In this document: positions 1 through 63,135 of the stretch, one piece after another
Position numbering within the stretch: the first letter of the stretch is position 1
Layout: every line of letters starts with the position of its first letter
From: Salinivenus sp.
GTDB taxonomy: Bacteria > Bacteroidota > Rhodothermia > Rhodothermales > Salinibacteraceae
Length of the DNA: 63,135 nucleotides
Reading direction: 5' to 3'
Assembly (NCBI GenBank): GCA_018609755.1
Contig: JAHENZ010000266.1
Coordinates: 1 to 63,135, forward strand
Position numbers and translations under genes: made by a program
Notes under the pieces: model-generated
The model's database searches: none
What the model was told of the DNA's origin: nothing
What the model saw: the letters and a program-made list of their open reading frames with translations, nothing else

Positions 1-80
1 GATCTCGTGCAAAATGGCTTCTGCATTGGAGATTTGTGATCGACTCGCCGGGGGCATGACCTCGCTTTGCTCGGCCCCCG

Positions 81-210
81 CTAGTGGTCAGTCAAGCCGA
101 AGGTGTCGGGTACCGAATTGAATACGCCCACTTGAATGCCGTTTCAACGGCCTGAATACCGTTCATTGATCGGCGCTCTACTCGACATGGTAAACTTGAC
201 GCACCACTAG
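81..210. mobile_element. IS630-type miniature element (MITE), type A, copy 1
   Basis: A 130 bp non-coding unit with imperfect terminal inverted repeats: the left end CTAGTGGTCAGTCAAG pairs with the right end CTTGACGCACCACTAG (14 of 16 positions). Two related copies lie at 24327-24456 and inside 27142-27442. Both ends are CTAG, which fits insertion at a CTAG target with TA duplication, as known for the IS630/Tc1-mariner group. No transposase is encoded, so it would be mobilised in trans. The surrounding bases 1-80 and 211-413 show no gene I can support. Confidence 0.75.
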
Positions 211-413
211 AGGCACGCTAGCGGGCCAGGCTCATTTGGACGCCATTTTGCAGCTTCCACCACTTTGTTTCGGCTGAACATCAATCCCCCAAGCAGCTTC
301 TGAGGGCTTTACATTTGCGTGCTCTTTGCTATGAGCCGACGGGTCCTGGATCCGTCGTTGGGGGCGGCGCTGGCCCCTGTGCTTCCCAGGGGACGAGAGA
401 TCGATCGTCCCGA

Positions 414-1067
414 ATGATTCCCGCCCATAAGGGTCTGCGTTTGTCGCTTATCCTCGTTCACAGACCGAGCGCCATCGCTGTGACGCCCACCGTGCAGTCC
501 TCGCGTTGCTTCGATCCCAGCTATTCGCTCCTGGGACGCGCCATCCGGGCGTGGACCGGCGATCGATTGCGGGGCGAGGCCTTCTTTATCGTCGTCCTCA
601 CCGGACTGGCTCTTTTTCTCCTGATGAGCCACTACCTGGGCTGGGCGTTGCTGAAGCCTGTTATGGCGAACAATCCGTCCTGGCAGATGCTCTTCTGGGC
701 GGGACAGCTCGCATCCGTTGTGCTCTGGGGGGGACTGGGCCTCGTCGGGTTTCGGCCCGCCGTCACCGTTACCTGTTCGCCCACGACGCTTACCCTGGAG
801 CAGGGCGGTCGGTCCCGCACCGTTCCCCTTGACGAGATTGAGCAGGTGCACACGGTCTCCGCGATGGCCTATCACCGGCACTACCGCCGCTACGCCGCGA
901 CCGAGATCTTCGTGAGTACGCTGGGGGAGGAAGTGCTTCTCCTCCGCACGTCCGATGGTCCGGTCGTCGTTGCGTTGCCCGACCCCGAGGACCACGAGAC
1001 TATCCGGGCGCACCTCGAGCCCGCCGACGTTTCGGTATCGGAGCCGGTGCCCCAGCCGCGATCCTGA
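414..1067 (+). CDS. Hypothetical membrane protein with two transmembrane helices
   Basis: I do not recognise a family. From the ATG at 414 the product is about 217 residues. Two hydrophobic segments lie at roughly residues 57-80 and 92-113, joined by a short loop, followed by a soluble C-terminal domain of about 100 residues rich in beta-strand patterns (VTVTCSPTTLTLEQGG, then EIFVSTLGEEVLLLR). This resembles small membrane proteins with a PH-like cytosolic domain, but that is inference. An upstream in-frame TTG at 315 would add a low-complexity Gly/Ser/Arg stretch, so the ATG is preferred. The gene ends 27 bp before tgt on the same strand and is probably co-transcribed with it. Confidence 0.6.
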   Translation: MIPAHKGLRLSLILVHRPSAIAVTPTVQSSRCFDPSYSLLGRAIRAWTGDRLRGEAFFIVVLTGLALFLLMSHYLGWALLKPVMANNPSWQMLFWAGQLASVVLWGGLGLVGFRPAVTVTCSPTTLTLEQGGRSRTVPLDEIEQVHTVSAMAYHRHYRRYAATEIFVSTLGEEVLLLRTSDGPVVVALPDPEDHETIRAHLEPADVSVSEPVPQPRS

Positions 1068-1094
1068 ATCGTTCGTGAGCCCGATCGTCGTTCC

Positions 1095-2225
1095 GTGACG
1101 TTTACGCTCGATCATACGGATGCTTCGTCGTCGGCCCGGGCCGGGCGCCTCCACACGAGCCACGGATCGGTGGAGACGCCGGTCTTCATGCCGGTGGGCA
1201 CCCTCGGCAGTGTAAAGGCGGTCTCCCCGCGCATGCTCCGAGAGGACATCGCGGCGCAGATGATTTTGGGCAACACGTATCACCTCTTTCTGCGCCCGGG
1301 ATTGGACGTAATCGAAGCGGCGGGTGGACTGCATCAATTCATGCGTTGGGACGGGCCGATGCTCACCGACTCGGGCGGGTACCAAGTCTTTTCGCTGAGT
1401 GAGGACGCGACCGTATCGGAGGAGGGCGTGGAATTCAAGAATCCGATCGATGGGGACACGCACCTCTTCACCCCCGAAACCGTCGTCGATACGCAGCGCA
1501 CGCTTGGGGCCGACGTGATAATGGTGCTCGACGAGTGTCCGGCGGCGGACGTGACGAAGGACTATGCCCGCCGGTCCAACGACCTCACCCTGCGCTGGGC
1601 CGAGCGGGCCAAGGCCCGGTTCGAGGCGACCGAGCCCCGGTACGGACACGAGCAGGCACTTTTTGGGATCGTGCAGGGCGTAGTGTATCCGGAGGTGCGC
1701 CGGGCGTCCGCCCGTGCGCTGGTCGACCTCGGATTTCCGGGCTACGCGATCGGCGGGCTCAGCGTGGGCGAACCCCACGAGCAGATGTACGAGATGGTGT
1801 CGGTGACCACCGCCGAGCTGCCGGCCGACAAGCCGCGGTATCTGATGGGGGTGGGGACGCCGGCCAACCTGCTGGAAAGTGTGGCGCGAGGGGTCGACAT
1901 GTTCGACTGCGTGATGCCCACGCGGAATGGGCGCAACGGGCAGCTCTTTACGACACAGGGTGTCATCAACATCAAGAATGCCCAGTGGACCGACGATCAC
2001 ACGTCGATCGATCCGGGCCTCGACACCTACGTCTCGCAGACCTTCACGAAGGCGTACGTGCGCCACCTCCAGAAATCCCGCGAATACCTGGGGCTCCAGA
2101 TTGCGTCTCAGCAAAACCTGGCGTTTTACTGCTGGCTCATGCGAGAGGCGCGGGCCGCCATTCGAGAGGACCGCTTTTCGACCTGGAAGGCGGAGGTGCA
2201 GCCTCGGGTGTCGCGGCGGTTGTAG
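1095..2225 (+). CDS. tgt: Queuine tRNA-ribosyltransferase (tRNA-guanine transglycosylase)
   Basis: Exchanges guanine at the wobble position 34 of GUN-anticodon tRNAs for the queuosine precursor preQ1. The 376-residue length is typical of bacterial Tgt. Visible motifs are GNTYHLFLRPG near residue 59, the substrate-binding DSGGYQ with Asp92, the GIVQG segment near 191, AIGGLSVGE near 218, and GVDMFDCVMPTRNGRNG with the probable nucleophile Asp271. The family zinc site (Cys-x-Cys-x2-Cys and a later His) is absent: the aligned positions read Leu309, Thr311, Ser314 and Gln340, although the flanking sequence aligns well. The start is a GTG chosen because the protein begins at the usual family position. 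The gene follows the membrane-protein gene by 27 bp. Confidence 0.93.
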   Translation: MTFTLDHTDASSSARAGRLHTSHGSVETPVFMPVGTLGSVKAVSPRMLREDIAAQMILGNTYHLFLRPGLDVIEAAGGLHQFMRWDGPMLTDSGGYQVFSLSEDATVSEEGVEFKNPIDGDTHLFTPETVVDTQRTLGADVIMVLDECPAADVTKDYARRSNDLTLRWAERAKARFEATEPRYGHEQALFGIVQGVVYPEVRRASARALVDLGFPGYAIGGLSVGEPHEQMYEMVSVTTAELPADKPRYLMGVGTPANLLESVARGVDMFDCVMPTRNGRNGQLFTTQGVINIKNAQWTDDHTSIDPGLDTYVSQTFTKAYVRHLQKSREYLGLQIASQQNLAFYCWLMREARAAIREDRFSTWKAEVQPRVSRRL

Positions 2226-2523
2226 GCGGTCGAAGGTTGAGGGTCTGGTTGAAAGCGGAGGCTCTACTGCCTGTCGATCCCACAAGTGTGCCCGTATTTG
2301 TATGTGAGTGTGGGCGTGTGGGAGACCTCCGGCTTTTCAACTGAGGGTATACGCTGGGGATCTGCGGTTTAGGGGACGGTTGACTGCGGACGACGGACCG
2401 CCGGATGCTCTAAAAACAGTGAGGCCCGCGGTCGGCCGTCCGCCGTCATTTTGACAAATTGGACGCACTCCGGGTGGAGAAGCAGCTGCGGTGATGCCTC
2501 GGTGCTCTCAGCCTGAAACAGAA

Positions 2524-3786
2524 TCAGGCCGTTTCGGCGCGGACGTCGTGGAGTCGGTTCAGGACCTGGTCGGTTTCCTCTAGCACGTCTGCGGTTGAAA
2601 CGTCGGGTTCGTCCTGTTCGGTCGGAGATGGGAGCGACGTGGGCGAGGTCCCGTACAGCGACCGCGACTCGTCTTGCAGCACGTCCATGCGGAGGGTCAG
2701 GCCGTGGCGGGCGAGCATCGGGCCAATTTCGTCCGCCCGGTCGCGGAGGTGGCGGCGCGTGGCCTGGTAGGCATGCTCACAGATGTCGTGGCGGTTTTTG
2801 AAGCTAAAGATGTTGGAGAAGAACAGGCTCGTGTCGTCGCACTCCGGCTCGATAAGAATGAGGTCGGCGTCCGGGTGGGTGTGCTCGTACTTCTGAAAGC
2901 CCGTTTTTTTGCGGGAGTCGACGATGGCCCGGAAGGTTTGGGACAGTACGGACGGCAGTCCATGCTCCGCGAGAGAGGGAGGGGACTGGACGCCGTTCAG
3001 AAGGCGTCCGGCGTGCTGTTCCATCTGGACGTTGATGGGCACAATGGGGTTGATGCAAAAGAGGAGGTCGGCCCCGGCGTCGAGGGCCACGCTGGCGTGC
3101 ACCGTGCGGCGAGCCACGCCGTCGATGTAGTACCGGCCGTCCACCTCAACTGGTGTGTAGAGGCCGGGTAGGGCCGTAGAGGCCTGGATGGCGGAGGAGA
3201 TGGGCACGTGATCGTGTCCCGACTCCCCAAACACCACCACGTCGGCGGAGTCGAGGTGCATCGCCACGACGTAAAGCTGGCGCTGGAGGCGGCGGAAGTC
3301 GTTGGTGCGACCGCCGGTAGAGAGGGCCTGTGCCAGAAAGCGTTCCAGGGGGGCATTGGTGAAAAAGCCCGTCGGCAGCATGGAGCCGAACGATGAGAGT
3401 AGGCCGAGCAGGGAGAGATCGCCGGGATTCCAGGCGTAGTGACGGAGCGATGACGCGAGGGTCCCGGGCAGCCTCCAGAGGCGACCGGCGAACTCCCGCA
3501 CGGCGGGCCGGAAGAGCACCTGGGGATCCAGGTTGAGATTGGGATCGGCGGCGTCGCCAATCACGCCCCGGCTCAGTTCGCGGGCCGTTACACCATTGGC
3601 GAGCATCGCGCCAATCAGCGCCCCGGAACTCACGCCCACGTACATGTCGAGGTCGTGCAGCTCTACCCCCTCCACTGCCTCGTCGAGGGCGCAGAGCGCA
3701 CCGATTTCGTACACGGCTCCCTCGATCACGCCTCCGGCACACCCGAGGCCGATGGTACTACGGCTGGTTCGTCCGTTCGTCGTCAT
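2524..3786 (-). CDS. Patatin-like phospholipase family protein
   Basis: Predicted serine acyl-hydrolase of the patatin family, acting on phospholipids or other acyl esters. Near the N-terminus the glycine-rich oxyanion segment GCAGGVIEG (residues 15-23) is followed by the nucleophile elbow GVSSG with Ser53. The catalytic Asp is probably Asp222 in YIDGV, where the family usually has DGG or DGA. The 420-residue length exceeds the roughly 200-residue core; the C-terminal 60 residues are acidic and Ser/Thr-rich. No signal peptide is evident, so cytosolic or peripheral-membrane location is likely. It converges with tgt across a 298 bp gap in which I see only a weak long-loop inverted repeat near 2390-2450. 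Confidence 0.85.
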   Translation of the reverse strand: MTTNGRTSRSTIGLGCAGGVIEGAVYEIGALCALDEAVEGVELHDLDMYVGVSSGALIGAMLANGVTARELSRGVIGDAADPNLNLDPQVLFRPAVREFAGRLWRLPGTLASSLRHYAWNPGDLSLLGLLSSFGSMLPTGFFTNAPLERFLAQALSTGGRTNDFRRLQRQLYVVAMHLDSADVVVFGESGHDHVPISSAIQASTALPGLYTPVEVDGRYYIDGVARRTVHASVALDAGADLLFCINPIVPINVQMEQHAGRLLNGVQSPPSLAEHGLPSVLSQTFRAIVDSRKKTGFQKYEHTHPDADLILIEPECDDTSLFFSNIFSFKNRHDICEHAYQATRRHLRDRADEIGPMLARHGLTLRMDVLQDESRSLYGTSPTSLPSPTEQDEPDVSTADVLEETDQVLNRLHDVRAETA

Positions 3787-3947
3787 CGTGCACGAATCCG
3801 TTTCTGTAAGAGGACTCGAAGACAGTATTTGAGAGGAGCGGAAGCGGTTCCGAGGGGAACAGTCCGTTTCTGTTTTTGGGCCGACCCATTCCGGGACAAA
3901 TACCGTGGATTCCTCTATCAGGTCAAAAACAGTGCCACGTCGTACAA

Positions 3948-3976
3948 AAAGGAGCCCCTTTCGTCGGGGCTCCTTT
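3948..3976 (-). terminator. Intrinsic terminator downstream of the phasin-like gene
   Basis: A perfect 11 bp stem (AAAGGAGCCCC pairing with GGGGCTCCTTT, loop of 7 nt) followed on the minus strand by a T-rich run. It lies 21 bp beyond the stop codon of the minus-strand gene at 3998-4435, so it should end that transcript. Confidence 0.85.
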
Positions 3977-3997
3977 GTGCGTGCGGGCTGTGGAAGG

Positions 3998-4435
3998 TTA
4001 CTTTTTCTCGTTTCCCTGCCCCTCCTGCTTCGAGAGGGCGGTCGACAGTTCGTCCACCTGTTTCGAAAGGGTCTCCACCTTTTCAGACAGGCGGTCGACC
4101 TCCGAGCGTGTGGGCACGCCGAACCGTTCGAGAGCGGCGTTCACCGTGTCGAGCAGGCGGGATTGCGTCTCCTCCCCGGCCTCCTCGAGTTGGGCGAGGG
4201 CCTCATCGCTTTTTTCGCGAACTTCCTCGGCCGTCTCTTCGAGCTCTTCGCGGCGTTCTTCCTCGAAGTCCTTGCCCCGTTCCACGAGGCGGTTGTAGAG
4301 CTTACTGCCTTCCTGTTCGACGGTGGCAAGGGCGCCGAGGCCGGCCAACCACACGTCGCGGCCGCGCTTGCTCAGTTCATCTTGTAGATCGTCGGTGCGA
4401 GACGTATTTTCGGGTTTCTTGGATTGAGCGGTCAT
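3998..4435 (-). CDS. Phasin-like polyhydroxyalkanoate granule-associated protein
   Basis: Small (145 residues) highly charged helical protein. Nearly the whole length from residue 20 onward is predicted coiled coil (GLGALATVEQEGSKLYNRLV, then long Glu/Lys/Arg heptads), with a conserved-looking GVPTRSEVDRLSEKVETL segment near the C-terminus that is typical of the PhaF/PhaI-like phasin and poly(hydroxyalkanoate) granule protein family. Such proteins coat PHA inclusions. The start at ATG 4435 is preferred because longer readings add sequence without family resemblance. The gene follows the PhaR-type regulator by 52 bp on the same strand, supporting a two-gene PHA-granule operon ending at the terminator at 3948-3976. 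No PHA synthase is in the window. Confidence 0.75.
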   Translation of the reverse strand: MTAQSKKPENTSRTDDLQDELSKRGRDVWLAGLGALATVEQEGSKLYNRLVERGKDFEEERREELEETAEEVREKSDEALAQLEEAGEETQSRLLDTVNAALERFGVPTRSEVDRLSEKVETLSKQVDELSTALSKQEGQGNEKK

Positions 4436-4487
4436 AGGTCGAACGATGGGTTGTGAGTGAAGGATGCGATGCTGGAGAAGAAAGAGA

Positions 4488-4973
4488 TCAGGACGACTGC
4501 CTCGCCTCCGTCGAAGATGAAGCATTGGAGGACGAAGACTCGTCCCGCTGGTCGTCGAGATTGTCGAGGAGGACGGAGAGGCGATCCTCAAGCTGACGCA
4601 GCTGCGATCGGAGTTCGTCAAGCTCTTGAGCTCGAGGGCTTTGCACCAGCCGCTTCAGGCGTCCGAGCGAGCCTTGCAACAAGTCGTCGACGGTCGATCG
4701 AATCTGGTCAATCCCAGAGTCGACCATTTCCTCACTGCGTCGGAGGAGCTGGTGCAGGAGATCGGAGGGAATAACCTCACGGCCGTTTTTTCCCTCCTCC
4801 AGAATGATCTGCGTGAGGGTTTGGGCCGTCAAATCTTCGCCGGTGGCATTGTCTACCACTTCTACCGTCTCCCCGCGACGAACCAGCGTAGCAATGTCGC
4901 TCAGCGACACATACTCGCTCGCCTTCGTGTCGTAGAGCTTCCGGTTCTCGTATCGTTTAATGCGTCGAGCCAT
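4488..4973 (-). CDS. phaR: Polyhydroxyalkanoate synthesis regulator, PhaR-type DNA-binding protein
   Basis: 161 residues. The N-terminal segment begins with RRIKRYENRKLYDT, the hallmark of the PHB/PHA accumulation-regulator DNA-binding domain, continuing through YVSLSDIATLVRRGETVEVVD and DLTAQTLTQIILEE to about residue 65. The C-terminal half is a coiled coil rich in Glu/Gln/Leu, ending in a Ser-rich tail. Family members repress phasin genes and bind PHA granules, which suits its position directly upstream of the phasin-like gene. The start is ATG 4973, where the conserved domain begins. The intergenic region 4974-5179 is divergent towards the hydrolase gene and is AT-rich around 5035-5055 (TATAAA), a plausible promoter region for one or both genes. 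Confidence 0.85.
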   Translation of the reverse strand: MARRIKRYENRKLYDTKASEYVSLSDIATLVRRGETVEVVDNATGEDLTAQTLTQIILEEGKNGREVIPSDLLHQLLRRSEEMVDSGIDQIRSTVDDLLQGSLGRLKRLVQSPRAQELDELRSQLRQLEDRLSVLLDNLDDQRDESSSSNASSSTEARQSS

Positions 4974-5179
4974 GACGGCACCAGCAGTGATCGAGTATTC
5001 GTAACGCAACGCGTCAATCTCGTGTATTTTGACGCACCGTGTTATAAATTGATCCCGGCATCCGCGGCTCCCCCGGGAGTTCACACGTGAATCTTCGACG
5101 GCTGAGGGATGAACGATCCGAGGCAGTGCAGGTAGCAGGCACCGGTTCGATACGATGATTCGCTGGTTCCGAGGTGCAC

Positions 5180-6019
5180 ATGCCATACCTTTCGGTTGAC
5201 GATGCGCAGCTGTACTACGACGAAGAGGGATCGGGCCCGCCGCTGCTCTTTATTCACGGTCTCGGGTCTAGCACGAAGGACTGGTTTGCCCAGGTCCCCT
5301 ACTTTGCCGATCAGTATCGTGTGATTCGGATCGACCTGCGCGGTCACGGCCGCTCGGAACGCACGCGCGGCCCCTACCACATTGCCCAGTTCGCGAGGGA
5401 CGTGGCCGTGACGCTGCGACGGCTCGACGCCACGCCGGCCCACGTGGTGGGGCTGTCCATGGGCGGCATGGTGGCGCTCCAGCTGGCGGCCGACGCCCCA
5501 CGCCTCGTCCGGCGGCTCGTCGTCGTCAACAGCATCGCCGATGCGAAGCTCAACACGTGGCGCGACGTCTGGTTTTACGTTTCTCGTCGTACGGCCGTCC
5601 AATTGTTGGGGATGCGACGCGTGGGCCAGATCATTGGGGGCCGGCTCTTTCCGAACCCGGATCAGACGGATCTGCGCCGGGAGTTTGTCAAGCGCTGGTC
5701 GCAGAACGACAGGCAGGCGTACCTCTGGGCCATCGACGCCATCCTGGGATGGGGCGTGACGGAGCGGCTGCCGTCCATTTCTGCGCCCACGCTGCTCGTG
5801 GCCGCGGAGCATGACTACACGCCGGTGGCCACCAAAAATCGAATCGCGGCCCGGATGCCCAACGCACGGGTGGCTATGGTCGAGAACGCCCGCCACGCCC
5901 TGCCGGTCGAGAAGCCGGACGTGTTCAACGCGATCGTGGAGGACTTTCTAACCGAGAATCATTCGTTTCCTGGGAGCGAACAGGCTACTGAACGACCGTC
6001 ATTCGCTGCGTGTCGGTAA
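5180..6019 (+). CDS. Alpha/beta-fold hydrolase
   Basis: 279 residues with the canonical fold. HGLGS at residues 26-30 forms the oxyanion region, DLRGHGRS at 52-59 is the second conserved strand-loop, GLSMGG gives nucleophile Ser93, and the acid and base are probably Asp212 (AAEHDYTP) and His239 (NARHALPVE). Substrate is unknown; the family covers esterases, lactonases and dehalogenases. ATG 5180 is chosen over a GTG two codons upstream. The 3' end overlaps the 3' end of the convergent T9SS-sorted protein gene by 35 bp. Confidence 0.85.
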   Translation: MPYLSVDDAQLYYDEEGSGPPLLFIHGLGSSTKDWFAQVPYFADQYRVIRIDLRGHGRSERTRGPYHIAQFARDVAVTLRRLDATPAHVVGLSMGGMVALQLAADAPRLVRRLVVVNSIADAKLNTWRDVWFYVSRRTAVQLLGMRRVGQIIGGRLFPNPDQTDLRREFVKRWSQNDRQAYLWAIDAILGWGVTERLPSISAPTLLVAAEHDYTPVATKNRIAARMPNARVAMVENARHALPVEKPDVFNAIVEDFLTENHSFPGSEQATERPSFAACR

Positions 6020-7031
6020 ACGTCTCGCCCTCGATGCGGAGGAGGTAGAGGCCGCTGGACCGATTCCGAACCGGGATGCGGATGTCCTGCTTCTGGTTGG
6101 CCGATAGGGACTGATCGTACAGCGTGGCGACCCTTTGCCCCAGGACGTTGTACATCGACACGGTGACCTCCTGTGATTTGCGCACGGTGACGGCCATGCG
6201 GGCCTCGGATCGGACGGGGTTGGGAGCTACGGGGGAGAGTCGGTAGGCCTCGTCGAGCGTCATCTCCACCGCGACCGTCTTGCTCAGGGCCGTACTTCCG
6301 TCCTGGTCAACCTGGTGGAGACGGAACTCGTAGGTCCCGACCTCCAGCTGGTCCGTCGTCATCGAGTAGGACGTAGGGTCGGAGGTCGTCCCGGCTCCCT
6401 CCACGAATCGTAGTGTCGTCCATCCGGTAGACTCGGCTCCGGATCGTTGACGCTGGACCTCGAAGCCTGCGTTGTTGGTTTCCTGTGCCGTCGTCCACTT
6501 CAGGCGAACCTGCTGACCTTCCCGGGTGGCCGAGAGGTGGGTGAGTTCCACCGGCATGGACGAACTGTTGAGGGCCTCGAGCACAAAGAGGGCCCCGTCG
6601 GCGTACGTGCCATCGTTCTGGCACGTCGGCACGTCGACATTGTCACAGGACGTGTAGGTTACCCGTTCTCCTACACTCACGATCTGGTCCTCCGACACGT
6701 CGTACACTTCAAACGACAACGGATCGCCGCTTTGGTATCCGCTCGAAGCGGCGTCGAGGGTGGTGGGGCCAGCTGCGGCCACTGCGAGGGAGCCTCCCGT
6801 CCAGGTGCCGTAGCCTACACAGTCGCCGTTTCCATTCCGGAGGGCGAGGGTATCCGACGAGGCGAGAGAGGTCCCGTTTGGAAGGGTGAGGTCGGCGGTG
6901 GATGGAAGGAGGACCGTGGCGTTGTCGACGTTCGAGATGCAGTCGTTCGCGTAGTGAAGCGACTGCCCCTGGACCGATCCCGCATAGAACAGGCATAGGA
7001 CCAGGAGAAGGAGAGGCGTTCGGTGGGTCAT
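5985..7031 (-). CDS. Secreted protein with type IX secretion C-terminal sorting domain
   Basis: 348 residues. A signal peptide occupies about residues 1-22 (a run of Leu, then SVQGQS). The middle has a beta-rich region with paired Cys (DNVDVPTC, NGDCVGYG) and a fibronectin-like segment (ELTHLSATREGQQVRLKWTT). The C-terminal 80 residues match the T9SS type A sorting domain: RLSPVAPNPVRSEARM, VSMYNVLGQRVATLYD, and a final GLYLLRIEGETFTDTQRMTV. Such domains direct export across the outer membrane in Bacteroidota and relatives. The function of the passenger is unknown. The ATG at 7031 directly precedes the signal peptide and follows a pyrimidine-rich leader. The gene converges with the hydrolase gene. 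Confidence 0.85.
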   Translation of the reverse strand: MTHRTPLLLLVLCLFYAGSVQGQSLHYANDCISNVDNATVLLPSTADLTLPNGTSLASSDTLALRNGNGDCVGYGTWTGGSLAVAAAGPTTLDAASSGYQSGDPLSFEVYDVSEDQIVSVGERVTYTSCDNVDVPTCQNDGTYADGALFVLEALNSSSMPVELTHLSATREGQQVRLKWTTAQETNNAGFEVQRQRSGAESTGWTTLRFVEGAGTTSDPTSYSMTTDQLEVGTYEFRLHQVDQDGSTALSKTVAVEMTLDEAYRLSPVAPNPVRSEARMAVTVRKSQEVTVSMYNVLGQRVATLYDQSLSANQKQDIRIPVRNRSSGLYLLRIEGETFTDTQRMTVVQ

Positions 7032-7415
7032 GGCAAAGGGTGGGGGGCTGAAGAAGACATCTGCAGCCCGCACTCATCCCAAAGGTCGTACCGGGGTCAT
7101 CTTTTGGAGCATTCCCATTGCACCACCACGTGCGCGGATTACATAACCGGGCGGAGGTGTGCCCGAGAGGAGGATCAGAAATGGATAATCGGAAGATCTT
7201 CCGACCGAGTTTGGATAGGAGGGGGAAAAAATACCGGACGCGAGTCCAAAGAACATTCCCCTCGGAAGAAACGGAACGGATGGGTGAGGAGCACAGGTCT
7301 TCGTCGCTGAGCGCGAGCAGTCCCGTTTGAGATGCGTATATCGGCGACATTACGAAATGAAGAGCCGCCCGTAGGAACGACTTATCGGGCGCGGATCATC
7401 GGGAGATTGGGGCAG

Positions 7416-7462
7416 GAACCGGGAGAAGACCGCGCCTACGGACGCGTTTCCTCTCCCGGTTC
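7416..7462 (+). terminator. Terminator-like hairpin with no obvious upstream plus-strand gene
   Basis: GAACCGGGAG pairs perfectly with CTCCCGGTTC across a 27 nt loop and is followed by TTTCTT on the plus strand. No plus-strand gene ends nearby, so it may end an unannotated small RNA or be a relic. Confidence 0.45.
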
Positions 7463-7734
7463 TTTCTTGAAGACCTCGGGAATCAAAGGAGGAAGAGGAG
7501 AGACACGGGACCTCCGTTCTCGTGGGAAGTGGGATTCCGCGAATCGGAAGGCGAGGCGCCGGGTTATACGGAATCCAACGGTCGTTGACGGGTCGAGCGT
7601 TCTCGAAAATGGCGTTCTATGCCATTTGGAGTCAACTCTGACCTCCAGTGCCCCTACATCCTGAGTTGGATTTTGTATTATGTCCGGCAGAGACCCGGAG
7701 CGCTGGGCCGTCTTCCTTCACGGACAAACACGAA

Positions 7735-7762
7735 AAGCCCCTGGGAGCTGTCCCAGGGGCTT
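7735..7762 (-). terminator. Intrinsic terminator of the heme-motif membrane protein gene
   Basis: Perfect 12 bp stem (AAGCCCCTGGGA with TCCCAGGGGCTT, loop GCTG). On the minus strand it is followed by TTCGTGTTTG. It lies 66 bp after the stop codon of the gene at 7828-10659. Confidence 0.85.
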
Positions 7763-7827
7763 CGAGTCTTCGTTAGAATGCGGGTGGCACTGCAACCGGG
7801 CGCTCGTTGCAAGTCGCCGAGAATCTC

Positions 7828-10659
7828 CTATGGGTAAGAGAAAGTAGTGGCCGTATTCACGTACACCTTGTAGGCCTGTCCCGGCATCAAAGACCCGATC
7901 TCGTTGAGGTCGCGGGCCGGGATGTACGAGTTGCCGGCCTGGTCCTTCACGACATCCACCTCGTCGCTGATAGAGGCAAAGGCATCTGCCACGGGCATTT
8001 CACTGGACGGGTAGTAGGGGATGAGATTCCACCCCTGCTCCAGGCTGAGGCTCGGTGATTCCAGGGCCGTGCCGTCAATCGACATCGTCTGCTCCGACGT
8101 CATGTACACACGGTAGCCCTGGCTGTCGTCCCAGGTGTCAAGCGTATTGTTTGAGCTCGTAGGGTCGTAGGCATCGCCCTGCTGGTTTTGGACGACCGCG
8201 AGGTCGGACTCAACGTCGGAGAAGATGCTGCTGATTGAGTTGTCGGACGGGCTCAAACTGCTAGAGATTAAATTCCAACCGCGATTGAGGGAGATGTTCT
8301 GAGAGCTCGTGCTCGTGCTTTGGAACCACTGTTCCCAGTTGCCTTCACTCCACATCGCCTCTCCCCATCGGGCAAGTTGATCAATGACCTGAGGGTCCGC
8401 CCCCCGGCTCGATAGATCGTCAGCCATCAGATAAAAGCCATTCGCTTTGTAGTCGGAGTGATGATACCCATTTTCAAAAGAAGGAACGTGGCTTTCTGGC
8501 TCCACCTCTTCGATCCCCACGTCCGTGGAGGATTCGCCCCGAGGCCAGGCGTCAGCGCCATAGGTATCGCTCTCCGGAGTGCTGTCTGCGTAGTTGATAG
8601 AGGTTTCTAGGAAGGATTGTGTTATCAACTCTAGGACGCGAAGATAGTCGGATCCCATCGCCGTCCACATTTCCCCTCGCCCCTTATAGGTAAAGAACAT
8701 CCAGCGGGGATGAGAATGGCGGATAAACCAGGAGCTTCCATCGATGGACTTTCCGGTGTCGTACATCTCGATCATTTTCAGGTATCCGAGGGTGTACCGC
8801 CACCCCCCGGCAACCCCATATTCAGACATCGTATTTGGCAGGTGACCGAAGTGGTACTTCCAGTCCATGGGTTTATTGCCGTTCGGCCATCGTGAACCAG
8901 CATTCAGCGTCATCTGAAGCTGATACCACGTGTGCGAGAAGAAGGAATTCTGCTCGGGGGTGGGGTACGGAGCATCCTCGGGATAGTCGGGACGCGCATT
9001 CATATGTGGAGCCACCCACCAGGGAATCTGGTTCTGATGGAACCATTGGTACTTTTCCCCTCCAGGAACGGTTGATCGGTCGTCGCGAATTTCGTCTGTT
9101 CGTCCTGGAAGAATGGTCGGGGCGATATCTTCGAGGTCGTAGCGGTGCATGGCCTCCCAGTTTTTCATGAGTTGCCACTGTTGAAAGCTCATTGCCGCCA
9201 AACGCCCCAGCGCAAAATCGTTGGCGAAACGACTTTGCATCGTCAGGCTCGTCCCTCCCCGATGAAAGTCGTCGAAGTAAGACCGAATTCCACTCCATCG
9301 TCTGGATCCGTTGGCCGCAGCGTCAATTTCGTTCTGGCGAACCGTGGGGTCTTCGAGGGTGAGAATGTCCTGATATTTGCTCCAGATCTCCGAGTTTAGG
9401 AAGGTGCTTTCGCCGTATACGTCAAGCGGATGGTAGTCCGGCCACCACTCGAGAATGTCGGGAAGAGGGACGGCAATCGGAATTTCTCGGACGTTGAGCG
9501 TCGTTTCGGTCGAAGCGATAGACTCGGCCTCACTTCCGTTCAGGCCGTTGGGGAAGAGGTACTGCTTCGTTTCTTGGTCGGAGTCGAGGACCCACTCCAG
9601 GCCGGCCCCGGCAGCCCACTGCTCAACTGGCCGGTCATCGATGTTTGGCCCGGGCTGATAGGGAGGGTTCCACGGGCGACCGAGGTCCCCGACAGTGACA
9701 CCGGAGGGAAGGTCGAACCGGTCTCCGTCCGGGCCGTCGGGCAGGGAGCGAATCCAGCTAGAAATTTTCACCGCCTTGGACTGGCTGAGCCCGTGATAAC
9801 GAGCGCGAGCCTGGATGGAGCGGCTCGAAAAGTTGTAGTACCAAAGATCACGGCCATCTCGAGCATGGCAGTCGGCACACGAGGCCACGATTTGTGGGCC
9901 GTCTGGGCTTTCGAGAAGGATGTCTCGCTCTTGGAAGAGGGACTTCCCGTCTGAGAGGGAATCCGGATCCGTTAGAGTCGGCGACCAGGAATCGGGATCG
10001 TCCTTCGTAAAGGTCGTCTCTCCAAGGCGACTCTCAGATCCGGCAAGGACGTCGAGCTCAAGAATGCGATAGCCGCTGCTGATTCCTTCGGTTCCATTGA
10101 ATCGGAACTCGATGAGGTTGTTACCACTCGTCCAATCCCCACTCTGAGTGGCGTCCACCTCCAACCGAAGGGTGTTATAGGGGCCCCCAATGCATTCGTA
10201 CTGCTCCTCGGGAAAGCGACATGTAGAGGTCGCATTACTAATGGGGGTCCAGGATCCGCCGTTGATCCGAACGCTTGCCTTTTGGTCGTACCCGTTTTGG
10301 TCTGCGTAATCCGACTTGTGGTATCCGAGGTGATGGCCCTTTAGAAACAGATGGTCGATCCCAGACGGGTCGGTGATGTCGACCATGACCGACTCGACGT
10401 GAGGACTGGACCCATCCGGCGGGAAGACTTCGATTGGAAGTTCAACCGTTGTGGCGGGCATGACCGCCCGAAACGACACGACCGTCGCCGTCGCCAGCAG
10501 CGCAACGGCACAGAGGTAAAAGACGGAAGCCGGAGTACGCAGCCCGGTGATCCAAGAGGGAAGCGTACGTTCCGTATGGGAAGTGGAGAAGAGCGATCGT
10601 TGGCGAAAGATGTCCAACACACCAAAGCTCAGCAAAATAAACAAAACGTAGGCCAACAT
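7828..10659 (-). CDS. Large membrane-anchored protein with one c-type heme motif and C-terminal GWNLI repeats
   Basis: 943 residues. Two N-terminal hydrophobic segments (about 1-17 and 46-66) suggest membrane anchoring. A single CxxCH heme-attachment motif, CADCH at 261-265, lies in a context (QIVASCADCHARDGRDL) like cytochrome c domains, implying periplasmic maturation. The middle 450 residues are rich in Trp, Tyr and His and unlike any enzyme I recognise. The last 170 residues hold two tandem repeats that each start with GWNLI and contain DVESDLAVVQNQ or DEVDVVKDQAG, then YRVYM or YKVYV; such repeats occur in secreted proteins of Bacteroidota relatives. The ATG follows a CTCTTTCCC leader. 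The gene is flanked downstream by the terminator at 7735-7762. Confidence 0.65.
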   Translation of the reverse strand: MLAYVLFILLSFGVLDIFRQRSLFSTSHTERTLPSWITGLRTPASVFYLCAVALLATATVVSFRAVMPATTVELPIEVFPPDGSSPHVESVMVDITDPSGIDHLFLKGHHLGYHKSDYADQNGYDQKASVRINGGSWTPISNATSTCRFPEEQYECIGGPYNTLRLEVDATQSGDWTSGNNLIEFRFNGTEGISSGYRILELDVLAGSESRLGETTFTKDDPDSWSPTLTDPDSLSDGKSLFQERDILLESPDGPQIVASCADCHARDGRDLWYYNFSSRSIQARARYHGLSQSKAVKISSWIRSLPDGPDGDRFDLPSGVTVGDLGRPWNPPYQPGPNIDDRPVEQWAAGAGLEWVLDSDQETKQYLFPNGLNGSEAESIASTETTLNVREIPIAVPLPDILEWWPDYHPLDVYGESTFLNSEIWSKYQDILTLEDPTVRQNEIDAAANGSRRWSGIRSYFDDFHRGGTSLTMQSRFANDFALGRLAAMSFQQWQLMKNWEAMHRYDLEDIAPTILPGRTDEIRDDRSTVPGGEKYQWFHQNQIPWWVAPHMNARPDYPEDAPYPTPEQNSFFSHTWYQLQMTLNAGSRWPNGNKPMDWKYHFGHLPNTMSEYGVAGGWRYTLGYLKMIEMYDTGKSIDGSSWFIRHSHPRWMFFTYKGRGEMWTAMGSDYLRVLELITQSFLETSINYADSTPESDTYGADAWPRGESSTDVGIEEVEPESHVPSFENGYHHSDYKANGFYLMADDLSSRGADPQVIDQLARWGEAMWSEGNWEQWFQSTSTSSQNISLNRGWNLISSSLSPSDNSISSIFSDVESDLAVVQNQQGDAYDPTSSNNTLDTWDDSQGYRVYMTSEQTMSIDGTALESPSLSLEQGWNLIPYYPSSEMPVADAFASISDEVDVVKDQAGNSYIPARDLNEIGSLMPGQAYKVYVNTATTFSYP

Positions 10660-10937
10660 GGGAAAGAGTGCTCGGTGGGGGAATGACCTTGATAATTACA
10701 TCCTACGGTTCGTCAAGAGGTGTGCCATCGACGAGTGGCACCACACCTCCAATCAGGCGAGTGAAAACGATCATAGCATCGATTTTTCGTCCTAGGTTCC
10801 TGCCCACCAGTTGATTGTCTTAACTTCATCTATCAACGAGGTGGTGCCAGTTTTATTGCGTGTCTATGCTGCTTCTCGGTCACGCAGACGAGGTGTAGGA
10901 AAAAACGAAAGGCACTCGGAGAAATACACAAGGTTGG

Positions 10938-12203
10938 TTATTTCGGGTTCAACTCTGTTTCCTCATCCACCACGCGGCGCAGAAGATCTGAGATTGACTG
11001 TACCATCCCGTCAAGGGCGAAACGCTCTCGTGCGTCGGCGTGGCCGGCGGCGGCCATTCGTTCAGCGGCTTCGGGATGGGAAAGAAGGTGCGAGAGCGCA
11101 CGGCCGAGCTCCGAAGCGTCGCCGGCGGATACGAGCAGGCCGGTGCGGCCGTGGGTCACAATTTCCATTGCCCCTCCAGCCCTCGTCGCCACCACGGGAC
11201 GTTTGGCCAGCATGCCCTCGACGATGACTCGCCCGAACGGTTCGGGGGACGTCGATGTGTGAGCGACCACGTCTACAGCCTGCATGAGAGCCGGAATGTC
11301 GCTTCGAAATCCGGCGAAGTGAACCCGATCGACCACTCCGAGGTCTCGGGCGAGGGATTTCAACTCGTCGACGTACTGCGTGTCTCCATCAAAGAGAGCA
11401 TCGCCGACGAACAGTGCATGGAGGTCGGGGACCGCTGGAAGGGCCTGTAGTAAGACCGCCTGTCCTTTCCACGGAGCGAGACGACTGAAGACGCCGGCCA
11501 CCGGGACATTCAAGGGCACATCGAGCTCCATCCGCAGCGACTGGATTCGATCTGGAGCCAGCGGTGGAAAATCGTCTGCGTCAATTCCGTTATAGACGAC
11601 CGTGCTGGGGGTGCGGCCCCCACTGGTCTTGAACGCGTCTTCTGTGGCTTTCGAGTTTGCGAGGAGATGAGTCACTCCCCAATTGGCCGCCGTTACGGCC
11701 GCCCAGCGATTCAAGCGGCTGAAGTGATCGGCCGTTAGAATGTCATGGAGGCTCCACACCACCGGCCGGCGTGCCCAGTGGCCGGCGAGGGACGCGACGA
11801 TGGCTGCTTTCTGTGAGTTCGCGAAGATCACGTCAGCATTTTGGGCTTCCCGGGCGACCGGCCCGACGAGTTGAAGGAGGCCCAGCGAGGCCGTCAGTGC
11901 TGTGCCGATTCCTCCGTCTTTTCGGACGTTGAGGAGCTGAGAAGACCCCTGAAGGACGCGGGTCGAGATGTTTTCATTTTCCAGTCGTGTTGCGAACGGC
12001 CCGTCATCGAAGAGAAGGACCCGGCAGTCGCCAGGATACTGTCGGACGAGGTCGAGCAGGTACAGTTCAGCACCCCCGAGGGCCCCGGTGTGGTCAAGAA
12101 ACAGGACACGAGGGGCGTTCAGAGAGGAGCCGATAGAATCTGGGGAGAACGGGAGAGAGTCGGACACTGTCGGTTCCACCGTCTTCGAAAGGGGCGTGGT
12201 CAT
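10938..12203 (-). CDS. Glycosyltransferase, GT4 family (GT-B fold)
   Basis: 421 residues. After a Ser/Pro-rich leader of 30 residues comes a GT-B N-domain (RVLFLDHTG, then GGAE at 43-46 in the acceptor-side loop). The C-domain carries the nucleotide-sugar site with FSRLAPWKGQ and the E-x7-E-type segment EPFGRVIVEGM near residue 335, followed by GGAMEIVTHGRTGLLV. It should transfer a sugar with retention onto a growing glycan at the cytosolic membrane face; donor and acceptor are unknown. It is the last gene of the polysaccharide locus. Its start overlaps the preceding gene's stop by 4 nt (ATGA), indicating translational coupling. The 278 bp after it contain an imperfect hairpin at 10717-10749 without a T-run. 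Confidence 0.85.
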   Translation of the reverse strand: MTTPLSKTVEPTVSDSLPFSPDSIGSSLNAPRVLFLDHTGALGGAELYLLDLVRQYPGDCRVLLFDDGPFATRLENENISTRVLQGSSQLLNVRKDGGIGTALTASLGLLQLVGPVAREAQNADVIFANSQKAAIVASLAGHWARRPVVWSLHDILTADHFSRLNRWAAVTAANWGVTHLLANSKATEDAFKTSGGRTPSTVVYNGIDADDFPPLAPDRIQSLRMELDVPLNVPVAGVFSRLAPWKGQAVLLQALPAVPDLHALFVGDALFDGDTQYVDELKSLARDLGVVDRVHFAGFRSDIPALMQAVDVVAHTSTSPEPFGRVIVEGMLAKRPVVATRAGGAMEIVTHGRTGLLVSAGDASELGRALSHLLSHPEAAERMAAAGHADARERFALDGMVQSISDLLRRVVDEETELNPK

Positions 12204-13402
12204 GGGAGCAGTTCGTGATAGACGTCAAGAATCCGAGAGGTGATGACGGGCCAGTCAAAGTGCTCTCGGACGTACTCGCGGCACTGGGCGGCGGACGGAA
12301 GCGAACGGGTTCCGGTCAGGGCGCCAACGAGTCCCTCCGCGAGGTGGGTGGGAGAGGTGCCGTCCAGAACCAGGTTCTCGTGGAACGGACGGAGCGGTTC
12401 GGGCATGCCGCCGACGGGGGTGACGAGCACCGGGGTTCCAGCCGCAAGCGATTCGAGTGTGATGAGCCCGAACCCTTCCAGGTGGGTTGTGGGGACGATG
12501 GACACGTCTGCGGCCCGGTACGTGAGGGGGAGGTCCGTCTCGGGGACGAATCCGAGAAGACGAACGTGGTCGTGGAGGCCGGCGTCGTCGATTTGGGCCT
12601 GTAATTCGTCTTGCATCGGTCCCGAGCCGGCAATGAGGAGCAGGGCATCGGGGAGGTGTTGCAACACGTCGGGGAGGGCGGCGACGAGGTTTTCCAATCC
12701 CATACGTTGGGCGAGGCGGCGCACCGAAAGGAGGATGGGGCGATCGAGGGGGAGCCCCAGGCGCTGCCGGGCGGTGCGCTGACTGTCAGGAAGGTTGAAC
12801 CGAGACACGTCGACGCCGCCAGGAACCACGCGGATGCGGGAGCGGTCGACTCCGTACTCGCGGTGGAGCAGGTCCGCAAAGGCCTCGGAGAGAACGATGC
12901 AGAGATCGGCCCGCTGATAGACGTATCGTTCCAGTGTAGATTGGAGGTATCCCTTTACAGACGAAGCGTGCGACTCGGCCCGCGTCTCGGCCGCCCAGGG
13001 GCCGTGGAAGTGCATCACGAACGGGATATCGTCGACCAGGTCTATCCAGGGGGCGGCGTAGAGCGCGAAGTGAGCGGCCACGAGGTCGACTGAGGACGAC
13101 GCAAGGAGAGACTGAACGGCGCGTCGTGCTTGCCAGCAACGCGTAATGAGGGAGGCGTCCGGTCGGGCAAAGGCGGATACGAGGCCGTCCGACGACGGAC
13201 CGACCGACTCCGACCCAACGACGAGCCCACGGGGCTGTACGCCTTCGTCTGGAAGGTGCATCAGCAAATTGTGGTACACGCGCTCAAGTCCCCCAGCGTG
13301 CTCCGGAAACCAGCCGGCTCCGACCTGGAGGATGGAGTGCGGGCTCACAGAGGAGCGACGACGAGATCGAAGCGGAATAGAGGGGGGAGAGCTTCTGGGC
13401 AT
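12200..13402 (-). CDS. Glycosyltransferase, GT4 family
   Basis: 400 residues. The N-domain contains GGLERVYHNLL (residues 37-47), the usual glycine loop after the first strand. The C-domain has LSVRRLAQRMGLENLVAAL and the donor-binding EGFGLITLESLAAGTPVLV, ending with a DWPVITSRILDVY helix. The first 20 residues are basic and Ser-rich with no clear function. Role: sugar transfer in surface-glycan assembly; specificity is not deducible. It overlaps the downstream GT gene by 4 nt and lies 56 bp after the upstream GT gene. Confidence 0.85.
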   Translation of the reverse strand: MPRSSPPSIPLRSRRRSSVSPHSILQVGAGWFPEHAGGLERVYHNLLMHLPDEGVQPRGLVVGSESVGPSSDGLVSAFARPDASLITRCWQARRAVQSLLASSSVDLVAAHFALYAAPWIDLVDDIPFVMHFHGPWAAETRAESHASSVKGYLQSTLERYVYQRADLCIVLSEAFADLLHREYGVDRSRIRVVPGGVDVSRFNLPDSQRTARQRLGLPLDRPILLSVRRLAQRMGLENLVAALPDVLQHLPDALLLIAGSGPMQDELQAQIDDAGLHDHVRLLGFVPETDLPLTYRAADVSIVPTTHLEGFGLITLESLAAGTPVLVTPVGGMPEPLRPFHENLVLDGTSPTHLAEGLVGALTGTRSLPSAAQCREYVREHFDWPVITSRILDVYHELLP

Positions 13403-13458
13403 CAGAGGGGCACCGCAGGATAAGGATGCGAGGCCAGCAGGCAGGTTGGGAGAGAGCG

Positions 13459-14760
13459 TCAGACGGGCGGCAAAAGCTCTGCCGGTTCACTAGAAGCCGA
13501 TCTGCGCAGTTGGTGGCCGTTCACGGGTGGAGTGTCGGGCGTGGATTGTAGTTCCAGAATCGTTTCCAGGCGCCCGACGATGTCCCGTACCTGGAATTGG
13601 TCTTCGGCTGTTTTGCGAGCGGCCTCAGCAAGGTCGTAGGGCGTACTCGTTTGGGCGTGAAGACATGCTTTCAGGGCACGGTAGAGTGACTCCGGCGTGT
13701 ATTCGTCAAACGAGAAGCAGGCGGACGTGGCGTACTCTCGCGTTCCGTTCGTGGGGCCAAGAACGACGGGGGTCCCAACGGCCAAGGCCTCGGCGACCGA
13801 CGAGCCGAAATTCTCATTCTCACTTGGCTGGACGAGAGCCGTAGCGGACCCGAGAAGGTCTGGAACGTCCCTCCGAGGCACGTTGGAGGTGTAGGAAATC
13901 TGGTTGGGATACGGGAAATTGTCGATGAGCGTGCGGTATCCCCCAAAGTGGTCGAAGTGTCCAACCACCCTGAGGTGAACGTCGGAGCGTTCGGCGGCGA
14001 GCATGGCAAATGCATCGAGCAGGAGGTCGAGGCGTTTGCGAGGCACGATCCGTCCGAGCCAGACGAAGGTGGGCGAGGACGGGCGGTCGCGGTTGGGGTC
14101 CAAGGAGAAGAGGTTGAGGTCGAACGGATATGGGAGTGCGTGCGCTGAGGAGGGGGCCACGCCGTAGTCAATGAGGCGCTGCCGTGCCCACTCGCTTCCG
14201 CAGATCAATGTGTCGCTGTGTTGGATTTCTTGGTGCATGCGTCGGTTCTTCCACAGATAGAAGAGGCGGAGCTTCGCGTAGGTGAGGGGGCCACAGAGGT
14301 CGACGATCGGTTCAGCATTGTCGATGATCGATTCGATTTCGGATTGCGGCGGTCCCTGCAACCAGCTCACGACCGGCAAATCGTCGGGGAGGGCAAACTG
14401 GGCCCCGGTTCCCAGGAACAGTACGATGTCGTAGGGGGCCCAGGCGTGCCGTTCGAGCAGGGTCTGGCGGATGTGCCGGAGGTGTGCCTGATACGATACC
14501 GTTGTTGCGAGGTGCTTAACGGGATAGGGAAGGAACGACGAGCAGACCCGGCGTTCGACGGTTTGGAATCCCGGACGATCGACGCCGACGTAGGTGAAAT
14601 TGTCCCAGTCCATCAACACTTCTTCGGGGGGGACGAAGTCCTTCTTGGCAAAGAAATCGATGTCGTGGCCGCGTCGAAGGAGCTCGTTGAGAATGAGAAA
14701 GTTGGCCCCGGCAACGCTCCCGGCCGTAGAATCCACAAACCCGTAACACGCAATTTTCAT
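13459..14760 (-). CDS. Glycosyltransferase, GT4-like
   Basis: 433 residues. The N-terminus MKIACYGFVDSTAGSVAGAN with a following helix NFLILNELLRRGHDIDFF is a GT-B acceptor domain. The C-domain has FVWLGRIVPRKRLDLLLDAF and ENENFGSSVAEALAVGTPVVLGP, the donor-phosphate region. The start is ATG 14760, which overlaps the stop of the upstream GT gene by 4 nt. The C-terminal 30 residues are a disordered tail. Part of a run of five consecutive GT4-type genes with overlapping or close junctions, suggesting ordered expression of one assembly set. Confidence 0.82.
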   Translation of the reverse strand: MKIACYGFVDSTAGSVAGANFLILNELLRRGHDIDFFAKKDFVPPEEVLMDWDNFTYVGVDRPGFQTVERRVCSSFLPYPVKHLATTVSYQAHLRHIRQTLLERHAWAPYDIVLFLGTGAQFALPDDLPVVSWLQGPPQSEIESIIDNAEPIVDLCGPLTYAKLRLFYLWKNRRMHQEIQHSDTLICGSEWARQRLIDYGVAPSSAHALPYPFDLNLFSLDPNRDRPSSPTFVWLGRIVPRKRLDLLLDAFAMLAAERSDVHLRVVGHFDHFGGYRTLIDNFPYPNQISYTSNVPRRDVPDLLGSATALVQPSENENFGSSVAEALAVGTPVVLGPTNGTREYATSACFSFDEYTPESLYRALKACLHAQTSTPYDLAEAARKTAEDQFQVRDIVGRLETILELQSTPDTPPVNGHQLRRSASSEPAELLPPV

Positions 14761-15932
14761 TCGGAGAAAGAGACCTGAGTAGAAGAGAGGACCTGTTGTG
14801 GAGAAGCGTCAGCAATGGCGTTAGAAAAATCGCGCGCGAGGGTCGAATTCGTGTACTCCTGAATCACTACTTCTCGTCCACGTTTGGCTAATGATTTGCG
14901 CAGGGACTCATCCTGAAGTATGGTTTCGAGGCGACGGCTAAGAGCGGAGGCGTTTCGTTCGGGAAAGATGAGGCCGCCTCCGGTCGTCTCGAGGAGGTGG
15001 GGAATCTCGCCGGAATCGGAGCCCACGACGGGCGTGCCACAGGCCATGGCTTCGATGATGACGCGCCCGAACTGCTCCTGCCAATTCGGCTGGGTTTCGG
15101 ACGGGATGACGAGGACGTCGAAGGCAGAGAGATAGTCCGGCGCGCTCGTGTGGGGGACGTAGCCGGGATAAGCAACGCGATCCTGGAGGCCAAGGGTGCC
15201 GATGCGGCGGGCGAAGGCGTCAGCGTATGATCCTTCTCCGACGAGCGCGAGGCGCCACGGGAGGTGGCGGATCCCGTTGAGTGCGTCCGCAAGGGTCGCC
15301 AGTCCCTTGTCCTCGATCAGACGTCCCATGAAGCCGATTAGGGGAACGTCGGGCCCCGCCCCGAGCTCGTCGCGCACGGCGTCGCGGCGTGACGAGGGGG
15401 CATAGTGGTCGGGGTCGACGCTGCCGGGGAGCAGGGTGATCGGCCCGTCGTACCCTTTGCTCCGAAGAACGGACGCTGCGCTTTCCGACCCCGAGAAAGC
15501 GAACGCACTCGTTCGGTACACCCACCGCTCCGCCAGGCGAATGGGCAAGGGATATTGCTTGTTGAGATTCTGCCAGGTGAAGAAGCCGATGGGACATTGT
15601 AGGCTCAACGCATTGGCCGCATACAGTTGAATGGTCGCGAGTCCGTAGGGCTCGTGGTGCACGTAGATGGCGTCGGGGCGCACCCGCCGGAGTAATGACA
15701 GAAACGTGGTGCGGTACACGTGTAGGGGGATATTTCCGGACAACAGAACCGGAAGAGGAACGAGGTCTCCCTGAAAGTCGGGCCACCGCTCGGCTGTTCG
15801 GCGCCCGTACTCGCCGTTCCACTCCTGAGGGAGAGCGATGGTGAGATCCCATCCGGTTTGGCGCTCAACCTCGGCAAAGAATTCCTGGTTGACCGGCGTG
15901 ACGCAGGCGTGGCTGAGGACGAGGAGCTTCAT
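14757..15932 (-). CDS. Glycosyltransferase, GT4 family
   Basis: 391 residues from ATG 15932; upstream in-frame sequence is Arg/Pro-rich and not protein-like. N-domain: MKLLVLSHACVTPVNQEFF and a DAIYVHHEPYG segment near residue 100. C-domain: IGFMGRLIEDKGLATLADAL and EQFGRVIIEAMACGTPVVGS with the paired Glu residues of retaining GT4 enzymes, then GGLIFPERNASALS. The start overlaps the preceding GT's stop by 4 nt and the end overlaps the next GT's start by 4 nt. Confidence 0.87.
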   Translation of the reverse strand: MKLLVLSHACVTPVNQEFFAEVERQTGWDLTIALPQEWNGEYGRRTAERWPDFQGDLVPLPVLLSGNIPLHVYRTTFLSLLRRVRPDAIYVHHEPYGLATIQLYAANALSLQCPIGFFTWQNLNKQYPLPIRLAERWVYRTSAFAFSGSESAASVLRSKGYDGPITLLPGSVDPDHYAPSSRRDAVRDELGAGPDVPLIGFMGRLIEDKGLATLADALNGIRHLPWRLALVGEGSYADAFARRIGTLGLQDRVAYPGYVPHTSAPDYLSAFDVLVIPSETQPNWQEQFGRVIIEAMACGTPVVGSDSGEIPHLLETTGGGLIFPERNASALSRRLETILQDESLRKSLAKRGREVVIQEYTNSTLARDFSNAIADASPQQVLSSTQVSFSE

Positions 15933-17098
15933 GATCGGGGGAGGGGACGGGACGGAAAACAAGAGGCGTGTTCGAGGGGGAGGGGGGAAGGGGCGGCGGA
16001 GAAAAAGAGGTCGACGTATGCATCTGCCATGTCGGTCCAGGTTTGGGACTCGGCAATGGTACGGGCGGCGCTCCCGGCAGTCTTTCGGGCCTCCGGAGAC
16101 TGAAACGAGCGAAGGCCGCGCGCGACGCCCTCGGTGTCGGACGGGTCGTCGAGCACGATTCCACACTCGGGGGACACCAGCGAGGCGGCCCCCACGGATC
16201 GGGCCGTAATGACCGGTCGGCCGGTTGCCATCGCTTCAAGCACGACGAGGGCGAAGGGCTCGTAGTGGGAGGGAAACACGAACAGGTCGCTGGCCCGCAT
16301 CAGGGCCGACATGTCATCGCAAAATCCGACGAAGTGGACGCGGGGGGCGAGCCCAAGGTCACGGGCAAGGGCGGGGTATGGGCTGTCGGTCGTCGATCCG
16401 GCGACGGCGAGGTGCCAGTCCGGAACGTCGACGAGGGCGCGGAGCACCGTGTCCAGGTTTTTGCGCGGGGAGACGAGGTCGCCGGCGAATAGGGCGAGGG
16501 GAACGTCCTTCGGCAGGCCAAATGTCTCTCGACGGCCGGGGCCGGGCGCAAATTCGGTGGGGTCGACCCCGTTGGCAATCGTGCGAATGGGAGCGGATAC
16601 GTCGAGCGCGGCGAGCTCATCGGCCACCAGATCGGAGACGCCGACGAGCCGGCGGGCCCGGGAGAAGACGAGCCGTTCGAGGTGCGCATTCACCGCCGTA
16701 AACAGCCACTGATACCACGCCCGCAGACCGGACGTCGTCCTCGATTCGTGTACGGGCGATTGCAGCCAGGTGGTGTGGACGAAGTGGGCGACGTTGACGT
16801 CGTGGGGACGGGTGCAGACGACCCCGTTGGCGCAGATCACGTCGACCTCAGGGCGAATGCGATCAATGACGCGGTTGGCCCGAAGGGCAAACTCGAGAAC
16901 TTTGGCGAGAATCGGCCGATTCAGAACCGGGTGAACCCGAATCCACCGCACGCCCCAGTCGACGATGTCCGGATCGACGTCGTCGGCGACCAGGGTCACG
17001 TCGAGCCCTCGATTGAGGCACTGGCGAACAATTTCGACGTTGACCCGGCCCTGTCCGTCTCCATGCTTGACGTTGTGGGCAACGAGAGCGATGTGCAT
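15929..17098 (-). CDS. Glycosyltransferase, GT4 family
   Basis: 389 residues. GDGQGRVNVEIVRQCLNRG (13-31) is the acceptor-domain glycine loop. The C-domain shows LALFAGDLVSPRKNLDTVL and YEPFALVVLEAMATGRPVI, with GIVLDDPSDTEGVARGL after it. The catalytic Glu context EPFALVVLEA matches GT4. A C-terminal tail of about 20 residues is Pro/Ser-rich. The leader before ATG 17098 is TTCTCTTCCCCC. Position: 12 bp after the exostosin-like gene, 4 nt overlap with the next GT. Confidence 0.86.
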   Translation of the reverse strand: MHIALVAHNVKHGDGQGRVNVEIVRQCLNRGLDVTLVADDVDPDIVDWGVRWIRVHPVLNRPILAKVLEFALRANRVIDRIRPEVDVICANGVVCTRPHDVNVAHFVHTTWLQSPVHESRTTSGLRAWYQWLFTAVNAHLERLVFSRARRLVGVSDLVADELAALDVSAPIRTIANGVDPTEFAPGPGRRETFGLPKDVPLALFAGDLVSPRKNLDTVLRALVDVPDWHLAVAGSTTDSPYPALARDLGLAPRVHFVGFCDDMSALMRASDLFVFPSHYEPFALVVLEAMATGRPVITARSVGAASLVSPECGIVLDDPSDTEGVARGLRSFQSPEARKTAGSAARTIAESQTWTDMADAYVDLFFSAAPSPLPLEHASCFPSRPLPRS

Positions 17099-17110
17099 GG
17101 GGGAAGAGAA

Positions 17111-18235
17111 TTAGTTAAGGGCGGGGGTGGCCTGAGAAGATGACGGACGCCCGGCTCCGGTCTCGGTGCGAAGAACGTCGGCCATGTAGGCGGCGAGGGC
17201 GGTTTCCGAGCACCGCTCACGCCACCATAGCAGGCTTTCCTCATGTAGGGCGGCGAGGCGATCGGGACTTCGGAGTAACGGCAGGACGAGGTCCTCCAGG
17301 TTACGCCAATCCCCGATTTCCAAGGCTGGGGATCCTTCGTAGAACCAGTGGCGCGGAAGCACGTCCGTGACGACGATGCAGCCGGCCCGCAGGCCCTCGA
17401 AAAAGCGGAACGTTTCCGGCGACGTCCCCCGGGGAGCGAGGCAGATTTGCGAGTCCATCATGAGAGCCGAGTACTGGTCGGCGTCGAGGACTTCGGCGTC
17501 CTGGCGGCCGTACATCAGGGCATGCGGCGCGAAGTCGGAGGTCACATTTAGCTGGACGTTGATCTCCGGGTGGTGGTCTTGGAGGCGAGTTGCCTGAGCG
17601 ACCATTTGTTCGCGGGCCACGTGCTTTGGGGAGCGGAGCCAGTGGAGGGGCGACCAGACCGGATGGCGGTTGTGCGAGAGGCTGCCGGCGAAGAATAGAT
17701 CAACGGACCGTTCGGACAGGGGGCGGACGGGAAGATCGGTCTGGTTGGCATAGCCGAGTGGAATGGGGTAGACGGTGTTGGATGTGGTTTCTCCACGAAG
17801 CCAATTGCGCATCCGTCGTCCGGCTTGGCGGAGGAGGCCTGGGAGACGGTACGCGTGAAGGCGTCCCTGTTGCAGAGTCGTCAGGAGTCGGAGATAGGTG
17901 GGAGGCAGCACGGCGGAGGTGGGAAGGTTGGGTCGCGTGCCGTAGCACTTAAACACGGCGAGGACATCGTCCTGATACGCCGGAATGCGGCACCACTCAT
18001 CACCCAGCACGACCGCAACGACGTCCGTCCCATAGGTCGGCAGCGATTCTAGGTCCCACGTAAGGTACACGGTGAGTCCACTCAGGTCCAGCAGAGATTC
18101 CAGCGTGCGAAAGACCCCCCCAAAGTAGGCGTCGTGGATGGTGATCGACGAATCGGACGCGTACGGATCCCAGGCCACTGGAGAGTCTTGGTGCTGGAGG
18201 CAGAAGAAGTACCGGTGGGCGGGACGGCCGGTCAT
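17111..18235 (-). CDS. Exostosin-like glycosyltransferase (GT47-type C-domain)
   Basis: 374 residues from ATG 18235; a longer reading to 18340 adds Arg/Pro/Ser-rich sequence and is not favoured. The C-terminal third carries an exostosin-family signature: SQICLAPRGTSPETFRFFEG, then LRAGCIVVTDVLPRHWFYE, where the conserved region binds the nucleotide-sugar. The N-terminal half has SSITIHDAYFGGVFR and DLFFAGSLSHNRH. Exostosin-like enzymes add GlcA, Gal or related sugars by inversion in animals and plants; bacterial members act in surface glycans and their donors are mostly unknown. It lies between the sulfotransferase gene and the run of GT4 genes. Confidence 0.72.
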   Translation of the reverse strand: MTGRPAHRYFFCLQHQDSPVAWDPYASDSSITIHDAYFGGVFRTLESLLDLSGLTVYLTWDLESLPTYGTDVVAVVLGDEWCRIPAYQDDVLAVFKCYGTRPNLPTSAVLPPTYLRLLTTLQQGRLHAYRLPGLLRQAGRRMRNWLRGETTSNTVYPIPLGYANQTDLPVRPLSERSVDLFFAGSLSHNRHPVWSPLHWLRSPKHVAREQMVAQATRLQDHHPEINVQLNVTSDFAPHALMYGRQDAEVLDADQYSALMMDSQICLAPRGTSPETFRFFEGLRAGCIVVTDVLPRHWFYEGSPALEIGDWRNLEDLVLPLLRSPDRLAALHEESLLWWRERCSETALAAYMADVLRTETGAGRPSSSQATPALN

Positions 18236-18403
18236 GGGAAGGGAAGGTTGGGGCGAAAGCGGGATGGGGCAGCGCCTACGTGAACTCAAATTTGGGGATT
18301 CGGAATGTGGACGTACTGTCCCGACGACGCGATTTGCCATGCTTTAAACACGAATCCGTCAAATGCCGAAACTGCGATTCCCCAAGGTTGGACGTGGACG
18401 CAC

Positions 18404-19351
18404 TTAGTATCCGTAGCGAGAGGCATTGACGGACGTGATGGCTTCGGTGATGAGGCGGCTGGAGGTTGGAAGCTCGTGGCGCCATTTTTCATCGAGCCGA
18501 ATGCCGCCGCTTCGCTGGCGCATCGGATTTCCGGCGAGCGCGAAGGGACTGCCGGTACGGAAGTTCTCCACGGCTTCTGCTTCGAACGGCACCCCGATGA
18601 GCGAGCAGGTCTGCTTGAAGATCTCAGTCGGGTCGAGGGCCAGGTCTTCGTAGCGGAGGAGGGTGTAGTCCGAGTCGTTGAGGTGATTGGTGTCTAGCAT
18701 CGAGATCAGGTGATTGCGGACCGACCAGGCGCCCGCCTGCCGGATGGTCCAGAACAGGCGGCGAGGACCGGCGAAGTCGTCGGTGTGGATGTGGGGCTTT
18801 GTCACCGAATAGATGAACCCGTTCGGGTTCTTCACCACGTGGAGAACCTTCACGTTGAACCGGTTGGAGCGGACGAGCCAGGCGAGCCGATACGGATCTT
18901 TCGAAGCGTCGACGATCCACGAGGGGCGCGTCCCGGTGGCTTCCCCGACGAGGTCGAGGAAGGTGCGGTAAATGACTTCGTTGTTTCGGGCGTATTGGTC
19001 GATCTTCGCCGCAACGTCGCCAGGGAGAGCCCGTTCGGTGAAGTCGGCGAGACGGGAGGGGCGGAGCGTTCGCCCTGCGTCGTGCGATTCCCGGAGGTGA
19101 TGGATCTGCGGATGGGGTTGTTGAAGCGGATTTGCACGCTCAGCCATCTCTAGCCAGAACGGATCCTCGGTGATCATTTTGCCGGTGCCGGTCGGCAGGC
19201 GTCCTCCTTCCATCAACTCGTGGGGCCAGCAGTGGAGCTCTCCGATGGTGGCCATCTGAGAGTGAGCTCCAAGCATGGATTCGAGCAGTGTGGTGCCGCT
19301 GCGTCCGATGCTGGCGACGTAGACGAGGTTGACCTTCGACGGACGATTCAT
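18404..19351 (-). CDS. Sulfotransferase family protein
   Basis: 315 residues from ATG 19351. The N-terminal PAPS-binding P-loop VASIGRSGTTLLES lies at about residues 12-25; the 3'-phosphate-binding region is VLHVVKNPNGFIYSV near 175. The architecture fits Sulfotransfer_3-type bacterial enzymes that sulfate carbohydrates. An alternative ATG at 19411 overlaps the preceding stop by 4 nt and would add 20 hydrophobic residues, but that leader reads as translated pyrimidine tract and the family P-loop normally sits near the N-terminus. With the second sulfotransferase at 33438-34397 it implies a sulfated glycan. Confidence 0.8.
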   Translation of the reverse strand: MNRPSKVNLVYVASIGRSGTTLLESMLGAHSQMATIGELHCWPHELMEGGRLPTGTGKMITEDPFWLEMAERANPLQQPHPQIHHLRESHDAGRTLRPSRLADFTERALPGDVAAKIDQYARNNEVIYRTFLDLVGEATGTRPSWIVDASKDPYRLAWLVRSNRFNVKVLHVVKNPNGFIYSVTKPHIHTDDFAGPRRLFWTIRQAGAWSVRNHLISMLDTNHLNDSDYTLLRYEDLALDPTEIFKQTCSLIGVPFEAEAVENFRTGSPFALAGNPMRQRSGGIRLDEKWRHELPTSSRLITEAITSVNASRYGY

Positions 19352-19407
19352 TGAGAGAAAGAGGGAAAAAGAAAAACAGGAACGAAGGAGGAGAAAAGAC
19401 TGGGGAC

Positions 19408-20793
19408 TCAATCCTTGGCGGATGCCGTTTTCGATTGCTCCCTACTTAGGATCGTGAGGGCAAAGAACGACCACATTAGACATCCTACGGGGCCGACCTG
19501 CTGAGAGCCGGCGAGCATCAAGAAAAGCAGCATGGAGCCGGTTGCCAGTGCGAACTTCGAAAACGTGTCGGTGGGCGCTCGCCACGTACGCCAGGCGTCC
19601 CGAACCAGATAGAGGAGCCCGGCGCAGTAAAACAACCCCCCCACGAGACCCAACTGATAGAAGATGGTGACCCATCCGCTATCAAAGTAAATGGTCCCGA
19701 TTCCTCGCCCGATGGGGTTTTTCGCGACCATGGATACGAGCTCGCTGTACTGGCCGACCCGGCCCTGAAAGCTGCCGTCCTGTTCGAGGTTTTCAAGGGT
19801 CTCCATGCGGGACCCAACCGTTTCGCTGATCGCGCTGGTTTGCAGGATGATCGGCACGGCCAGGAGGCCGGTGAAGACGAGCGTATAGATGAGGCGCCGG
19901 CGCATAGCGCCGTGGGTCGTGAAGATGGCGAAGGCCACCCCGACAAGCCATCCAATCCAGGATGCGCGCACCACGGCGAGCAGCCAGCCGATGTATCCCG
20001 GCACGATGGCAATCTGTGTCCAGAGTTTCTTGTCCGCAAACACCACGAGGAGTAGAGCTGCCATCACCATTCCGAAGGGGCCGGGCGAGTTCAGCGTACT
20101 GAACACCCGCACCTGCTGGGGATAGGGGAAGCCGATCGACGCCATCTCCGACCCTATCATCCACATCCGGTCCCAGGGGGGGAGGACGAAATACTGGTAG
20201 ATGCCGTATGCTCCCATTGCCGAGGCTGCCAGTGCAAAGACGATCAGGCTGACGCGTCGGTGTTTCTCGTAAAGAGAGGGAAGGGCCAGCAGGTGAAAGC
20301 AGAGCAGTAGGGGGCCCATCCACTCCATGAGAGCCTCCAAGAGGGTGACGGCAGTCAGGTTGGGGAGGCCGACCACGAACCCAATGGCGACGCCAATCAT
20401 GGCGAGCCCAATGCCGCTGAACGGGGGGCGAGTCAGTCGATTTCCATAGCGTACGACGGTAATGGCGAAGAGAATCGTCACTACCAGGGGGGCGAGAAGG
20501 GGAAAGGGGGTTGGGTTGTATCCCCCGGCAGCGTAATCAATGACTCTGCGGACGAACGGGCTAAAAAACCAGAGCAGCCAGACGTATCCCAGAAACAGTG
20601 GGGGGCGAGTTGCAAAGAGCCAGATTCCGATTCCAAGAGCAGACGCCGGATACAAGAAATTGAGGAGGTACGGTTCCTCCATCATAACGAGGATTAATGC
20701 GGCAGAACTCGCCAATGTCAGAAGGCCGATCGCAAAGATGAACGATCGCTCCTGATTTCGACTGACGTCCGTAACCTGTTGGAGGATAGCCAT
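19408..20793 (-). CDS. O-antigen ligase/polymerase-like multi-pass membrane protein
   Basis: 461 residues with about 11-12 hydrophobic segments. The large periplasmic loop lies around residues 325-380 (ETVGSRMETLENLEQDGSFQGRVGQYSELVSMVAKNPIGRGIGT), containing the R-x-x-x-Y plus NPIGRGIG pattern characteristic of the Wzy/WaaL/O-antigen ligase superfamily, preceded by RVFSTLNSPGPFGMVMA. Such proteins polymerise or ligate undecaprenyl-linked glycans in the periplasm. I cannot tell polymerase from ligase. The stop is adjacent to the sulfotransferase gene and the start lies 6 bp after the GT gene at 20800. Confidence 0.82.
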   Translation of the reverse strand: MAILQQVTDVSRNQERSFIFAIGLLTLASSAALILVMMEEPYLLNFLYPASALGIGIWLFATRPPLFLGYVWLLWFFSPFVRRVIDYAAGGYNPTPFPLLAPLVVTILFAITVVRYGNRLTRPPFSGIGLAMIGVAIGFVVGLPNLTAVTLLEALMEWMGPLLLCFHLLALPSLYEKHRRVSLIVFALAASAMGAYGIYQYFVLPPWDRMWMIGSEMASIGFPYPQQVRVFSTLNSPGPFGMVMAALLLVVFADKKLWTQIAIVPGYIGWLLAVVRASWIGWLVGVAFAIFTTHGAMRRRLIYTLVFTGLLAVPIILQTSAISETVGSRMETLENLEQDGSFQGRVGQYSELVSMVAKNPIGRGIGTIYFDSGWVTIFYQLGLVGGLFYCAGLLYLVRDAWRTWRAPTDTFSKFALATGSMLLFLMLAGSQQVGPVGCLMWSFFALTILSREQSKTASAKD

Positions 20794-20799
20794 GGGATT

Positions 20800-21939
20800 T
20801 TAAGTGAGAGCCGTCTTACGGACTGGAGACAAGAGCTGTAAGAAACGGGTGGAGAGGGTCTTCCAGGTATAGGAAGACGAGAAAAGTTGAGCACCAGCCT
20901 GTGCCACTGAGGCTCGGCGAGCGTCGTCTTGAAACAGTTCGACGGCGAGATCTGCGTACGAGTGAGGTTCGTCGTCGGGACAGAGGAGGAAGGCGGATCC
21001 GTTGGCGTCTCGAAGAGAAGGATCCGTGTGAATGCCGTCGGTACTGATGGTCGCAACGCCCTGCTGAAGGCCGGCCAGGAACGAGCCGCGCCGAGTAGAG
21101 ACGCCTTTGCGGAACGGGGCCAAGTAGAGGTCCATCGCGGAAAAGTGGTGGGCGACGTCCTCTGCCGGCAAGGGACCAGCATCAATTACGGGAACAGAGT
21201 CGAGGGCGGCGGTGACTTTTTGACCAGCGGTCCCGACGTAGAGGACCTTCACCGACGGATCTAGCGTGTGGAGTCGTTTGGTTGCGGCCCGAACAAAGTG
21301 CAGCAGCCGGGACGGATGTCCACTGCCGAAGACCCCTAGGAGGAAGGTATCCGGAGCTACGTTGAGCTCTTTTCGCATGCGGGCCCGATCAGTGGTGATG
21401 TCCGGAATGTTGGAGCCCACAGGCAGGTGATGGACGGGGGTGCCGGGGAACCAGCGTTGAAAGCGCTCTGCCCAGGGGGCAGTTGAGAAGAAGAGGGTAT
21501 CTGCCATCCGTCCCAGGGCCCAGAACTGCCATCGCTGCCACGTCGTCATCACGGCCCACCGCCAGGAGTCCAGCGGCAAAAAGGGCTCGTGTACGATGAC
21601 GGCCAGTTTCGTGCTGGGGGATTTCTGGAGTGCGGTACGAAGGGACGAGATGAGATAGGGATTGAACCCCCAGGTGCCGTAACTGAAGGGATTGTACTGA
21701 AGGACGAGCCAGTCGGGTTGGGTGTTTGCAATGGGATCTACGATCCCTCGGATTCCCGTGCGCGCGTCGTTGTGAAATGCAGTGTTGATGCGAACCCCGG
21801 GGATGGGCGTTGGCGATTGTGCCGCCGTCAGAATCGACACGTCACATTCAGATCCCAACTCCTCGGCGAGGTGAGCCGTGTGGTCTCCAATTCCGTCGAT
21901 TTCCGGGGGGAGAACGGGAAAGACGAGCGTAATCTTCAT
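20800..21939 (-). CDS. Glycosyltransferase, GT4-like, paralogue of the gene at 34428-35555
   Basis: 379 residues from ATG 21939. N-terminus MKITLVFPVLPPEIDGIGDH, a GT-B glycine loop with IDGIGDHTAHLAEEL. The middle has DWLVLQYNPFSYGTWGFNPYL and the C-domain HLPVGSNIP, GVFGSGHPSRLLHFV and STRRGSFLAGLQQGVATIST. It shares IDGIGD, LVLQYNP-like, LPVGSN and GVSTRRGSF blocks with the gene at 34428-35555, so the two are paralogues and may add the same or related sugars. The 6 bp gap to the polymerase gene implies co-transcription. Confidence 0.82.
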   Translation of the reverse strand: MKITLVFPVLPPEIDGIGDHTAHLAEELGSECDVSILTAAQSPTPIPGVRINTAFHNDARTGIRGIVDPIANTQPDWLVLQYNPFSYGTWGFNPYLISSLRTALQKSPSTKLAVIVHEPFLPLDSWRWAVMTTWQRWQFWALGRMADTLFFSTAPWAERFQRWFPGTPVHHLPVGSNIPDITTDRARMRKELNVAPDTFLLGVFGSGHPSRLLHFVRAATKRLHTLDPSVKVLYVGTAGQKVTAALDSVPVIDAGPLPAEDVAHHFSAMDLYLAPFRKGVSTRRGSFLAGLQQGVATISTDGIHTDPSLRDANGSAFLLCPDDEPHSYADLAVELFQDDARRASVAQAGAQLFSSSYTWKTLSTRFLQLLSPVRKTALT

Positions 21940-22149
21940 GGGGATGCGCAGTGAACAAAAAGAGATGTCCGGAGCAACGGACCGGAGGCACAGCACAATT
22001 ACGCACAACAAGCGGTTCTCATGATGCTCCGAAGGCTCACTGTAGACCGAGATTCGACCCAATCTGGAGGATTTCCGGAAGTGATCTTTCGGTCCCTTCC
22101 AGTTGGGCCCTCGGAAACACGATTAAATACCCGAAAGGGACTGGAGTCC

Positions 22150-23184
22150 TCAGACCGGTTGTTCTGTTTGGGCATGGAACGGAACGTACTTTTGGAAAGA
22201 GGAGAAACGACTCCCCAGATATCCTACAATGCCCTTTCGGTAGTTGCGAAGCGCCCAGCGAAGCGTGCTCAATTGTGGGTCCTTTATAAATTCACGGCTG
22301 GCTTTTACGGCGACGCGTAGAGAGCGAAGGTGTATAAACGTTCCATAATAGTACCGAATAGCATGGTCCACCACAGCCTGCTGCTCCGGGGTCTCGGCCC
22401 GGTAGGAAAGCCATTTCTGTTCAAATAATCTCTCACCTGCTTTCATTTGCTCTGTATCCCTCGACATACTCTCCTCGTGCCAGCGGTACAGGTAGAGGGG
22501 AGTGGGCAGGTAGTGGACGTCTGAGACAAGCGCCATCCGACAGAACATGTCCGTATCCTCGTTGCTGGGTATGTCTTCGTCCCACCGGCCGGCCTGTTCA
22601 AACGTAGAGCGACGGTACATCGCATATGGGCCCTGACCGCTACCACAGAAGAATACGACGAACGGGGTCTCGGCCTGGCTGGGAGGAAGATCGTAGGGGA
22701 TTCCAAGCCATCCCGGTGCCCACCGGGTTCGGTGATTCATAGTCGTCGAGAACGTTACAGGGTCCCCTTCGGAATCGATGCGACGGATCTGACAGCCCAC
22801 GAGTCCAACCTCCGAGTGATCATCGAGGTAGGTTCGCATGGTGTCCAGGGCCTCAGGGAGGAGAACGTCGTCGGCGTCGAGGAAGAACAGGTAAGTAGAG
22901 TTCGCCGAAGCATGGCGCGCGCCCACGTTCCGCGTGGCAGGCACACCCCGATTCTCCTGATGAACGACGCGGATACGAGAATCCGAGGCGGCATACTGCT
23001 CGGCAATTGCACCGGAGTCGTCGGTGCTTCCGTCGTTGACGATCACGTATTCTCAGTCGTCGCAGGTCTGCTCCAGGACCGATTCAATGGCCGCAGCGAG
23101 GTATTTTTCGCCGTTGTAGACGGGGGTGACGACTGTAATGGCAGGGGAGGAGACGGAGGAAGCCATTGGCGAGGGCGTAGGCAT
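22150..23184 (-). pseudogene. Glycosyltransferase family 2, interrupted by an in-frame TGA
   Basis: Reading from ATG 23184 gives ITVVTPVYNGEKYLAAAIES, a clear GT2 start, but codon 44 is TGA (plus-strand TCA at 23053-23055). The same frame then resumes with EYVIVNDGSTDDSGA, the next conserved GT2 block, followed by FFLDADDVLLPEAL with the DxD-type metal site and MYRRSTFEQAGRWDEDIPSNEDTD. Without the stop the protein would be 344 residues, normal for this family. A GTG at 23046 could restart translation but would lack the first strand and nucleotide-binding helix. Either a nonsense mutation, a sequencing error or recoding; the frame downstream shows no further damage. Confidence 0.82.
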
Positions 23185-23277
23185 GAAATAAAATAAACGA
23201 ACGGATGAAGGAGCGGTACCATTACTGAGTTCACATGGAGCTAAGAGGACAGCAACAGGGAGGCTCCGGTCAAAAAA

Positions 23278-24111
23278 CTAGTCCGCCGGTTGAAGCAATG
23301 CGTGGTAGCGCTCCGGCGTCGACGGAAGGGCGTCCCCGTCGTACGTCGTTGCGTGGTAGCCAAGGGGGCGTAGGTGTTCTTCCACGAATCGAAGAAAATC
23401 CTGTCCCAGCCAGTGCACCTCTACCATGAGAACGGGTCGGTGAGCTCGAATTAGGTTCATCGCTCCCCGCAACGCGTCAATTTCGGCCCCTTCGATGTCG
23501 ATTAGGATGACGTCCGGGGGCTCTTGCTCCGGGAACCAGTCGTCAAGAGCCACGCCCGACACCTCCATGGCAGGTTCTCCGCGTTCGTCCCGACAGATTG
23601 ATCCTAACAAGTTTGATCCTAACATGTCGGCAGAGGACGACGCTGCAAACGACACGGGACCGGTTGTTTCGTGAACGGCCGCTTCGATGACGGTTACGTT
23701 CTCGAAGTCATTGAGGTCTGCGTTCCGCCGGATGCGCTGCGCCATGTCGGGAACCGGCTCGAACGCGTAGACGTGCCCGGTTGGCCCGACCAGCCGGGCC
23801 CCAATCACGGCATAGAATCCGACATTCGCTCCTACGTCGTAGAAAACTTTTCCCGGACCCAAAAAATCAGCCAGCACGTGCTGTTCAGACAATTCGGAGG
23901 TGCCGGTTAGGAATCCCGGACTGGCGTCGGTCGCGTCGAACGTGAGTCCCTTCCCCACACCTCGTTGAATCGTTCCTGTGCGAGACGTGAGGAGTCGGGC
24001 CATCCTGTCGATGAGGGGGGCGAGGATCGGAACGTGGAACTGAAGCCGCCCCACAGCACGGATCAGGCTCGACGGGAGGAGAGACGTTAGAAACTGAAGA
24101 GGCGACATCAT
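23278..24111 (-). CDS. FkbM family SAM-dependent methyltransferase
   Basis: 277 residues. The SAM site VFYDVGANVGFYAVIGARLV (about 88-107) and YAFEPVPDMAQRIRRNADLN match FkbM-type O-methyltransferases; the third motif VILIDIEGAEIDALRG (near 205-220) holds the conserved Asp-x-Glu-Gly. FkbM-domain enzymes methylate sugar hydroxyls in many surface-glycan clusters. Two consecutive ATGs (24111, 24108) could serve as start. A small in-frame tandem duplication encodes LGSNLLGS-type sequence near 23598-23630. It lies upstream of the broken GT2 gene in the same orientation. Confidence 0.85.
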   Translation of the reverse strand: MMSPLQFLTSLLPSSLIRAVGRLQFHVPILAPLIDRMARLLTSRTGTIQRGVGKGLTFDATDASPGFLTGTSELSEQHVLADFLGPGKVFYDVGANVGFYAVIGARLVGPTGHVYAFEPVPDMAQRIRRNADLNDFENVTVIEAAVHETTGPVSFAASSSADMLGSNLLGSICRDERGEPAMEVSGVALDDWFPEQEPPDVILIDIEGAEIDALRGAMNLIRAHRPVLMVEVHWLGQDFLRFVEEHLRPLGYHATTYDGDALPSTPERYHALLQPAD

Positions 24112-24326
24112 CTTACGGATGCAGGGGAAGCGTGAATGGAAGAACTCCCAATTGTTAGAAGGAAAAATACTTGTAGAAGGAAAAATACGCCGACCGCACT
24201 CCGGGGCGTAATCTTATGGCGAATCCTGAAGGGCAAAAAGGGACAATCAGAATTGAAGCGATGAGATGCCGTCGGAGTCAGTACGTCAGCCTGGCGGATA
24301 CTCCAGCACCAATATAAAACAGGGGG

Positions 24327-24456
24327 CTAGTGGACAGTTCGGCCGAAGGTGTCGGGTGCTGAATTGGACACGCCGATCTGAAGGCTGCTTGGATGGACTG
24401 GATACAGTCCGTCGATCACCGTTGTGCTCGACACAGAAAACGTGACGCCTCACTCG
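24327..24456. mobile_element. IS630-type miniature element, type A, copy 2 (diverged)
   Basis: 130 bp, the same length as copy 1, aligned along its whole length including GGCCGAAGGTGTCGGGT near the left end and GTGACGC near the right end. The left end is CTAGTGG; the right end has decayed from CACTAG to CACTCG. It ends 6 bp before the stop codon of the GT gene at 24462-25640. The rest of the 350 bp gap shows no gene. Confidence 0.72.
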
Positions 24457-24461
24457 TTCGC

Positions 24462-25640
24462 TTAGGGATGGAGAGCGGCGTTCTGGGTCGTGGGGTAGAG
24501 GTCGTCCGACAGGGGGATGAGGGCCGAAATATTGCTCCAGAAGCGGCGCCGCTGATCTTCTAGGCGGAACTGGTCCCGGGCAAGTTCGAGAGCATTTTCG
24601 ACCACCGTGTCGAGGTCAGGCGGGTGGATAAGCGTATCGACGAGGGCCTCGGGCTCTAAGGTGTGCACCTGAACCGCTGCATCGTACTGATCGAGGAGGC
24701 GCGCAGCGGCAGCGTGTGCCGGACCGTGATACAGAATCGGCAGGCCGGAGCCGAGATAGGTGACGAGCTTGGTCGACAGGCTGTAGCGCACGAAATCATC
24801 GTGGGCTTCGTCGAAGGGGAGGGGGAAATAGAGCCAGTTGACGTCGTCGAGATCTTTTTCCACCTCAGCTTCCGGCGCCCAGGGCAGGTTGCGAATAGGC
24901 ACGTCCCACGTAGGTTCGATGGTGCTTCCCCGGCTCGTCATTGACACCGATTGCTCAGGGACATGCGTCTTCAGGTGGTCGAGGCTCGTGAGCAAGGCAT
25001 CGAAGTTGGGTTGGTAGGTGAGGTGGAGAGCGCCCATGAAGTATACGTCGGTGGCCGAGGGGGCTCGGGACCGAGGGGCAGGGGCGACGGACGTGAGGCC
25101 GTCGGTCACCACGTCGAACGGAGCGTCGCCGTACATCTGACAGTAGCTTTCGCCCATGACATCCGAGATCACGAACCGTTGATCGGCGTTTTGCCACACC
25201 TCCTGAAGCCGGTCAAGCACCCAGTCCATCCACGGATAGCCCGGTATGTTGTAGGTCAGGTGGTCGTGGACGTTCAGTACGTACGGGAGCCCGAGATCGC
25301 GGGCCACCTCGAAGGCGTACCAGAACTCTAGTCCGTGTGGGATGGCGTGGACTGCCTGGACGTCGTGTTCCTGAAGCAGCGTCTTGAGACGACGCTGAAA
25401 GCTGCGGTCCAAGAAGTACTCCAGAAGGTAAAACGGAGGGGAAAAGCGGGTACTCTCAATTCGGCCGAAGTAGGGCCGGACGGGAAGGTGAACCTCGTTT
25501 TCGGCCAGGCGCTCGGGCGCTTGCGGGAGGGAGCAGATGCTCAAGTAGTCGTCAGTTCCGTCGAGCAGAGCCCGGAGAATTCGGGGGCCCCCGCCCTTAG
25601 AGTGAATGCCGAACGGTTGAACGAAAGCAAGTGCAGTCAT
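24462..25640 (-). CDS. Glycosyltransferase, GT4-like
   Basis: 392 residues from ATG 25640, preceded by TCTCTCTCCCTCCTTCC. N-domain: ALAFVQPFGIHSKGGGPRIL with the glycine loop. C-domain: DVYFMGALHLTYQPNFDALL and TKLVTYLGSGLPILYHGPAHA; the usual paired Glu residues are less clear than in the neighbours (FDEAHDDFVRYS is the likely equivalent). Sugar specificity unknown. The upstream reading to 25814 lacks protein character. It is followed by a miniature element almost abutting its stop codon. Confidence 0.75.
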   Translation of the reverse strand: MTALAFVQPFGIHSKGGGPRILRALLDGTDDYLSICSLPQAPERLAENEVHLPVRPYFGRIESTRFSPPFYLLEYFLDRSFQRRLKTLLQEHDVQAVHAIPHGLEFWYAFEVARDLGLPYVLNVHDHLTYNIPGYPWMDWVLDRLQEVWQNADQRFVISDVMGESYCQMYGDAPFDVVTDGLTSVAPAPRSRAPSATDVYFMGALHLTYQPNFDALLTSLDHLKTHVPEQSVSMTSRGSTIEPTWDVPIRNLPWAPEAEVEKDLDDVNWLYFPLPFDEAHDDFVRYSLSTKLVTYLGSGLPILYHGPAHAAAARLLDQYDAAVQVHTLEPEALVDTLIHPPDLDTVVENALELARDQFRLEDQRRRFWSNISALIPLSDDLYPTTQNAALHP

Positions 25641-25705
25641 GGAAGGAGGGAGAGAGAAGAAGGCGGACGAAAGGAGCCCTGGTTTCGTCTGATGGGAAGC
25701 CAGTG

Positions 25706-26662
25706 CTACAACCGATCGTGAAGGCGAAGAATCTGGTGGGCAATTCGGCTGGGCAGGAATGAGATTGTAAACAGGGGGACCGTCCGTGTTAAATTTTTCC
25801 ACAGAGCGGACCACAAGTGTTTGCGTGCTTCAAGAAGCCGTCCACTTCGCAGCAACTCCTTGCCAAGGTCTACGCGCTTTTGGAGTGCGAGGTGACGGAG
25901 ATCGTCAGCGATGTCAGACAGGTGGGGGTCGGCCATCCAAGTCTCGGCGCAAAACACTTCCCCGGCCGCCCAGTTCACCGACGACTTGGCGGATTCTTGT
26001 CCGTTGTGAACCCGGTAGGCCGTCAGGCGCTCGGGGTGGTAGTAGGCCGCCTGTCCATCGCGGCAAAGGAGGTAGGCGATCCACTTGTCGTAACTCGCCC
26101 GGGCCTCCGTTCGCAGGTCGTCGGGGTCGAGGGCGGAAGCGCGGAACACCGACGCCATGGCGACAGGAACGCTTTCGTGGAGCAGCGCCTCGCGCCAGAA
26201 CGGGCGATGGAGGCCTGGGGCCAAGCGGTCTCGTCTCCACCGCCGGGTATTGACCTCTGTGTGCTCGAGGTCGAGCGACCCGTCGGGGTTCGCAATGTAG
26301 TGGTCGCAAAATGCGATCGTCGCTTCGGGATGTTCCTCCAGCGGGGGAACGAGTCGCTCCAGAAACGTTGGCATCCAGAAGTCATCGTCGTGCAGATTGG
26401 CGATGTACTTTCCCTGGGCTTCCCGGTAGGCCGCCTGGTTGTTGCGGATTTCGCCGAGGTTCTCCGGGTTGCGTCTGTAGCGAACCCGAGCGTCTTGCAT
26501 CGACTCCACAACCTTGGGCGTTTCGGGATTCGTCCCGTCGTCGGACACGATGACCTCGATGTTGGGGTAGGTCTGTTGCAGGGCACTGTTAAGGGCCTCC
26601 CGCAGCATCCCAGGGCGGTCGTAGGTTGGGATAATAACAGAAACGAGAGGGGGCGTAGGCAT
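25706..26662 (-). CDS. Glycosyltransferase family 2
   Basis: 318 residues. N-terminal GT-A fold: VSVIIPTYDRPGMLREALNS, VIVSDDGTNPET, then the metal-binding HDDDFWMPTFLE (about residues 92-103). The C-terminal part contains YDKWIAYLLCRDG and YRVHNGQESAKS, usual in inverting GT2 enzymes. It should act in the cytosol on a lipid-linked glycan. Transcription continues into the GT gene at 24462 after 65 bp. Confidence 0.87.
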   Translation of the reverse strand: MPTPPLVSVIIPTYDRPGMLREALNSALQQTYPNIEVIVSDDGTNPETPKVVESMQDARVRYRRNPENLGEIRNNQAAYREAQGKYIANLHDDDFWMPTFLERLVPPLEEHPEATIAFCDHYIANPDGSLDLEHTEVNTRRWRRDRLAPGLHRPFWREALLHESVPVAMASVFRASALDPDDLRTEARASYDKWIAYLLCRDGQAAYYHPERLTAYRVHNGQESAKSSVNWAAGEVFCAETWMADPHLSDIADDLRHLALQKRVDLGKELLRSGRLLEARKHLWSALWKNLTRTVPLFTISFLPSRIAHQILRLHDRL

Positions 26663-26820
26663 GGGTGCGGCGGGTAAGACCCTTACTGGGCCTAAGAGAC
26701 TGGGTTGATTTTTGGATCGTGCTCATTAACGGTGTCGCTCGGTTTTGCCCAGGAGACTCGCGAGGACTGTTAGAGCGAAGAACGGTTGGAGTCGAGAAGG
26801 TTGCAGTCGTCCCGTGAGAC

Positions 26821-27120
26821 TCATTCATAACGCCAACGTGTGAAATCAAAACAGTCTCTAACGAGGGGAGGCCACACAGCCGTGTGGTCTGGCGAACGAC
26901 CCAGAACAGCGGTGTGGTCGCTGATCTCATTCAGGCTGGGGCGGAGAGCAGGAAAGAGACGGTCGCTTCGCACAGGTGGATGGTATCGGAGGAAAGGGAC
27001 TATTGCAGTAGCATTCTCAAGCATCCCAATATCTACATCCACTGCTTCAGTCGGATTGTCTAACGGAGAAACCCCCGTAGTAGAAAAGGAGCACGCGACT
27101 TCAGAGTCCGACGCACTCAT
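26821..27120 (-). CDS. Hypothetical small protein (uncertain)
   Basis: 99 residues; no family recognised. It is listed because its ATG at 27120 follows a CTTCTCTTTC leader like those of neighbouring genes. It contains a repeated SDHTAV/PDHTAV element reflecting a local CACACCGCTGT-type repeat around 26875-26930. The composite miniature element at 27142-27442 lies just upstream, so promoter or 5' sequence may have been disrupted. The remaining bases 26663-26820 show nothing. Confidence 0.25.
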   Translation of the reverse strand: MSASDSEVACSFSTTGVSPLDNPTEAVDVDIGMLENATAIVPFLRYHPPVRSDRLFPALRPSLNEISDHTAVLGRSPDHTAVWPPLVRDCFDFTRWRYE

Positions 27121-27141
27121 GAAAGAGAAGCGGAGCCACCG

Positions 27142-27442
27142 CTAGTGGGCTTGCACAACTGAAATGCGAGAAATCGCAGATCTCGTGACGCTGTTCCTGT
27201 CTCTATCTCCTGCGCGGAATATGATCGGGATCGACCGCTGCCAGCAAATGCTGACGATTGTGGCCTCAGGGGATCGACGCTCGAAAGCGTCACGCTCGAA
27301 ACCGCCAGAGTCGTTGTGCAAAGTCAAGCCGAAGGTGTCGGGTGCCGAATTGAATACGCCCACTTGAATGCCGCTTCAACGGCCTGAATGCCGCTCATTG
27401 ATCGGTGCTCTACTCGACATGGAAAACTTGACGCACCACTAG
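27142..27442. mobile_element. Chimeric IS630-type miniature element (type B left part joined to type A right part)
   Basis: Bases 27142-27318 align with the type B element at 58238-58411 from its CTAGTGGGCTTG left end through GAGTCGTTG. The sequence then switches at a shared GTCA to type A (AAGCCGAAGGTGTCGGG onward) and ends in GCACCACTAG at 27442. Thus one intact outer end of each type remains, and the two inner ends (B right, A left) are fused with loss of their CTAG termini. It lies 10 bp before the stop codon of the methyltransferase gene. Confidence 0.75.
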
Positions 27443-27452
27443 TTCGCGACGA

Positions 27453-28223
27453 TCAAAAGGGATGGTACCAGTCGAAGCTTCGGTCGTCGTTGTCGACTTT
27501 TCGGAGAATCGCCATAGAGCCCTGAATTCCCAGATCGGCGTCCGATCGGAGCAGCGAGTCGTCGAAGACGGTACCGGAGAGGGAGCGAGGAAGAAGGTCT
27601 CCCACACGATTCATCAGATTCCTTTGCCAAGATCGCTGCCGGGGGGGAAGAAGCTCGACGGTCTCGTAGGCCGGGTAGTTGAGGATGTAGCGGACGGCCT
27701 TGTTCACGCCGGGCATGTGCAGGTCATCAATCGCGACGAAGCCGCCCACGTTTAACAGTCGGTTGATGTAGAAGAAGTCGACCAGCGTGTGGTCGAAGGT
27801 GTGCCAGCCGTCAATGAGTCCGAACTCGAACGCCGCGTCGTTCGCAAGTAGCTCGGGGAGCGCAATTTCCGACGGCTGTTGAATGACTTCTGTGAAGGGG
27901 GCGTATCCGGCTCGATCCAAATTTTGTGTCCCGATGTCGTGCCATTGCTCCGTTTGGTGCGGATCGATACACACGTGCCGGGGGGCGGCCGTTTGGGAAA
28001 GGGCGTCACAAATGTAGAGAGCAGAAATGCCGTAGGCCAGTCCTACTTCGATGGAGGGGGAGAGGTCGTGCTCCCGGATGATTTGGCGAAGGGCCATGCC
28101 TTCTTGATGGGAAATGTGATCCGTGAGTGGATATTCATTTCCGTCACCGTCACGGACCGTACGGGACGTCAGGATTTCCTGTAAGACGGAATTGGTTTTG
28201 GAACGCTGGCCTGTGTGTGTCAT
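27453..28223 (-). CDS. Class I SAM-dependent methyltransferase (Methyltransf_24-like)
   Basis: 256 residues. SIEVGLAYGISALYICDAL (about 56-74) is the SAM-binding glycine region, HVCIDPHQTEQW contains the acidic residue for the ribose, and FGLIDGWHTFDHTLVDFFYI gives the third motif with Asp and His. GGFVAIDDLHMPGVNKA is typical of Methyltransf_24 enzymes found in glycan and cephalosporin-hydroxylase-like clusters. Substrate unknown, probably a sugar hydroxyl. Upstream lies the ++-- repeat region. Confidence 0.8.
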   Translation of the reverse strand: MTHTGQRSKTNSVLQEILTSRTVRDGDGNEYPLTDHISHQEGMALRQIIREHDLSPSIEVGLAYGISALYICDALSQTAAPRHVCIDPHQTEQWHDIGTQNLDRAGYAPFTEVIQQPSEIALPELLANDAAFEFGLIDGWHTFDHTLVDFFYINRLLNVGGFVAIDDLHMPGVNKAVRYILNYPAYETVELLPPRQRSWQRNLMNRVGDLLPRSLSGTVFDDSLLRSDADLGIQGSMAILRKVDNDDRSFDWYHPF

Positions 28224-28344
28224 GGTCTGCGTTCTTCAGAGTCTATGAGGCAGACACGGCCAGTGCTATCTCAACTGTCAATGTGTTGGGATGAAGAGTC
28301 ACGGCACGCAGCACACGATTAACGATTCCGTCCGAAATCGCCGC

Positions 28345-28524
28345 TGCAGCGCCGTTGGACTGTGACTTTGCGAGTTTAACCGCAGGAGCGACACACCGTA
28401 GCACTGGATTTTCGTCTCCTGCAAGGGTCAATACCCCCTGTGTAGCGTCGTTGGACTCCAACGAGACTACACAGGGGGCAGTCCGGCGGACAATCTCACA
28501 ATTCTATACTCCAACGGCGCTACA
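28345..28524. repeat. Four copies of a 17-nt motif in ++-- order with a central long hairpin
   Basis: Motif copies: 28345-28361 (TGCAGCGCCGTTGGACT), 28441-28457 (TGTAGCGTCGTTGGACT), and in inverse orientation 28455-28471 (ACTCCAACGAGACTACA) and 28508-28524 (ACTCCAACGGCGCTACA). The two central copies overlap and, with flanking CCCCCTGTG/CACAGGGGG, form a hairpin at 28434-28478 of about 19 bp with one internal mismatch pair. The block lies in a 442 bp gap between an epimerase stop and a methyltransferase start. It could be a regulator-binding array, an attenuator or a mobile-element remnant; I see no protein gene in this gap. Confidence 0.65.
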
Positions 28525-28665
28525 AAACGTCTCTCGTCTCCCGAATGGACTCTACCGAAAAATCACGGTTGACGCTGCTTCAGGAATAGAGGGCCCTCTC
28601 AATTACTGCGATCCCTCAACGTGCAGTGCATAACCATCCTCGGTCTCTGGTCAAGATAACTCCAA

Positions 28666-29733
28666 CTACGCTTTTTCCTTCGCCAAGCGTTTCGTCCAGC
28701 TGTCGTGGATCTCGGTGAAGATGTCCGTCAGCGACTTCGAGATGTCCCACTGCGGGTAGTGGGCTTTCATCTTCGAGAGGTCGGAGATGTAGCAGATGTG
28801 ATCGCCGGAGCGGTTTTGGTCATCGTAGTCGTAGATCATCTCGTTTCCGGAAATCTCTTCAATCAGCTGGAATGCTTCCAGAATCGAGCAGCTGTTGTCG
28901 CGGCCCCCGCCGAGGTTGTAGACCTCGCCGCTGCGCGGGGATTCGATAAACGCCTCCATGAAGCGGGCCACGTCTAGCGAGTGGATGTTGTCCCGCACCT
29001 GCTTGCCCTTGTATCCGAAGATGGTGTATTTGCGGCCGATCATGTTGCACTTGACGAGGTAGCTCAGGAACCCGTGTAACTCGACGCCGGAGTGGTTTGG
29101 CCCCGTCAGGCAGCCACCGCGCAGGCAGGCGGTCTTCATGTCGAAGTACCGTCCGTATTCCTGCACCATGATGTCGGCCGCCACTTTCGAGGCGCCAAAA
29201 AGGGAGTGCTTGGACTGATCGATCGGGAAGTCCTCGGCGATCCCGTCGGCAAAGTCCGGATCGGCGTAGTCGTAGCGGGTTTCTTGCTCGACGAGGTCGA
29301 GCGTGTTGGGACGATCGCCGTAGACTTTGTTCGTGGACATGTGCACGAAGCTGGCGTCGCGGGCGTGTCTGCGCGTAGCCTCCAGCAGGTTGAGTGTGCC
29401 GACGGCGTTGGTGTCGAAATCGTCGAACGGGATCGCCGCCGCACGGTCGTGCGAGGGCTGGGCGGCGGAGTGGACGATGGCGTCGGGCTCGAGCGTCTCG
29501 ATCAATTCCAGGACGCCCGAGCGATCCCGAATGTCGAGTTCGTGGTGGGTAAACCGGGGGAGCGTTTCCGAGAGGCGTTGTTGGTTCCAGCGGGTGTCGC
29601 CTTCGGGGCCGAAGAACTCGGCGCGCATGTTCGAGTCCACCCCGTGCACGTCCCACCCGCGCTCGGAAAAATACGTGGAGACTTCGGAGCCAATGAGGCC
29701 GGACGAGCCGGTGACGAGGAGTTTGCGATTCAT
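28666..29733 (-). CDS. NAD-dependent epimerase/dehydratase, CDP-paratose 2-epimerase-like
   Basis: 355 residues of extended SDR type. The NAD-binding [11 protein letters not shown] lies at 8-18, the acid DIRDRSG near 68, and the long signature [19 protein letters not shown] near 130. [20 protein letters not shown] and [19 protein letters not shown] are typical of the tyvelose/CDP-paratose epimerase-like group. The SDR catalytic pair normally reads Tyr-x3-Lys; here it reads FGASK (S-L-F-G-A-S-K), so the Tyr position is Phe. It probably makes a nucleotide sugar for the locus; the exact product is not deducible. The leader before ATG is A-rich, unlike most neighbours. Confidence 0.82.
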
Positions 29734-29791
29734 TTGTGTTTTGAAACGGAGGATATAGGAATTCAGATCGGGTGATCTGAGCGAAGAGGAA

Positions 29792-30802
29792 TTACCAGCC
29801 TGCCAGCTGGAGGAGTTTCTGGATCCCTCGGATGAAGGGATTGGTCATGTAGGGTTGGGTGCGTCGGAGCCAGGTATGGACCCATTTTTCGAAACCGGTG
29901 CGTGGATCGGTGAGCTCGCCGTTCACCGGGAGCCCCATGGAACGGCCCTTCTCCGACCAGTCCACGTCCCAGATGTTGATTTTGCGAAAGGGCTCTGTGC
30001 CATGTTCGCGGAGGAGATCGACGATTTGGCGGTCCCAGTGGTAGTGTTGGCTCGTGTCGATCGTCCGCATGTCAATTCCGAGGTCTTCGTACCCCGCGAT
30101 CCACGACTCTTCGAGGGGCTCTGCGCGGTGCACGTCCGCGTGCATGAAATTGTACTGCCGGTAAATCGTGATGGGCCGCTTGTCGGGGTTGTTGAGGCGT
30201 TCCCAGCACTGATACCATCGCTGTTTGCTTTTCATGCGCTCCCAGTTGGCGTACTGGTAGTGCAGCACGGGCACGCTGTCCATGCGGAGCCGAGGAGCGT
30301 TGTCAGGGAGGGGAACGCGCGGGCTGTGGATTGGCTGCCCCTGGTGTTCGGTGCCGTCATCGACGAAGCCGAAGGGTTTGTAGTTGGAACCGTCCAGCCA
30401 GGCCCCGGAGACGTTCGGGGCAACGTTGGCCCAGCGAAACTCGATGACTGTGCCCGGCTCCGCCGCGAGCATCTGCGACCATTGCGGGCTCGTCATCCAC
30501 TTCGCCGCAAGGATTTCATCGGCGTCGAGCGCAATCAAAATGCGAGGAGTGTCCGGACATAACGTGCGGGCGGCCTCGATGAGAAGCTGCTGGCGCGCAG
30601 ATTCGTCGTAGGCGTCGGTATCGTTGTCGATGAGGTGGACCTTTTCGAATCGGCGAGCAATCTCGCGCGACTCATCCTCCGAATACTGATCGGCCACGAT
30701 GATGTGGTCGGCCCACGTGCTTGCGCACTGGAGAAATCGTTCGAGAATCCAGGCCTCGTTCTTGACGGGGGTGAGGCAGATGAGTGTGGGGGAAGCGGAC
30801 AT
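29792..30802 (-). CDS. Glycosyltransferase family 2
   Basis: 336 residues. [18 protein letters not shown] (8-25) starts the GT-A domain; [19 protein letters not shown] and [13 protein letters not shown] (near 87-99) supply the nucleotide and metal sites. The region [23 protein letters not shown] and the C-terminal segment rich in Trp and Arg are unusual and may bind the acceptor. It is separated from the upstream epimerase gene by a strong hairpin at 30836-30864 and from the downstream one by 58 bp. Confidence 0.8.
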
Positions 30803-30835
30803 GAATGCAGGCTCTGCGTAGGAGAGCGAAGAAGA

Positions 30836-30864
30836 GAGTCGGGAGAGCGGCTCCCGACTCTTTT
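30836..30864. terminator. Strong hairpin between the second epimerase gene and the GT2 gene
   Basis: Perfect 10 bp stem (GAGTCGGGAG with CTCCCGACTC, loop AGCGG). TTTT follows on the plus strand; on the minus strand, the direction of the flanking genes, the following sequence is TCTTCTTCG, a weaker U-tract. It may attenuate minus-strand transcription inside the locus or block antisense transcription. Confidence 0.6.
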
Positions 30865-30897
30865 CATTCGACAGGGAAATAACCGGACAGCACCCGT

Positions 30898-31851
30898 TTA
30901 CGCCATCATCGGCAATTGCTCGTGGGCCAGAAGCTTCGACAGGCCCTCCCGAAGACTGTGACTCGCGCTCGTCCCCGCGAGCGTCATCAACCGTGTGGTG
31001 TCGGCACGCTGGTGGAGCTTATCGACGGACCGGGTTCGGTCGTCGCGTTGCTTGATTTCGATCGGCATCCCGGTAAGGTCACGCAGCGTCTCAATAATCT
31101 CTTCGGCCGAGTACTCGGTGCCCGTGCCGACGTTTGTCACGGCGTAGCCATTCTCATAATCGGTCAGGTCGGCTTCACTAAGAGCAAGAAGAAGGTCGGC
31201 CATGTCCTCGACGTAGATGTAGTCGCGCTTCGTGTGGATATTTCCGAGCGGCACTACGGGGCCGTCCTGGAGGCTCTCCATGATGTGGGGAATGAGGTGC
31301 GGGTTCGTTTCGAACGCACCGTACGTATTGAAGAGGCGTGCGGCAACGACTTGCAGATCCGTCGTTCGGGCGAGGTGTTCACAAACGTCTTCAGTCAAGA
31401 GCTTGCTTAGCCCATAAACGTCCACGGGCGCAGGCGCCAGGTCCTCGGAGATCAGCTCGTCGACGCTCGGGTAAATGGCCCCGCTAGAGGCGACGACTGC
31501 GGTCTGGACGTCGGCATTCGCAGCTGCTTCGAGCACGTTGTACGTGCCATCGACGTTCACGCGGAGCGTCTCGTCCGGGTGGGCGTCGCAGAACGGGATG
31601 AAGTGGTGCGCCGCCAGGTGAAAGACGACCGACGGTTGGGCGGAGGCCATGGCCGCAGCGAGCGCGTCGCGGTCCATGATGTCGGCGTCCACGATGGTGA
31701 TCTGGTCGGCAAATTCTGCGAGATTGTCCCGCGAGCCGGCGCAGAAGTTGTCGTAAACGGTAACGTCGTATCCGGCCTGAAGGCAACGGGCCACGAGCCA
31801 GCGTCCGATGAAGCCAGCGCCGCCGGTAATAAAGGCGTTGTTCTGAGGCAT
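30898..31851 (-). CDS. NAD-dependent epimerase/dehydratase (UDP-sugar 4-epimerase-like SDR)
   Basis: 317 residues. TGGAGFIGRWL (9-19) binds NAD; DNFCAGSRDNL is the cofactor-specificity loop; HLAAHHFIPFCDAHP and the catalytic Ser region VVASSGAIY precede the intact Tyr-x3-Lys in YGLSK (near residue 145). RDYIYVEDMADLLL matches the substrate loop of UDP-glucose 4-epimerase and related enzymes. It supplies a nucleotide sugar to the glycosyltransferases. The ATG follows a long pyrimidine run. Confidence 0.85.
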   Translation of the reverse strand: MPQNNAFITGGAGFIGRWLVARCLQAGYDVTVYDNFCAGSRDNLAEFADQITIVDADIMDRDALAAAMASAQPSVVFHLAAHHFIPFCDAHPDETLRVNVDGTYNVLEAAANADVQTAVVASSGAIYPSVDELISEDLAPAPVDVYGLSKLLTEDVCEHLARTTDLQVVAARLFNTYGAFETNPHLIPHIMESLQDGPVVPLGNIHTKRDYIYVEDMADLLLALSEADLTDYENGYAVTNVGTGTEYSAEEIIETLRDLTGMPIEIKQRDDRTRSVDKLHQRADTTRLMTLAGTSASHSLREGLSKLLAHEQLPMMA

Positions 31852-32178
31852 GAGAGTGAAGGGGGAGGGAAGAGAAGAGAAACGGGGGCAGGAGCCGTCG
31901 CGCCTGCAAAATGCAGTAAGAAAGTAGCCCGCTCGCAGGCCGCGTCACAAAACCTGTGGATGAACCCAAGACCTACATTTTACGCACGTACAGTGCGCTT
32001 CTGGTTTGGGGCGAAGGGGGAGAAGACGTATCGGGAGGGGAATGACGGGATGTGCCCCCGGCGTTCGGGCCCCGTGTACCTGTGGTTCTCCGGCTCCAAC
32101 GTTTTCCGCTCACGTGAAAAGAAGATGTCTCCCAAATAGTGGTGCAGCGCACGGAGCACCCGTTTGCAGGACCTGCAC
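31852..32178. other. Intergenic region without a recognisable gene
   Basis: 327 bp between the epimerase start and the stop of the GT4 gene. The part next to the epimerase ATG is strongly pyrimidine-rich on the minus strand. No convincing promoter, terminator or ORF seen. Confidence 0.4.
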
Positions 32179-33414
32179 TCATGCGTGCACTGCCGGCTCA
32201 GATTTGTGTGGTTGGACGGAGGTATACACCGACTCCAGTACGTCAACGAGTGCATCGACAGAGTACTGCGTTTCGACGAGTTGCTGTCCGCGGGTGCCCA
32301 TTTCGGTGCGGCGGGCTGGGTCGGCCAGCAGGGTTCGAATCGCCTGTGCAACGGACGCCCCCGTCTGTTCGGCCACGAGGCCGCCGCCGTTGCCTTCGAT
32401 GAGCGTGTCGAGCCCGTGTGCGGGGCCGCCGATCACGGGCTTGCCGTAGCTCCAGGCTTCCAAGTACACGGCGGGCAGAATCTCGAACTTTGAGGGCATG
32501 CAGAAGACCGTGCAAGCGTCGTAGGCGTCGGCTTTTTCCTGCTTGCTCACGAAACCGAGTACGTGCATCCGCGGGTCGATCGCCTCCAACGCCGTTTGCA
32601 TGTCGTCCTCGACAGGACCGATAAAGACGAATTGGGTCTCCGGGTCTGTGTCCCACACCTTCTGTGCGGCGTCAGAAAGGGCGGAAATGCCTTTGTACTC
32701 CACCATTCGCCCGACGAAGAGGACGATTGGGTCGTCGCCCAGGCCGTGCCGCTCGCGAAACCCGGCGCCGTCGGCCGTGTCGGGAAGAAGCGGCACGACA
32801 CCGTAGAGGTGAATCAGCTCACGCGGCACCCCGAGATCCACCAGCAGTTCACGGTCCGTTTCCAGGAGGGCCAGGACGGCATCGGAGCGGCGGTAGTGGG
32901 CGACGCTGTCGTCGTCGTCTCCGTGTTGGCCGGGGTGGACGTACGGCGTAACGACGAACGGAACGTCAAACTCACGGGCCACCTCCTGCGCCGTCCAGCC
33001 AAGGTATCCACCGGCGATGGAGTGCACGACGTCAACGCCGTCCATCAGCTCCCGGAGCTTTGGGGCGTACACGTTCCGGAAGAAGGGGTAGCCGAATCGG
33101 CGGAGCGCGTGGTACTTGTACCGGGCGAGTCGCGGGATGCACCGCACGGCAATCGGGAGCATGCGGAGCCGATCGGTCAGGGTCGGGGTGAGGGCGTGTA
33201 CCGGCACGTCCCCGTCCACGTAGCTCTCAAACGAGGGGAGGAGAAGACTGTCGTCGAGCGGATTCAGTCGTTCGGGCACCGAATACTCTTCAAACTGAGT
33301 GGCGGCCACCTCGACGTGGTGTTCGCGAGCGAGCTCATTCAGAACGAGGCGCGTCTGGGTCTCGACGCCTCCGACAAACGGGTGATAGCGGTGAGCAACG
33401 AAGAGGACGTTCAT
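32179..33414 (-). CDS. Glycosyltransferase, GT4 family
   Basis: 411 residues. HRYHPFVGGVETQTRLVLNE (8-27) is the N-domain glycine loop. The C-domain contains IVLFVGRMVEYKGISALSDA and FEILPAVYLEAWSYGKPVIG, where the paired acidic positions are Glu-x7-Glu, followed by GGGLVAEQTGASVAQAI. Length and motifs fit retaining GT4 enzymes. It lies 23 bp after the second sulfotransferase gene. Confidence 0.87.
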   Translation of the reverse strand: MNVLFVAHRYHPFVGGVETQTRLVLNELAREHHVEVAATQFEEYSVPERLNPLDDSLLLPSFESYVDGDVPVHALTPTLTDRLRMLPIAVRCIPRLARYKYHALRRFGYPFFRNVYAPKLRELMDGVDVVHSIAGGYLGWTAQEVAREFDVPFVVTPYVHPGQHGDDDDSVAHYRRSDAVLALLETDRELLVDLGVPRELIHLYGVVPLLPDTADGAGFRERHGLGDDPIVLFVGRMVEYKGISALSDAAQKVWDTDPETQFVFIGPVEDDMQTALEAIDPRMHVLGFVSKQEKADAYDACTVFCMPSKFEILPAVYLEAWSYGKPVIGGPAHGLDTLIEGNGGGLVAEQTGASVAQAIRTLLADPARRTEMGTRGQQLVETQYSVDALVDVLESVYTSVQPHKSEPAVHA

Positions 33415-33437
33415 GGCAACGGAGGGGCGAAGAGGAA

Positions 33438-34397
33438 TTAGGAAGACACGGGACTCACGGGGTCGGTTGGGGCGTCGACGTCGGAGGGCGTTTCGTCGGT
33501 CCGCATCGACTCCACCCAGTCGTTAGACGATTCGTAGCCGGTCGTGAGGAGAATGTCGCCGAATTGTTCAATGAAGTACTCGGCGTGGGCGGGCGTGAAG
33601 TGGTTCACCCAGTCGCCGGCGACGCCCTTGCGGTAGTGGCTATTGGCGTCGGATTGTCCGCGGGATCGTCCACTGGTCTTTTTCTCGAAGCGGTGGTCGT
33701 AGACCCGCCCCAGGAGCATTTCGCCGGTGACCTGGGTCGGGCGACGAAGGCCGTCCAACATCGGATGTCGATTGGCCAGCCGGTTGAGCGCCGTTCGGGC
33801 AAAGTGCGCCGCCTTCTCGCGCATCAGAAAGACGCCGTCCCAGGACATCAGTCCAAGAAACTCGAAGATCTCCAGGAAGCCTTCGTAGGGACGGCTCGTA
33901 AGGTCTTCCATTTTTACTTCCAGAATGGGGTCCTGATTGTAGTTCCAGGATGCCAGGTTGTGCAGGCACTGAGCCGAGAACTCCATTTCCAGAAAAAGGC
34001 CCTCCTCTTTCGAGACCGATTGGAGGTTCTGTCTGTGCTTCTCCAAGTGCGGGAGGCCGTCCGTGGGATGGCTATTGCGGTGGGAGAAGTAGCCGGAGAC
34101 GATGACGTCGCGGGGATCACGGATTACGTGGAAGCCGTGGGTGCCGTCGAGGGCATCGGCCTGGGCCTGATCGGCCGTGATGCAGGACAGAAAGTCGAGT
34201 CCATTTTCGTCGAAGTAGGTTCCCAACTCCGTCCGCTCAAACGAGGTACGGTAATCCGTGAGGGGGCCCTGCGCGTTCGGGGATTTTGGGTCGAGCACCA
34301 TTCCATAGGTGTGGCCGGATTCGCGGAAGACTTCCTCCACGATGGTGCGGATCCAGGTGGACGCGCATTTGTGGTGGCCGTAGTAAACGAAGCTCAT
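33438..34397 (-). CDS. Sulfotransferase domain protein
   Basis: 319 residues. The N-terminal YYGHHKCASTWIRTIV (5-20) is the 5'-phosphosulfate loop with Lys10; FHVIRDPRDVIVSGYFSH (89-106) is the 3'-phosphate site; RKGVAGDWVNHFT (256-268) is the classical RKGxxGDWKNxFT signature of cytosolic-type sulfotransferases. It transfers sulfate from PAPS, probably to a sugar hydroxyl. It belongs to a different subgroup from the sulfotransferase at 18404-19351, suggesting two distinct sulfation positions. The first 11 residues already contain the active-site loop, so no signal peptide is present. Confidence 0.87.
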   Translation of the reverse strand: MSFVYYGHHKCASTWIRTIVEEVFRESGHTYGMVLDPKSPNAQGPLTDYRTSFERTELGTYFDENGLDFLSCITADQAQADALDGTHGFHVIRDPRDVIVSGYFSHRNSHPTDGLPHLEKHRQNLQSVSKEEGLFLEMEFSAQCLHNLASWNYNQDPILEVKMEDLTSRPYEGFLEIFEFLGLMSWDGVFLMREKAAHFARTALNRLANRHPMLDGLRRPTQVTGEMLLGRVYDHRFEKKTSGRSRGQSDANSHYRKGVAGDWVNHFTPAHAEYFIEQFGDILLTTGYESSNDWVESMRTDETPSDVDAPTDPVSPVSS

Positions 34398-34427
34398 TGG
34401 AAGAGAGGGGAAGGAAGAGGAAGAGAG

Positions 34428-35555
34428 TCATTCCGTGAGAAGGTCACGGAGACGACCGGTCGTGACCGGCCAGTCGAAGGAGTCGGCGTACAGGGTCGTT
34501 GCTTGTTTTCGCAACGCCGGGTGGGAGTCCGGGGTGGCAAGGAGGTCACGCACTTTGGTCCCGAAGGTGTCAGGCGAGCTCTCCTCCACTGCGAGGAAGG
34601 CGTCCCCGTTGTGGCGGCGTAGGACCTCGTCCGTGCTCGCGCCCAGGGTGGTGACGGTCGGGAGGCCGTGCTGAAGGGCTGCCATGAATGAGCCTCGGCG
34701 GGTCGACACGCCGTCGCGGTAGGGGGCAACGAACACGTCCATCGCCGATAGGGCGGTGGATACCTGTTCGTGTGGGCACTTCCCGAGATCGTGGAGTGGA
34801 CCTGTGTGGTCCTGCTCCTCGGCGAGGCGGCGCAGGGTGTCCCCATCGCCGCCCGCATAGAGGAGGGTCACCGGGGCGTCCGAAGTACTGTTGGCTCGGA
34901 GAGCAGCACGGACGTGGTCCAGTCGTCGCCCGTACCCCAGCGATCCAAAGAAGCCGAGCACGCGAGTATCGCCGCTGAGTCCCAACCGATCTCGGGCCTC
35001 CAGGCGGGAGAGGCCGACGTGGGGCACGTTGGACCCGACGGGGAGATGTGCGACCCGGGCGTGGGGCAACCACCGTTTTACCGACGTGCACCAGGTGGAG
35101 GCGGCGGACACGATGAGATCGGCGTGCCGACCCATCATGTACAGTTGGAGGCGTTGCCAGACCGGTGCGAGACTAAAGTGCTCAAATCGGGCGTACGCCT
35201 CGTGGAGAACCAGTCCGATCCGGGTCCGGCTCGACTCGGCCTTCACACGAGCGAGCAGGCGCGACAGATATGGATTCATCGAGAACCGCCCGCTGTACGA
35301 CAGGGGGTTGTACTGCACAAGGAGCCAGTCGGGGGACATCTCGGTCACCGTCGTTGCGGCCTCCATGATGCTTCGCCCGCCGCCCGGAAAGGCCCGTTCT
35401 ACGCGGACGCCCGGGAGGGGCGTCCATTCCGACTGGGCCGTCAGGATGGTCGTGTCGATCCCCAAATCGGCCAGGTGGGTGGCCTGGAGCGCTGTGTAGT
35501 CCCCGATCCCGTCGATCGTTGGCGGAATGGTTGGAAAGAGGGTGGCGACGGTCAT
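34428..35555 (-). CDS. Glycosyltransferase, GT4-like, paralogue of the gene at 20800-21939
   Basis: 375 residues from ATG 35555, where MTVATLFPTIPPTIDGIGDY aligns with the paralogue's start. Shared blocks: DWLLVQYNPLSYSGRFSMNPY, LPVGSNVPHV, GFFGSLGYGRRLDHVRAAL and GVSTRRGSFMAALQHGLPTV. The donor-site Glu is in a degenerate position as in the paralogue. It lies 30 bp after which the sulfotransferase gene begins, so they are likely co-expressed. Confidence 0.82.
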   Translation of the reverse strand: MTVATLFPTIPPTIDGIGDYTALQATHLADLGIDTTILTAQSEWTPLPGVRVERAFPGGGRSIMEAATTVTEMSPDWLLVQYNPLSYSGRFSMNPYLSRLLARVKAESSRTRIGLVLHEAYARFEHFSLAPVWQRLQLYMMGRHADLIVSAASTWCTSVKRWLPHARVAHLPVGSNVPHVGLSRLEARDRLGLSGDTRVLGFFGSLGYGRRLDHVRAALRANSTSDAPVTLLYAGGDGDTLRRLAEEQDHTGPLHDLGKCPHEQVSTALSAMDVFVAPYRDGVSTRRGSFMAALQHGLPTVTTLGASTDEVLRRHNGDAFLAVEESSPDTFGTKVRDLLATPDSHPALRKQATTLYADSFDWPVTTGRLRDLLTE

Positions 35556-36052
35556 TGGGAAACGGAGGGGTACGGGACAAAATCCGTCGTGGACGCAAAG
35601 GGTCGGTTTGGAGAAAAGAGCGTGTCGTCGTATCGATGAACGAAAGAGCTGAGGGAGCGCCGGACGCTGAGATGGGTCTGCTCCCACGCTTGCATGGGCA
35701 GAGCCGGGCGGTCGATACTCCCATCATTCACGCCGGTGGGGGAAGTCCCAGGGTGCATCTGTGCCTCGACGTTCATCAGAGGGTGAGCGATGAATCGCTC
35801 GGTGTAGAAAACGGGCGCGCCGAAGGTATATTTGTGCAAGAGCAGTGCTGCAAGTGAACGTGTGTGACGAGCTGTCGTCTCTGAGACGACAAAAACGCCT
35901 CGTGAGTCAGAAGATATAGCCCCTTACGAGCTAGCGCCACAGTGATCGGCGCAGAGGAAACGGGAGGTTTGGTGCATCCCCCCTCGGGGGAGGACAAGGC
36001 CCAATTCCCGGAGGAAGGGGGCACTTTTGCCGTGTAGTGTGCTTCGATGCGT
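35556..36052. other. Intergenic region of about 500 bp with small hairpins
   Basis: Between the ABC transporter stop and the GT start. A tight palindrome TGTCGTCTCTGAGACGACA lies near 35870-35890 and a CCCCCCTCGGGGG hairpin near 35980-35992. The plus strand has TATATTTG near 35827, which fits the Bacteroidota minus-7 consensus TAnnTTTG, but no plus-strand gene follows. No protein gene supported. Confidence 0.4.
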
Positions 36053-37900
36053 CTACGCGTTGACTGAGGAGGGCTGAGTACTGTTGGAGGACTCTGAGTC
36101 GGACTGGTTGGACTGCTGCAGATTGTGAAACTCCGAGAACCGGCCATTGCGAGCCAGCAGCTCGTGATACGACCCCCTTTCGACGACGCGCCCCTCTTCG
36201 AGGACCAGCACCTTGTCGGCGTTTTCGATCGTGGAGAGACGGTGTGCGATTGTGATGACGGTGCGGTTCTGCATCAGGTAGTCCAGGGACTTTTGAACCA
36301 GCCGTTCCGAAACGGTATCGAGGGAGCTGGTTGCCTCATCCAGAATGAGAATCTCGGGGTCGCGGAGAATGGCCCGGGCAATGGCGATGCGTTGCCGCTG
36401 GCCCCCGGACAGACGGACGCCTCGGTCCCCTAAGAAGGTGTCGAACCCGTCTTCCATCTCCGAGACGAACTCAAGAGCGTGAGCCTTCCTGGCGGCCTCT
36501 CGGATCTGGTCTTCCGTCGCCTCGGGAAGTGCGTATGCGATGTTATTCCGTACACTGTCATTAAACAGGAAGGTGTCTTGGCTTACGATCGAGATCTTGT
36601 CGCGGAGCGAGGCGATCTTATAGTCCCGGATGTCGATCCCATCGACGTAGATGGTGCCCTCGTTTGGGTCGTAGAACCGGACGATTAGGTCGGCCAGAGT
36701 CGATTTGCCCGAGCCCGAGAGTCCGACCAGAGCGGTAATGGTTCCCCGCTTAATTGTGGCGCTTACGTCCTGTATAACGGGCTGGCCCGGCTCGTACGAG
36801 AACGATACGTTTTCGAGACGAATCTCATCGTCGAAGGACTGCAGCACACGATCTCCATCCTCAAGGTAGGGCTTATCTTCCTCCCGCAGCAGTTCATTGA
36901 GGTTAGTAAGGGAGCCCTGGACCACCCCCATTTGGGCACGGGAGGCGTTGAGAGACCGCGCGACGGGGAGTAGGCGCATCAAGGCAAACATGAACGCAAA
37001 CAGGGTTGGAGTCGTGAGGTGACCCGGCATAACGAAGAAAACCACTGCGGTCACCATGAGGAGAATGAGCGACGTTGAGGCAATGCCTTGTGAGAGAGGA
37101 CCGATTCGCGCACTCCGTTTCGTGGTGTAAATGTTTGCCTTTGCTGTTTCCCGACTGGTCTCTTCGAACTTTTCTCGCTCGTGGTCCTGGGCCCCGAACG
37201 CCGTGACGGTTCGTATGCCGCTAACGAGTTCGGTCACGGTCGAAGCGAACTGGCCGTTGGCCTCGGTGATGTGGTGACTCCCAGCGAGCAGGCTGCGGAG
37301 CATTGGATTGATGACGACAAAAAGAATTGCGCAGAGCCCAATGGCGATCAGGGCCAATTGCCACGAGAGGAAAAGAGTGGCCCCCAGGTAGGCGATCAGG
37401 AGAAACACGTCCGATGTCACGTTAAACCAGATATTGAACAATTGTCGGGTCCGCTGCACCTCAGCAGTTAACGTGTTAATAAGCTCACCGACCTGGGTCG
37501 TCGAGTAGAATCGGAGCGACACGGACAGCAACTGGTCGGCAACGGCTCGACGGAGCCGAAGCAGCACCGACTCGCTCATTTTGACGTTGGCGACCTCGGA
37601 GGCATATCCGACCAGGACCCGGAGCCAGACGGTGGCGAGAATGAGGCCGGAGACGTGATACAGCCGATACATCCGAGAAGCATCCACTTGGAGCACGACT
37701 TCATCGAACCAGACCCATCCGGTGCGAAAGGCAGATCCATCCGAACTAAGCAATCCTTCCAGGAACGGAACCACGAGTCCGATGCCGATTCCCTCTAGGC
37801 CAGCGCCAAGGATTGACAGAAAGAGGGTGGCGATCACGAGTCGCCGCTCCTTCTTAAGATTCTCGAAGATGATACGGTATTTGGCGAGGGATGAGATCAT
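36053..37900 (-). CDS. ABC transporter, fused permease and ATPase (MsbA-like)
   Basis: 615 residues. Six hydrophobic segments between about residues 20 and 310 form a type IV exporter membrane domain. The ATPase domain follows: Walker A GLSGSGKST at 393-401, Q-loop Gln441, signature LSGGQ 497-501, Walker B ILILDEA 517-523 and H-loop His in IAHRLS near 549. All catalytic residues are intact. Such half-transporters dimerise and flip lipid-linked glycans or lipids across the inner membrane; in this locus it is the best candidate for glycan export since no Wzx-type flippase is visible. The leader before ATG is CTTCCTTCTTCTG. Confidence 0.9.
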   Translation of the reverse strand: MISSLAKYRIIFENLKKERRLVIATLFLSILGAGLEGIGIGLVVPFLEGLLSSDGSAFRTGWVWFDEVVLQVDASRMYRLYHVSGLILATVWLRVLVGYASEVANVKMSESVLLRLRRAVADQLLSVSLRFYSTTQVGELINTLTAEVQRTRQLFNIWFNVTSDVFLLIAYLGATLFLSWQLALIAIGLCAILFVVINPMLRSLLAGSHHITEANGQFASTVTELVSGIRTVTAFGAQDHEREKFEETSRETAKANIYTTKRSARIGPLSQGIASTSLILLMVTAVVFFVMPGHLTTPTLFAFMFALMRLLPVARSLNASRAQMGVVQGSLTNLNELLREEDKPYLEDGDRVLQSFDDEIRLENVSFSYEPGQPVIQDVSATIKRGTITALVGLSGSGKSTLADLIVRFYDPNEGTIYVDGIDIRDYKIASLRDKISIVSQDTFLFNDSVRNNIAYALPEATEDQIREAARKAHALEFVSEMEDGFDTFLGDRGVRLSGGQRQRIAIARAILRDPEILILDEATSSLDTVSERLVQKSLDYLMQNRTVITIAHRLSTIENADKVLVLEEGRVVERGSYHELLARNGRFSEFHNLQQSNQSDSESSNSTQPSSVNA

Positions 37901-37951
37901 TATTGACAGAAACAGAAGAAGGAAGGGGGAATGGGAGGGAAAAATCGCATT

Positions 37952-38932
37952 TTAGGCCGCGTAGTATCGGAGCCATTCATTCCGGGTCGCGGTCGAAAAC
38001 CACTCTTCCGACTCGCGGCGCGCGGCGCGGCCAACGGCTGCTCGACGGGTCTCGTCCGTGTGAAGGGCATCAACGATTTTCAACGCTTGGGACGTTGTGT
38101 CGAACAGGTATCCCGACGTGCCGTCCTCAATAAGCTCGGTATAGCCCCCACGCCGGTGGCAAACGACCGGAAGACCTGTGGCCATTGCTTCCGTGACGAC
38201 CCGACCGTGAGGCTCGGTCCACACTGGATCGGTGCGGTAGTAGAAGCAGTCGAGAGACCGCAAAAAGACGTCGGCCTCGACCGAGCCGGCCGGTAAAAGC
38301 TCTAGGTTCGGGTGAGGGCCCAGTTGGTCCGTGAGACAGGTGCCGCCCAGAATACGAACGCGCATTCCTGCCTCCAGGCATTCTCGATAGAAGGACGGGT
38401 CGTCCGGGTGGTGCTTCCTCGGATCGTCGCGACTGAGACGGCCCACCGTGAAGGGGGCATTGTCGGAGCGGGTCGTTCGATCCGGAGGGTGAAACTTGGA
38501 AAGATCAATTGGTGATATTTCGACCCGCCCCGGTCGACCGGCCCACTCTCGAACGAGATCGGACGCGTACACGAACTCGGTACGAGCGTACATGCCCAGA
38601 TCCTTGAGCTCCTCTATGCGTGCGTCGAGGAAGTCCTGGCTGATGATATTGCACACGACGATGATGCGTTTGGGGCGTGAAAGCCAGAGCCAGCGCCCGT
38701 ATCCAAAGTACATGCCCACAAATACACACGTCCCCCGAAACGGGATGGATAGCGTTTTAGGGCGAATCAAGTGGATCGGATACTCCTCTTGAAGGGCGGG
38801 GGCAACCGGTTCCCAGTGCCCGGCCCACAAGCGTGCCGGCCATTCGTTGTCCCGAAATTCGCGGTATAACCGAAGGGCACGACGTTCACTGCCGCCGTAG
38901 GGATTCCAGAATGGGTTGATGATGTTAGTCAT
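37952..38932 (-). CDS. Glycosyltransferase, GT4 family
   Basis: 326 residues, short for the family. NPFWNPYGGSERRALRLYRE (6-25) is the glycine loop. The C-domain shows FTVGRLSRDDPRKHHPDD and EPHGRVVTEAMATGLPVVCH with the paired Glu residues, then GGYTELIEDGTSGYLFD. Donor unknown. A small tandem duplication of GTGAGCCATTAG and ATTAGAAGGGG lies directly upstream of the start (38930-38975). Confidence 0.83.
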   Translation of the reverse strand: MTNIINPFWNPYGGSERRALRLYREFRDNEWPARLWAGHWEPVAPALQEEYPIHLIRPKTLSIPFRGTCVFVGMYFGYGRWLWLSRPKRIIVVCNIISQDFLDARIEELKDLGMYARTEFVYASDLVREWAGRPGRVEISPIDLSKFHPPDRTTRSDNAPFTVGRLSRDDPRKHHPDDPSFYRECLEAGMRVRILGGTCLTDQLGPHPNLELLPAGSVEADVFLRSLDCFYYRTDPVWTEPHGRVVTEAMATGLPVVCHRRGGYTELIEDGTSGYLFDTTSQALKIVDALHTDETRRAAVGRAARRESEEWFSTATRNEWLRYYAA

Positions 38933-39135
38933 TAGAAGGGGATGTGAGCCATTAGCTGTGAGCCATTAGAAGGGGCGATGGAAACGGAGCAAGTCCAAAG
39001 GGGCTTAGAACTTCAGCGGGTGGAAAATGCTGAGGGCACTCGTTTCGGGGGAACGTACTTTTCCGGTCTATGTGGTCGCCAACGGCAGTCGCCTGCTCTT
39101 CTCAGAGCAAAAGACCGTTGCAAGAGACGTAGTCC

Positions 39136-39651
39136 TTACTCCAGCAGCCGGAGGGTAAGAAGGGCCACACTCGAAAGAGTGCCCACGATACTCGAAATGA
39201 GACCGAAGCTCAGACTCCGGCGCCGCTTCTGTGTGACAGCCAGCACGTCGTTGTCCTGAATCTGTGGATAGCTTGCTCCTTCTTCGAGAATGTTCTCGAG
39301 GTTTTCCCTGTAGATCTCTTGCCGCTTCCCGTCGACCGTTCGGTAGATCGCCACAAAGTTTTTCTGCCGGGTGCCGGGTTCGTCGAGCCCGAGGCCGGGG
39401 ACGGAAACGACCGAAAGCATTTCGATCAAGTCGATGTCTTGTTCGACCCGCCAGAGGCCGGGTTGGCCTACGGTGCCCCAGACGTTTACGATGATCGTTG
39501 CCCGACCCGGACGGGCATACTCGCGGACTTGAGTTTGGTCGCTCCTCGCTCGCGCGGAGGTCGAACTCTCGTCTTGGGCGACGACGGACTGGAGGGGGCC
39601 CGCTGTGAAGAGGAAGAAGAAGAGGGGGAGGAGATAGAAAAGGCGGTACAT
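39136..39651 (-). CDS. Small SLBB-domain periplasmic protein, polysaccharide-export related
   Basis: 171 residues from ATG 39651. A signal peptide spans about 1-25. Residues 45-130 form a single SLBB beta-grasp domain (TIIVNVWGTVGQPGLWRVEQDIDLIEML is its core), followed by a YPQIQDNDVLAVTQ strand. A hydrophobic segment at about 148-168 ends the protein, suggesting a C-terminal membrane anchor. It lacks the N-terminal Poly_export domain of Wza-type proteins, so it is not a full outer-membrane channel; it may act as a periplasmic accessory. No other SLBB or Wza gene is in the window. Confidence 0.72.
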   Translation of the reverse strand: MYRLFYLLPLFFFLFTAGPLQSVVAQDESSTSARARSDQTQVREYARPGRATIIVNVWGTVGQPGLWRVEQDIDLIEMLSVVSVPGLGLDEPGTRQKNFVAIYRTVDGKRQEIYRENLENILEEGASYPQIQDNDVLAVTQKRRRSLSFGLISSIVGTLSSVALLTLRLLE

Positions 39652-39984
39652 GGTAAGGAGAAGGGGAGAAAACCAAAGGGGGAAGTCGAACAAATGGTAC
39701 GGAAATGAGCAGCCCGATCCGTGAGTCTTTGGAGCACAGGTCGTCAGTTGCGAGATTCCACGTGCTCCAACTTTCGCTCGCTTGTGTTCGCGAGTGGAGG
39801 GATGAGTCGATTGGGTTTAACCATGGGTCCGGGTGGACGGAAGACGATCCTTCATTTGGCAGAACCGGTCTCCGATGGGCTCCGAACGGACGATCGGGAG
39901 TTACGGAGTGAGATCGATCGGATGCCGAATGGCTAAGCGAGAAGGCAGAGGGGCTTCTGGCGTGACGAGAAGCTCGACAGGGGA
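39652..39984. other. Intergenic region without a recognisable gene
   Basis: 333 bp downstream of the DegT gene. A GCTTCT/AGAAGC stem lies about 10 bp after that gene's stop but has no T-run. The 39652-39700 part is pyrimidine-rich on the minus strand before the SLBB gene. Confidence 0.4.
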
Positions 39985-41268
39985 TTACCGGTCCGTGAGA
40001 ACTGGTTTTTCCAGGGCGGCACGGATGAGAGGGGCAGCGTCGTATGCTTGATGGATAATGTCGCAGACGTTGGCAATGTCTTGGTCGTCGACGGCCGTGC
40101 CGGTGGGGAGGGCCAAGAGCTGTGAGGCGAGCCGCTCGGTGCCGGGGAGTGCACGGCCTGCGTTGGGCTGCTCCGTTCGGTAAGGCTCCATCCGGTGACA
40201 GCCGGGGTGGAAGTAGCGGCGGGCGAGCACGTTCTCGGCCCGCAAAACGGCGAGAAGTTCGTCGCGCGTCAAGGGGGCGTCGGGCCCGACCTCAACGACA
40301 ATGTACTGGTAGTTGCGGGCCTCCGTCTCGTCGTATTCGATGAGGTGAAGGCCGTGAAGCGGGGAGAGCAGCGCGCCGTACGTGCGGTAGTGGCGACGAT
40401 TCGTCTCCACAATGTCCTGCATGCTGGAGAGGGACGTGAGCCCCATGGCCGCGCACACCTCCGACATTTTGGCATTCGTTCCCAGCGCCTCTACCTCGTC
40501 GGACGGAGAGTATCCAAAATTGGCCCCCTGCCGGATACGGGCGGCGAGGTCGTCGTCGTTGGTGGCCACGGCGCCGCCTTCGAAGCTGTTTACGAACTTC
40601 GTAGCGTGGAAACTGAAGGCTTCGGCGTCACCGAGGGTGCCAACCGGACGTCCCTTGTAGGTACATCCAAACGCGTGAGCCGCATCGAACAGGAGGGCGA
40701 GTCCGTGGGCGTCCGCAATCTCCTGAAGCGCGTCGACGTTGCAGGGGCGACCCCAGAGGTGCACGCCGAGAATGCCGCTCGTGCGGGGCGTAATGAGCTG
40801 CGCCGCATGATGGGGGTCGAGGTTGTGGGTTTCGGGATCCGCGTCGCAGAATACAGGCGTAATCCCATTGAGGCGAAGGGCGTGCACTGTCGCGACGAAC
40901 GTAAACGACGGGACGATGACCTCGCCGGTGAGGTCGAGCTCTCGAATCATGAGTTCGAGGGCCAGCGTTCCGTTGGCGAGTGCCACGCAATGCTTTGCAC
41001 CGGTCAATTTCTCAAGTTCACCCTCAAACTCCTGCACGATGGGGCCATTGTTCGTGAGCCATCGGTTCTCGAACATGCGGTCCACGAGCGCATCGAACTG
41101 GTCTCGGTCCCCCAAGTTGGGGCGGCCGACGTGTAAGGGCTGATTGAACAACGGCGGGCCGCCGAGAACCGCTAGGGGGCGAGTCGTCAGGGGGGCGCCG
41201 ATCTGAGGATGCTTTGGGGTTGCCGGTTTCGCCGACAGTAGCTTGTCGATGGGGGGAGCAGTAGACAT
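39985..41268 (-). CDS. DegT/DnrJ/EryC1/StrS family aminotransferase
   Basis: 427 residues from ATG 41268. PLP-dependent sugar aminotransferase fold: VALANGTLALELMIREL (95-111), VIVPSFTFVATVHAL, FDAAHAFGC with PLP-pyridine Asp195, and FSFHATKFVNSFEGG with the Schiff-base Lys224. GRPNLGDRDQFDALVDRMF near 48 and the late ANVCDIIHQAYD helix are also typical. It most likely aminates a 3- or 4-keto nucleotide sugar for the polysaccharide, though in a PKS/NRPS context it could aminate a biosynthetic intermediate. The N-terminal 30 residues are an extension. It is 321 bp downstream of the PKS gene. Confidence 0.88.
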   Translation of the reverse strand: MSTAPPIDKLLSAKPATPKHPQIGAPLTTRPLAVLGGPPLFNQPLHVGRPNLGDRDQFDALVDRMFENRWLTNNGPIVQEFEGELEKLTGAKHCVALANGTLALELMIRELDLTGEVIVPSFTFVATVHALRLNGITPVFCDADPETHNLDPHHAAQLITPRTSGILGVHLWGRPCNVDALQEIADAHGLALLFDAAHAFGCTYKGRPVGTLGDAEAFSFHATKFVNSFEGGAVATNDDDLAARIRQGANFGYSPSDEVEALGTNAKMSEVCAAMGLTSLSSMQDIVETNRRHYRTYGALLSPLHGLHLIEYDETEARNYQYIVVEVGPDAPLTRDELLAVLRAENVLARRYFHPGCHRMEPYRTEQPNAGRALPGTERLASQLLALPTGTAVDDQDIANVCDIIHQAYDAAPLIRAALEKPVLTDR

Positions 41269-41589
41269 GGCGCGTAGGAACAACGGGGGAGGGTGAAGGG
41301 GGCCCGTAATCTATGATGTTCGCGTGTCGTGCCGGTGAGTCATTGGAGCATAATCGGATAGGAGTCGGATTGAATACCCCCACGACAATGCGCGCTGACT
41401 GGAGGAGATTGGGAACATTCCGTCGTTCGACGGTGAGAGGTGACCATTCGTTAGCGACCGTTGAGTCTCCCGACCGCTCGCTCTAATAGGGATCCCAAAA
41501 TCGGAAATGGGAGCGAACGGTCACGATCTCCGTTCCCTCCTCGTTTCCCAAAATCGTCGGACGCGCCAGGGGCATTTGGCGTGTATTCC
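41269..41589. other. Intergenic region between PKS and aminotransferase genes
   Basis: 321 bp. A small CCGTCGTTCGACGG hairpin lies near 41420 and an imperfect stem near 41505-41545. No T-run terminator and no protein gene supported. Confidence 0.4.
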
Positions 41590-44500
41590 CTATGTCATCG
41601 CCTCTTCGGGGACGTCGGCCTTCTCGAGTTCGTGGCGCAGGGACTCCACGAGCGTTGAGATGTGTGGCTCATGGACCAACGAGTCGTGGTCGCCGGGGAT
41701 GGTGTAGATCTCGAGAGTCCCCTCCACCATCTCGTTCCATCCCAGATCATCTCCAATACGTCCTTCGAAGTCGCCCTTGTCGGAGGCTCCGAACAAGACG
41801 ATCCGGCCCGGATACGGTTCGACTTCATACTGGCTGGCGGCGTGGTGAAAGGCCCGGACCATGAGAATCTCGCGGAACGCGTGCGGCATCGTCCATCCCA
41901 TGGTTTCGTAAAGGGCAATGCCCCACTCGCGGAATCGATTGCGCTCCACGAGGAGTCGCTTGCTGAGGTACTTCTTCACGTACGTCCACCCGTCCTCTGA
42001 AAGACGATTCAGCCGCATGCGGAGCCGGTCGGTAAACCGAAACGGCTCTTGCGGCGAAAGGTGCGGATAGTACGTGTCCAGGAACGCGAGTAACTGGACG
42101 TCTTCGTCGTTGCGCAGAAGCTGTTGCGCCATCTCGTAGGCAATCACCCCGCCGCCCGAGTACCCGCCCAGCAGATAGGGCCCGCTGGATTGAACAGTGC
42201 GAATCGCGGCGAGATAGTCCGTCGCCATCGCCTCAATAGTCTCGTGCGGGCTGAACTTTCCGTTGACGCCCCGGGCTTGGAGGCCGTACACCGGTTGATC
42301 TGAGCCGAGGCGAACCGCCAGATCGCGGAAGTTCAGGACGTTCCCGCCTGCCCCGTGGACGCAGAAGAAGGGCGTCCGATCGCCACCCGGCTGGATCGGT
42401 ACGAGGGGATTGAACGTCGATTCGCCCTGTGAGGGAGTAGCAGAAGGGGTACTGAGCGCGAGGCTCATTTCTTCTTCTGAAGTTGCAGTCCCATCCCCGC
42501 TATCGGGCGAGAGGGAAATTCCTTTCTCCTCCCGGATCAGATCCGCGTACTCGGCAATCGTGGGGGCCTGCAGCAGGGCCGAGAGGGGGAGGTCCACCCC
42601 CAACTCGTTCTTTACCTTCGAGAAGATCCGAACGGCGATGAGGGAATGGCCGCCGATGTCGAAGAAGTCGTCGTGGATGCCGATGGAGCCGATACCGAGC
42701 ATCGATTCCCAGATCCGGGCGACGGTCCGCTCAATCTCGTCGCGCGGCGCATCGGCAGCGTCGGACGAGGCGTCCTCGGCTTCGCTGTTCGCGTCCTCAG
42801 AGCTTGGCGCCGGGAGGCCGTAGGTGTCGTCAATGTGTCCCTGCAAAGCGTTCACGTCTACGGGGGAAACGACGACCTGCGGGACGCCCGTGGTCGTGAG
42901 CAGTCGGCGGAAGACCTCACGTCCCTCCGCGACAGTCAGGGAATGATCCGCGTCGACGGCCCATTCGCTTGGAGTTCCGGTCGACGACCGTCGGCGCGTC
43001 CGGGGCGAGAGGGTGTCGGTGTTCGACAGTACGTCCACGGGGACTCGCTTCATGGAAAACGCGTCGATGGTGCCGACGAGCCGTCCGTCGTCGTCCCAAA
43101 GGGTTACGTCGAACGACACCAGATCGCGGTCGGCTGGATTGCTGCATCGCATCCGGCTGATCACGGTGGCGGGGAGGGGCCGAACGAACGTAGCGTTTTC
43201 GTAGGTGATCGGCACGTAGAAGTCGCGGTGCTCTGCGTAGTTGTTTAGGACCGGCAGGCCGAAGGCCGTAGCGATGTCGAGCAGGGCCGGGTGGGTGTGC
43301 ACGGTGTCCAGGTCGGTGGCAAACGTGTCGGGGAGCTCAAGCTTTGCCCATGCCGTGGAGCCGTTCAGCACCATCCACTTCAGAACATCCCACCGCGGGC
43401 CGAAGTCCATGGTCTCGTCCTGGTAGTTTTCGGGAAAGCCCGTCTCGGCGTCGAAGCGTGAGCCTTCAGGAATGAGGGTCGACAGGTCGACGGGGTCGGA
43501 TTCGGTCGCGTCCTCTGAAGCAACGTCCACCCGTCCGTGCGCATGGTCAAGCCATCCGTCGGCGGTCTTGCTCGAAATTGTGGCCTGGAGCCCGGCCGCC
43601 GTGCCTTCTTCGAGAAGGACCTCAACGTCGAGGGGGGCGTCCACACGAAGCGGCTCCTCGAACGTCAAGTCGTGGATCCGAACCGAGGCGCTGGGGTCAA
43701 TCTGTCGCAGCGCGGCGGTAAGAAGCTCCACGTAGCCGGTTCCCGGCAGCACGGCGGTGCCGTCGGGCAGGCGGTGCTCGTCCACGAGCCACTGGTCCGG
43801 CGCAAGCGTACCCGTAAAGCGGTGCGTCGCGTTGTCTTGGGTCCAGCGGGTCAGCACCGGATGCTGAATGTCGGTGCCGTCAGTGTCGTCGTCGCCGAGA
43901 GCGGCGGCCATACCTACGTCCTGCCACGCGCTCCAGTCGATCGCGATTGTCGGGAGGCCCTCCAGCGTGAATTCGTGGGCGGCGGCGTTGAGGTACGCGT
44001 TTGCGGCGCAGTAGTCCACCTGGCCGGGGAGGCCCAGCAGGGCACTCACCGACGAAAAGAGCACGACCTGCTCCACCGGCTGTTTTTTGAGCACGTCGCG
44101 GAGGACCTTCGTACCGGTCACCTTCGGGGCGAGGACGCGCTCGACGTCCTCGGTCGACTTCATGGGGATGGGCGCATCGTCGAGAACCCCTGCGGCGTGG
44201 AAGGCGCCCCGAATCGGGCCGATGGTCTTCGCCGTCCGCTTCACGACCGCACGCATCTGCGCTCGGTCGGTAACGTCGGCGGCCTCGACCGTAACCTGTG
44301 CACCAAGCGACTCAATCTGTTGGATCGAGCGAATCTTTTGCGCGGTTGCATCGGCAGGGCTTCGGGTGGACAGAATCTCGTCCCACTCCGTTCGCGGGGG
44401 CAGCCCCGACCGACTCACGAGGACAAAGTGGGCGGGGACCGTCTCCGCCACGTCCTCGACGAGGGAAAGGGCAAGTCCGCCGGTTCCCCCGGTGACGAGG

Positions 44501-47500
44501 TAGACGCCCTCGGAGTCGAGCGACATGGGGGCATTGTCGTTGGACGATACGGAGAGGGACTCGTAGGTCTGCGTATAGCGCCGACCGCGTCGGTAGGCCA
44601 CCGTTCGGTCTTGGGGGGACGAGGTAATTTCTTTCCACACCCCGGAGGCACTCGACTCGTCGACGTCGAGGACGCGGGGCTCTACGTTTGGAAGCTCGCG
44701 CGGGAGCACCCGGGCCGGGCCGAACAGGGTGGCCTTCTCCGAGTGGATGGTCGTATCTCCGGGAAGCGCGTGGAGGTGATCGCCGAGGATCACGAGGTCG
44801 AGCCGCTGCGAGAGCCCGCTTGTGCCGAGCACTTTTGCGAGGGCGAAGAGGTGCTTCCAGCCGGCCCCGACCTTCTCCAGAGACGAGGGCGCGGACGAAC
44901 CGGTCACGTTCCAGGCGTGCACGATGCGATCGAGGTCGCCCGTCGTCGCTCCCAGTTCGTCGAACAGTCGCTCCACGTCAGAGTCCTGATTGGCGCGGAC
45001 GACAAAGTTTCCGTTTCGTCGCTGCTTGAAGCGCCAGCCCTGATCGACGCGAATGACGTTCACGCCGTCCTGAACGGCCCGATCAATGAGGGAAGGGGCC
45101 ACGCTGTCGTCGGCAAACACGAGCCAGGTTTCCCCCTCGACGTCGTTGGTTTCCGATTCTATGATCGACGGGGACCAGGACGGAAGAGAGAAGAAGGAAT
45201 CGACGGACTCGCGCCGCTCCAGCGGGTCGGTTGACGTTCGCGATTCGCCGGGGGTAATCCAGTGAGACTCGCGCGCAAACGGGTAGGACGGAAGCGGAAT
45301 GCGTCGGCGGGTGTCGTCGGGATCGCGAAGCACCGACCAGTCGATCTCTACGCCCGCTTCCCAGACGCGGCCGAGAGCCTGGAGGACGAACTCGTCGTCC
45401 TGGGCCGTCTCTTTCGGGTGCCGAATCGTGGGGCACACCACGAGGGTGTCGGGGCGGTCGTCGTGCACGTCGGCAAAGGTGGACAGCGTGTGGCCGGGCC
45501 CAATTTCGAGGAGGAGCGGATTGGAGAGCTCAAGCAGTGCGCGTACGCCGTCCGAAAAGCGTACGGTGTCGCGCAGGTGGCGTGTCCAGTACGCGGCGCT
45601 GGTGGCTTCGTCATCCGTAATCCAGGTGCCGCTAAGGTTCGAGGCGAAGCGGCGGGTCGGCGGTTGGAGATCCACCCGCTCCACCGCCGTTCGGTACTCG
45701 TCGAGAATCGGATCCACCATGGGGGAGTGGCCGGCCACGTCGATGGGAACGACCGTTCCTTCGACGTCCCGATCCAGGAGCTCAAGCCGAAACGCCTCGA
45801 TCGCGTCGGCGGCACCGGACACGACGCACATGCTGGGGGCGTTGATGGCGGCGATGGAGAGCGCGTCCGGGAGAAGCGGGCGCACGTCGTCCGCCGGCAT
45901 CGGGACGCTCAGCATGCCGCCGGAGGGCAACGTCTCAAACAGGCGGCCGCGGACGCACATGAGCCGAAGCGCCTCTTCGAGAGACATGACCTCCGCGATG
46001 CACGCGGCTGCGTATTCCCCGGCACTGTGGCCAATCATTCCGTCCGGCTCGACTCCCCACGAGAGCCAGAGCCGAGCCATAGCCACTTCGATGGCGAGTA
46101 AGGCGGGAAGTCCGCGGGACGGCCGCTGGAGCTCCGTCCGAGCGGCGTCTTCGGTGTCTGAGGAGGGAAAAAGAAGGGGACGAAGATCGATGTCTTCCTC
46201 AGACTGGACGAATTGAATGGCCTGGTCGATCACCGAACGGAAGACGGGCTCGCGGTCGTACAGGTCGCGTGCCATGCCCGGGTACTGAGCACCGCCACCC
46301 GAGAACAGGAAGCCGATCGAGCGGCGAGGGAGAGCCGCAACGGGCTCTTCCGTCTCAGGGTCGCATCGGTCCACGAGCGACGGTGCATCCGAGGCGACAA
46401 CCGCCCGCCGGTAGTCGTATTCGGGACGACCGTTTTGCAGCGTGTGGCTGGCGTCCGCAAGGTTGATTTCCGGCTCCCCCTCCACGTGGCCCCCGAGGGC
46501 CGAGACCGACCGATTGAGCGCGTCGGGCGTCTTGGCCGAAAGGGGGAAGACCTGCGGGCGGGACGGTGTAGAGGTCGGAGCCATCGATGGGGCTTCTTCC
46601 ACGATCACGTGGGCGTTCGTGCCGCCCACACCGAGGGAGTTGACCCCCGCGCGACGAGGGGCGCCGTTTACGGACCAGTCTCGGAGCGAGTCATTGACCA
46701 CGAATGGGCTCTTCTCCAGTCCCAGCTTGGGGTTGGGGGTCTGGAAGTGGAGGCTCGGGGGAAGCTGGCGGTGCTTGAGGGCCTCGACGACTTTAATGAG
46801 GCTCGCGACGCCCGCGGCCGTGTCCAGGTGACCGATGTTGGTCTTTACTGAGCCAATCGCGCACTGACCGCCTCCCACGGTGGGTCCGTAGGCCTGAGAC
46901 AGGGCGGAGAGCTCGATGGGGTCGCCTACGGGCGTGCCGGTGCCGTGACACTCGACGTACGAGATGGTTTTGGGGTCCACGTCAGCAAGGCCCAGGGCCT
47001 CGGCGGCCGCGGCGGCCTGTCCGTCCACACTCGGCGTCAGGTACCCGGCCTTCTGGGCACCGTCGTTGTTGACGGCAGTGGCGCGAAGGACGGCGTGAAT
47101 CGTGTTGCCGTCGCGCACGGCATCTTCGTATCGCTTGAGCACGACCACCCCAGCTCCGCTTCCGAACACAGTGCCTTCGGCCTCGGCATCGAACGCACGG
47201 CAGTGGCCGTCCGGGGCGTGGATGCCCCCCTCTTGAAACAGGTATCCCCACCGTTCTTTCAGGTCAATGGTTGAGCCCCCCGCGAGAGCCACGTCGCATT
47301 CCCCGCTCAAAAGGCTTTGTGAGGCGACGTGCACGGCGACGAGAGACGTGGAGCAGGCCGTTTGCACGTTGACGCTCGGTCCTTTGAGGTCGAACGCGTA
47401 CGACGCGCGGGTCGACAGGAAATCCTTGTCGTTGCCGGCGTGCCGGACGTGGAAGTAGCCCAGCCGGTCAATCAGGTCGGGGTTGGTGGCCAGGTGGTCC

Positions 47501-47916
47501 TGGAAGTACGTGTTCATGCCGCACCCCGCGAACACGCCGATTGCCGCCGTGCTGCGGGTGGGGTCAATGCCGGCCCGATCGAGGGACGACCCCACGCACT
47601 CCAGAAAAATCCGGTGCTGGGGATCCATGATCGCGGCGTCCTGCGGGCTCATCCCGAAGAAGTTCGCGTCGAAGGCGTCGAGGTCGTCGAGGGCGCCGTG
47701 GACGGGAACGAAATTTGGATTCTCACGGCGGGAGCGCGGGACGCCGGCTGCTTCGAGTTCGTCGTCGGTGTATCGGCGGAGTGACTCGACACCGTCGCGC
47801 AGATTGGTCCAGTAGGCGTCCACCGTTGAAGCCCCCGGGAGGCGGGTGGCCATTCCGACGATGGCGATCTCGGACCCGACGTAGTCACTCGGGGGAGGAG
47901 ATGAAGGAGAGGTCAT
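41590..47916 (-). CDS. Type I polyketide synthase, KS-AT-KR-DH-ACP-TE
   Basis: 2108 residues. Ketosynthase 16-440: Cys188 in TACSTSL, His324 in ECHGTGTPVGDP, His363 in NIGHLD. Acyltransferase 535-830: Ser631 in GHSAGEY; the specificity motif reads VAGH (727-730), neither HAFH (malonyl) nor YASH (methylmalonyl). Ketoreductase 1135-1335: VTGGTGGLA, LDD at 1245-1247 (B-type marker), Tyr1302 and Asn1306. Dehydratase 1355-1625: His1381 in EHRLPDGTAVLPG (one residue longer than the usual HxxxGxxxxP) and Asp1547 in HPALLD. Carrier 1725-1795: Ser1758 in GGHSL. Thioesterase 1848-2100: Ser1920 in GYSGGG, Asp1947, His2077 in GDHDS. The dehydratase after the ketoreductase is a non-canonical order. One extension cycle and release are predicted. 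Both NRPS and PPTase genes lie upstream on the same strand. Confidence 0.93.
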   Translation of the reverse strand: MTSPSSPPPSDYVGSEIAIVGMATRLPGASTVDAYWTNLRDGVESLRRYTDDELEAAGVPRSRRENPNFVPVHGALDDLDAFDANFFGMSPQDAAIMDPQHRIFLECVGSSLDRAGIDPTRSTAAIGVFAGCGMNTYFQDHLATNPDLIDRLGYFHVRHAGNDKDFLSTRASYAFDLKGPSVNVQTACSTSLVAVHVASQSLLSGECDVALAGGSTIDLKERWGYLFQEGGIHAPDGHCRAFDAEAEGTVFGSGAGVVVLKRYEDAVRDGNTIHAVLRATAVNNDGAQKAGYLTPSVDGQAAAAAEALGLADVDPKTISYVECHGTGTPVGDPIELSALSQAYGPTVGGGQCAIGSVKTNIGHLDTAAGVASLIKVVEALKHRQLPPSLHFQTPNPKLGLEKSPFVVNDSLRDWSVNGAPRRAGVNSLGVGGTNAHVIVEEAPSMAPTSTPSRPQVFPLSAKTPDALNRSVSALGGHVEGEPEINLADASHTLQNGRPEYDYRRAVVASDAPSLVDRCDPETEEPVAALPRRSIGFLFSGGGAQYPGMARDLYDREPVFRSVIDQAIQFVQSEEDIDLRPLLFPSSDTEDAARTELQRPSRGLPALLAIEVAMARLWLSWGVEPDGMIGHSAGEYAAACIAEVMSLEEALRLMCVRGRLFETLPSGGMLSVPMPADDVRPLLPDALSIAAINAPSMCVVSGAADAIEAFRLELLDRDVEGTVVPIDVAGHSPMVDPILDEYRTAVERVDLQPPTRRFASNLSGTWITDDEATSAAYWTRHLRDTVRFSDGVRALLELSNPLLLEIGPGHTLSTFADVHDDRPDTLVVCPTIRHPKETAQDDEFVLQALGRVWEAGVEIDWSVLRDPDDTRRRIPLPSYPFARESHWITPGESRTSTDPLERRESVDSFFSLPSWSPSIIESETNDVEGETWLVFADDSVAPSLIDRAVQDGVNVIRVDQGWRFKQRRNGNFVVRANQDSDVERLFDELGATTGDLDRIVHAWNVTGSSAPSSLEKVGAGWKHLFALAKVLGTSGLSQRLDLVILGDHLHALPGDTTIHSEKATLFGPARVLPRELPNVEPRVLDVDESSASGVWKEITSSPQDRTVAYRRGRRYTQTYESLSVSSNDNAPMSLDSEGVYLVTGGTGGLALSLVEDVAETVPAHFVLVSRSGLPPRTEWDEILSTRSPADATAQKIRSIQQIESLGAQVTVEAADVTDRAQMRAVVKRTAKTIGPIRGAFHAAGVLDDAPIPMKSTEDVERVLAPKVTGTKVLRDVLKKQPVEQVVLFSSVSALLGLPGQVDYCAANAYLNAAAHEFTLEGLPTIAIDWSAWQDVGMAAALGDDDTDGTDIQHPVLTRWTQDNATHRFTGTLAPDQWLVDEHRLPDGTAVLPGTGYVELLTAALRQIDPSASVRIHDLTFEEPLRVDAPLDVEVLLEEGTAAGLQATISSKTADGWLDHAHGRVDVASEDATESDPVDLSTLIPEGSRFDAETGFPENYQDETMDFGPRWDVLKWMVLNGSTAWAKLELPDTFATDLDTVHTHPALLDIATAFGLPVLNNYAEHRDFYVPITYENATFVRPLPATVISRMRCSNPADRDLVSFDVTLWDDDGRLVGTIDAFSMKRVPVDVLSNTDTLSPRTRRRSSTGTPSEWAVDADHSLTVAEGREVFRRLLTTTGVPQVVVSPVDVNALQGHIDDTYGLPAPSSEDANSEAEDASSDAADAPRDEIERTVARIWESMLGIGSIGIHDDFFDIGGHSLIAVRIFSKVKNELGVDLPLSALLQAPTIAEYADLIREEKGISLSPDSGDGTATSEEEMSLALSTPSATPSQGESTFNPLVPIQPGGDRTPFFCVHGAGGNVLNFRDLAVRLGSDQPVYGLQARGVNGKFSPHETIEAMATDYLAAIRTVQSSGPYLLGGYSGGGVIAYEMAQQLLRNDEDVQLLAFLDTYYPHLSPQEPFRFTDRLRMRLNRLSEDGWTYVKKYLSKRLLVERNRFREWGIALYETMGWTMPHAFREILMVRAFHHAASQYEVEPYPGRIVLFGASDKGDFEGRIGDDLGWNEMVEGTLEIYTIPGDHDSLVHEPHISTLVESLRHELEKADVPEEAMT

Positions 47917-48123
47917 GGGACTTCTTCTAACTAAGGGAAGGGGGGACTCGTCTTGAGCGAGAGTCGAGTGTAAAAATACACCTGCTTCTGGCGTGATGAG
48001 TAATCCCTTTCCCGGACCAGATGGGGTCTGCGGGTCCTCCCCCTAGGGAGATTTCGTCACTGTGGATTGCTCCTTTGGCGCATATCAGGCGGGAGCAAAT
48101 GCCTTTGCGAGGTCGTCTCCCTG

Positions 48124-49038
48124 TTACGGGGCGAACACGGAACGCCAAAAAGCGGGCCGCAGGCTGTCGAGCCCCGAGCGGACAACGACCTGTCCGGCCT
48201 GTAGTAGCCGCAACCCGAGCTTGCCGTATGCGCCCGCTCGCGCATTTCGCTTTACTGAGATGAGGTAGTTCCGGACGAGCTGGGCACGCCAGTACACCGA
48301 CGTGGCGGATGCGAGCGCCCGACGGAGCGCGTCCGGCTGGTCGAAAATCGTTTCGTGGGCTTCGAGCAAGTACTCGACGTCCATTGAACGGGGAGAGGCG
48401 CTCTCCTCCATGCCCTCGCTGTACCGGAAGACCAACTCCGGGACCCGTACGAGGTCGGACCGCAAGGACATGCGCATCATGAGGTCCATGTCCTCGGAGG
48501 TGGGATACCTCGGGTCAAATCCCCCCGCCTCAAAAAAGAGGTCCGACCGGACGAGTGAGGCCTGAAGGGGAAACCATTCGCCACTGAGGAGGGCAGCAAG
48601 CACGTTGCCTTCAAGCGTCTGGGGAAGCCGATCGATAAAGTCTCCGGATCGGGTCACCCGTTCGACACAGCCGTGAATCCATCGAGCGTCCGGGTGGTGT
48701 TCGAGGGTCCGTCGGAAGGCCTGGAAGGCCCCCGGAAGCATCAGGTCGTCGTCATCGAAAAAGTGCAGGTATCTGCCCGTTGCAAGGACGGCCCCCACGT
48801 TGCGAACCGTTCCGCACCCCATGCGGCTTTTTCCCGTACTTGTGGTTCGGATGCGATCATCGTCTGGGAGCAAGCCGTCCGGCAAGGGGGCGTCTGAATC
48901 GTTGAGGACGATCACGTCGTGATCGATCCCCTCGAGATCCTGAGTCAGAATGCTCTCAAGAGACTTTCGCAGATGCTCTCGTCCGACCGTCGGAACGATG
49001 GAGGAAATGGAGACCGAGACGGCGTTGGAAGAGGACAT
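48124..49038 (-). CDS. Glycosyltransferase family 2
   Basis: 304 residues. VSISSIVPTVGREHLRKSLE (8-27) begins the GT-A domain; VIVLNDSDAPLPDG and LHFFDDDDLMLPGAF (about 92-106) are the nucleotide and metal sites; GGFDPRYPTSEDMDLMMRM carries the usual ED acceptor motif. It lies between the NRPS and PKS genes on the same strand, so a glycosylated assembly-line product is possible. Its 5' end overlaps the small ORF at 48956-49147 in another frame. The leader lacks the pyrimidine tract common elsewhere. Confidence 0.85.
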   Translation of the reverse strand: MSSSNAVSVSISSIVPTVGREHLRKSLESILTQDLEGIDHDVIVLNDSDAPLPDGLLPDDDRIRTTSTGKSRMGCGTVRNVGAVLATGRYLHFFDDDDLMLPGAFQAFRRTLEHHPDARWIHGCVERVTRSGDFIDRLPQTLEGNVLAALLSGEWFPLQASLVRSDLFFEAGGFDPRYPTSEDMDLMMRMSLRSDLVRVPELVFRYSEGMEESASPRSMDVEYLLEAHETIFDQPDALRRALASATSVYWRAQLVRNYLISVKRNARAGAYGKLGLRLLQAGQVVVRSGLDSLRPAFWRSVFAP

Positions 49039-49147
49039 ACCGATCTGCGCGAAAGTATTGGAAGGTGTTCCCCAGTACGTCGAGGAGATCTAGATCTCCA
49101 GGACCGTACGTCATGTGAGCAGAGGCGGTCTTCCTGAACTTCTTCAC
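48956..49147 (-). CDS. Possible small peptide gene (KKF...GPGDL family), member 1
   Basis: 63 residues from GTG 49147, 69 bp after the NRPS stop. Its first 19 residues (VKKFRKTASAHMTYGPGDL) match the ORF at 58599-58670 (MKKFTKTVSAQMEAGPGDL); DNA identity is about 48 of 56 bases. The rest (LLDVLGNTFQYFRADRY) is not recognised, and the last 27 codons overlap the GT2 gene in a different frame. Function unknown: it could be a leader peptide, a precursor peptide or a decayed gene. No database match can be claimed. Confidence 0.35.
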   Translation of the reverse strand: MKKFRKTASAHMTYGPGDLDLLDVLGNTFQYFRADRYVLFQRRLGLHFLHRSDGRTRASAKVS

Positions 49148-49215
49148 GGATCGGTAGCATCGTTCGGAGAGGCAACGGGACGCCGGAGCGTCCCGTCTCA
49201 CGGGGTAGGAGAGAG

Positions 49216-52200
49216 TCACCGTCGGGTAAATGCCTGTCGGCGCCGTTCCGCGCGCGAGGTTCCTCGGGTTGCGCCCTCAGCGGTGTCGGCGTCGGTGTCG
49301 AGGTGGTCGGCCAGGGACCGGATCGTCGGGAACTGGAAGAGGTCGACGATCGGGATTTCGCGATTCATCTCGTCACTCAGCTGGCGCACCACCTGTACGG
49401 CGAGCAGCGAGTGCCCGCCCAGGTCGAAGAAGTTTTCATTCACACCGATGTGATCCAGGTCCAGCACCCGCTTCCAGACCGTGCTGACCAGTTCTTCGAT
49501 CTCGTCGGTTGGGGCGTCGAACGAGTCGGTCTGGACGGCGCGAGGGGGCCTCGGGTCGGGGAGGGCGTTCCGGTCCACCTTGCCGTTCGGGGTGAGCGGG
49601 AAGGTCTCGACCGTGGTGAAGTGGGAGGGCACCATGACGTTCGGAAGAACACGTGCGACTCCCTCTCGAATGGCCTCCGGATCCACGGAATGGTCCTCCT
49701 CGGGCTGGAGGTAGGCTACGAGGCGCTGATCATCGTCATCGTTTGTGTACACGTTCGCGACCGCGGCCCGGACGCCGTCCTGGCGTTCCAGGGCAGCTTC
49801 AATCTCCCCTAACTCAATTCGGTGGCCCCGAATCTTGACCTGGAAGTCGACGCGGCCGAGGAAGTCGAGCGTGCCATCGTCCCGGTAGCGCACGAGGTCG
49901 CCGGTCCGGTACATCTGACCGTCGTGGAACGGGTTGTCGACGAAGCGCTCGGCCGTGAGCGTCTCGCGGTGCAGGTAGCCGTTCGTGACGCCGTCGCCCC
50001 CAATCCAGAGCTCGCCCGGCGCGCCGATGGGCACCAACTCCCGGGCCTCGTCGAGCACGTAAAACGTCGTGTTCGCGATCGGGGTGCCGATGGACACGGG
50101 GCCGTCCACGTTCTCGACCGGCCACGTAGAGGACCAGATGGTGGTTTCCGTGGGGCCGTACATGTTGCACACCGATCCGCCGACCACCTCCGTCAGTTCA
50201 CGTGCCAGGGCGGGAGGCAGTGTTTCGCCCCCCACCATCATGTGAAACACGCGGTCGAGGGCGTCGCGCGAATCTGCGTCTCCCACGAGCATTCGGGCCT
50301 GCGAAGGTGTGCACTGCAGGTGGGTCACGTCGTGGCGCCGAATCTGGGCCGGAAGCGAGTCGTCCGTTACAGGGGGGGCTGCGGCAGAACGACCGTTCGT
50401 GCGGTGGGAGTCGTCCACCAGGTCGTCGGCGCGGTCCTTCACCGTCGCGAGTGCAGGCAGGTGGTCCAGCACCGTCTGCGCGTCGATTCCAAAGTCGAGG
50501 AGGCAGGCAATTTCGTTCACCCCGACGGCGGCAACTTCGGCGACCCGTTCGAGGCACTGCTCCGGGGTTCCGAAGAGCCCACTCGTGGCGTAGTACCGCT
50601 CGAATGCGTGCTCCAGCACGGCGTCCATTTCGTCGTCGCTCAGTTCGTCCAGCGAGAAGTCTCCGGCCTCGTTCGTCGTTTTCTGCTTGAAGGTCGGGAA
50701 GGACCAGGCCGCTTTTTTGATGAGCCCGATCGAGCTTCGAAGATAGCTCTTCATGGGCTCGCGGACGATGGACCGCACCGCCTCTTCGCTGTCGCCGACG
50801 AAGGAGTGAAGCATGAGGGTGACGGTGCCCTCGCCCGGGTGTCCCGCCTCGTTCCGGGCGCGCCGGTAGATCGCGATTTTCTCCTCGAGCTCGTCGACCG
50901 TCTGGCCGAGGAGGTGGGTCAGCATGTTGTATCCGCCCGCGCCGGCCTGCTCGAACGTTTCGGGGTTCCCGGCTGCCGTCACCCAGACCGGAAGCTCGGA
51001 CTGAACGGCCCGCGGGAGCGTGCGGACCGTCACTGGGCCGTCGGGACCGTCAAACGTCCGGTCCTCGCCGCGCCAGAGGGCTTTTACCTGCTCGATCTGC
51101 TCGAACATGAGTTCCTTCCGGTCGGCATAGTTGTCGGGCTGAATGACGAAGTCGTCCGGTTGCCAGCCGGCAGCGAATGAAATGCCCACTCGGCCGTTCG
51201 AGAGGTTGTCTACGACCGCCCAGTCTTCCGCAATCCGGACCGGGTGGTGCAGGGGCGACACGCACGAACCCGCACGGATGCCGATCGACTCGGTGCGCGC
51301 TGCAATGGCGGCACTGATCACCGAGGGGTTCGGGTAGAGGCCGCCGAAGTCGTGAAAGTGGCGTTCGGGGGTCCAGATGGCTTCAAATCCGTGGGTGTCG
51401 CCGAATTCGGCGCCTTCGAGGAGAAGGCGATACTTGTCGGAGGCCCCGCCGGAATCGTCGAGCTTCTCGTCACTCGAGAAGTAGAACAGGCTAAAGTCCA
51501 CCGGCTGATCGAGAGCGGGACGAGGGGTAGACGTTCCATTTTGGGCATGCGAGGAGGGATCGGCCGCCGGGTGTTCGGCGCGGGTCCGGTCGCTCGTGTG
51601 CAGCACCACGTGGAATCCGCGCGTCAGCGTCCAGAACAGCTCAAGCACCGAAATGTCGAACGAGATGCTCGTCACGGCGAGCCAGACGTCGTCCCGGTCG
51701 TCCGACCGTGGGATCCGGTCGTCCATGCCGGCGAAGAAGTTTGCGAGGTTCCGGTGCGTGACGACAACGCCCTTCGGCTTGCCGGTCGACCCGGACGTGT
51801 AGATGACGTATGCGGTGTGGTCGGGGCTTGCCTCACGGTTCGGGGGGGCGGTCGACCGTGCGGACAGGGCATCGGCCTCTTCGTCCAGGAGGAGCAGGGG
51901 GCTCTCCGACGCGTCCAGCAGATGGGTGAACGTGCTGTGCGAAATCACACAGGCGAGTTCCGCGTCCGCCACCATGAAGGCGATCCGATCGGCGGGGTAG
52001 GACGGATCGAGGGGCACGTAAGCGGCGCCGGCCTTCCAGATGCCCAGGAGCGACACGATCATGTTGAGGGAGCGCTCTACGCAGACGCCGACGAGGTCGC
52101 CGGGCTCGACGCCCATGTCGATCAGGTGCCGGGCCATCTGGTTTGCCCGCTCGTCGAGGCGGCGGTACGACAGGGTGTCGTTCCGATACGTCGCGGCGGT

Positions 52201-53946
52201 CGCGTCCGGCGTTCGTTCGGCCTGAGCCTCAAATTGATGGTGGATTGGGGTCGGGTCGTACGAGCGCTCGGTGTCGTTCCAGTCCTCAAGGAGCGTGTGG
52301 ATGGTCTCTTCGGACAGTATCGGGAGGTGCTGGAGGGACGGCTCAGTCTCGGCCAGCGCGCTCGTGAGGAAACGCTCAAACTGCGCCTGGAGCTGCTTGA
52401 AGTGGTCGGAAGAGAGTCGGGTGGCGTCATACGCCCAGTGCACCGTTCCGGACGAGGACGGCTGCATCGACAAGGCCACGCCGTGCGGGAGAGACGGAGA
52501 CGGGTCGGCGGCCTCGGATAGGACGACCTCGACATTGAACCGAGAACGCTCTGCGTTTTCCGACAGCGCCGGGGTGCGAACAAAGATGTCGTGGGCGTAC
52601 GTGCCTCGTTCCTTCGTCGTTGCGAGACGCTCTTGGATGTGGGCGAGGGCCGCGGCCGGGGAGGCGTCCAGATCCACGTCGAGGGTACACGGGACAGTTG
52701 AGGCGTAGAAGGTGTCGAGTCCTTGTACTGCCTCGTCGAGCGACGCGTGGCGCAGGCCGACGGTCACCGTCCGAGACTGGGTGAGCCGGGCCAGGAATGC
52801 GATCCAGTATGCGCCCAGCGTGTCCGGGTCCAAATCGGTTGCCCCCTCAATGGATTGAGCGTCGACCGACGACGTGCGAACGTCAGCGGGGCCGTCTGCC
52901 GGGGTCACGTACGGAAGGTCAAGGGGGCGGGCCCGCTGGAGCTGCGTACGCCAGAAGGACTCGTCTTGGGCGACGGCGGATTGAACATTCCGAAGCCGGG
53001 CGGCCGTTTCGTCGTCGAGGCGGGGAAGACGTTCTCCCACGCGAAGGCTGTGCTCCGATGCAACCGATTCGAGGTCGACGGCGGTTCCGGTAAGGCTCGA
53101 AAGGGAGGGGATGGACACGTCTTCGGTGCTCGTCGACACCATGAGCCGATCGGGGCCGACCTCAAGAAGGGTCCCCGGCGCTTTTTCGGAAGCGGTCGCC
53201 AGCACGTCGAGGCTGTTCACGCGGTATACCGCGTCGCCAAGGTGGATTTTCGGCGTTCCGAGCGGGTTCAAGGCAGGGCCGAACGTGAGCCCGCGGACCC
53301 GCGCGCTCAACGACTGCGCCGACATGTTCCAGTCCAGAACCCCCGCGCGGGCCGGCCGCTTGTCCCGGGCGTAGTACGTCTGGGACGAGAGGTCTTGTGC
53401 CTGCGGCGAGAGGGTCTCCTGCTCCAGACCGCCGATCAATTCCTCGAAGGACTCGATGCCGGCCTCGTAGCACTTGGTATTCAGCGTGAACACCGTATCG
53501 TCGGACGCGATGGGGAATCGGCGCTGGACGAGAATGTCCCCTTCGTCGACCTCTGCCGTCATCTCGTGCCACGTCACGCCGTGTTCGTCGTGTTGCTCGA
53601 TGATCGACCAGGCCGGAACGTACATGCCCGCCCGTTCGGGGAGGGGGCCGTCGTGGAAGTTGATAGCGCCACGGCGCGGAGCGTCGAGCACCGGGGCGGG
53701 CACGATGCGGAGGTTCGCGATGCTGAAGAAATAGTCGAACTCGCGGTCGCGGAGACGGGGCACGTAGTCGTCCGTCGGGGACCATTGCGTGAGCTCCCGC
53801 TCGCGGGTCCACTTTTGGATTTGATCGTCGTTTGCGATCACACCAACAATTTCGTGACCGCGCTCAAGGAGGTAGTTGCCACACTGGATGAGCAGAGATT
53901 GCTCACCCATGAGAACACAGCGGAAAGAGGGGGGGGAAGCCATCAT
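49216..53946 (-). CDS. Non-ribosomal peptide synthetase: formyltransferase, half-C, A with inserted luciferase-like monooxygenase, PCP
   Basis: 1576 residues. Formyltransferase 1-310: INFHDGPLPERAG with Asn96 and His98, and VDEGD with Asp134. Residues 322-550 resemble only the second half of a condensation domain (ESFWRTQLQ onward); no HHxxxDG is present. Adenylation motifs: A2 LGIWKAGAAYVPLDP 634-648, A3 YTSGSTGKPKG 716-726, A4 FDIS 763-766, A5 NMYGPTE 1261-1267, A7 YRTGDL 1346-1351, A8 1364-1386, A10 NGKVDRNAL with Lys1456. A luciferase-like monooxygenase of the MupA/Atu3671 type (about 815-1175; YFSSDEK, GFEAIWTPERHF, SPLHHPVRIAEDWAVVDNLS) sits between A4 and A5. Carrier Ser1513 in GGHSLL. 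By eye the pocket reads D-I-L-Q-M-G-M-I-W, close to the glycine code. No release domain; the product should pass to the PKS. Confidence 0.92.
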   Translation of the reverse strand: MMASPPSFRCVLMGEQSLLIQCGNYLLERGHEIVGVIANDDQIQKWTRERELTQWSPTDDYVPRLRDREFDYFFSIANLRIVPAPVLDAPRRGAINFHDGPLPERAGMYVPAWSIIEQHDEHGVTWHEMTAEVDEGDILVQRRFPIASDDTVFTLNTKCYEAGIESFEELIGGLEQETLSPQAQDLSSQTYYARDKRPARAGVLDWNMSAQSLSARVRGLTFGPALNPLGTPKIHLGDAVYRVNSLDVLATASEKAPGTLLEVGPDRLMVSTSTEDVSIPSLSSLTGTAVDLESVASEHSLRVGERLPRLDDETAARLRNVQSAVAQDESFWRTQLQRARPLDLPYVTPADGPADVRTSSVDAQSIEGATDLDPDTLGAYWIAFLARLTQSRTVTVGLRHASLDEAVQGLDTFYASTVPCTLDVDLDASPAAALAHIQERLATTKERGTYAHDIFVRTPALSENAERSRFNVEVVLSEAADPSPSLPHGVALSMQPSSSGTVHWAYDATRLSSDHFKQLQAQFERFLTSALAETEPSLQHLPILSEETIHTLLEDWNDTERSYDPTPIHHQFEAQAERTPDATAATYRNDTLSYRRLDERANQMARHLIDMGVEPGDLVGVCVERSLNMIVSLLGIWKAGAAYVPLDPSYPADRIAFMVADAELACVISHSTFTHLLDASESPLLLLDEEADALSARSTAPPNREASPDHTAYVIYTSGSTGKPKGVVVTHRNLANFFAGMDDRIPRSDDRDDVWLAVTSISFDISVLELFWTLTRGFHVVLHTSDRTRAEHPAADPSSHAQNGTSTPRPALDQPVDFSLFYFSSDEKLDDSGGASDKYRLLLEGAEFGDTHGFEAIWTPERHFHDFGGLYPNPSVISAAIAARTESIGIRAGSCVSPLHHPVRIAEDWAVVDNLSNGRVGISFAAGWQPDDFVIQPDNYADRKELMFEQIEQVKALWRGEDRTFDGPDGPVTVRTLPRAVQSELPVWVTAAGNPETFEQAGAGGYNMLTHLLGQTVDELEEKIAIYRRARNEAGHPGEGTVTLMLHSFVGDSEEAVRSIVREPMKSYLRSSIGLIKKAAWSFPTFKQKTTNEAGDFSLDELSDDEMDAVLEHAFERYYATSGLFGTPEQCLERVAEVAAVGVNEIACLLDFGIDAQTVLDHLPALATVKDRADDLVDDSHRTNGRSAAAPPVTDDSLPAQIRRHDVTHLQCTPSQARMLVGDADSRDALDRVFHMMVGGETLPPALARELTEVVGGSVCNMYGPTETTIWSSTWPVENVDGPVSIGTPIANTTFYVLDEARELVPIGAPGELWIGGDGVTNGYLHRETLTAERFVDNPFHDGQMYRTGDLVRYRDDGTLDFLGRVDFQVKIRGHRIELGEIEAALERQDGVRAAVANVYTNDDDDQRLVAYLQPEEDHSVDPEAIREGVARVLPNVMVPSHFTTVETFPLTPNGKVDRNALPDPRPPRAVQTDSFDAPTDEIEELVSTVWKRVLDLDHIGVNENFFDLGGHSLLAVQVVRQLSDEMNREIPIVDLFQFPTIRSLADHLDTDADTAEGATRGTSRAERRRQAFTRR

Positions 53947-54091
53947 TGGTACAGAGGAGATGCGTAAACGGGGAAGGGGGAAAATGAAAGGTCGCGTGCT
54001 GGGGACGGGAATGCTCTATCCATTGCTCCTACAGAAGGGGGACTTTTGGTGCAGTTCGAACATACACTTTCGGAGGGGAGGGTACACTCCT

Positions 54092-54904
54092 TTAGCGAGT
54101 GTTAGACGAGGAGGGGGGATCCAGGGTGACTGTGGCGTTTGGGACGCGACAAGCGACCGCGGCCGAATAGCCCGGTGCAAGGGGAAGGGCATGGAGGGTC
54201 CAGGTGTCGGGGGACTCCCCTTCGATCCGTCGGACTGTGGCCGCACGGTCGGGACGGAACTCGACGTCGAATCGGGAGAGCCCGAACGAAACTCCTGCTC
54301 CATCGGCTTTGATGACGGCCTCTTTCCGGGTCCAGATGTCGAAGAAGGAGGAACGATGCATTTCGGAGGGGAGGGACAACAGCGTCCGCTGCTCCCAGGG
54401 CGAAAAGACCGACGGCATTAGCTCGGCCACGTCGATCTCATCCTCGTGCTGTTCCACGTCAATTCCGAGGTCGAGCATACCTCCCGCGGCCACGAGGATC
54501 CAGTTGCCACTGTGAGACAGATTGATTCCGAATGCTCCATCCTGGGGCTGGGTCTCGATTCGGGGTTTGCCCATCGCCTCCTGACGAATGGAAAGCGATT
54601 CTGGAGGACGGCCAAGATAGTGGGAGGCGAGCACGCGCAGAGCGCCACGACCCAGAATGAATCGGGTTCGGTCGGGAGTCGATCGGAACCGGTGGGCACG
54701 AGTGCGTTCTTCGTCAGAGAGAAGGCCCCAAAACGAGGGAAGCACGTCGAGCCACTCGGACACCTGAAGGCGCCACACGTGCACGTCCCCCGGTTTCAGG
54801 GGAAACGAGTGCGCTTTATTTGTCCCCTCCGCAGTCATCGTCGTGAGGGCAGTGGGACCACCACGATCGGAAGGGGACGGGAAGGGAAAGGAAACCGTCG
54901 ACAT
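54092..54904 (-). CDS. 4'-phosphopantetheinyl transferase, Sfp type
   Basis: 270 residues. Adds the phosphopantetheine arm from CoA to carrier-protein serines. Motifs: INLSHSGNWILVA near 127-139, GIDVE at 147-151 (metal-binding Asp and Glu) and FFDIWTRKEAVIKADG from 187. Length is typical of the Sfp class. The start ATG 54904 shares one base with the upstream SGNH gene's stop codon (TAATG), which supports this start and translational coupling; an internal ATG at codon 23 is an alternative. Its targets are most likely Ser1513 of the NRPS and Ser1758 of the PKS. Confidence 0.92.
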   Translation of the reverse strand: MSTVSFPFPSPSDRGGPTALTTMTAEGTNKAHSFPLKPGDVHVWRLQVSEWLDVLPSFWGLLSDEERTRAHRFRSTPDRTRFILGRGALRVLASHYLGRPPESLSIRQEAMGKPRIETQPQDGAFGINLSHSGNWILVAAGGMLDLGIDVEQHEDEIDVAELMPSVFSPWEQRTLLSLPSEMHRSSFFDIWTRKEAVIKADGAGVSFGLSRFDVEFRPDRAATVRRIEGESPDTWTLHALPLAPGYSAAVACRVPNATVTLDPPSSSNTR

Positions 54905-55677
54905 TACTGCGTTCGCGAGGCCGCGACTGTATTCTGAGTGGGTGTGAGCAAGGGGCGGAGCTGGTCCGCCACGACCTGGTAGCCCGCGCCGTTCAGGTGA
55001 ACGTGGTCAAAGGTGTAGTCGAAATTGAGGGGGGCCCCGTTCGGGCCTTCCAGCGCGGGGGCGACGTCGACGACGGTGGCGTCGTGCTTCTGGGCAAGGG
55101 GGGAGAGTTCTTCGTTTACAGTGTTCAACACCGTGTTGACGGCCCGGCTGTTTGGGAGTCCTGAGCCGAAGCGAGGAATGGTGAGTACGATCAGTGCCGT
55201 GGAGGGACTGTTGGTTCGCAGGGTGCCGAGAAGGTTGTCGTAGTTCGTCAGAATCTCTTCGGCAGATTTCCCCAGCCGGGCGTCGTTTGCGCCGGTGAGA
55301 AGAACGATTGCTTTCGGCGCCCCGCGCGTCAGTTGGTCGGTCCGATGTAACAGGTCGGCGGTGGTTTCTCCTCCAATGCCGCGGTTCAGGACGGGCACTG
55401 GCAGGAACTCACCCCACCGTCCCCGCTCAACGTGGCTGTCCCCGACGAACAAAACGGAAGAGGAGTCGACGGGCAGTTGGTCGAACTGGCTGACGAGGGC
55501 TCGGTAGTAGGTCGACTCGTGGAAGGGGCTGTCCGGTGGAGAGTACGGGGACGATACGAAGTGCTCGGTGTACTTCGAGTGGAGATAGTCGAAGCCGCCC
55601 TTTTTCCACACAAAGCCGCAGAGGCCCATGACGATGAGAAGATTCAGGCCGAGGGAAAAGAGGAGGGCTGTTTTCAT
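54904..55677 (-). CDS. SGNH/GDSL-family hydrolase, membrane-anchored
   Basis: 257 residues. An N-terminal hydrophobic segment (about 4-24) anchors or exports it. All four SGNH blocks are visible: Ser81 in VGDSH, Gly102-103 in GIGGE, Asn131 in TGAND, and Asp224/His227 in DHVHLNG. This group includes acyl-esterases and polysaccharide O-acetyl-transfer or -removal enzymes. Its overlap with the PPTase gene suggests a role with the assembly-line product, for example moving or removing an acyl group in the periplasm (inference). Confidence 0.87.
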   Translation of the reverse strand: MKTALLFSLGLNLLIVMGLCGFVWKKGGFDYLHSKYTEHFVSSPYSPPDSPFHESTYYRALVSQFDQLPVDSSSVLFVGDSHVERGRWGEFLPVPVLNRGIGGETTADLLHRTDQLTRGAPKAIVLLTGANDARLGKSAEEILTNYDNLLGTLRTNSPSTALIVLTIPRFGSGLPNSRAVNTVLNTVNEELSPLAQKHDATVVDVAPALEGPNGAPLNFDYTFDHVHLNGAGYQVVADQLRPLLTPTQNTVAASRTQ

Positions 55678-55973
55678 GAGACAGGGAACAGGTAAAACGG
55701 AACGGAAGCACTCTGATAATAGGGGCAGGCCTCCGGAGAAAGGAAAGCCATTCACCAATCGGGGATGGAACGTTTGGCGCGTGGCGCTCCGTCACCCCCA
55801 GGAAGAGCGGGACCGGGCGCCTGCCGTAGGTGTCGTTTTGATTCCTCGTGGTCACCCCGAAGTCGCTTCTCCTTCGCCTGCGGGCAAGCCATACCCGTAT
55901 GGGCGAGAATACCGGCTGCCCTCAACCAGTCTGCAGTCGGCATGGGATACTCCTCTCCCCCCAGCACGTGAAA

Positions 55974-56543
55974 TCAAAACATCTCTTGAAAGGGAAGAGA
56001 CAGGGAGGCGGAGATGTCCGAGAGTCGAGGCGAAGATCCGTCTCCCGATTCACTTGTGGTGCGTATTCCGCGGTACTCGCTCTGGAGGTGGAGCAAAGAA
56101 GAGGGAGTGTCGGCCACGGTCGTCCAGAGCACGTGTCCGACGACGATCGACTTGTCGCCGACGTGGATCATCCGTTCGGGTTCGCAGCACAGGATGAGGG
56201 CCGTATCATCGAGAAGTGGAGGGCCGTCGGGGGAGACCGAGTGCGAGATCCCGGCGAATTGTTCTTCTTGCGTTAGACCTGAGCGAGCAAACCGTCGGGA
56301 GAGGTCGGACTGAGAGGCAGAGAGCACGTGAACGGCAAATTTGGGCCCGGACTCCAGAAGGGGGTGGATTCGACTTTGCCGCCCAATGTTGAAGGAGATG
56401 AGGGGAGGGTTGAGACTCAGGCTCGTGAACGAGCCGATGGTAACGCCTCGGTACTTCTCTTCCGTGCCTGCAGTGACGACAGTGACGGCAGAAGGAACGT
56501 GGCGCATGGTCTCGCGGAGCGTGTCGGCACTGAGCAGAGGCAT
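55974..56543 (-). CDS. Flavin reductase family protein (FMN-dependent)
   Basis: 189 residues. VTVVTAGTEEKYRGVTIGSFTSLSLNPPLIS (residues about 20-50) and KFAVHVLSASQSDLSRRFA match the flavin-reductase-like (split-barrel FMN-binding) domain; GDKSIVVGHVLW is the late conserved segment. These proteins reduce FMN with NAD(P)H and hand it to two-component monooxygenases. It lies upstream of the NRPS, PPTase and SGNH genes on the same strand, so it is the natural partner of the luciferase-like domain in the NRPS. The last 25 residues are Ser-rich. Leader before ATG: CCCCCCTCCGTCCC. Confidence 0.88.
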   Translation of the reverse strand: MPLLSADTLRETMRHVPSAVTVVTAGTEEKYRGVTIGSFTSLSLNPPLISFNIGRQSRIHPLLESGPKFAVHVLSASQSDLSRRFARSGLTQEEQFAGISHSVSPDGPPLLDDTALILCCEPERMIHVGDKSIVVGHVLWTTVADTPSSLLHLQSEYRGIRTTSESGDGSSPRLSDISASLSLPFQEMF

Positions 56544-57151
56544 GGGACGGAGGGGGGACGAGGAAGGAGGGTAGCGAGGGATACGCGTCCGTGCGTCGTT
56601 CCATCATCCAGGTGAACCCGATCCATCACGCCGAGCGGATACGGCTATACTTTGAGGATAGACGGAGTTGAGGCTCCAATGTGGACTGAAGATTTGCAAA
56701 GGTCGCAGGTATACAATGACAGATTCGAGGCCCAAACGGGTCATCCAATAGCTTATTCAGGATGCGTTTCTCGACTTCTCCCCCATTGGAGATTTGAGAT
56801 CCTGTATTCAAACAGAACCGGAAGGCCCCCAGGGCACTTCTTCGTTGGAGTTCTGAGATCACCTCACTCAGGGCGCTGCAAATGACTCTGCACGCCACGT
56901 CCAGGGTTCCGCACGCTAAAAGCATTCGCTTTGCAGTGCTGCATCGACGATGCTCCACATCGACTCTTTCGCGCGTCATGAAGGCGGACACGGTCGTCCA
57001 GAGCACGTGCCCGACGATGTCGATCCGGGTTTGCAGGGAGATCTGGCAGATGCGATAGCCGAGGTGCGACAGGAACGAGTTGAGGACCCGTCGTTTGGGG
57101 CAGTGGGTGGAAGTGTTAAAAGACAGCGATTGTCATGGACGGACAGCAGGG
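56544..57151. other. Intergenic region of about 600 bp with a flavin-reductase-like relic
   Basis: Bases 56985-57025 resemble 56110-56150 inside the flavin reductase gene (long shared run CACGGTCGTCCAGAGCACGTG) and encode DIVGHVLWTTV in the same orientation, matching the reductase's VVGHVLWTTV. No further similarity extends on either side, so it is a short duplicated or decayed fragment. No functional gene supported here. Confidence 0.5.
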
Positions 57152-58144
57152 TCAGTGCAAAGAAGAGGGCGGGGCGACCGACGCAGCGTAGCGGCGGAAC
57201 AACGATCGAGGATAGCGTCGGAGGGCACCGGCGAAGAAGTGGAGGGCCTCCTGAAGATCGCCTTCCCTGAAGAGCCGGGAGGCCGTCTTAAATCCCGATA
57301 TCGATCCTGCACGGTACTTCCAAAAGTGAAGGGCGTCGGTCAGAGCCCGGCGCTGGGCCGGGGTGAGATCTATCGCGTCGGGGGAGCTCCACTTCTGACG
57401 GAATTTGTGTTCCTGTTGCTCGTCCTTCGACGTGTCGGCGGTACTCTGTTGACCGTGCTGTCGGTAGAAGACGAGACGTTCGGGCAGGTAATGAACCTCG
57501 CCTCGCAAGGCCAGGTGGACGAACAGGTCGTTGTCCTCCCACGGTTGCCCGAAGTCTTCGTCGAACCCCGGAGTAGCCTCAAAAATGGACCGGTGAATGA
57601 GGCCGGAGGACGGGATGAATCCGTGATACCCGGACAGGATGGAGGTCAGCGGCGTCTGGGGTTCCGTATCGGGCAGCAATCGGACGCCGAACGGGGACGG
57701 GGCCAGTCGCAGTGCGGATCGGTTCGATTCTCCGTGTCGGGCCGTGCTCTCCAGAGGATGCCCGTTCGAGTCGATCTTGGTGTAAGTGCAGAAGACGACG
57801 CCGACGGTTGGGCGAGCCGCGAGGTAGGTCGTCAGGCGGCTCAACATGTCGGAGGCAAGAAGGTCATCCGAATCGAGGAAGAGGAGGTAGTCACTCTCAG
57901 GTCGGGCGGCACGGGCGCCTCGATTCCGAGCGGCCGCAACGCCCTGGTTTTCCTGCTGAATGAAGCGGAGGGTCGGGTGCTTCATCGCACGCTTGGCGAC
58001 GATCTCCGCCGAGCGGTCCGTGCTGCCGTCGTCCACGACGACGTGCTCGACGTGGGGATGGGTCTGCCGCAGCACACTATCGATGGTCTCCTCGATGAAT
58101 CGTTCTCCATTATAGAGAGGGGTGACGACCGATACTTTCTCCAT
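57152..58144 (-). CDS. Glycosyltransferase family 2
   Basis: 330 residues. VSVVTPLYNGERFIEETIDS (4-23), VVVDDGSTDRSAEI and LLFLDSDDLLASDML (about 88-102) are the GT-A nucleotide and metal motifs; QPWEDNDLFVHLALRG is the ED acceptor motif. It is the first gene of the minus-strand cluster. It resembles the interrupted GT2 gene at 22150-23184 in layout (GEKYLA/GERFIE, DDGSTD). Upstream lies a miniature element at 58238-58411, 94 bp away, that may carry or disturb the promoter. Confidence 0.87.
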   Translation of the reverse strand: MEKVSVVTPLYNGERFIEETIDSVLRQTHPHVEHVVVDDGSTDRSAEIVAKRAMKHPTLRFIQQENQGVAAARNRGARAARPESDYLLFLDSDDLLASDMLSRLTTYLAARPTVGVVFCTYTKIDSNGHPLESTARHGESNRSALRLAPSPFGVRLLPDTEPQTPLTSILSGYHGFIPSSGLIHRSIFEATPGFDEDFGQPWEDNDLFVHLALRGEVHYLPERLVFYRQHGQQSTADTSKDEQQEHKFRQKWSSPDAIDLTPAQRRALTDALHFWKYRAGSISGFKTASRLFREGDLQEALHFFAGALRRYPRSLFRRYAASVAPPSSLH

Positions 58145-58237
58145 TCCGGGAGGAGTTCTGGGAGGAGACGGTGCTGGAGTTATCTTCAGGGTTGCGACGA
58201 AAGGGGCCGATCAATGGAGCAGTCGGCAAGCGGAGAT

Positions 58238-58411
58238 CTAGTGGGCTTGTACAACTGAAACGCGAGAAATCGCAGATCTCGTGACGCTGTTTTCGTCTGC
58301 ATCTCCGGCGCGGAATATGCTCGGGATCGACCGCTGCCAGCAAACGCGGACGATTATGGCGTCAGGGGACCGGCGTTCGAAACCGTCAGAGTCGTTGACC
58401 AAGGTCACTAG
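58238..58411. mobile_element. IS630-type miniature element, type B
   Basis: 174 bp bounded by CTAG at both ends. Terminal inverted repeats: left CTAGTGGGCTTGTACAAC, right GTTGACCAAGGTCACTAG; paired blocks CTAGTG, CTTG and CAAC. The interior matches 27142-27318. An internal palindrome GCGAGAAATCGCAGATCTCG lies near the left end. No coding potential. Confidence 0.72.
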
Positions 58412-58598
58412 ACTGTCTGAAACTGCTGAAGATGGTGGATCGGGGCGTTAGGATAGAGAAGAACGGCATTGCGAGAGTCGCCGAGGATCTCTTCTGGAGT
58501 GGAACGGAGACGGTCTCTAGTACAAGTCCGAATCAGCCATCGACAGTGTTCCCGTCGAGGTTCGGGGACGGAGGATATCAGAGAAGGGGGATCGACTC

Positions 58599-58670
58599 AT
58601 GAAGAAGTTCACGAAGACCGTCTCTGCTCAAATGGAGGCCGGTCCTGGAGATCTCAGTAGTATTATGTGA
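58599..58670 (+). CDS. Possible small peptide gene (KKF...GPGDL family), member 2, truncated
   Basis: 23 residues: MKKFTKTVSAQMEAGPGDL then SSIM and stop. Similarity to the ORF at 48956-49147 ends at GGAGATCT (58654), close to where the IS110 element begins, so the insertion may have cut a longer gene. It is on the plus strand, opposite to the main cluster. Function unknown. Confidence 0.3.
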   Translation: MKKFTKTVSAQMEAGPGDLSSIM

Positions 58671-58671
58671 T

Positions 58672-60400
58672 TAACCGCAGGACGCTGGTGCTCGCTTCGT
58701 GAGTTTCTTCTTTATTTCAGGAGTGGGTGTGCATTTTTGGCTGGTAAGTTGAAAGTGCTCGTTTGAATCTGTGCTTCGAAGGCAAGTTCTGACCTTGAGT
58801 TGATCGGTTTGTAGGTTTGCCCCCGGCTGGGACAGAGGACGTATTTCTTTTGACTGTGGCTCTTGACCATGAGGTCTAGATCGTCCCCTCCGGCCGGGAG
58901 GTTTGAGCTCGGTGGGGTAGCTTGGGGCTCGACCCCGTTTTTCCCGCCAGCTAGAGCGATGCCTTTGATCGGTCAGGGGCAGACTCAGCCGTCTTGCTAA
59001 ACCTGTTGAATCAGACCCCCGAGACCAATGAACGTGTACGTAGGCGGCGACGTCTCGAAGGGATACGCCGATTTTTGTTTGATGGACGGAGACGGCGAAA
59101 TCCTGCTTGAGATTCAGCTCGACGATACTCGTCAGGGGCACAGCCGGATGGGCGAGCTCATTCGGAAGTGCCATCGAAAAGTCGACTCGGAGGGGGAACT
59201 GGAAGTTGCTCTCGAAGCTACTGGAGGGATGGAACGCAACTGGCTGCACCTGTTCCGAGAACTGGATGAGAGCGGGGAAGCCGACTTGGAAGTCTATCGG
59301 TTCAATCCACTGGTTATCCGGCGGTTTGCCGAACAGAACCTCCACCGAAATAAGACCGATGAGATCAGCGCGCGGGTCTTGGCCGACTACCTCCGCCTGG
59401 GCCTGGCCGAAACGAAGGCGGCCTACACCGACGAGGGCCCCGATGACGGGCTCAAGACTCTGGCGCGCAAGACACAGCGAATGACAGAGCGCTCCGTCGA
59501 CCTCCAAAACGAGCTCAAGGCCCTGCTTCAGCGGACCCACCCTGAGCTTGTTCAATACGTCCGAAGCCACGTGAGCAAATGGATTTTGAGGCTGATAAAG
59601 CAATATCCGACGCCTGAGCAGGTGGCAGAGGCCGGCCCAGAGGCGCTCAGCGAGATTCCATACGTCACAGAGGAGAAAGCGACTCGGATTGTCGAGGCCG
59701 CTCGGACCTCCGTGGCGAGCCAAACGGACGAGGACACGGGCCTGACCCTCTCGCTCGTGGCCGAAGACCTTCTCCGGCTCACCGGGCGGATCGATCAGCT
59801 CAAAGAGCGGCTCTGGAACAAGGTCCGAGACCGACGCGCTCCCCACCTTATCGCCTCGATTGAGGGAATTGGAAAGTGGAGCGCAGCGGGAGGAAAGCGG
59901 CGACGTTGCCCGAGAGAAAACGATCAGCAAGCAGGGCAACGCCCACATCCGATCGGTGCTCTACGGCTGTGTGACCGCCGCCATCCGGAACGGAAGCAAT
60001 CCGCCCGTGCGGGACCTCTACGACCGGCTCACCGGGCGCGGCAAGCATCAGAAGGTTGCCGAGGTTGCCTGCATGCGGAAGCTTCTGGCGATCGTGTACG
60101 GGTGCTGGAGCAACGATGAGCGGTTCGATCCAACCTACGAGAAGCGCCTGAAGGCCCGTCAGACAGAGAAGAAATCCGCTGGCGAGGCCTCCGAGGCGAA
60201 AGATGCGAGCCAGAGCCGCGACATGTCGGCTCCGGTCTCCCAGAAGGAAGCAAAGAAAAGGAGGAAGGCCACCTCGCCAGAGAAGAGCGTGAGCCCTTCA
60301 GCGCGTGGTCAAGGGGCCTTCCTCGAAGAACATCATAACGGTGAGTCTGCTTCGGAGCAAGCTTGACAATCAACTGGGTATCTGGATCCAAAAATGCACC
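58672..60400 (+). mobile_element. IS110-family insertion sequence, decayed (approximate ends)
   Basis: About 1.7 kb with a transposase pseudogene at 59028-60366. Ends are not exact: IS110 elements lack terminal inverted repeats. The left limit is placed where similarity between the two small KKF peptide ORFs stops (58654-58672). The roughly 350 bp between there and the transposase start has no plus-strand gene. In IS110 elements such a non-coding end encodes the bridge RNA; I can only propose this region as a candidate. Confidence 0.6.
59028..60366 (+). pseudogene. IS110-family transposase, inactivated by internal deletion and frameshift
   Basis: The N-terminal RuvC-like DEDD domain begins MNVYVGGDVSKGYADF (Asp8), has ALEATGG (Glu63) and NKTDEISARVLADY (Asp111; the fourth acidic position reads Ser114 by my alignment). 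A coiled region follows to IASIEGIGK at about residue 280. There the frame that continues from 59028 turns to Arg/Pro-rich nonsense ending at 60119, while the frame from 59860 gives SGDVAREKTISKQGNAHIRS, the C-terminal Tnp domain, with the catalytic-Ser region RSVLYGCV. Between them about 40 residues of the usual GIG-to-SG segment are missing, so a deletion of roughly 120 bp with frameshift is inferred. The C-terminal tail is Lys/Ser-rich. Confidence 0.85.
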
Positions 60401-60407
60401 AAAAAGA

Positions 60408-60674
60408 TCACGCCAGTGAAGAAACGACCTGGAAATTCCCTCCACTCCACTGACGGGGATCCCAGATCCCCATTCTCAAACTCTCCCGACGGCTGTTGGG
60501 ATCAGACATGAGAAATTTCGGGCGTTCCGTTTCGAGAATTTCCTGAGCGGTCGTTTCTTCAAAGGCGGAGGAGACGTTCTGTCGTTTCGCTGATGTCCAG
60601 CATCCAGCGTCTAATCTCATAAAGTTACACAGATCTCCCCGGCTCGCTTGGAAAATGTTTAGATTCTTTCGCAC
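60408..60674 (-). CDS. Hypothetical small ORF (doubtful), possible member 3 of the small-peptide set
   Basis: 88 residues from GTG 60674. Its start shares the 14-base string GCTACCGATCCGTG with the start of the ORF at 48956-49147, and early DNA GGGGAGATCT encoding GDL recalls that family (MRKNLNIFQASRGDL). Beyond that I see no similarity and no family. The rest of the gap 60367-60767 is otherwise featureless. Confidence 0.2.
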   Translation of the reverse strand: MRKNLNIFQASRGDLCNFMRLDAGCWTSAKRQNVSSAFEETTAQEILETERPKFLMSDPNSRRESLRMGIWDPRQWSGGNFQVVSSLA

Positions 60675-60767
60675 GGATCGGTAGCGTCCGGATTGCGATC
60701 CCTGTGCCGGAGACGGATGCGGCTTGCAGAGAGAGATGCCTTTCGACCCCAGTGAGGGTGCCGACGG

Positions 60768-61259
60768 CTACGCGTTGTCGAGCGAGCGTTCGAACCGAAG
60801 ACGATAGTCCTCGTACCGCGAGCTGTAGTTGGCTTTGATGACGCGGAAGCCCTCATCGAGCCCCATCACCGTCATGCCCGGGTGCTTATTGGGGAAGGTG
60901 TCGTAGATGAAGCGTTCGTAGCCGCGTTCGCGGGCGGCGTCCATCAGGGCGTAGAGGAGGGCCCGGGCAATACCCTCTCGCCGGTAGTCTTCCCGCACGC
61001 CTCCCTTCGCGCTGTAAAAACCCGTAGTGTCGAACTGGTATCCGATTTTGAAGCCGACGGCGGATTCGTTCAGCCAGGCCACCAGCATCAGCAGGTCGTC
61101 CCGCTCGAACGTATTAATGATGTGTTCGTCGTCGAAGATGTCGACGTTGAGGCGGCGGATGAGGTCGAGTCGCTCCCGACCCACCGCCGTAATCTCGATG
61201 GGACGGTCCGCCACGGCCGCGGCCTCCTCGTACGTCGACCGGTCGTCATGAACGTCCAT
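60768..61259 (-). CDS. GNAT family N-acetyltransferase
   Basis: 163 residues from ATG 61259; a TTG two codons upstream is less likely. FKIGYQFDTTGFYSAKGGVREDYRREGIARALLYALMD contains the acetyl-CoA pyrophosphate loop R-R-E-G-I-A (Q/RxxGxG/A) near residue 100, preceded by the beta4 strand and followed by YERFIYDTFPNKHPGMTVMGLDEGF. Substrate unknown; the family acetylates amines on small molecules or proteins. It lies upstream of which no operon partner is evident; the helicase gene ends 103 bp away on the same strand. Confidence 0.85.
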   Translation of the reverse strand: MDVHDDRSTYEEAAAVADRPIEITAVGRERLDLIRRLNVDIFDDEHIINTFERDDLLMLVAWLNESAVGFKIGYQFDTTGFYSAKGGVREDYRREGIARALLYALMDAARERGYERFIYDTFPNKHPGMTVMGLDEGFRVIKANYSSRYEDYRLRFERSLDNA

Positions 61260-61362
61260 GACCAAGCGAATTGAATTGCGGAGTCAATGGTCACACGTAG
61301 GGCCGTCCGGTCCGGACGATCCTACGGTCAGAAAGGGGGCACAGGCACGATGATCCCCAGCA

Positions 61363-63135
61363 TCAAAAGGGCAGCTCGTCGGCCTCGGTCGGGTCGCGGT
61401 TGCGGCGAGCCGAGTCGGACTCGTTCGTCTCGGTCTCTTCGGGCAGTTGGTCGGGCTCGTCGGGGGCCTCCACGGCGTCGGGCGAATCCTCCTCCACCAG
61501 CTGCACCGGCTCCAGCACCTCCTCCGGAATGTCCTGCACGAATCGGCTGGGGTCGGTCATGTACTCGCCGTGAGAGCGCCGGTACTGGGTCATCGGGTAG
61601 GAGATGAAGAGGTTCTCTTCCGCCCGTGTGCAGGCGACGTAGAAGAGGCGCAGTTCCTCGTCCACGCCCTCGTCCTCGCGCAACGCGTGGCGGGACGGAA
61701 TGGTGCCGTCGAGGGCCCGGATCAGGAAGACGGTGTGGAATTCGAGGCCCTTGGCCGAGTGAATGGTCGATAGCACGAGCGGCGGCTCGTCGTCCTCGGC
61801 GGCGTCCTGCTCCAGGGCCGTGAGTTCAATCGGATCGAGGGCCATCGACTCCAGGAAGCGCCGGCGGCTCTCGTAGTTGGCAGCCAGGCCGGCCAAATGC
61901 TCCAGGTCCGGCTCGCGCTTCGGGTAGTCCTCGTCGTACTCGGTCTCAAGAATCGGCTGGTAGTAGTCGAGCACGGCCTCCACCTGTTCGGCGGGCGGCA
62001 CGTCCGGGTCCTGGATCGAGCGGAGCACGCCCAACAGTTCCTTCAGCCGCGAGACGTACCGGGACGAGAAGGGCGTTCGGTCGCCCGGCACGAACGGATC
62101 GTCGGCCGTTTCGGTGGCCCATTCGATCAGGTCTTGCGCCGTCTTCGGCCCGATGCCGTGGATGAGTTGCAGGATGCGATTCCACGAGGCGGCGTCCTGC
62201 GGATTCTCCGCCACCTTGAGGTGGGCCAGCACGTCCTTGATGTGAGCGGCCTCATTCAGCTTGAGGCCGCCGTACTTCACGAACGGAATGTTGCGGCGGT
62301 TCAGCTCCACCTCCAGGTCGTAGGCGTTGTGGCTGCTGCGGAAGAGCACGGCGATGTCGCTGAGGGGCACGCCGGCCTCCCGGAGCCGCATGATCATCTG
62401 CGCCACGAAGCGGCTCTCCATCTCGCCGTCGGCGGCGGGGACGAGGGCCGGCAGGTCGCCCTCCTCGTCCTCGCTGAAGAGCTCTTTCTCGTACGACCGA
62501 TCCGCCTGCTCAATGACGTGGTTCGCCAGGTCCAGGATCGGCTGGGTCGAGCGGTAATTCTGCTCCAGCTTTAAGACCTCCGCGTTCGGAAACTCGTCGG
62601 GAAAGCGGAAGATGTTTTTGTAGTCCGCTCCGCGGAAGCGGTAGATGCTCTGTGCGTCGTCGCCCACCACGGTCACGTTGCCGTGGACGGAGGCGAACTG
62701 CTTCACGAGATCGGCCTGCAGGGCGTTGGTGTCCTGGTACTCGTCCACCAATACGTGCTTGCAGCGCCCGGCCACCTGCTGCCGAATTTCGTCGTCCGTC
62801 TCGAAGAGCTCCAGCGTGCGTTCCAGCAGGTCGTCGAAGTCGAGCATGCCGTGGGCCTGCTTGTACTGCCGGTACTCCGTCTGGAGTTGCTTCAGGGCCT
62901 GGAGGTGACCGCTGTACTGTGGATAGCGATTCGCAAGTACCTCGTGGAGCGCCTCGTCCCGGTTGGTGGCCGCCGAGAACATGTTGTAGAGCGTCTGTTT
63001 CTGCGGGAAGCGCTCGTCGCCGGAGCTGTAGTCGCCGCGGGCGCGGAGGACGCTCAAAACGTCGGCGGCGTCGGCCGCGTCGAGGACGGTAAAGTTTCTA
63101 GGGAGGTTGAGGGCCTCGGCGTGGCGGCGCAGCAC
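61363..63135 (-). CDS. UvrD/PcrA-type ATP-dependent DNA helicase (5' end outside the window)
   Basis: 590 residues visible; the gene continues past the right edge, so the N-terminal Walker A region is not seen. Helicase superfamily 1A motifs in order: LDFDDLLERTLELF, VLVDEYQDTN (motif II), VGDDAQSIYRFRGA (III), LEQNYRST (IV), LSTIHSAKGLEF (V), RLFYVACTRAEENL (VI). These place it with UvrD/PcrA/Rep, 3'-to-5' helicases in repair and replication restart. The C-terminal 80 residues are strongly acidic (EEDSPDAVEAPDEPDQLPEE), as common in halophiles. Confidence 0.93.
   Translation of the reverse strand: MLRRHAEALNLPRNFTVLDAADAADVLSVLRARGDYSSGDERFPQKQTLYNMFSAATNRDEALHEVLANRYPQYSGHLQALKQLQTEYRQYKQAHGMLDFDDLLERTLELFETDDEIRQQVAGRCKHVLVDEYQDTNALQADLVKQFASVHGNVTVVGDDAQSIYRFRGADYKNIFRFPDEFPNAEVLKLEQNYRSTQPILDLANHVIEQADRSYEKELFSEDEEGDLPALVPAADGEMESRFVAQMIMRLREAGVPLSDIAVLFRSSHNAYDLEVELNRRNIPFVKYGGLKLNEAAHIKDVLAHLKVAENPQDAASWNRILQLIHGIGPKTAQDLIEWATETADDPFVPGDRTPFSSRYVSRLKELLGVLRSIQDPDVPPAEQVEAVLDYYQPILETEYDEDYPKREPDLEHLAGLAANYESRRRFLESMALDPIELTALEQDAAEDDEPPLVLSTIHSAKGLEFHTVFLIRALDGTIPSRHALREDEGVDEELRLFYVACTRAEENLFISYPMTQYRRSHGEYMTDPSRFVQDIPEEVLEPVQLVEEDSPDAVEAPDEPDQLPEETETNESDSARRNRDPTEADELPF

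Follow-up and report, generated by a model that had tools for sequence, protein, structure and literature searches.

Hybrid NRPS-PKS lines are usually taken to produce free natural products. What, then, would such a line serve in the midst of polysaccharide genes? The question is raised by a 63,135-nucleotide contig of Salinivenus sp. (JAHENZ010000266.1), the whole of which was analysed and is called the window here. Comparison of its genes with their relatives suggests that an enzyme line of the antibiotic type decorates a sugar coat or serves it in some other way. In the reading preferred here, to which a probability of slightly more than one half is assigned from sequence comparisons, the NRPS and the PKS would form a conserved assembly line making an oxidised, glycine-derived acyl group for the surrounding exopolysaccharide.

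Six open reading frames, all on the minus strand, form one co-oriented set at positions 41590-56543, namely the genes of a PKS, a GT2 glycosyltransferase, an NRPS, a PPTase, an SGNH hydrolase and a flavin reductase (Pfam/NCBIfam). The gene set, domains, motifs, strand and coordinates of the initial annotation all held. The features are the following:

10938-41283, minus strand: glycan locus (GT4s, GT2s, sulfotransferases, Wzy_C-like protein, epimerases, methyltransferases, ABC exporter, DegT)
41590-47916, minus strand: type I PKS, 2108 aa (Pfam; motifs intact; same architecture at 66 other loci)
41659-42372, minus strand: PKS TE domain (Pfam)
42535-42726, minus strand: PKS ACP domain (Pfam)
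43027-43863, minus strand: PKS DH domain (Pfam)
43918-44508, minus strand: PKS KR domain (Pfam)
45277-46311, minus strand: PKS AT domain (Pfam)
46597-47871, minus strand: PKS KS domain (Pfam)
48124-49038, minus strand: GT2 glycosyltransferase, 304 aa, between PKS and NRPS (Pfam; no hit to the cassette-GT2 HMM)
49216-53946, minus strand: NRPS, 1576 aa (formyltransferase, half C, glycine-type A with inserted monooxygenase, PCP)
50440-51495, minus strand: luciferase-like monooxygenase insert of the NRPS, TIGR04020 (NCBIfam; 357 bits to PuwE 6ket)
52267-53031, minus strand: C-terminal half of a C domain of the NRPS, without HHxxxDG (alignment to 6p1j from chain residue 255)
53032-53946, minus strand: formyltransferase domain of the NRPS, N- and C-terminal parts (PF00551, PF02911; conserved N-H-D)
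54092-54904, minus strand: PPTase, phosphopantetheinyl transferase (PF01648)
54904-55758, minus strand: SGNH/GDSL hydrolase or acyltransferase with an N-terminal membrane segment (PF13472)
55974-56543, minus strand: flavin reductase (PF01613)
57152-58144, minus strand: second GT2, co-oriented, upstream of the flavin reductase (40 bits to the cassette-GT2 HMM, a generic similarity)

The set had been said to run directly into the glycan genes. The PKS and the DegT gene are indeed on the same strand, but about 300 bp lie between them, so the phrase holds for the orientation and not for an overlap. A promoter scan of the window gave a count at the level of shuffled sequence. The terminator scan gave 19 against 13.1 expected; these figures are not used as evidence.

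The order of the NRPS domains is formyltransferase, C-terminal half of a C domain, A domain split by a monooxygenase, and PCP (Pfam/NCBIfam). The formyltransferase has the N-H-D triad (motifs NFHDGPLP and DEGDIL) and is fused to A-PCP as in a LgrA-type formylating module, and motifs A3, A4, A5 and A10 and the PCP serine are intact as well. The half C first proposed from the window stands, as HHxxxDG is present in 0/79 NRPS homologues and, in alignments with solved C domains, the segment corresponds to their second half. The monooxygenase occupies residues 818-1169, between A4 (763) and A5 (1260), and scores 492 bits against the MupA/Atu3671 model TIGR04020, for which the curated cut-off is 244. 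Exactly one protein per genome exceeded this cut-off in 19 of the 19 genomes tested. Its closest solved relative, PuwE (6ket, 357 bits), is predicted to install an alpha-hydroxyl (PMC4219810).

The A-domain code in the window, DILQMGMIWK, is glycine-like and recurs in 44/79 homologues, with DILQLGMIWK in a further 17/79. The latter is the code of all four monooxygenase-bearing glycine A domains surveyed in PMC12283262, and 9/10 of its positions equal those of the window. In the myxothiazol and melithiazole systems, a monooxygenase between a4 and a5 hydroxylates the alpha carbon of glycine (PMC10204066), and the carbinolamide then breaks into an amide and a glyoxylyl thioester (PMC10204066; PMC11342130). 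Considering the code, the insertion site and the likeness to PuwE, we expect a starter in the form of N-formyl-alpha-hydroxyglycyl-PCP, or else glyoxylyl-PCP together with formamide. This predicted chemistry agrees with the initial annotation, which had put forward a glycine starter that is formylated and oxidised and then handed to one PKS module.

The closest known enzymes each share a part of this architecture. MtaG and MelG have a glycine A domain, a monooxygenase between A4 and A5 and a nearly identical code, but theirs is the last module, where a full C domain is present and the chain is cleaved to an amide, whereas the module described here is an N-formylating starter with a half C that is followed by a PKS. 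LgrA, the closest PDB match overall, initiates in the same way with formyltransferase-A-PCP; it lacks the monooxygenase insert and uses valine instead of glycine, and the NRPS of the window has a half C between formyltransferase and A. PuwE has the same type of monooxygenase, located between PKS and NRPS modules and not inside an A domain. The Agrobacterium Atu3671-type protein carries the same NCBIfam family name and adjoins NRPS/PKS genes. It is a stand-alone monooxygenase of about 45% identity in a different NRPS/PKS locus, and a siderophore reading based on its name was dismissed on these grounds.

As for the PKS, the single module with a thioesterase described earlier was confirmed and refined, as the Pfam scan also places a DH domain after the KR. 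The motifs are intact in every domain (KS C-H-H, AT GHSAGE, KR S-Y, DH H and D, ACP serine, TE GYSGG and H). The AT motif reads VAGHS in the window and IAAHS in most relatives and gave no assignment of the extender unit. Such a protein could in principle work iteratively; from the formyl-glycine starter it would then build a longer chain, possibly a polyene, to be used as a lipid anchor or as part of a glycolipid. The single module with its KR-DH order, the partial matches to PfaA (a PUFA-synthase model) and the presence of a TE would suit such a role, for which Sinorhizobium meliloti RkpA, a PKS-like protein in capsule synthesis, is a precedent. Nevertheless, no enoylreductase was found in the PKS with Pfam, and the KS-AT part is closest to structures of hybrid or modular PKSs, which makes iteration unlikely.

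The cassette in the window is not unique but one divergent member of a widespread, uncharacterised cassette. Relatives of the NRPS were retrieved as 148 stretches in genome contigs, 80 loci being kept, and the NRPS is found in more than 80 loci. The complete pair occurs in Alphaproteobacteria, Myxococcota, Planctomycetota and the window's own order; its hosts are Rhodobacterales, Hyphomicrobiales, a sphingomonad, a myxobacterium, Rhodopirellula and members of the own order. With the core pair present in dozens of genomes, the earlier impression of a composition singular to this locus had to be abandoned. A PKS of identical domain order adjoins the NRPS in most loci, the two being neighbours in 65 of them. 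The NRPS and PKS distance matrices correlate with r = 0.963 over 66 rows (0/2000 permutations), to which the shared ancestry of the host species also contributes. This matched divergence indicates that the pair acts as a unit, and sequence comparison thus places NRPS and PKS in one assembly line that is inherited together, as the initial annotation had it.

Could the two proteins instead be independent enzymes that merely happen to be neighbours? Seven genomes lack the PKS at the NRPS locus. In three of them (L004, L012 and L078), a full-length PKS homologue lies elsewhere; the short contig L022 has one in two pieces, L063 has a partial KS-AT match, and for L002 and L005 no PKS homologue was found, the two NRPS genomes without a matching PKS being G468 and G470. 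Set against the 65 loci with both as neighbours and the correlation of 0.963, even with its contribution from common species ancestry, these cases leave independence very improbable.

Two further loci show other arrangements. On a plasmid of Aliiroseovarius sp. M344 (L130:15781-29520), the cassette's formylating A-monooxygenase NRPS is followed by a different 9.2-kb NRPS/PKS hybrid; this region lacks the usual PKS and adjoins denitrification genes, not glycan genes. In the own order (L093:9238-15846, genome G085), a single 2202-aa protein combines FT-C'-A-PCP-KS-AT-carrier without the monooxygenase insert and is possibly a fused relative of the NRPS-PKS pair.

A counterpart of the cassette has been recorded in Rhodobacteraceae. 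A Roseibaca study (PMC10584327) describes a hybrid NRPS-like/T1PKS cluster in 18/37 species, with at most low MIBiG similarity, and Phaeobacter inhibens Inhi_1972/1974 (PMC4062626) is probably another instance of this cluster. In Roseibaca domitiana (BMJDCPAI_00765/00767), its NRPS measures about 4.5 kb and its PKS about 6.3 kb, with roughly 1 kb between the two, in agreement with the cassette (PMC10584327). The sister locus of Roseibaca ekhonensis (L053) has the same domain orders as the pair in the window, FT-C'-A(LLM)-PCP and KS-AT-KR-DH-ACP-TE. Unlike the Rhodobacteraceae cluster, the window has a non-orthologous GT2 and additional flavin reductase and SGNH genes. No characterised cluster with this composition was found in the open-access literature, which misses most subscription journals; the at most low MIBiG similarity of the counterpart (PMC10584327) likewise agrees with the original statement that none was known. 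Neither the available parts of PMC10584327 and PMC4062626 nor the open-access literature, with the same gap in subscription journals, yielded a link between the cassette and a polysaccharide. What the present analysis adds is the repeated placement among polysaccharide genes and the probable starter chemistry, that of a glycine A-monooxygenase module.

Among the accessory genes, a PPTase family is encoded 3' of the NRPS in 63 loci. A cassette-GT2 family accompanies the alphaproteobacterial and myxobacterial cassettes; its members score above 400 bits against their own HMM and other GT2s at most 42. The GT2 interleaved in the window (48124-49038) gives no match to this HMM and is therefore not an orthologue, and it was struck from the conserved core of which it had seemed a defining part. 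The flavin reductase, an enzyme type also present near one other cassette PKS (L124), is the probable source of FMNH2 for the inserted monooxygenase. Also adjacent to the cassette, at L040:2981-4441 and 39 further loci, is a protein with multiple membrane spans and no family match, conserved in alphaproteobacteria and the myxobacterium L008, which is probably a Wzy-type polymerase.

The SGNH protein of the window has no close homologues in the other loci, and non-orthologous SGNH proteins lie beside the cassette elsewhere. A secreted 315-aa family of Rhodobacterales (L040:17441-18388 and 34 further loci; no Pfam/NCBIfam match) has an AlphaFold model (pLDDT 93.6) that resembles SGNH/GDSL enzymes and, among its lower-scoring matches, an LPS acetyltransferase domain; Rhizobium (L007), Aliihoeflea (L012) and the myxobacterium have members of this family too. 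An 845-aa protein (L040:18385-20922 and 22 further loci; no family match) consists of an SGNH-like half and a GH-A-type glycosidase half. Both families are located downstream of the cassette in Rhodobacterales. The repeated occurrence of secreted SGNH enzymes near the cassette is consistent with an ester-type modification of the glycan.

The glycan genes of the window comprise two sulfotransferases, GT4s, an epimerase, a Wzy_C-like protein (below the gathering cut-off), DegT, an FkbM methyltransferase and, by sequence, an ABC exporter. The locus thus has a polymerase-like protein, an exporter and several glycosyltransferases beside the cassette, as in a Wzx/Wzy-type locus. The recurrence of this context was examined in the flanks of 15 cassette loci (93 proteins, leaving out PKS, NRPS, PPTase and cassette GT2). 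The flanks contain 15 GT2, eight WecG, eight GT4, six Wzx, three priming transferases, three Wzz, two export proteins and two Wzy_C matches. In 93 control genes from arbitrary stretches of the same genomes, such families are absent from the 25 commonest families, a list outside which up to two members per family may be hidden. As these loci are mostly alphaproteobacterial with shared synteny, they do not represent 15 independent events. Nonetheless, the pair has a glycan context in most of its lineages, with separate placements in Rhodobacterales, Hyphomicrobiales, Myxococcota, the own-order relative L089 and the window. The myxobacterial cassette neighbours Wzx, GT2 and GNAT genes, and that of L089 a priming transferase, a PIG-L deacetylase and a GT2. 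Where NRPS and PKS are separated (L004/L124, L012/L123), each lies among glycan genes. The cassette is in glycan context also on annotated plasmids of Ruegeria, Aminobacter, Paracoccus and Shinella. Comparative genomics has thus strengthened the link to a surface glycan suspected from the window.

The main competing explanation is a free diffusible small molecule, e.g., a signal, chelator or antibiotic, whose genes would share loci with glycan genes since both are variable and transferable or used at the surface. This is possible, with a likelihood clearly below that of a glycan-directed product. Some copies have no glycan neighbours: the surroundings of the pair in Rhodopirellula (L047) and in the own-order L090 showed none, and the NRPS-only loci L002, L005 and L063, considered without a domain scan, have no obvious glycan context. 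Copies occur on plasmids, and an IS110 element lies near the cassette of the window. The usual product of a TE is a free acid. The cluster has also been classed before as a secondary-metabolite BGC (PMC10584327). However, the same glycan functions adjoin the pair in several lineages, secreted SGNH and SGNH-GH proteins are its partners, and the annotated cassettes inspected hold no obvious dedicated resistance or iron-uptake gene.

An acyl group made for the exopolysaccharide could arise as follows. The A domain would activate glycine and load it onto the PCP, where the formyltransferase would N-formylate it, and the inserted FMN monooxygenase, supplied by the flavin reductase, would hydroxylate the alpha carbon. 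The KS would take the N-formyl-alpha-hydroxyglycyl thioester, or the glyoxylyl thioester after loss of formamide, and the PKS would add one extender unit. After reduction by the KR and possibly dehydration by the DH, the TE would release a short oxidised acyl group, which the SGNH enzyme or a glycosyltransferase may help to put on, or take off, the surrounding exopolysaccharide glycan. We infer each reaction, and the single extension by the PKS, from the domains. The glycan as acceptor is the best explanation of the genomic neighbourhood, although such a neighbourhood is no proof of attachment; no acyl-to-sugar transferase was identified. A broader version, in which a phylum-spanning NRPS-PKS line builds a glycan building block or substituent that secreted SGNH enzymes attach or remove, is held more tentatively, at somewhat short of even odds; its product would possibly be a reactive 4-oxo or alpha-hydroxyformamido C4 acid. 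If the proposal is true, assembly-line chemistry feeds surface glycans through a compact line maintained in several phyla, and an orphan cluster that is common in marine Rhodobacteraceae, a group with many easily cultured and mutated members, gains a testable function.

How the cassette came to the window is suggested by a comparison within the genus. Positions 450-8302 and 60788-63135 are colinear with genome G009 of the same genus at 76-89% DNA identity, and the glycan genes between these flanks have 36-54% protein identity to G009 or are unmatched. The cassette is absent from G009. This synteny comparison, proposed as a check at the outset, points to exchangeable content of a glycan locus, and the cassette accordingly belongs to its variable core, like serotype-type genes. 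Assembly contamination was rejected as its source given the colinear flanks and a UvrD-like gene 94% identical to that of G009. No further copy was found in the own genus or in a 395-genome sample of the phylum, so the window copy was probably acquired. Its nearest relatives are about 46% (NRPS) and 42% (PKS) identical, and trees give it no firm place. Cassette copies are carried on plasmids in some relatives. On the right, an IS110-family transposase-like gene (59028-60119) separates the glycan locus from the conserved flank. The variable locus has at its left edge a gene (7828-10386) for an 852-aa protein without Pfam/NCBIfam match, which is 37% identical to its counterpart in G009.

Follow-up and report, generated by a model that had tools for sequence, protein, structure and literature searches.

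What does a glycine-type adenylation domain do with a flavin monooxygenase lodged inside it, when the module carrying both appears to start an assembly line and is surrounded by polysaccharide genes? The question is raised by a stretch of 63,135 nucleotides from Salinivenus sp., here called the window, in which an open frame on the minus strand (53946-49216) encodes a 1576-aa protein of a nonribosomal peptide synthetase (NRPS). The frame runs without a stop through the insert, and Pfam and NCBIfam give the domain order formyltransferase (FT), adenylation (A) domain part 1, luciferase-like monooxygenase (LLM), A part 2 and peptidyl carrier protein (PCP). The features of the protein are the following.

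49216-53946, minus strand: putative initiating NRPS protein FT-C'-A[LLM]A-PCP, 1576 aa
53047-53946, minus strand: formyltransferase domain, residues 1-300 (PF00551/PF02911; N96, H98 and D134 intact)
52243-52965, minus strand: C-terminal lobe of a condensation domain, residues 328-568 (profile match to 8hlk)
51589-52233, minus strand: adenylation domain part 1 (A1-A4), PF00501 stretch, residues 572-790
50368-51588, minus strand: A4/A5 insertion with linkers, ~407 aa (alignment, Pfam, NCBIfam)
50440-51495, minus strand: luciferase-like FMN monooxygenase, residues 818-1169 (TIGR04020; structure like 6ket)
49561-50367, minus strand: adenylation domain part 2 (A5-A10) with a glycine-type pocket (Pfam and code alignment)
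49300-49488, minus strand: peptidyl carrier protein with a GGHS motif (PF00550; serine motif kept in homologues)

The sequence-only reading had proposed a MupA/Atu3671-type FMN monooxygenase between A4 and A5 in the same frame, with about 495 residues from FDIS to NMYGPTE, and the closer analysis bears this out. Motif A4 (FDISVLEL) lies at residue 763 and A5 (NMYGPTETT) at residue 1261, 498 residues on, and both TIGR04020 and PF00296 match between them. Where nothing is inserted, as in GrsA PheA, A4 and A5 are only ~87 residues apart. Alignment places the insert, including linkers, at approximately residues 787-1193 (51588-50368). The TIGR04020 match covers the whole domain (E value of 7.9e-148; 492 bits against a cut-off of 244; model positions 1-340 of 341), which supports assignment to the MupA/Atu3671 type, and PF00296 matches with an E value of 2.4e-52. 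A chance or frameshift artefact was ruled out by the single open frame and by the alignment of 80 related loci across the whole A4-LLM-A5 stretch.

Other arrangements of the same domains are also found. In a genome of the same phylum (L032:8862-13382), the LLM lies between the C and A domains, not within A. Furthermore, three distant lineages have doubly interrupted A domains, in which an LLM at A4/A5 is joined by a methyltransferase after A8, in modules that contain a C domain.

L033:6992-12448: doubly interrupted A domain, methyltransferase of the FkbM type
L102:5362-11073: doubly interrupted A domain, class I methyltransferase
L114:1525-7080: doubly interrupted A domain, class I methyltransferase

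A structural model of the A[LLM]A-PCP region has a mean pLDDT of 85.1 and a pTM of 0.59, with uncertain domain orientation. Within it, the A-domain parts flanking the insert match NRPS A domains, including 1amu, while the insert matches the OX domain of PuwE (PDB 6ket), from a hybrid PKS/NRPS, with a target TM score of 0.89 and 45% identity, indicating the same fold. To our knowledge, the PuwE domain is not inside a glycine A domain. Loss of flavin-binding residues, which had been named as grounds for rejecting the assignment, is not apparent, judging from this identity over the full length of 6ket and from intact family motifs; the LLM motifs are conserved across 73 aligned homologues.

The substrate pocket was then read by alignment, with code positions fixed by the A4, A5, and A10 motifs and with the GrsA sequence as an anchor only. 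The ten residues, D764, I765, L768, Q1211, M1237, G1239, M1262, I1270, W1271, and K1456, give DILQMGMIWK, reproducing the D-I-L-Q-M-G-M-I-W read earlier by eye. This is identical at 9 of 10 positions to DILQLGMIWK, the exact code common to four MOX-bearing glycine A domains in a survey (PMC12283262), and is thus consistent with the predicted glycine-type domain. All 73 aligned sequences, the window included, fit the pattern DILQ[MLFYC]G[MV][IV]WK, and 12 of them have DILQLGMIWK itself.

The region ahead of the A domain bears on where the module stands in its assembly line. Residues 1-570 were predicted by AlphaFold2 with a mean pLDDT of 93.2, and the FT part superimposes on the ArnA formyltransferase 2bln (Z of 26.7, rmsd of 2.7 over 291 residues). 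The Asn-His-Asp triad of the FT (N96, H98, and D134) is intact in the window and in 63 of the 73 aligned sequences. Between FT and A, ~240 residues match only the C-terminal lobe of a condensation domain in a profile search (McyB chain 8hlk, residues 200-476; E value of 8e-20). This assignment rests on the profile search because FT matches took up the Foldseek and VIA-align results for the FT-C' model. The N-terminal lobe with HHxxxDG is absent, and no HHxxxD motif precedes the A domain in any of the 63 FT-type homologues. The C-lobe match and the missing motif therefore point to a starter module that once had a full C domain and has since lost the catalytic half. The earlier view that the module is initiating and N-formylating is thereby upheld at the level of sequence, by the absent catalytic lobe and by an N-terminal FT with an intact triad, respectively.

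To establish how widely this architecture occurs, genomes were scanned with the A4-LLM-A5 stretch, yielding at least 323 relatives, of which the best 80 were retained. These 80 align over the whole stretch with 51-60% identity and come from more than ten phyla, Chloroflexota, Acidobacteriota, Planctomycetota, Gemmatimonadota, Myxococcota, Cyanobacteriota, Actinomycetota, Verrucomicrobiota, Omnitrophota, Poribacteria, and Pseudomonadota being represented, with the proviso that some loci are metagenome bins whose taxon labels may be wrong. An FT lies upstream in 71 of the 80 (best 80 of at least 323), a count that overstates independence, as the loci are phylogenetically related. A quick-method LLM tree has long branches that meet and many unresolved forks, and does not show that the FT form arose only once. 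In this tree, L038 (Myxococcus sp. CA023) and L039 (Comamonas sp. KCTC 72670) sit side by side, almost identical and with one layout, which suggests that one of the two records is mislabelled or contaminated.

The NRPS gene has a constant partner. Of 53 FT loci flanked on each side by 7 kb or more, 50 contain a ketosynthase (KS) homologue with more than 50% identity, and the neighbours of the FT loci line up as KS-AT-KR-DH-ACP-TE. An independent plasmid search with the polyketide synthase (PKS) recovered most records carrying the full-length NRPS. The KS, AT, KR, DH, ACP, and TE motifs of the window PKS are intact and are conserved in most of 50 aligned PKSs; its KR has an LDD motif as in B-type KRs, variable among homologues. 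We also note that KR precedes DH, whereas DH precedes KR in common modular PKSs, and that the partner PKSs share this order. Neither the NRPS nor the PKS gene occurs in the 12 other genomes of the genus that were searched, while a UvrD gene in the flank shares 94% identity with a genome of that genus; the pair was therefore probably gained together and sporadically. The same UvrD identity lends no support to contig contamination. An IS110-type transposase lies close to the right cluster edge (59028-60119). The partner and the other neighbours in the window are listed here.

41590-47916, minus strand: partner PKS, KS-AT-KR-DH-ACP-TE, 2108 aa (Pfam)
48124-49038, minus strand: family-2 glycosyltransferase (GT2) between the NRPS and PKS genes (PF00535)
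39985-41283, minus strand: DegT/DesI-like sugar 4-aminotransferase (PF01041; TIGR04427 at 524 bits, below its cut-off of 650)
54092-54904, minus strand: 4'-phosphopantetheinyl transferase (PPTase; PF01648)
54904-55758, minus strand: GDSL-type acylhydrolase (PF13472)
55974-56543, minus strand: flavin reductase, likely supplier of FMNH2 (PF01613, E value of 1.1e-35)

By Pfam, the window is a region of the O-antigen or exopolysaccharide (EPS) type, with many glycosyltransferases, sulfotransferases, epimerases, an O-antigen ligase-like protein, and the DesI-like aminotransferase. Within 10 kb, at least one recognised polysaccharide gene is present in 44 of the 80 loci and at least two in 35, mostly in Alphaproteobacteria, where a GT2 gene often lies between or beside the PKS and NRPS genes. 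At six annotated plasmid loci, the pair sits amid EPS genes; plasmids of Ruegeria, Parasedimentitalea, and Paracoccus show the order PKS-GT2-NRPS, and those of Aminobacter and Shinella carry the NRPS-PKS pair among EPS genes. The window GT2 is not matched by a profile of the alphaproteobacterial GT2, so that the shared position is one of layout only. At the Chloroflexi, planctomycete, and Myxococcus loci, recognised polysaccharide genes are mostly missing, as scored with proteobacterial profiles that may miss others. The PPTase cluster is common to 22 related loci. A ~325-aa protein with no Pfam match (e.g., L083:13321-14295) occurs in 15 related loci, often right after the PPTase. Upstream of the NRPS gene in the window is the flavin reductase gene (56543-55974), and on a Streptomyces plasmid, the LLM-bearing NRPS gene is directly followed by a flavin reductase gene; tblastn found no relative of the window's reductase in the 80 loci (best 80 of at least 323).

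The architecture, the pocket, the intact catalytic motifs, the conserved pairing, and the gene context are read directly from the sequences, and from them we infer the chemical steps, their order, the product, and a link to polysaccharide. On balance, we lean toward an N-formyl-alpha-hydroxyglycyl starter module that feeds a one-module PKS with TE release, the product likely being a surface-polysaccharide substituent in Alphaproteobacteria and in the window. The A domain would adenylate glycine and load the PCP, and the FT domain would N-formylate the bound glycine. The LLM, with O2 and FMNH2 probably from the neighbouring flavin reductase, would then hydroxylate Calpha, giving N-formyl-alpha-hydroxyglycyl-S-PCP. 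As formylation turns the amine into an amide, the formyl group would stabilise the carbinolamide, which would be retained and not split. The PKS would add one C2 unit, with KR reduction and possible DH dehydration, to give a C4 formamido-hydroxy acyl chain that the TE would release or transfer. In Alphaproteobacteria and the window, the chain would probably become a surface-polysaccharide substituent, with an amino sugar as one possible site of attachment. The product may be a 4-formamido-4-hydroxy C4 acid or the unsaturated counterpart; a lactone could conceivably form, though this is speculative.

Whether the hydroxylated glycine is kept is the point on which this pathway turns. In myxothiazol and melithiazol biosynthesis, the same A4/A5 insertion hydroxylates the glycine Calpha and the carbinolamide then splits (PMC11342130, PMC10204066), so that, by analogy, cleavage and not retention in the best-studied relatives argues against our reading. 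Were the carbinolamide to collapse here as in MtaG/MelG, formamide and glyoxylyl-S-PCP would result, and the PKS would extend a C2 aldehyde starter. Although this is the described outcome for such a monooxygenase, we consider it unlikely for the window: formylation merely to discard formamide would be wasteful, as un-acylated alpha-hydroxyglycine would collapse unaided, and yet the triad is intact in those 63 of 73 homologues. The maintenance of the FT across phyla argues for retention of hydroxyglycine. The methyltransferases after A8 in related elongation modules likewise suggest that the residue is retained and would fit a retained hydroxyl, most directly in the case of the FkbM type.

The remaining alternatives concern the LLM itself. 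As conglobatin shows (PMC4504003), an FT-A(Gly)-PCP starter can supply a PKS, and the window module might load plain N-formylglycine, as in oxazolomycin and conglobatin, with an LLM that is dead or acts differently. A domain that no longer works should decay, whereas the LLM motifs are conserved across the 73 homologues and the domain is as close to PuwE as noted above, making this reading quite improbable. Least probable is oxidation of nitrogen, by which formyl, glycine, and flavin oxygenase would yield a hadacidin-like, metal-binding hydroxamate starter, N-formyl-N-hydroxyglycyl; described assembly-line flavin monooxygenase domains of this kind hydroxylate the carbon alpha to the thioester, and neither the window nor the annotated plasmid loci showed recognisable siderophore genes.

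Returning to the N-formyl-alpha-hydroxyglycyl starter, we extend it only tentatively to the proposal that a widespread two-gene NRPS-PKS line makes a small acyl group primed with this unit (e.g., the 4-formamido-4-hydroxy C4 acid) that decorates exopolysaccharides, as a non-sugar substituent of bacterial surface polymers that recurs across phyla and is supplied by thiotemplate chemistry. Whichever way that falls, an odd domain insertion becomes a conserved, testable pathway: with no more than two core proteins and a single small predicted product, in vitro reconstitution is feasible, and many plasmid-borne copies are found in marine and soil bacteria that can be cultured. Should the link to polysaccharide be true, cell-surface sugars would commonly be decorated with an assembly-line product, and one could study how a stable alpha-hydroxyglycine unit is made.

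On its sequence, the window module is a member of TIGR04020 and of the A4/A5-interrupted glycine domains, and not one of the terminal amide-forming modules. The A4/A5 monooxygenase insertion is already known, from myxothiazol and melithiazol. What may be new, as far as the literature searched can indicate, is the initiating form with an FT and half a C domain, the pairing with a fixed PKS, and the location among polysaccharide genes: no description of an FT/LLM/PKS pathway or of an NRPS-PKS in EPS loci was found in the open-access literature, nor was a homologue of the same architecture with a known product.

Several characterised systems share parts of this design. LgrA, for linear gramicidin, likewise has an N-terminal FT ahead of A and PCP. 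Its module 1 activates valine and is not known to have a monooxygenase insert or a condensation C-lobe between FT and A. The window module differs from LgrA-type starters in its LLM and its half-C domain, the FT-to-A junction containing the C-lobe at residues 328-568. The pederin family may offer a precedent for an oxidised, O-methylated glycine, although no argument here draws on it. As in the window, the FT-A(Gly)-PCP modules of OzmO and CongA pass a formylglycine starter to a PKS (PMC4504003); for these, however, an oxygenase is not reported and the path leads to an oxazole, whereas the window module has the LLM, and no cyclodehydratase of the CongE/OzmP type was recognised among window genes in a general Pfam scan. 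That alpha-hydroxyglycine can be retained is established by solanimycin B and skyllamycin (PMC10204066). The SolF insert lies between a8 and a9 in an elongating module, in contrast to the A4/A5 insert of an initiating module here, and the skyllamycin oxygenase is a stand-alone enzyme, while the window LLM is built into the A domain.

In Phaeobacter inhibens, the reported PKS Inhi_1972 and NRPS Inhi_1974 have locus tags that differ by two, and no product is stated for them (PMC4062626). A Phaeobacter locus among the relatives (L103) has the layout PKS-GT2-FT/NRPS, and from layout only, Inhi_1972 and Inhi_1974 probably belong to the same NRPS-PKS family as the window pair. Finally, the precedent invoked in the sequence-only reading, an FMN monooxygenase at A4/A5 of a glycine A domain in myxothiazol and melithiazol, is as it was stated, MtaG and MelG having the insert at the same place as here (PMC11342130, PMC10204066), and the chemistry in the window may well differ, as that reading expected. 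MtaG and MelG are terminal modules that split glycine so that an amide remains; in contrast, the window module, with its N-terminal FT, a half C domain without the catalytic lobe, and the TE on the PKS, appears to initiate, to formylate, and to hand its product on to a PKS.
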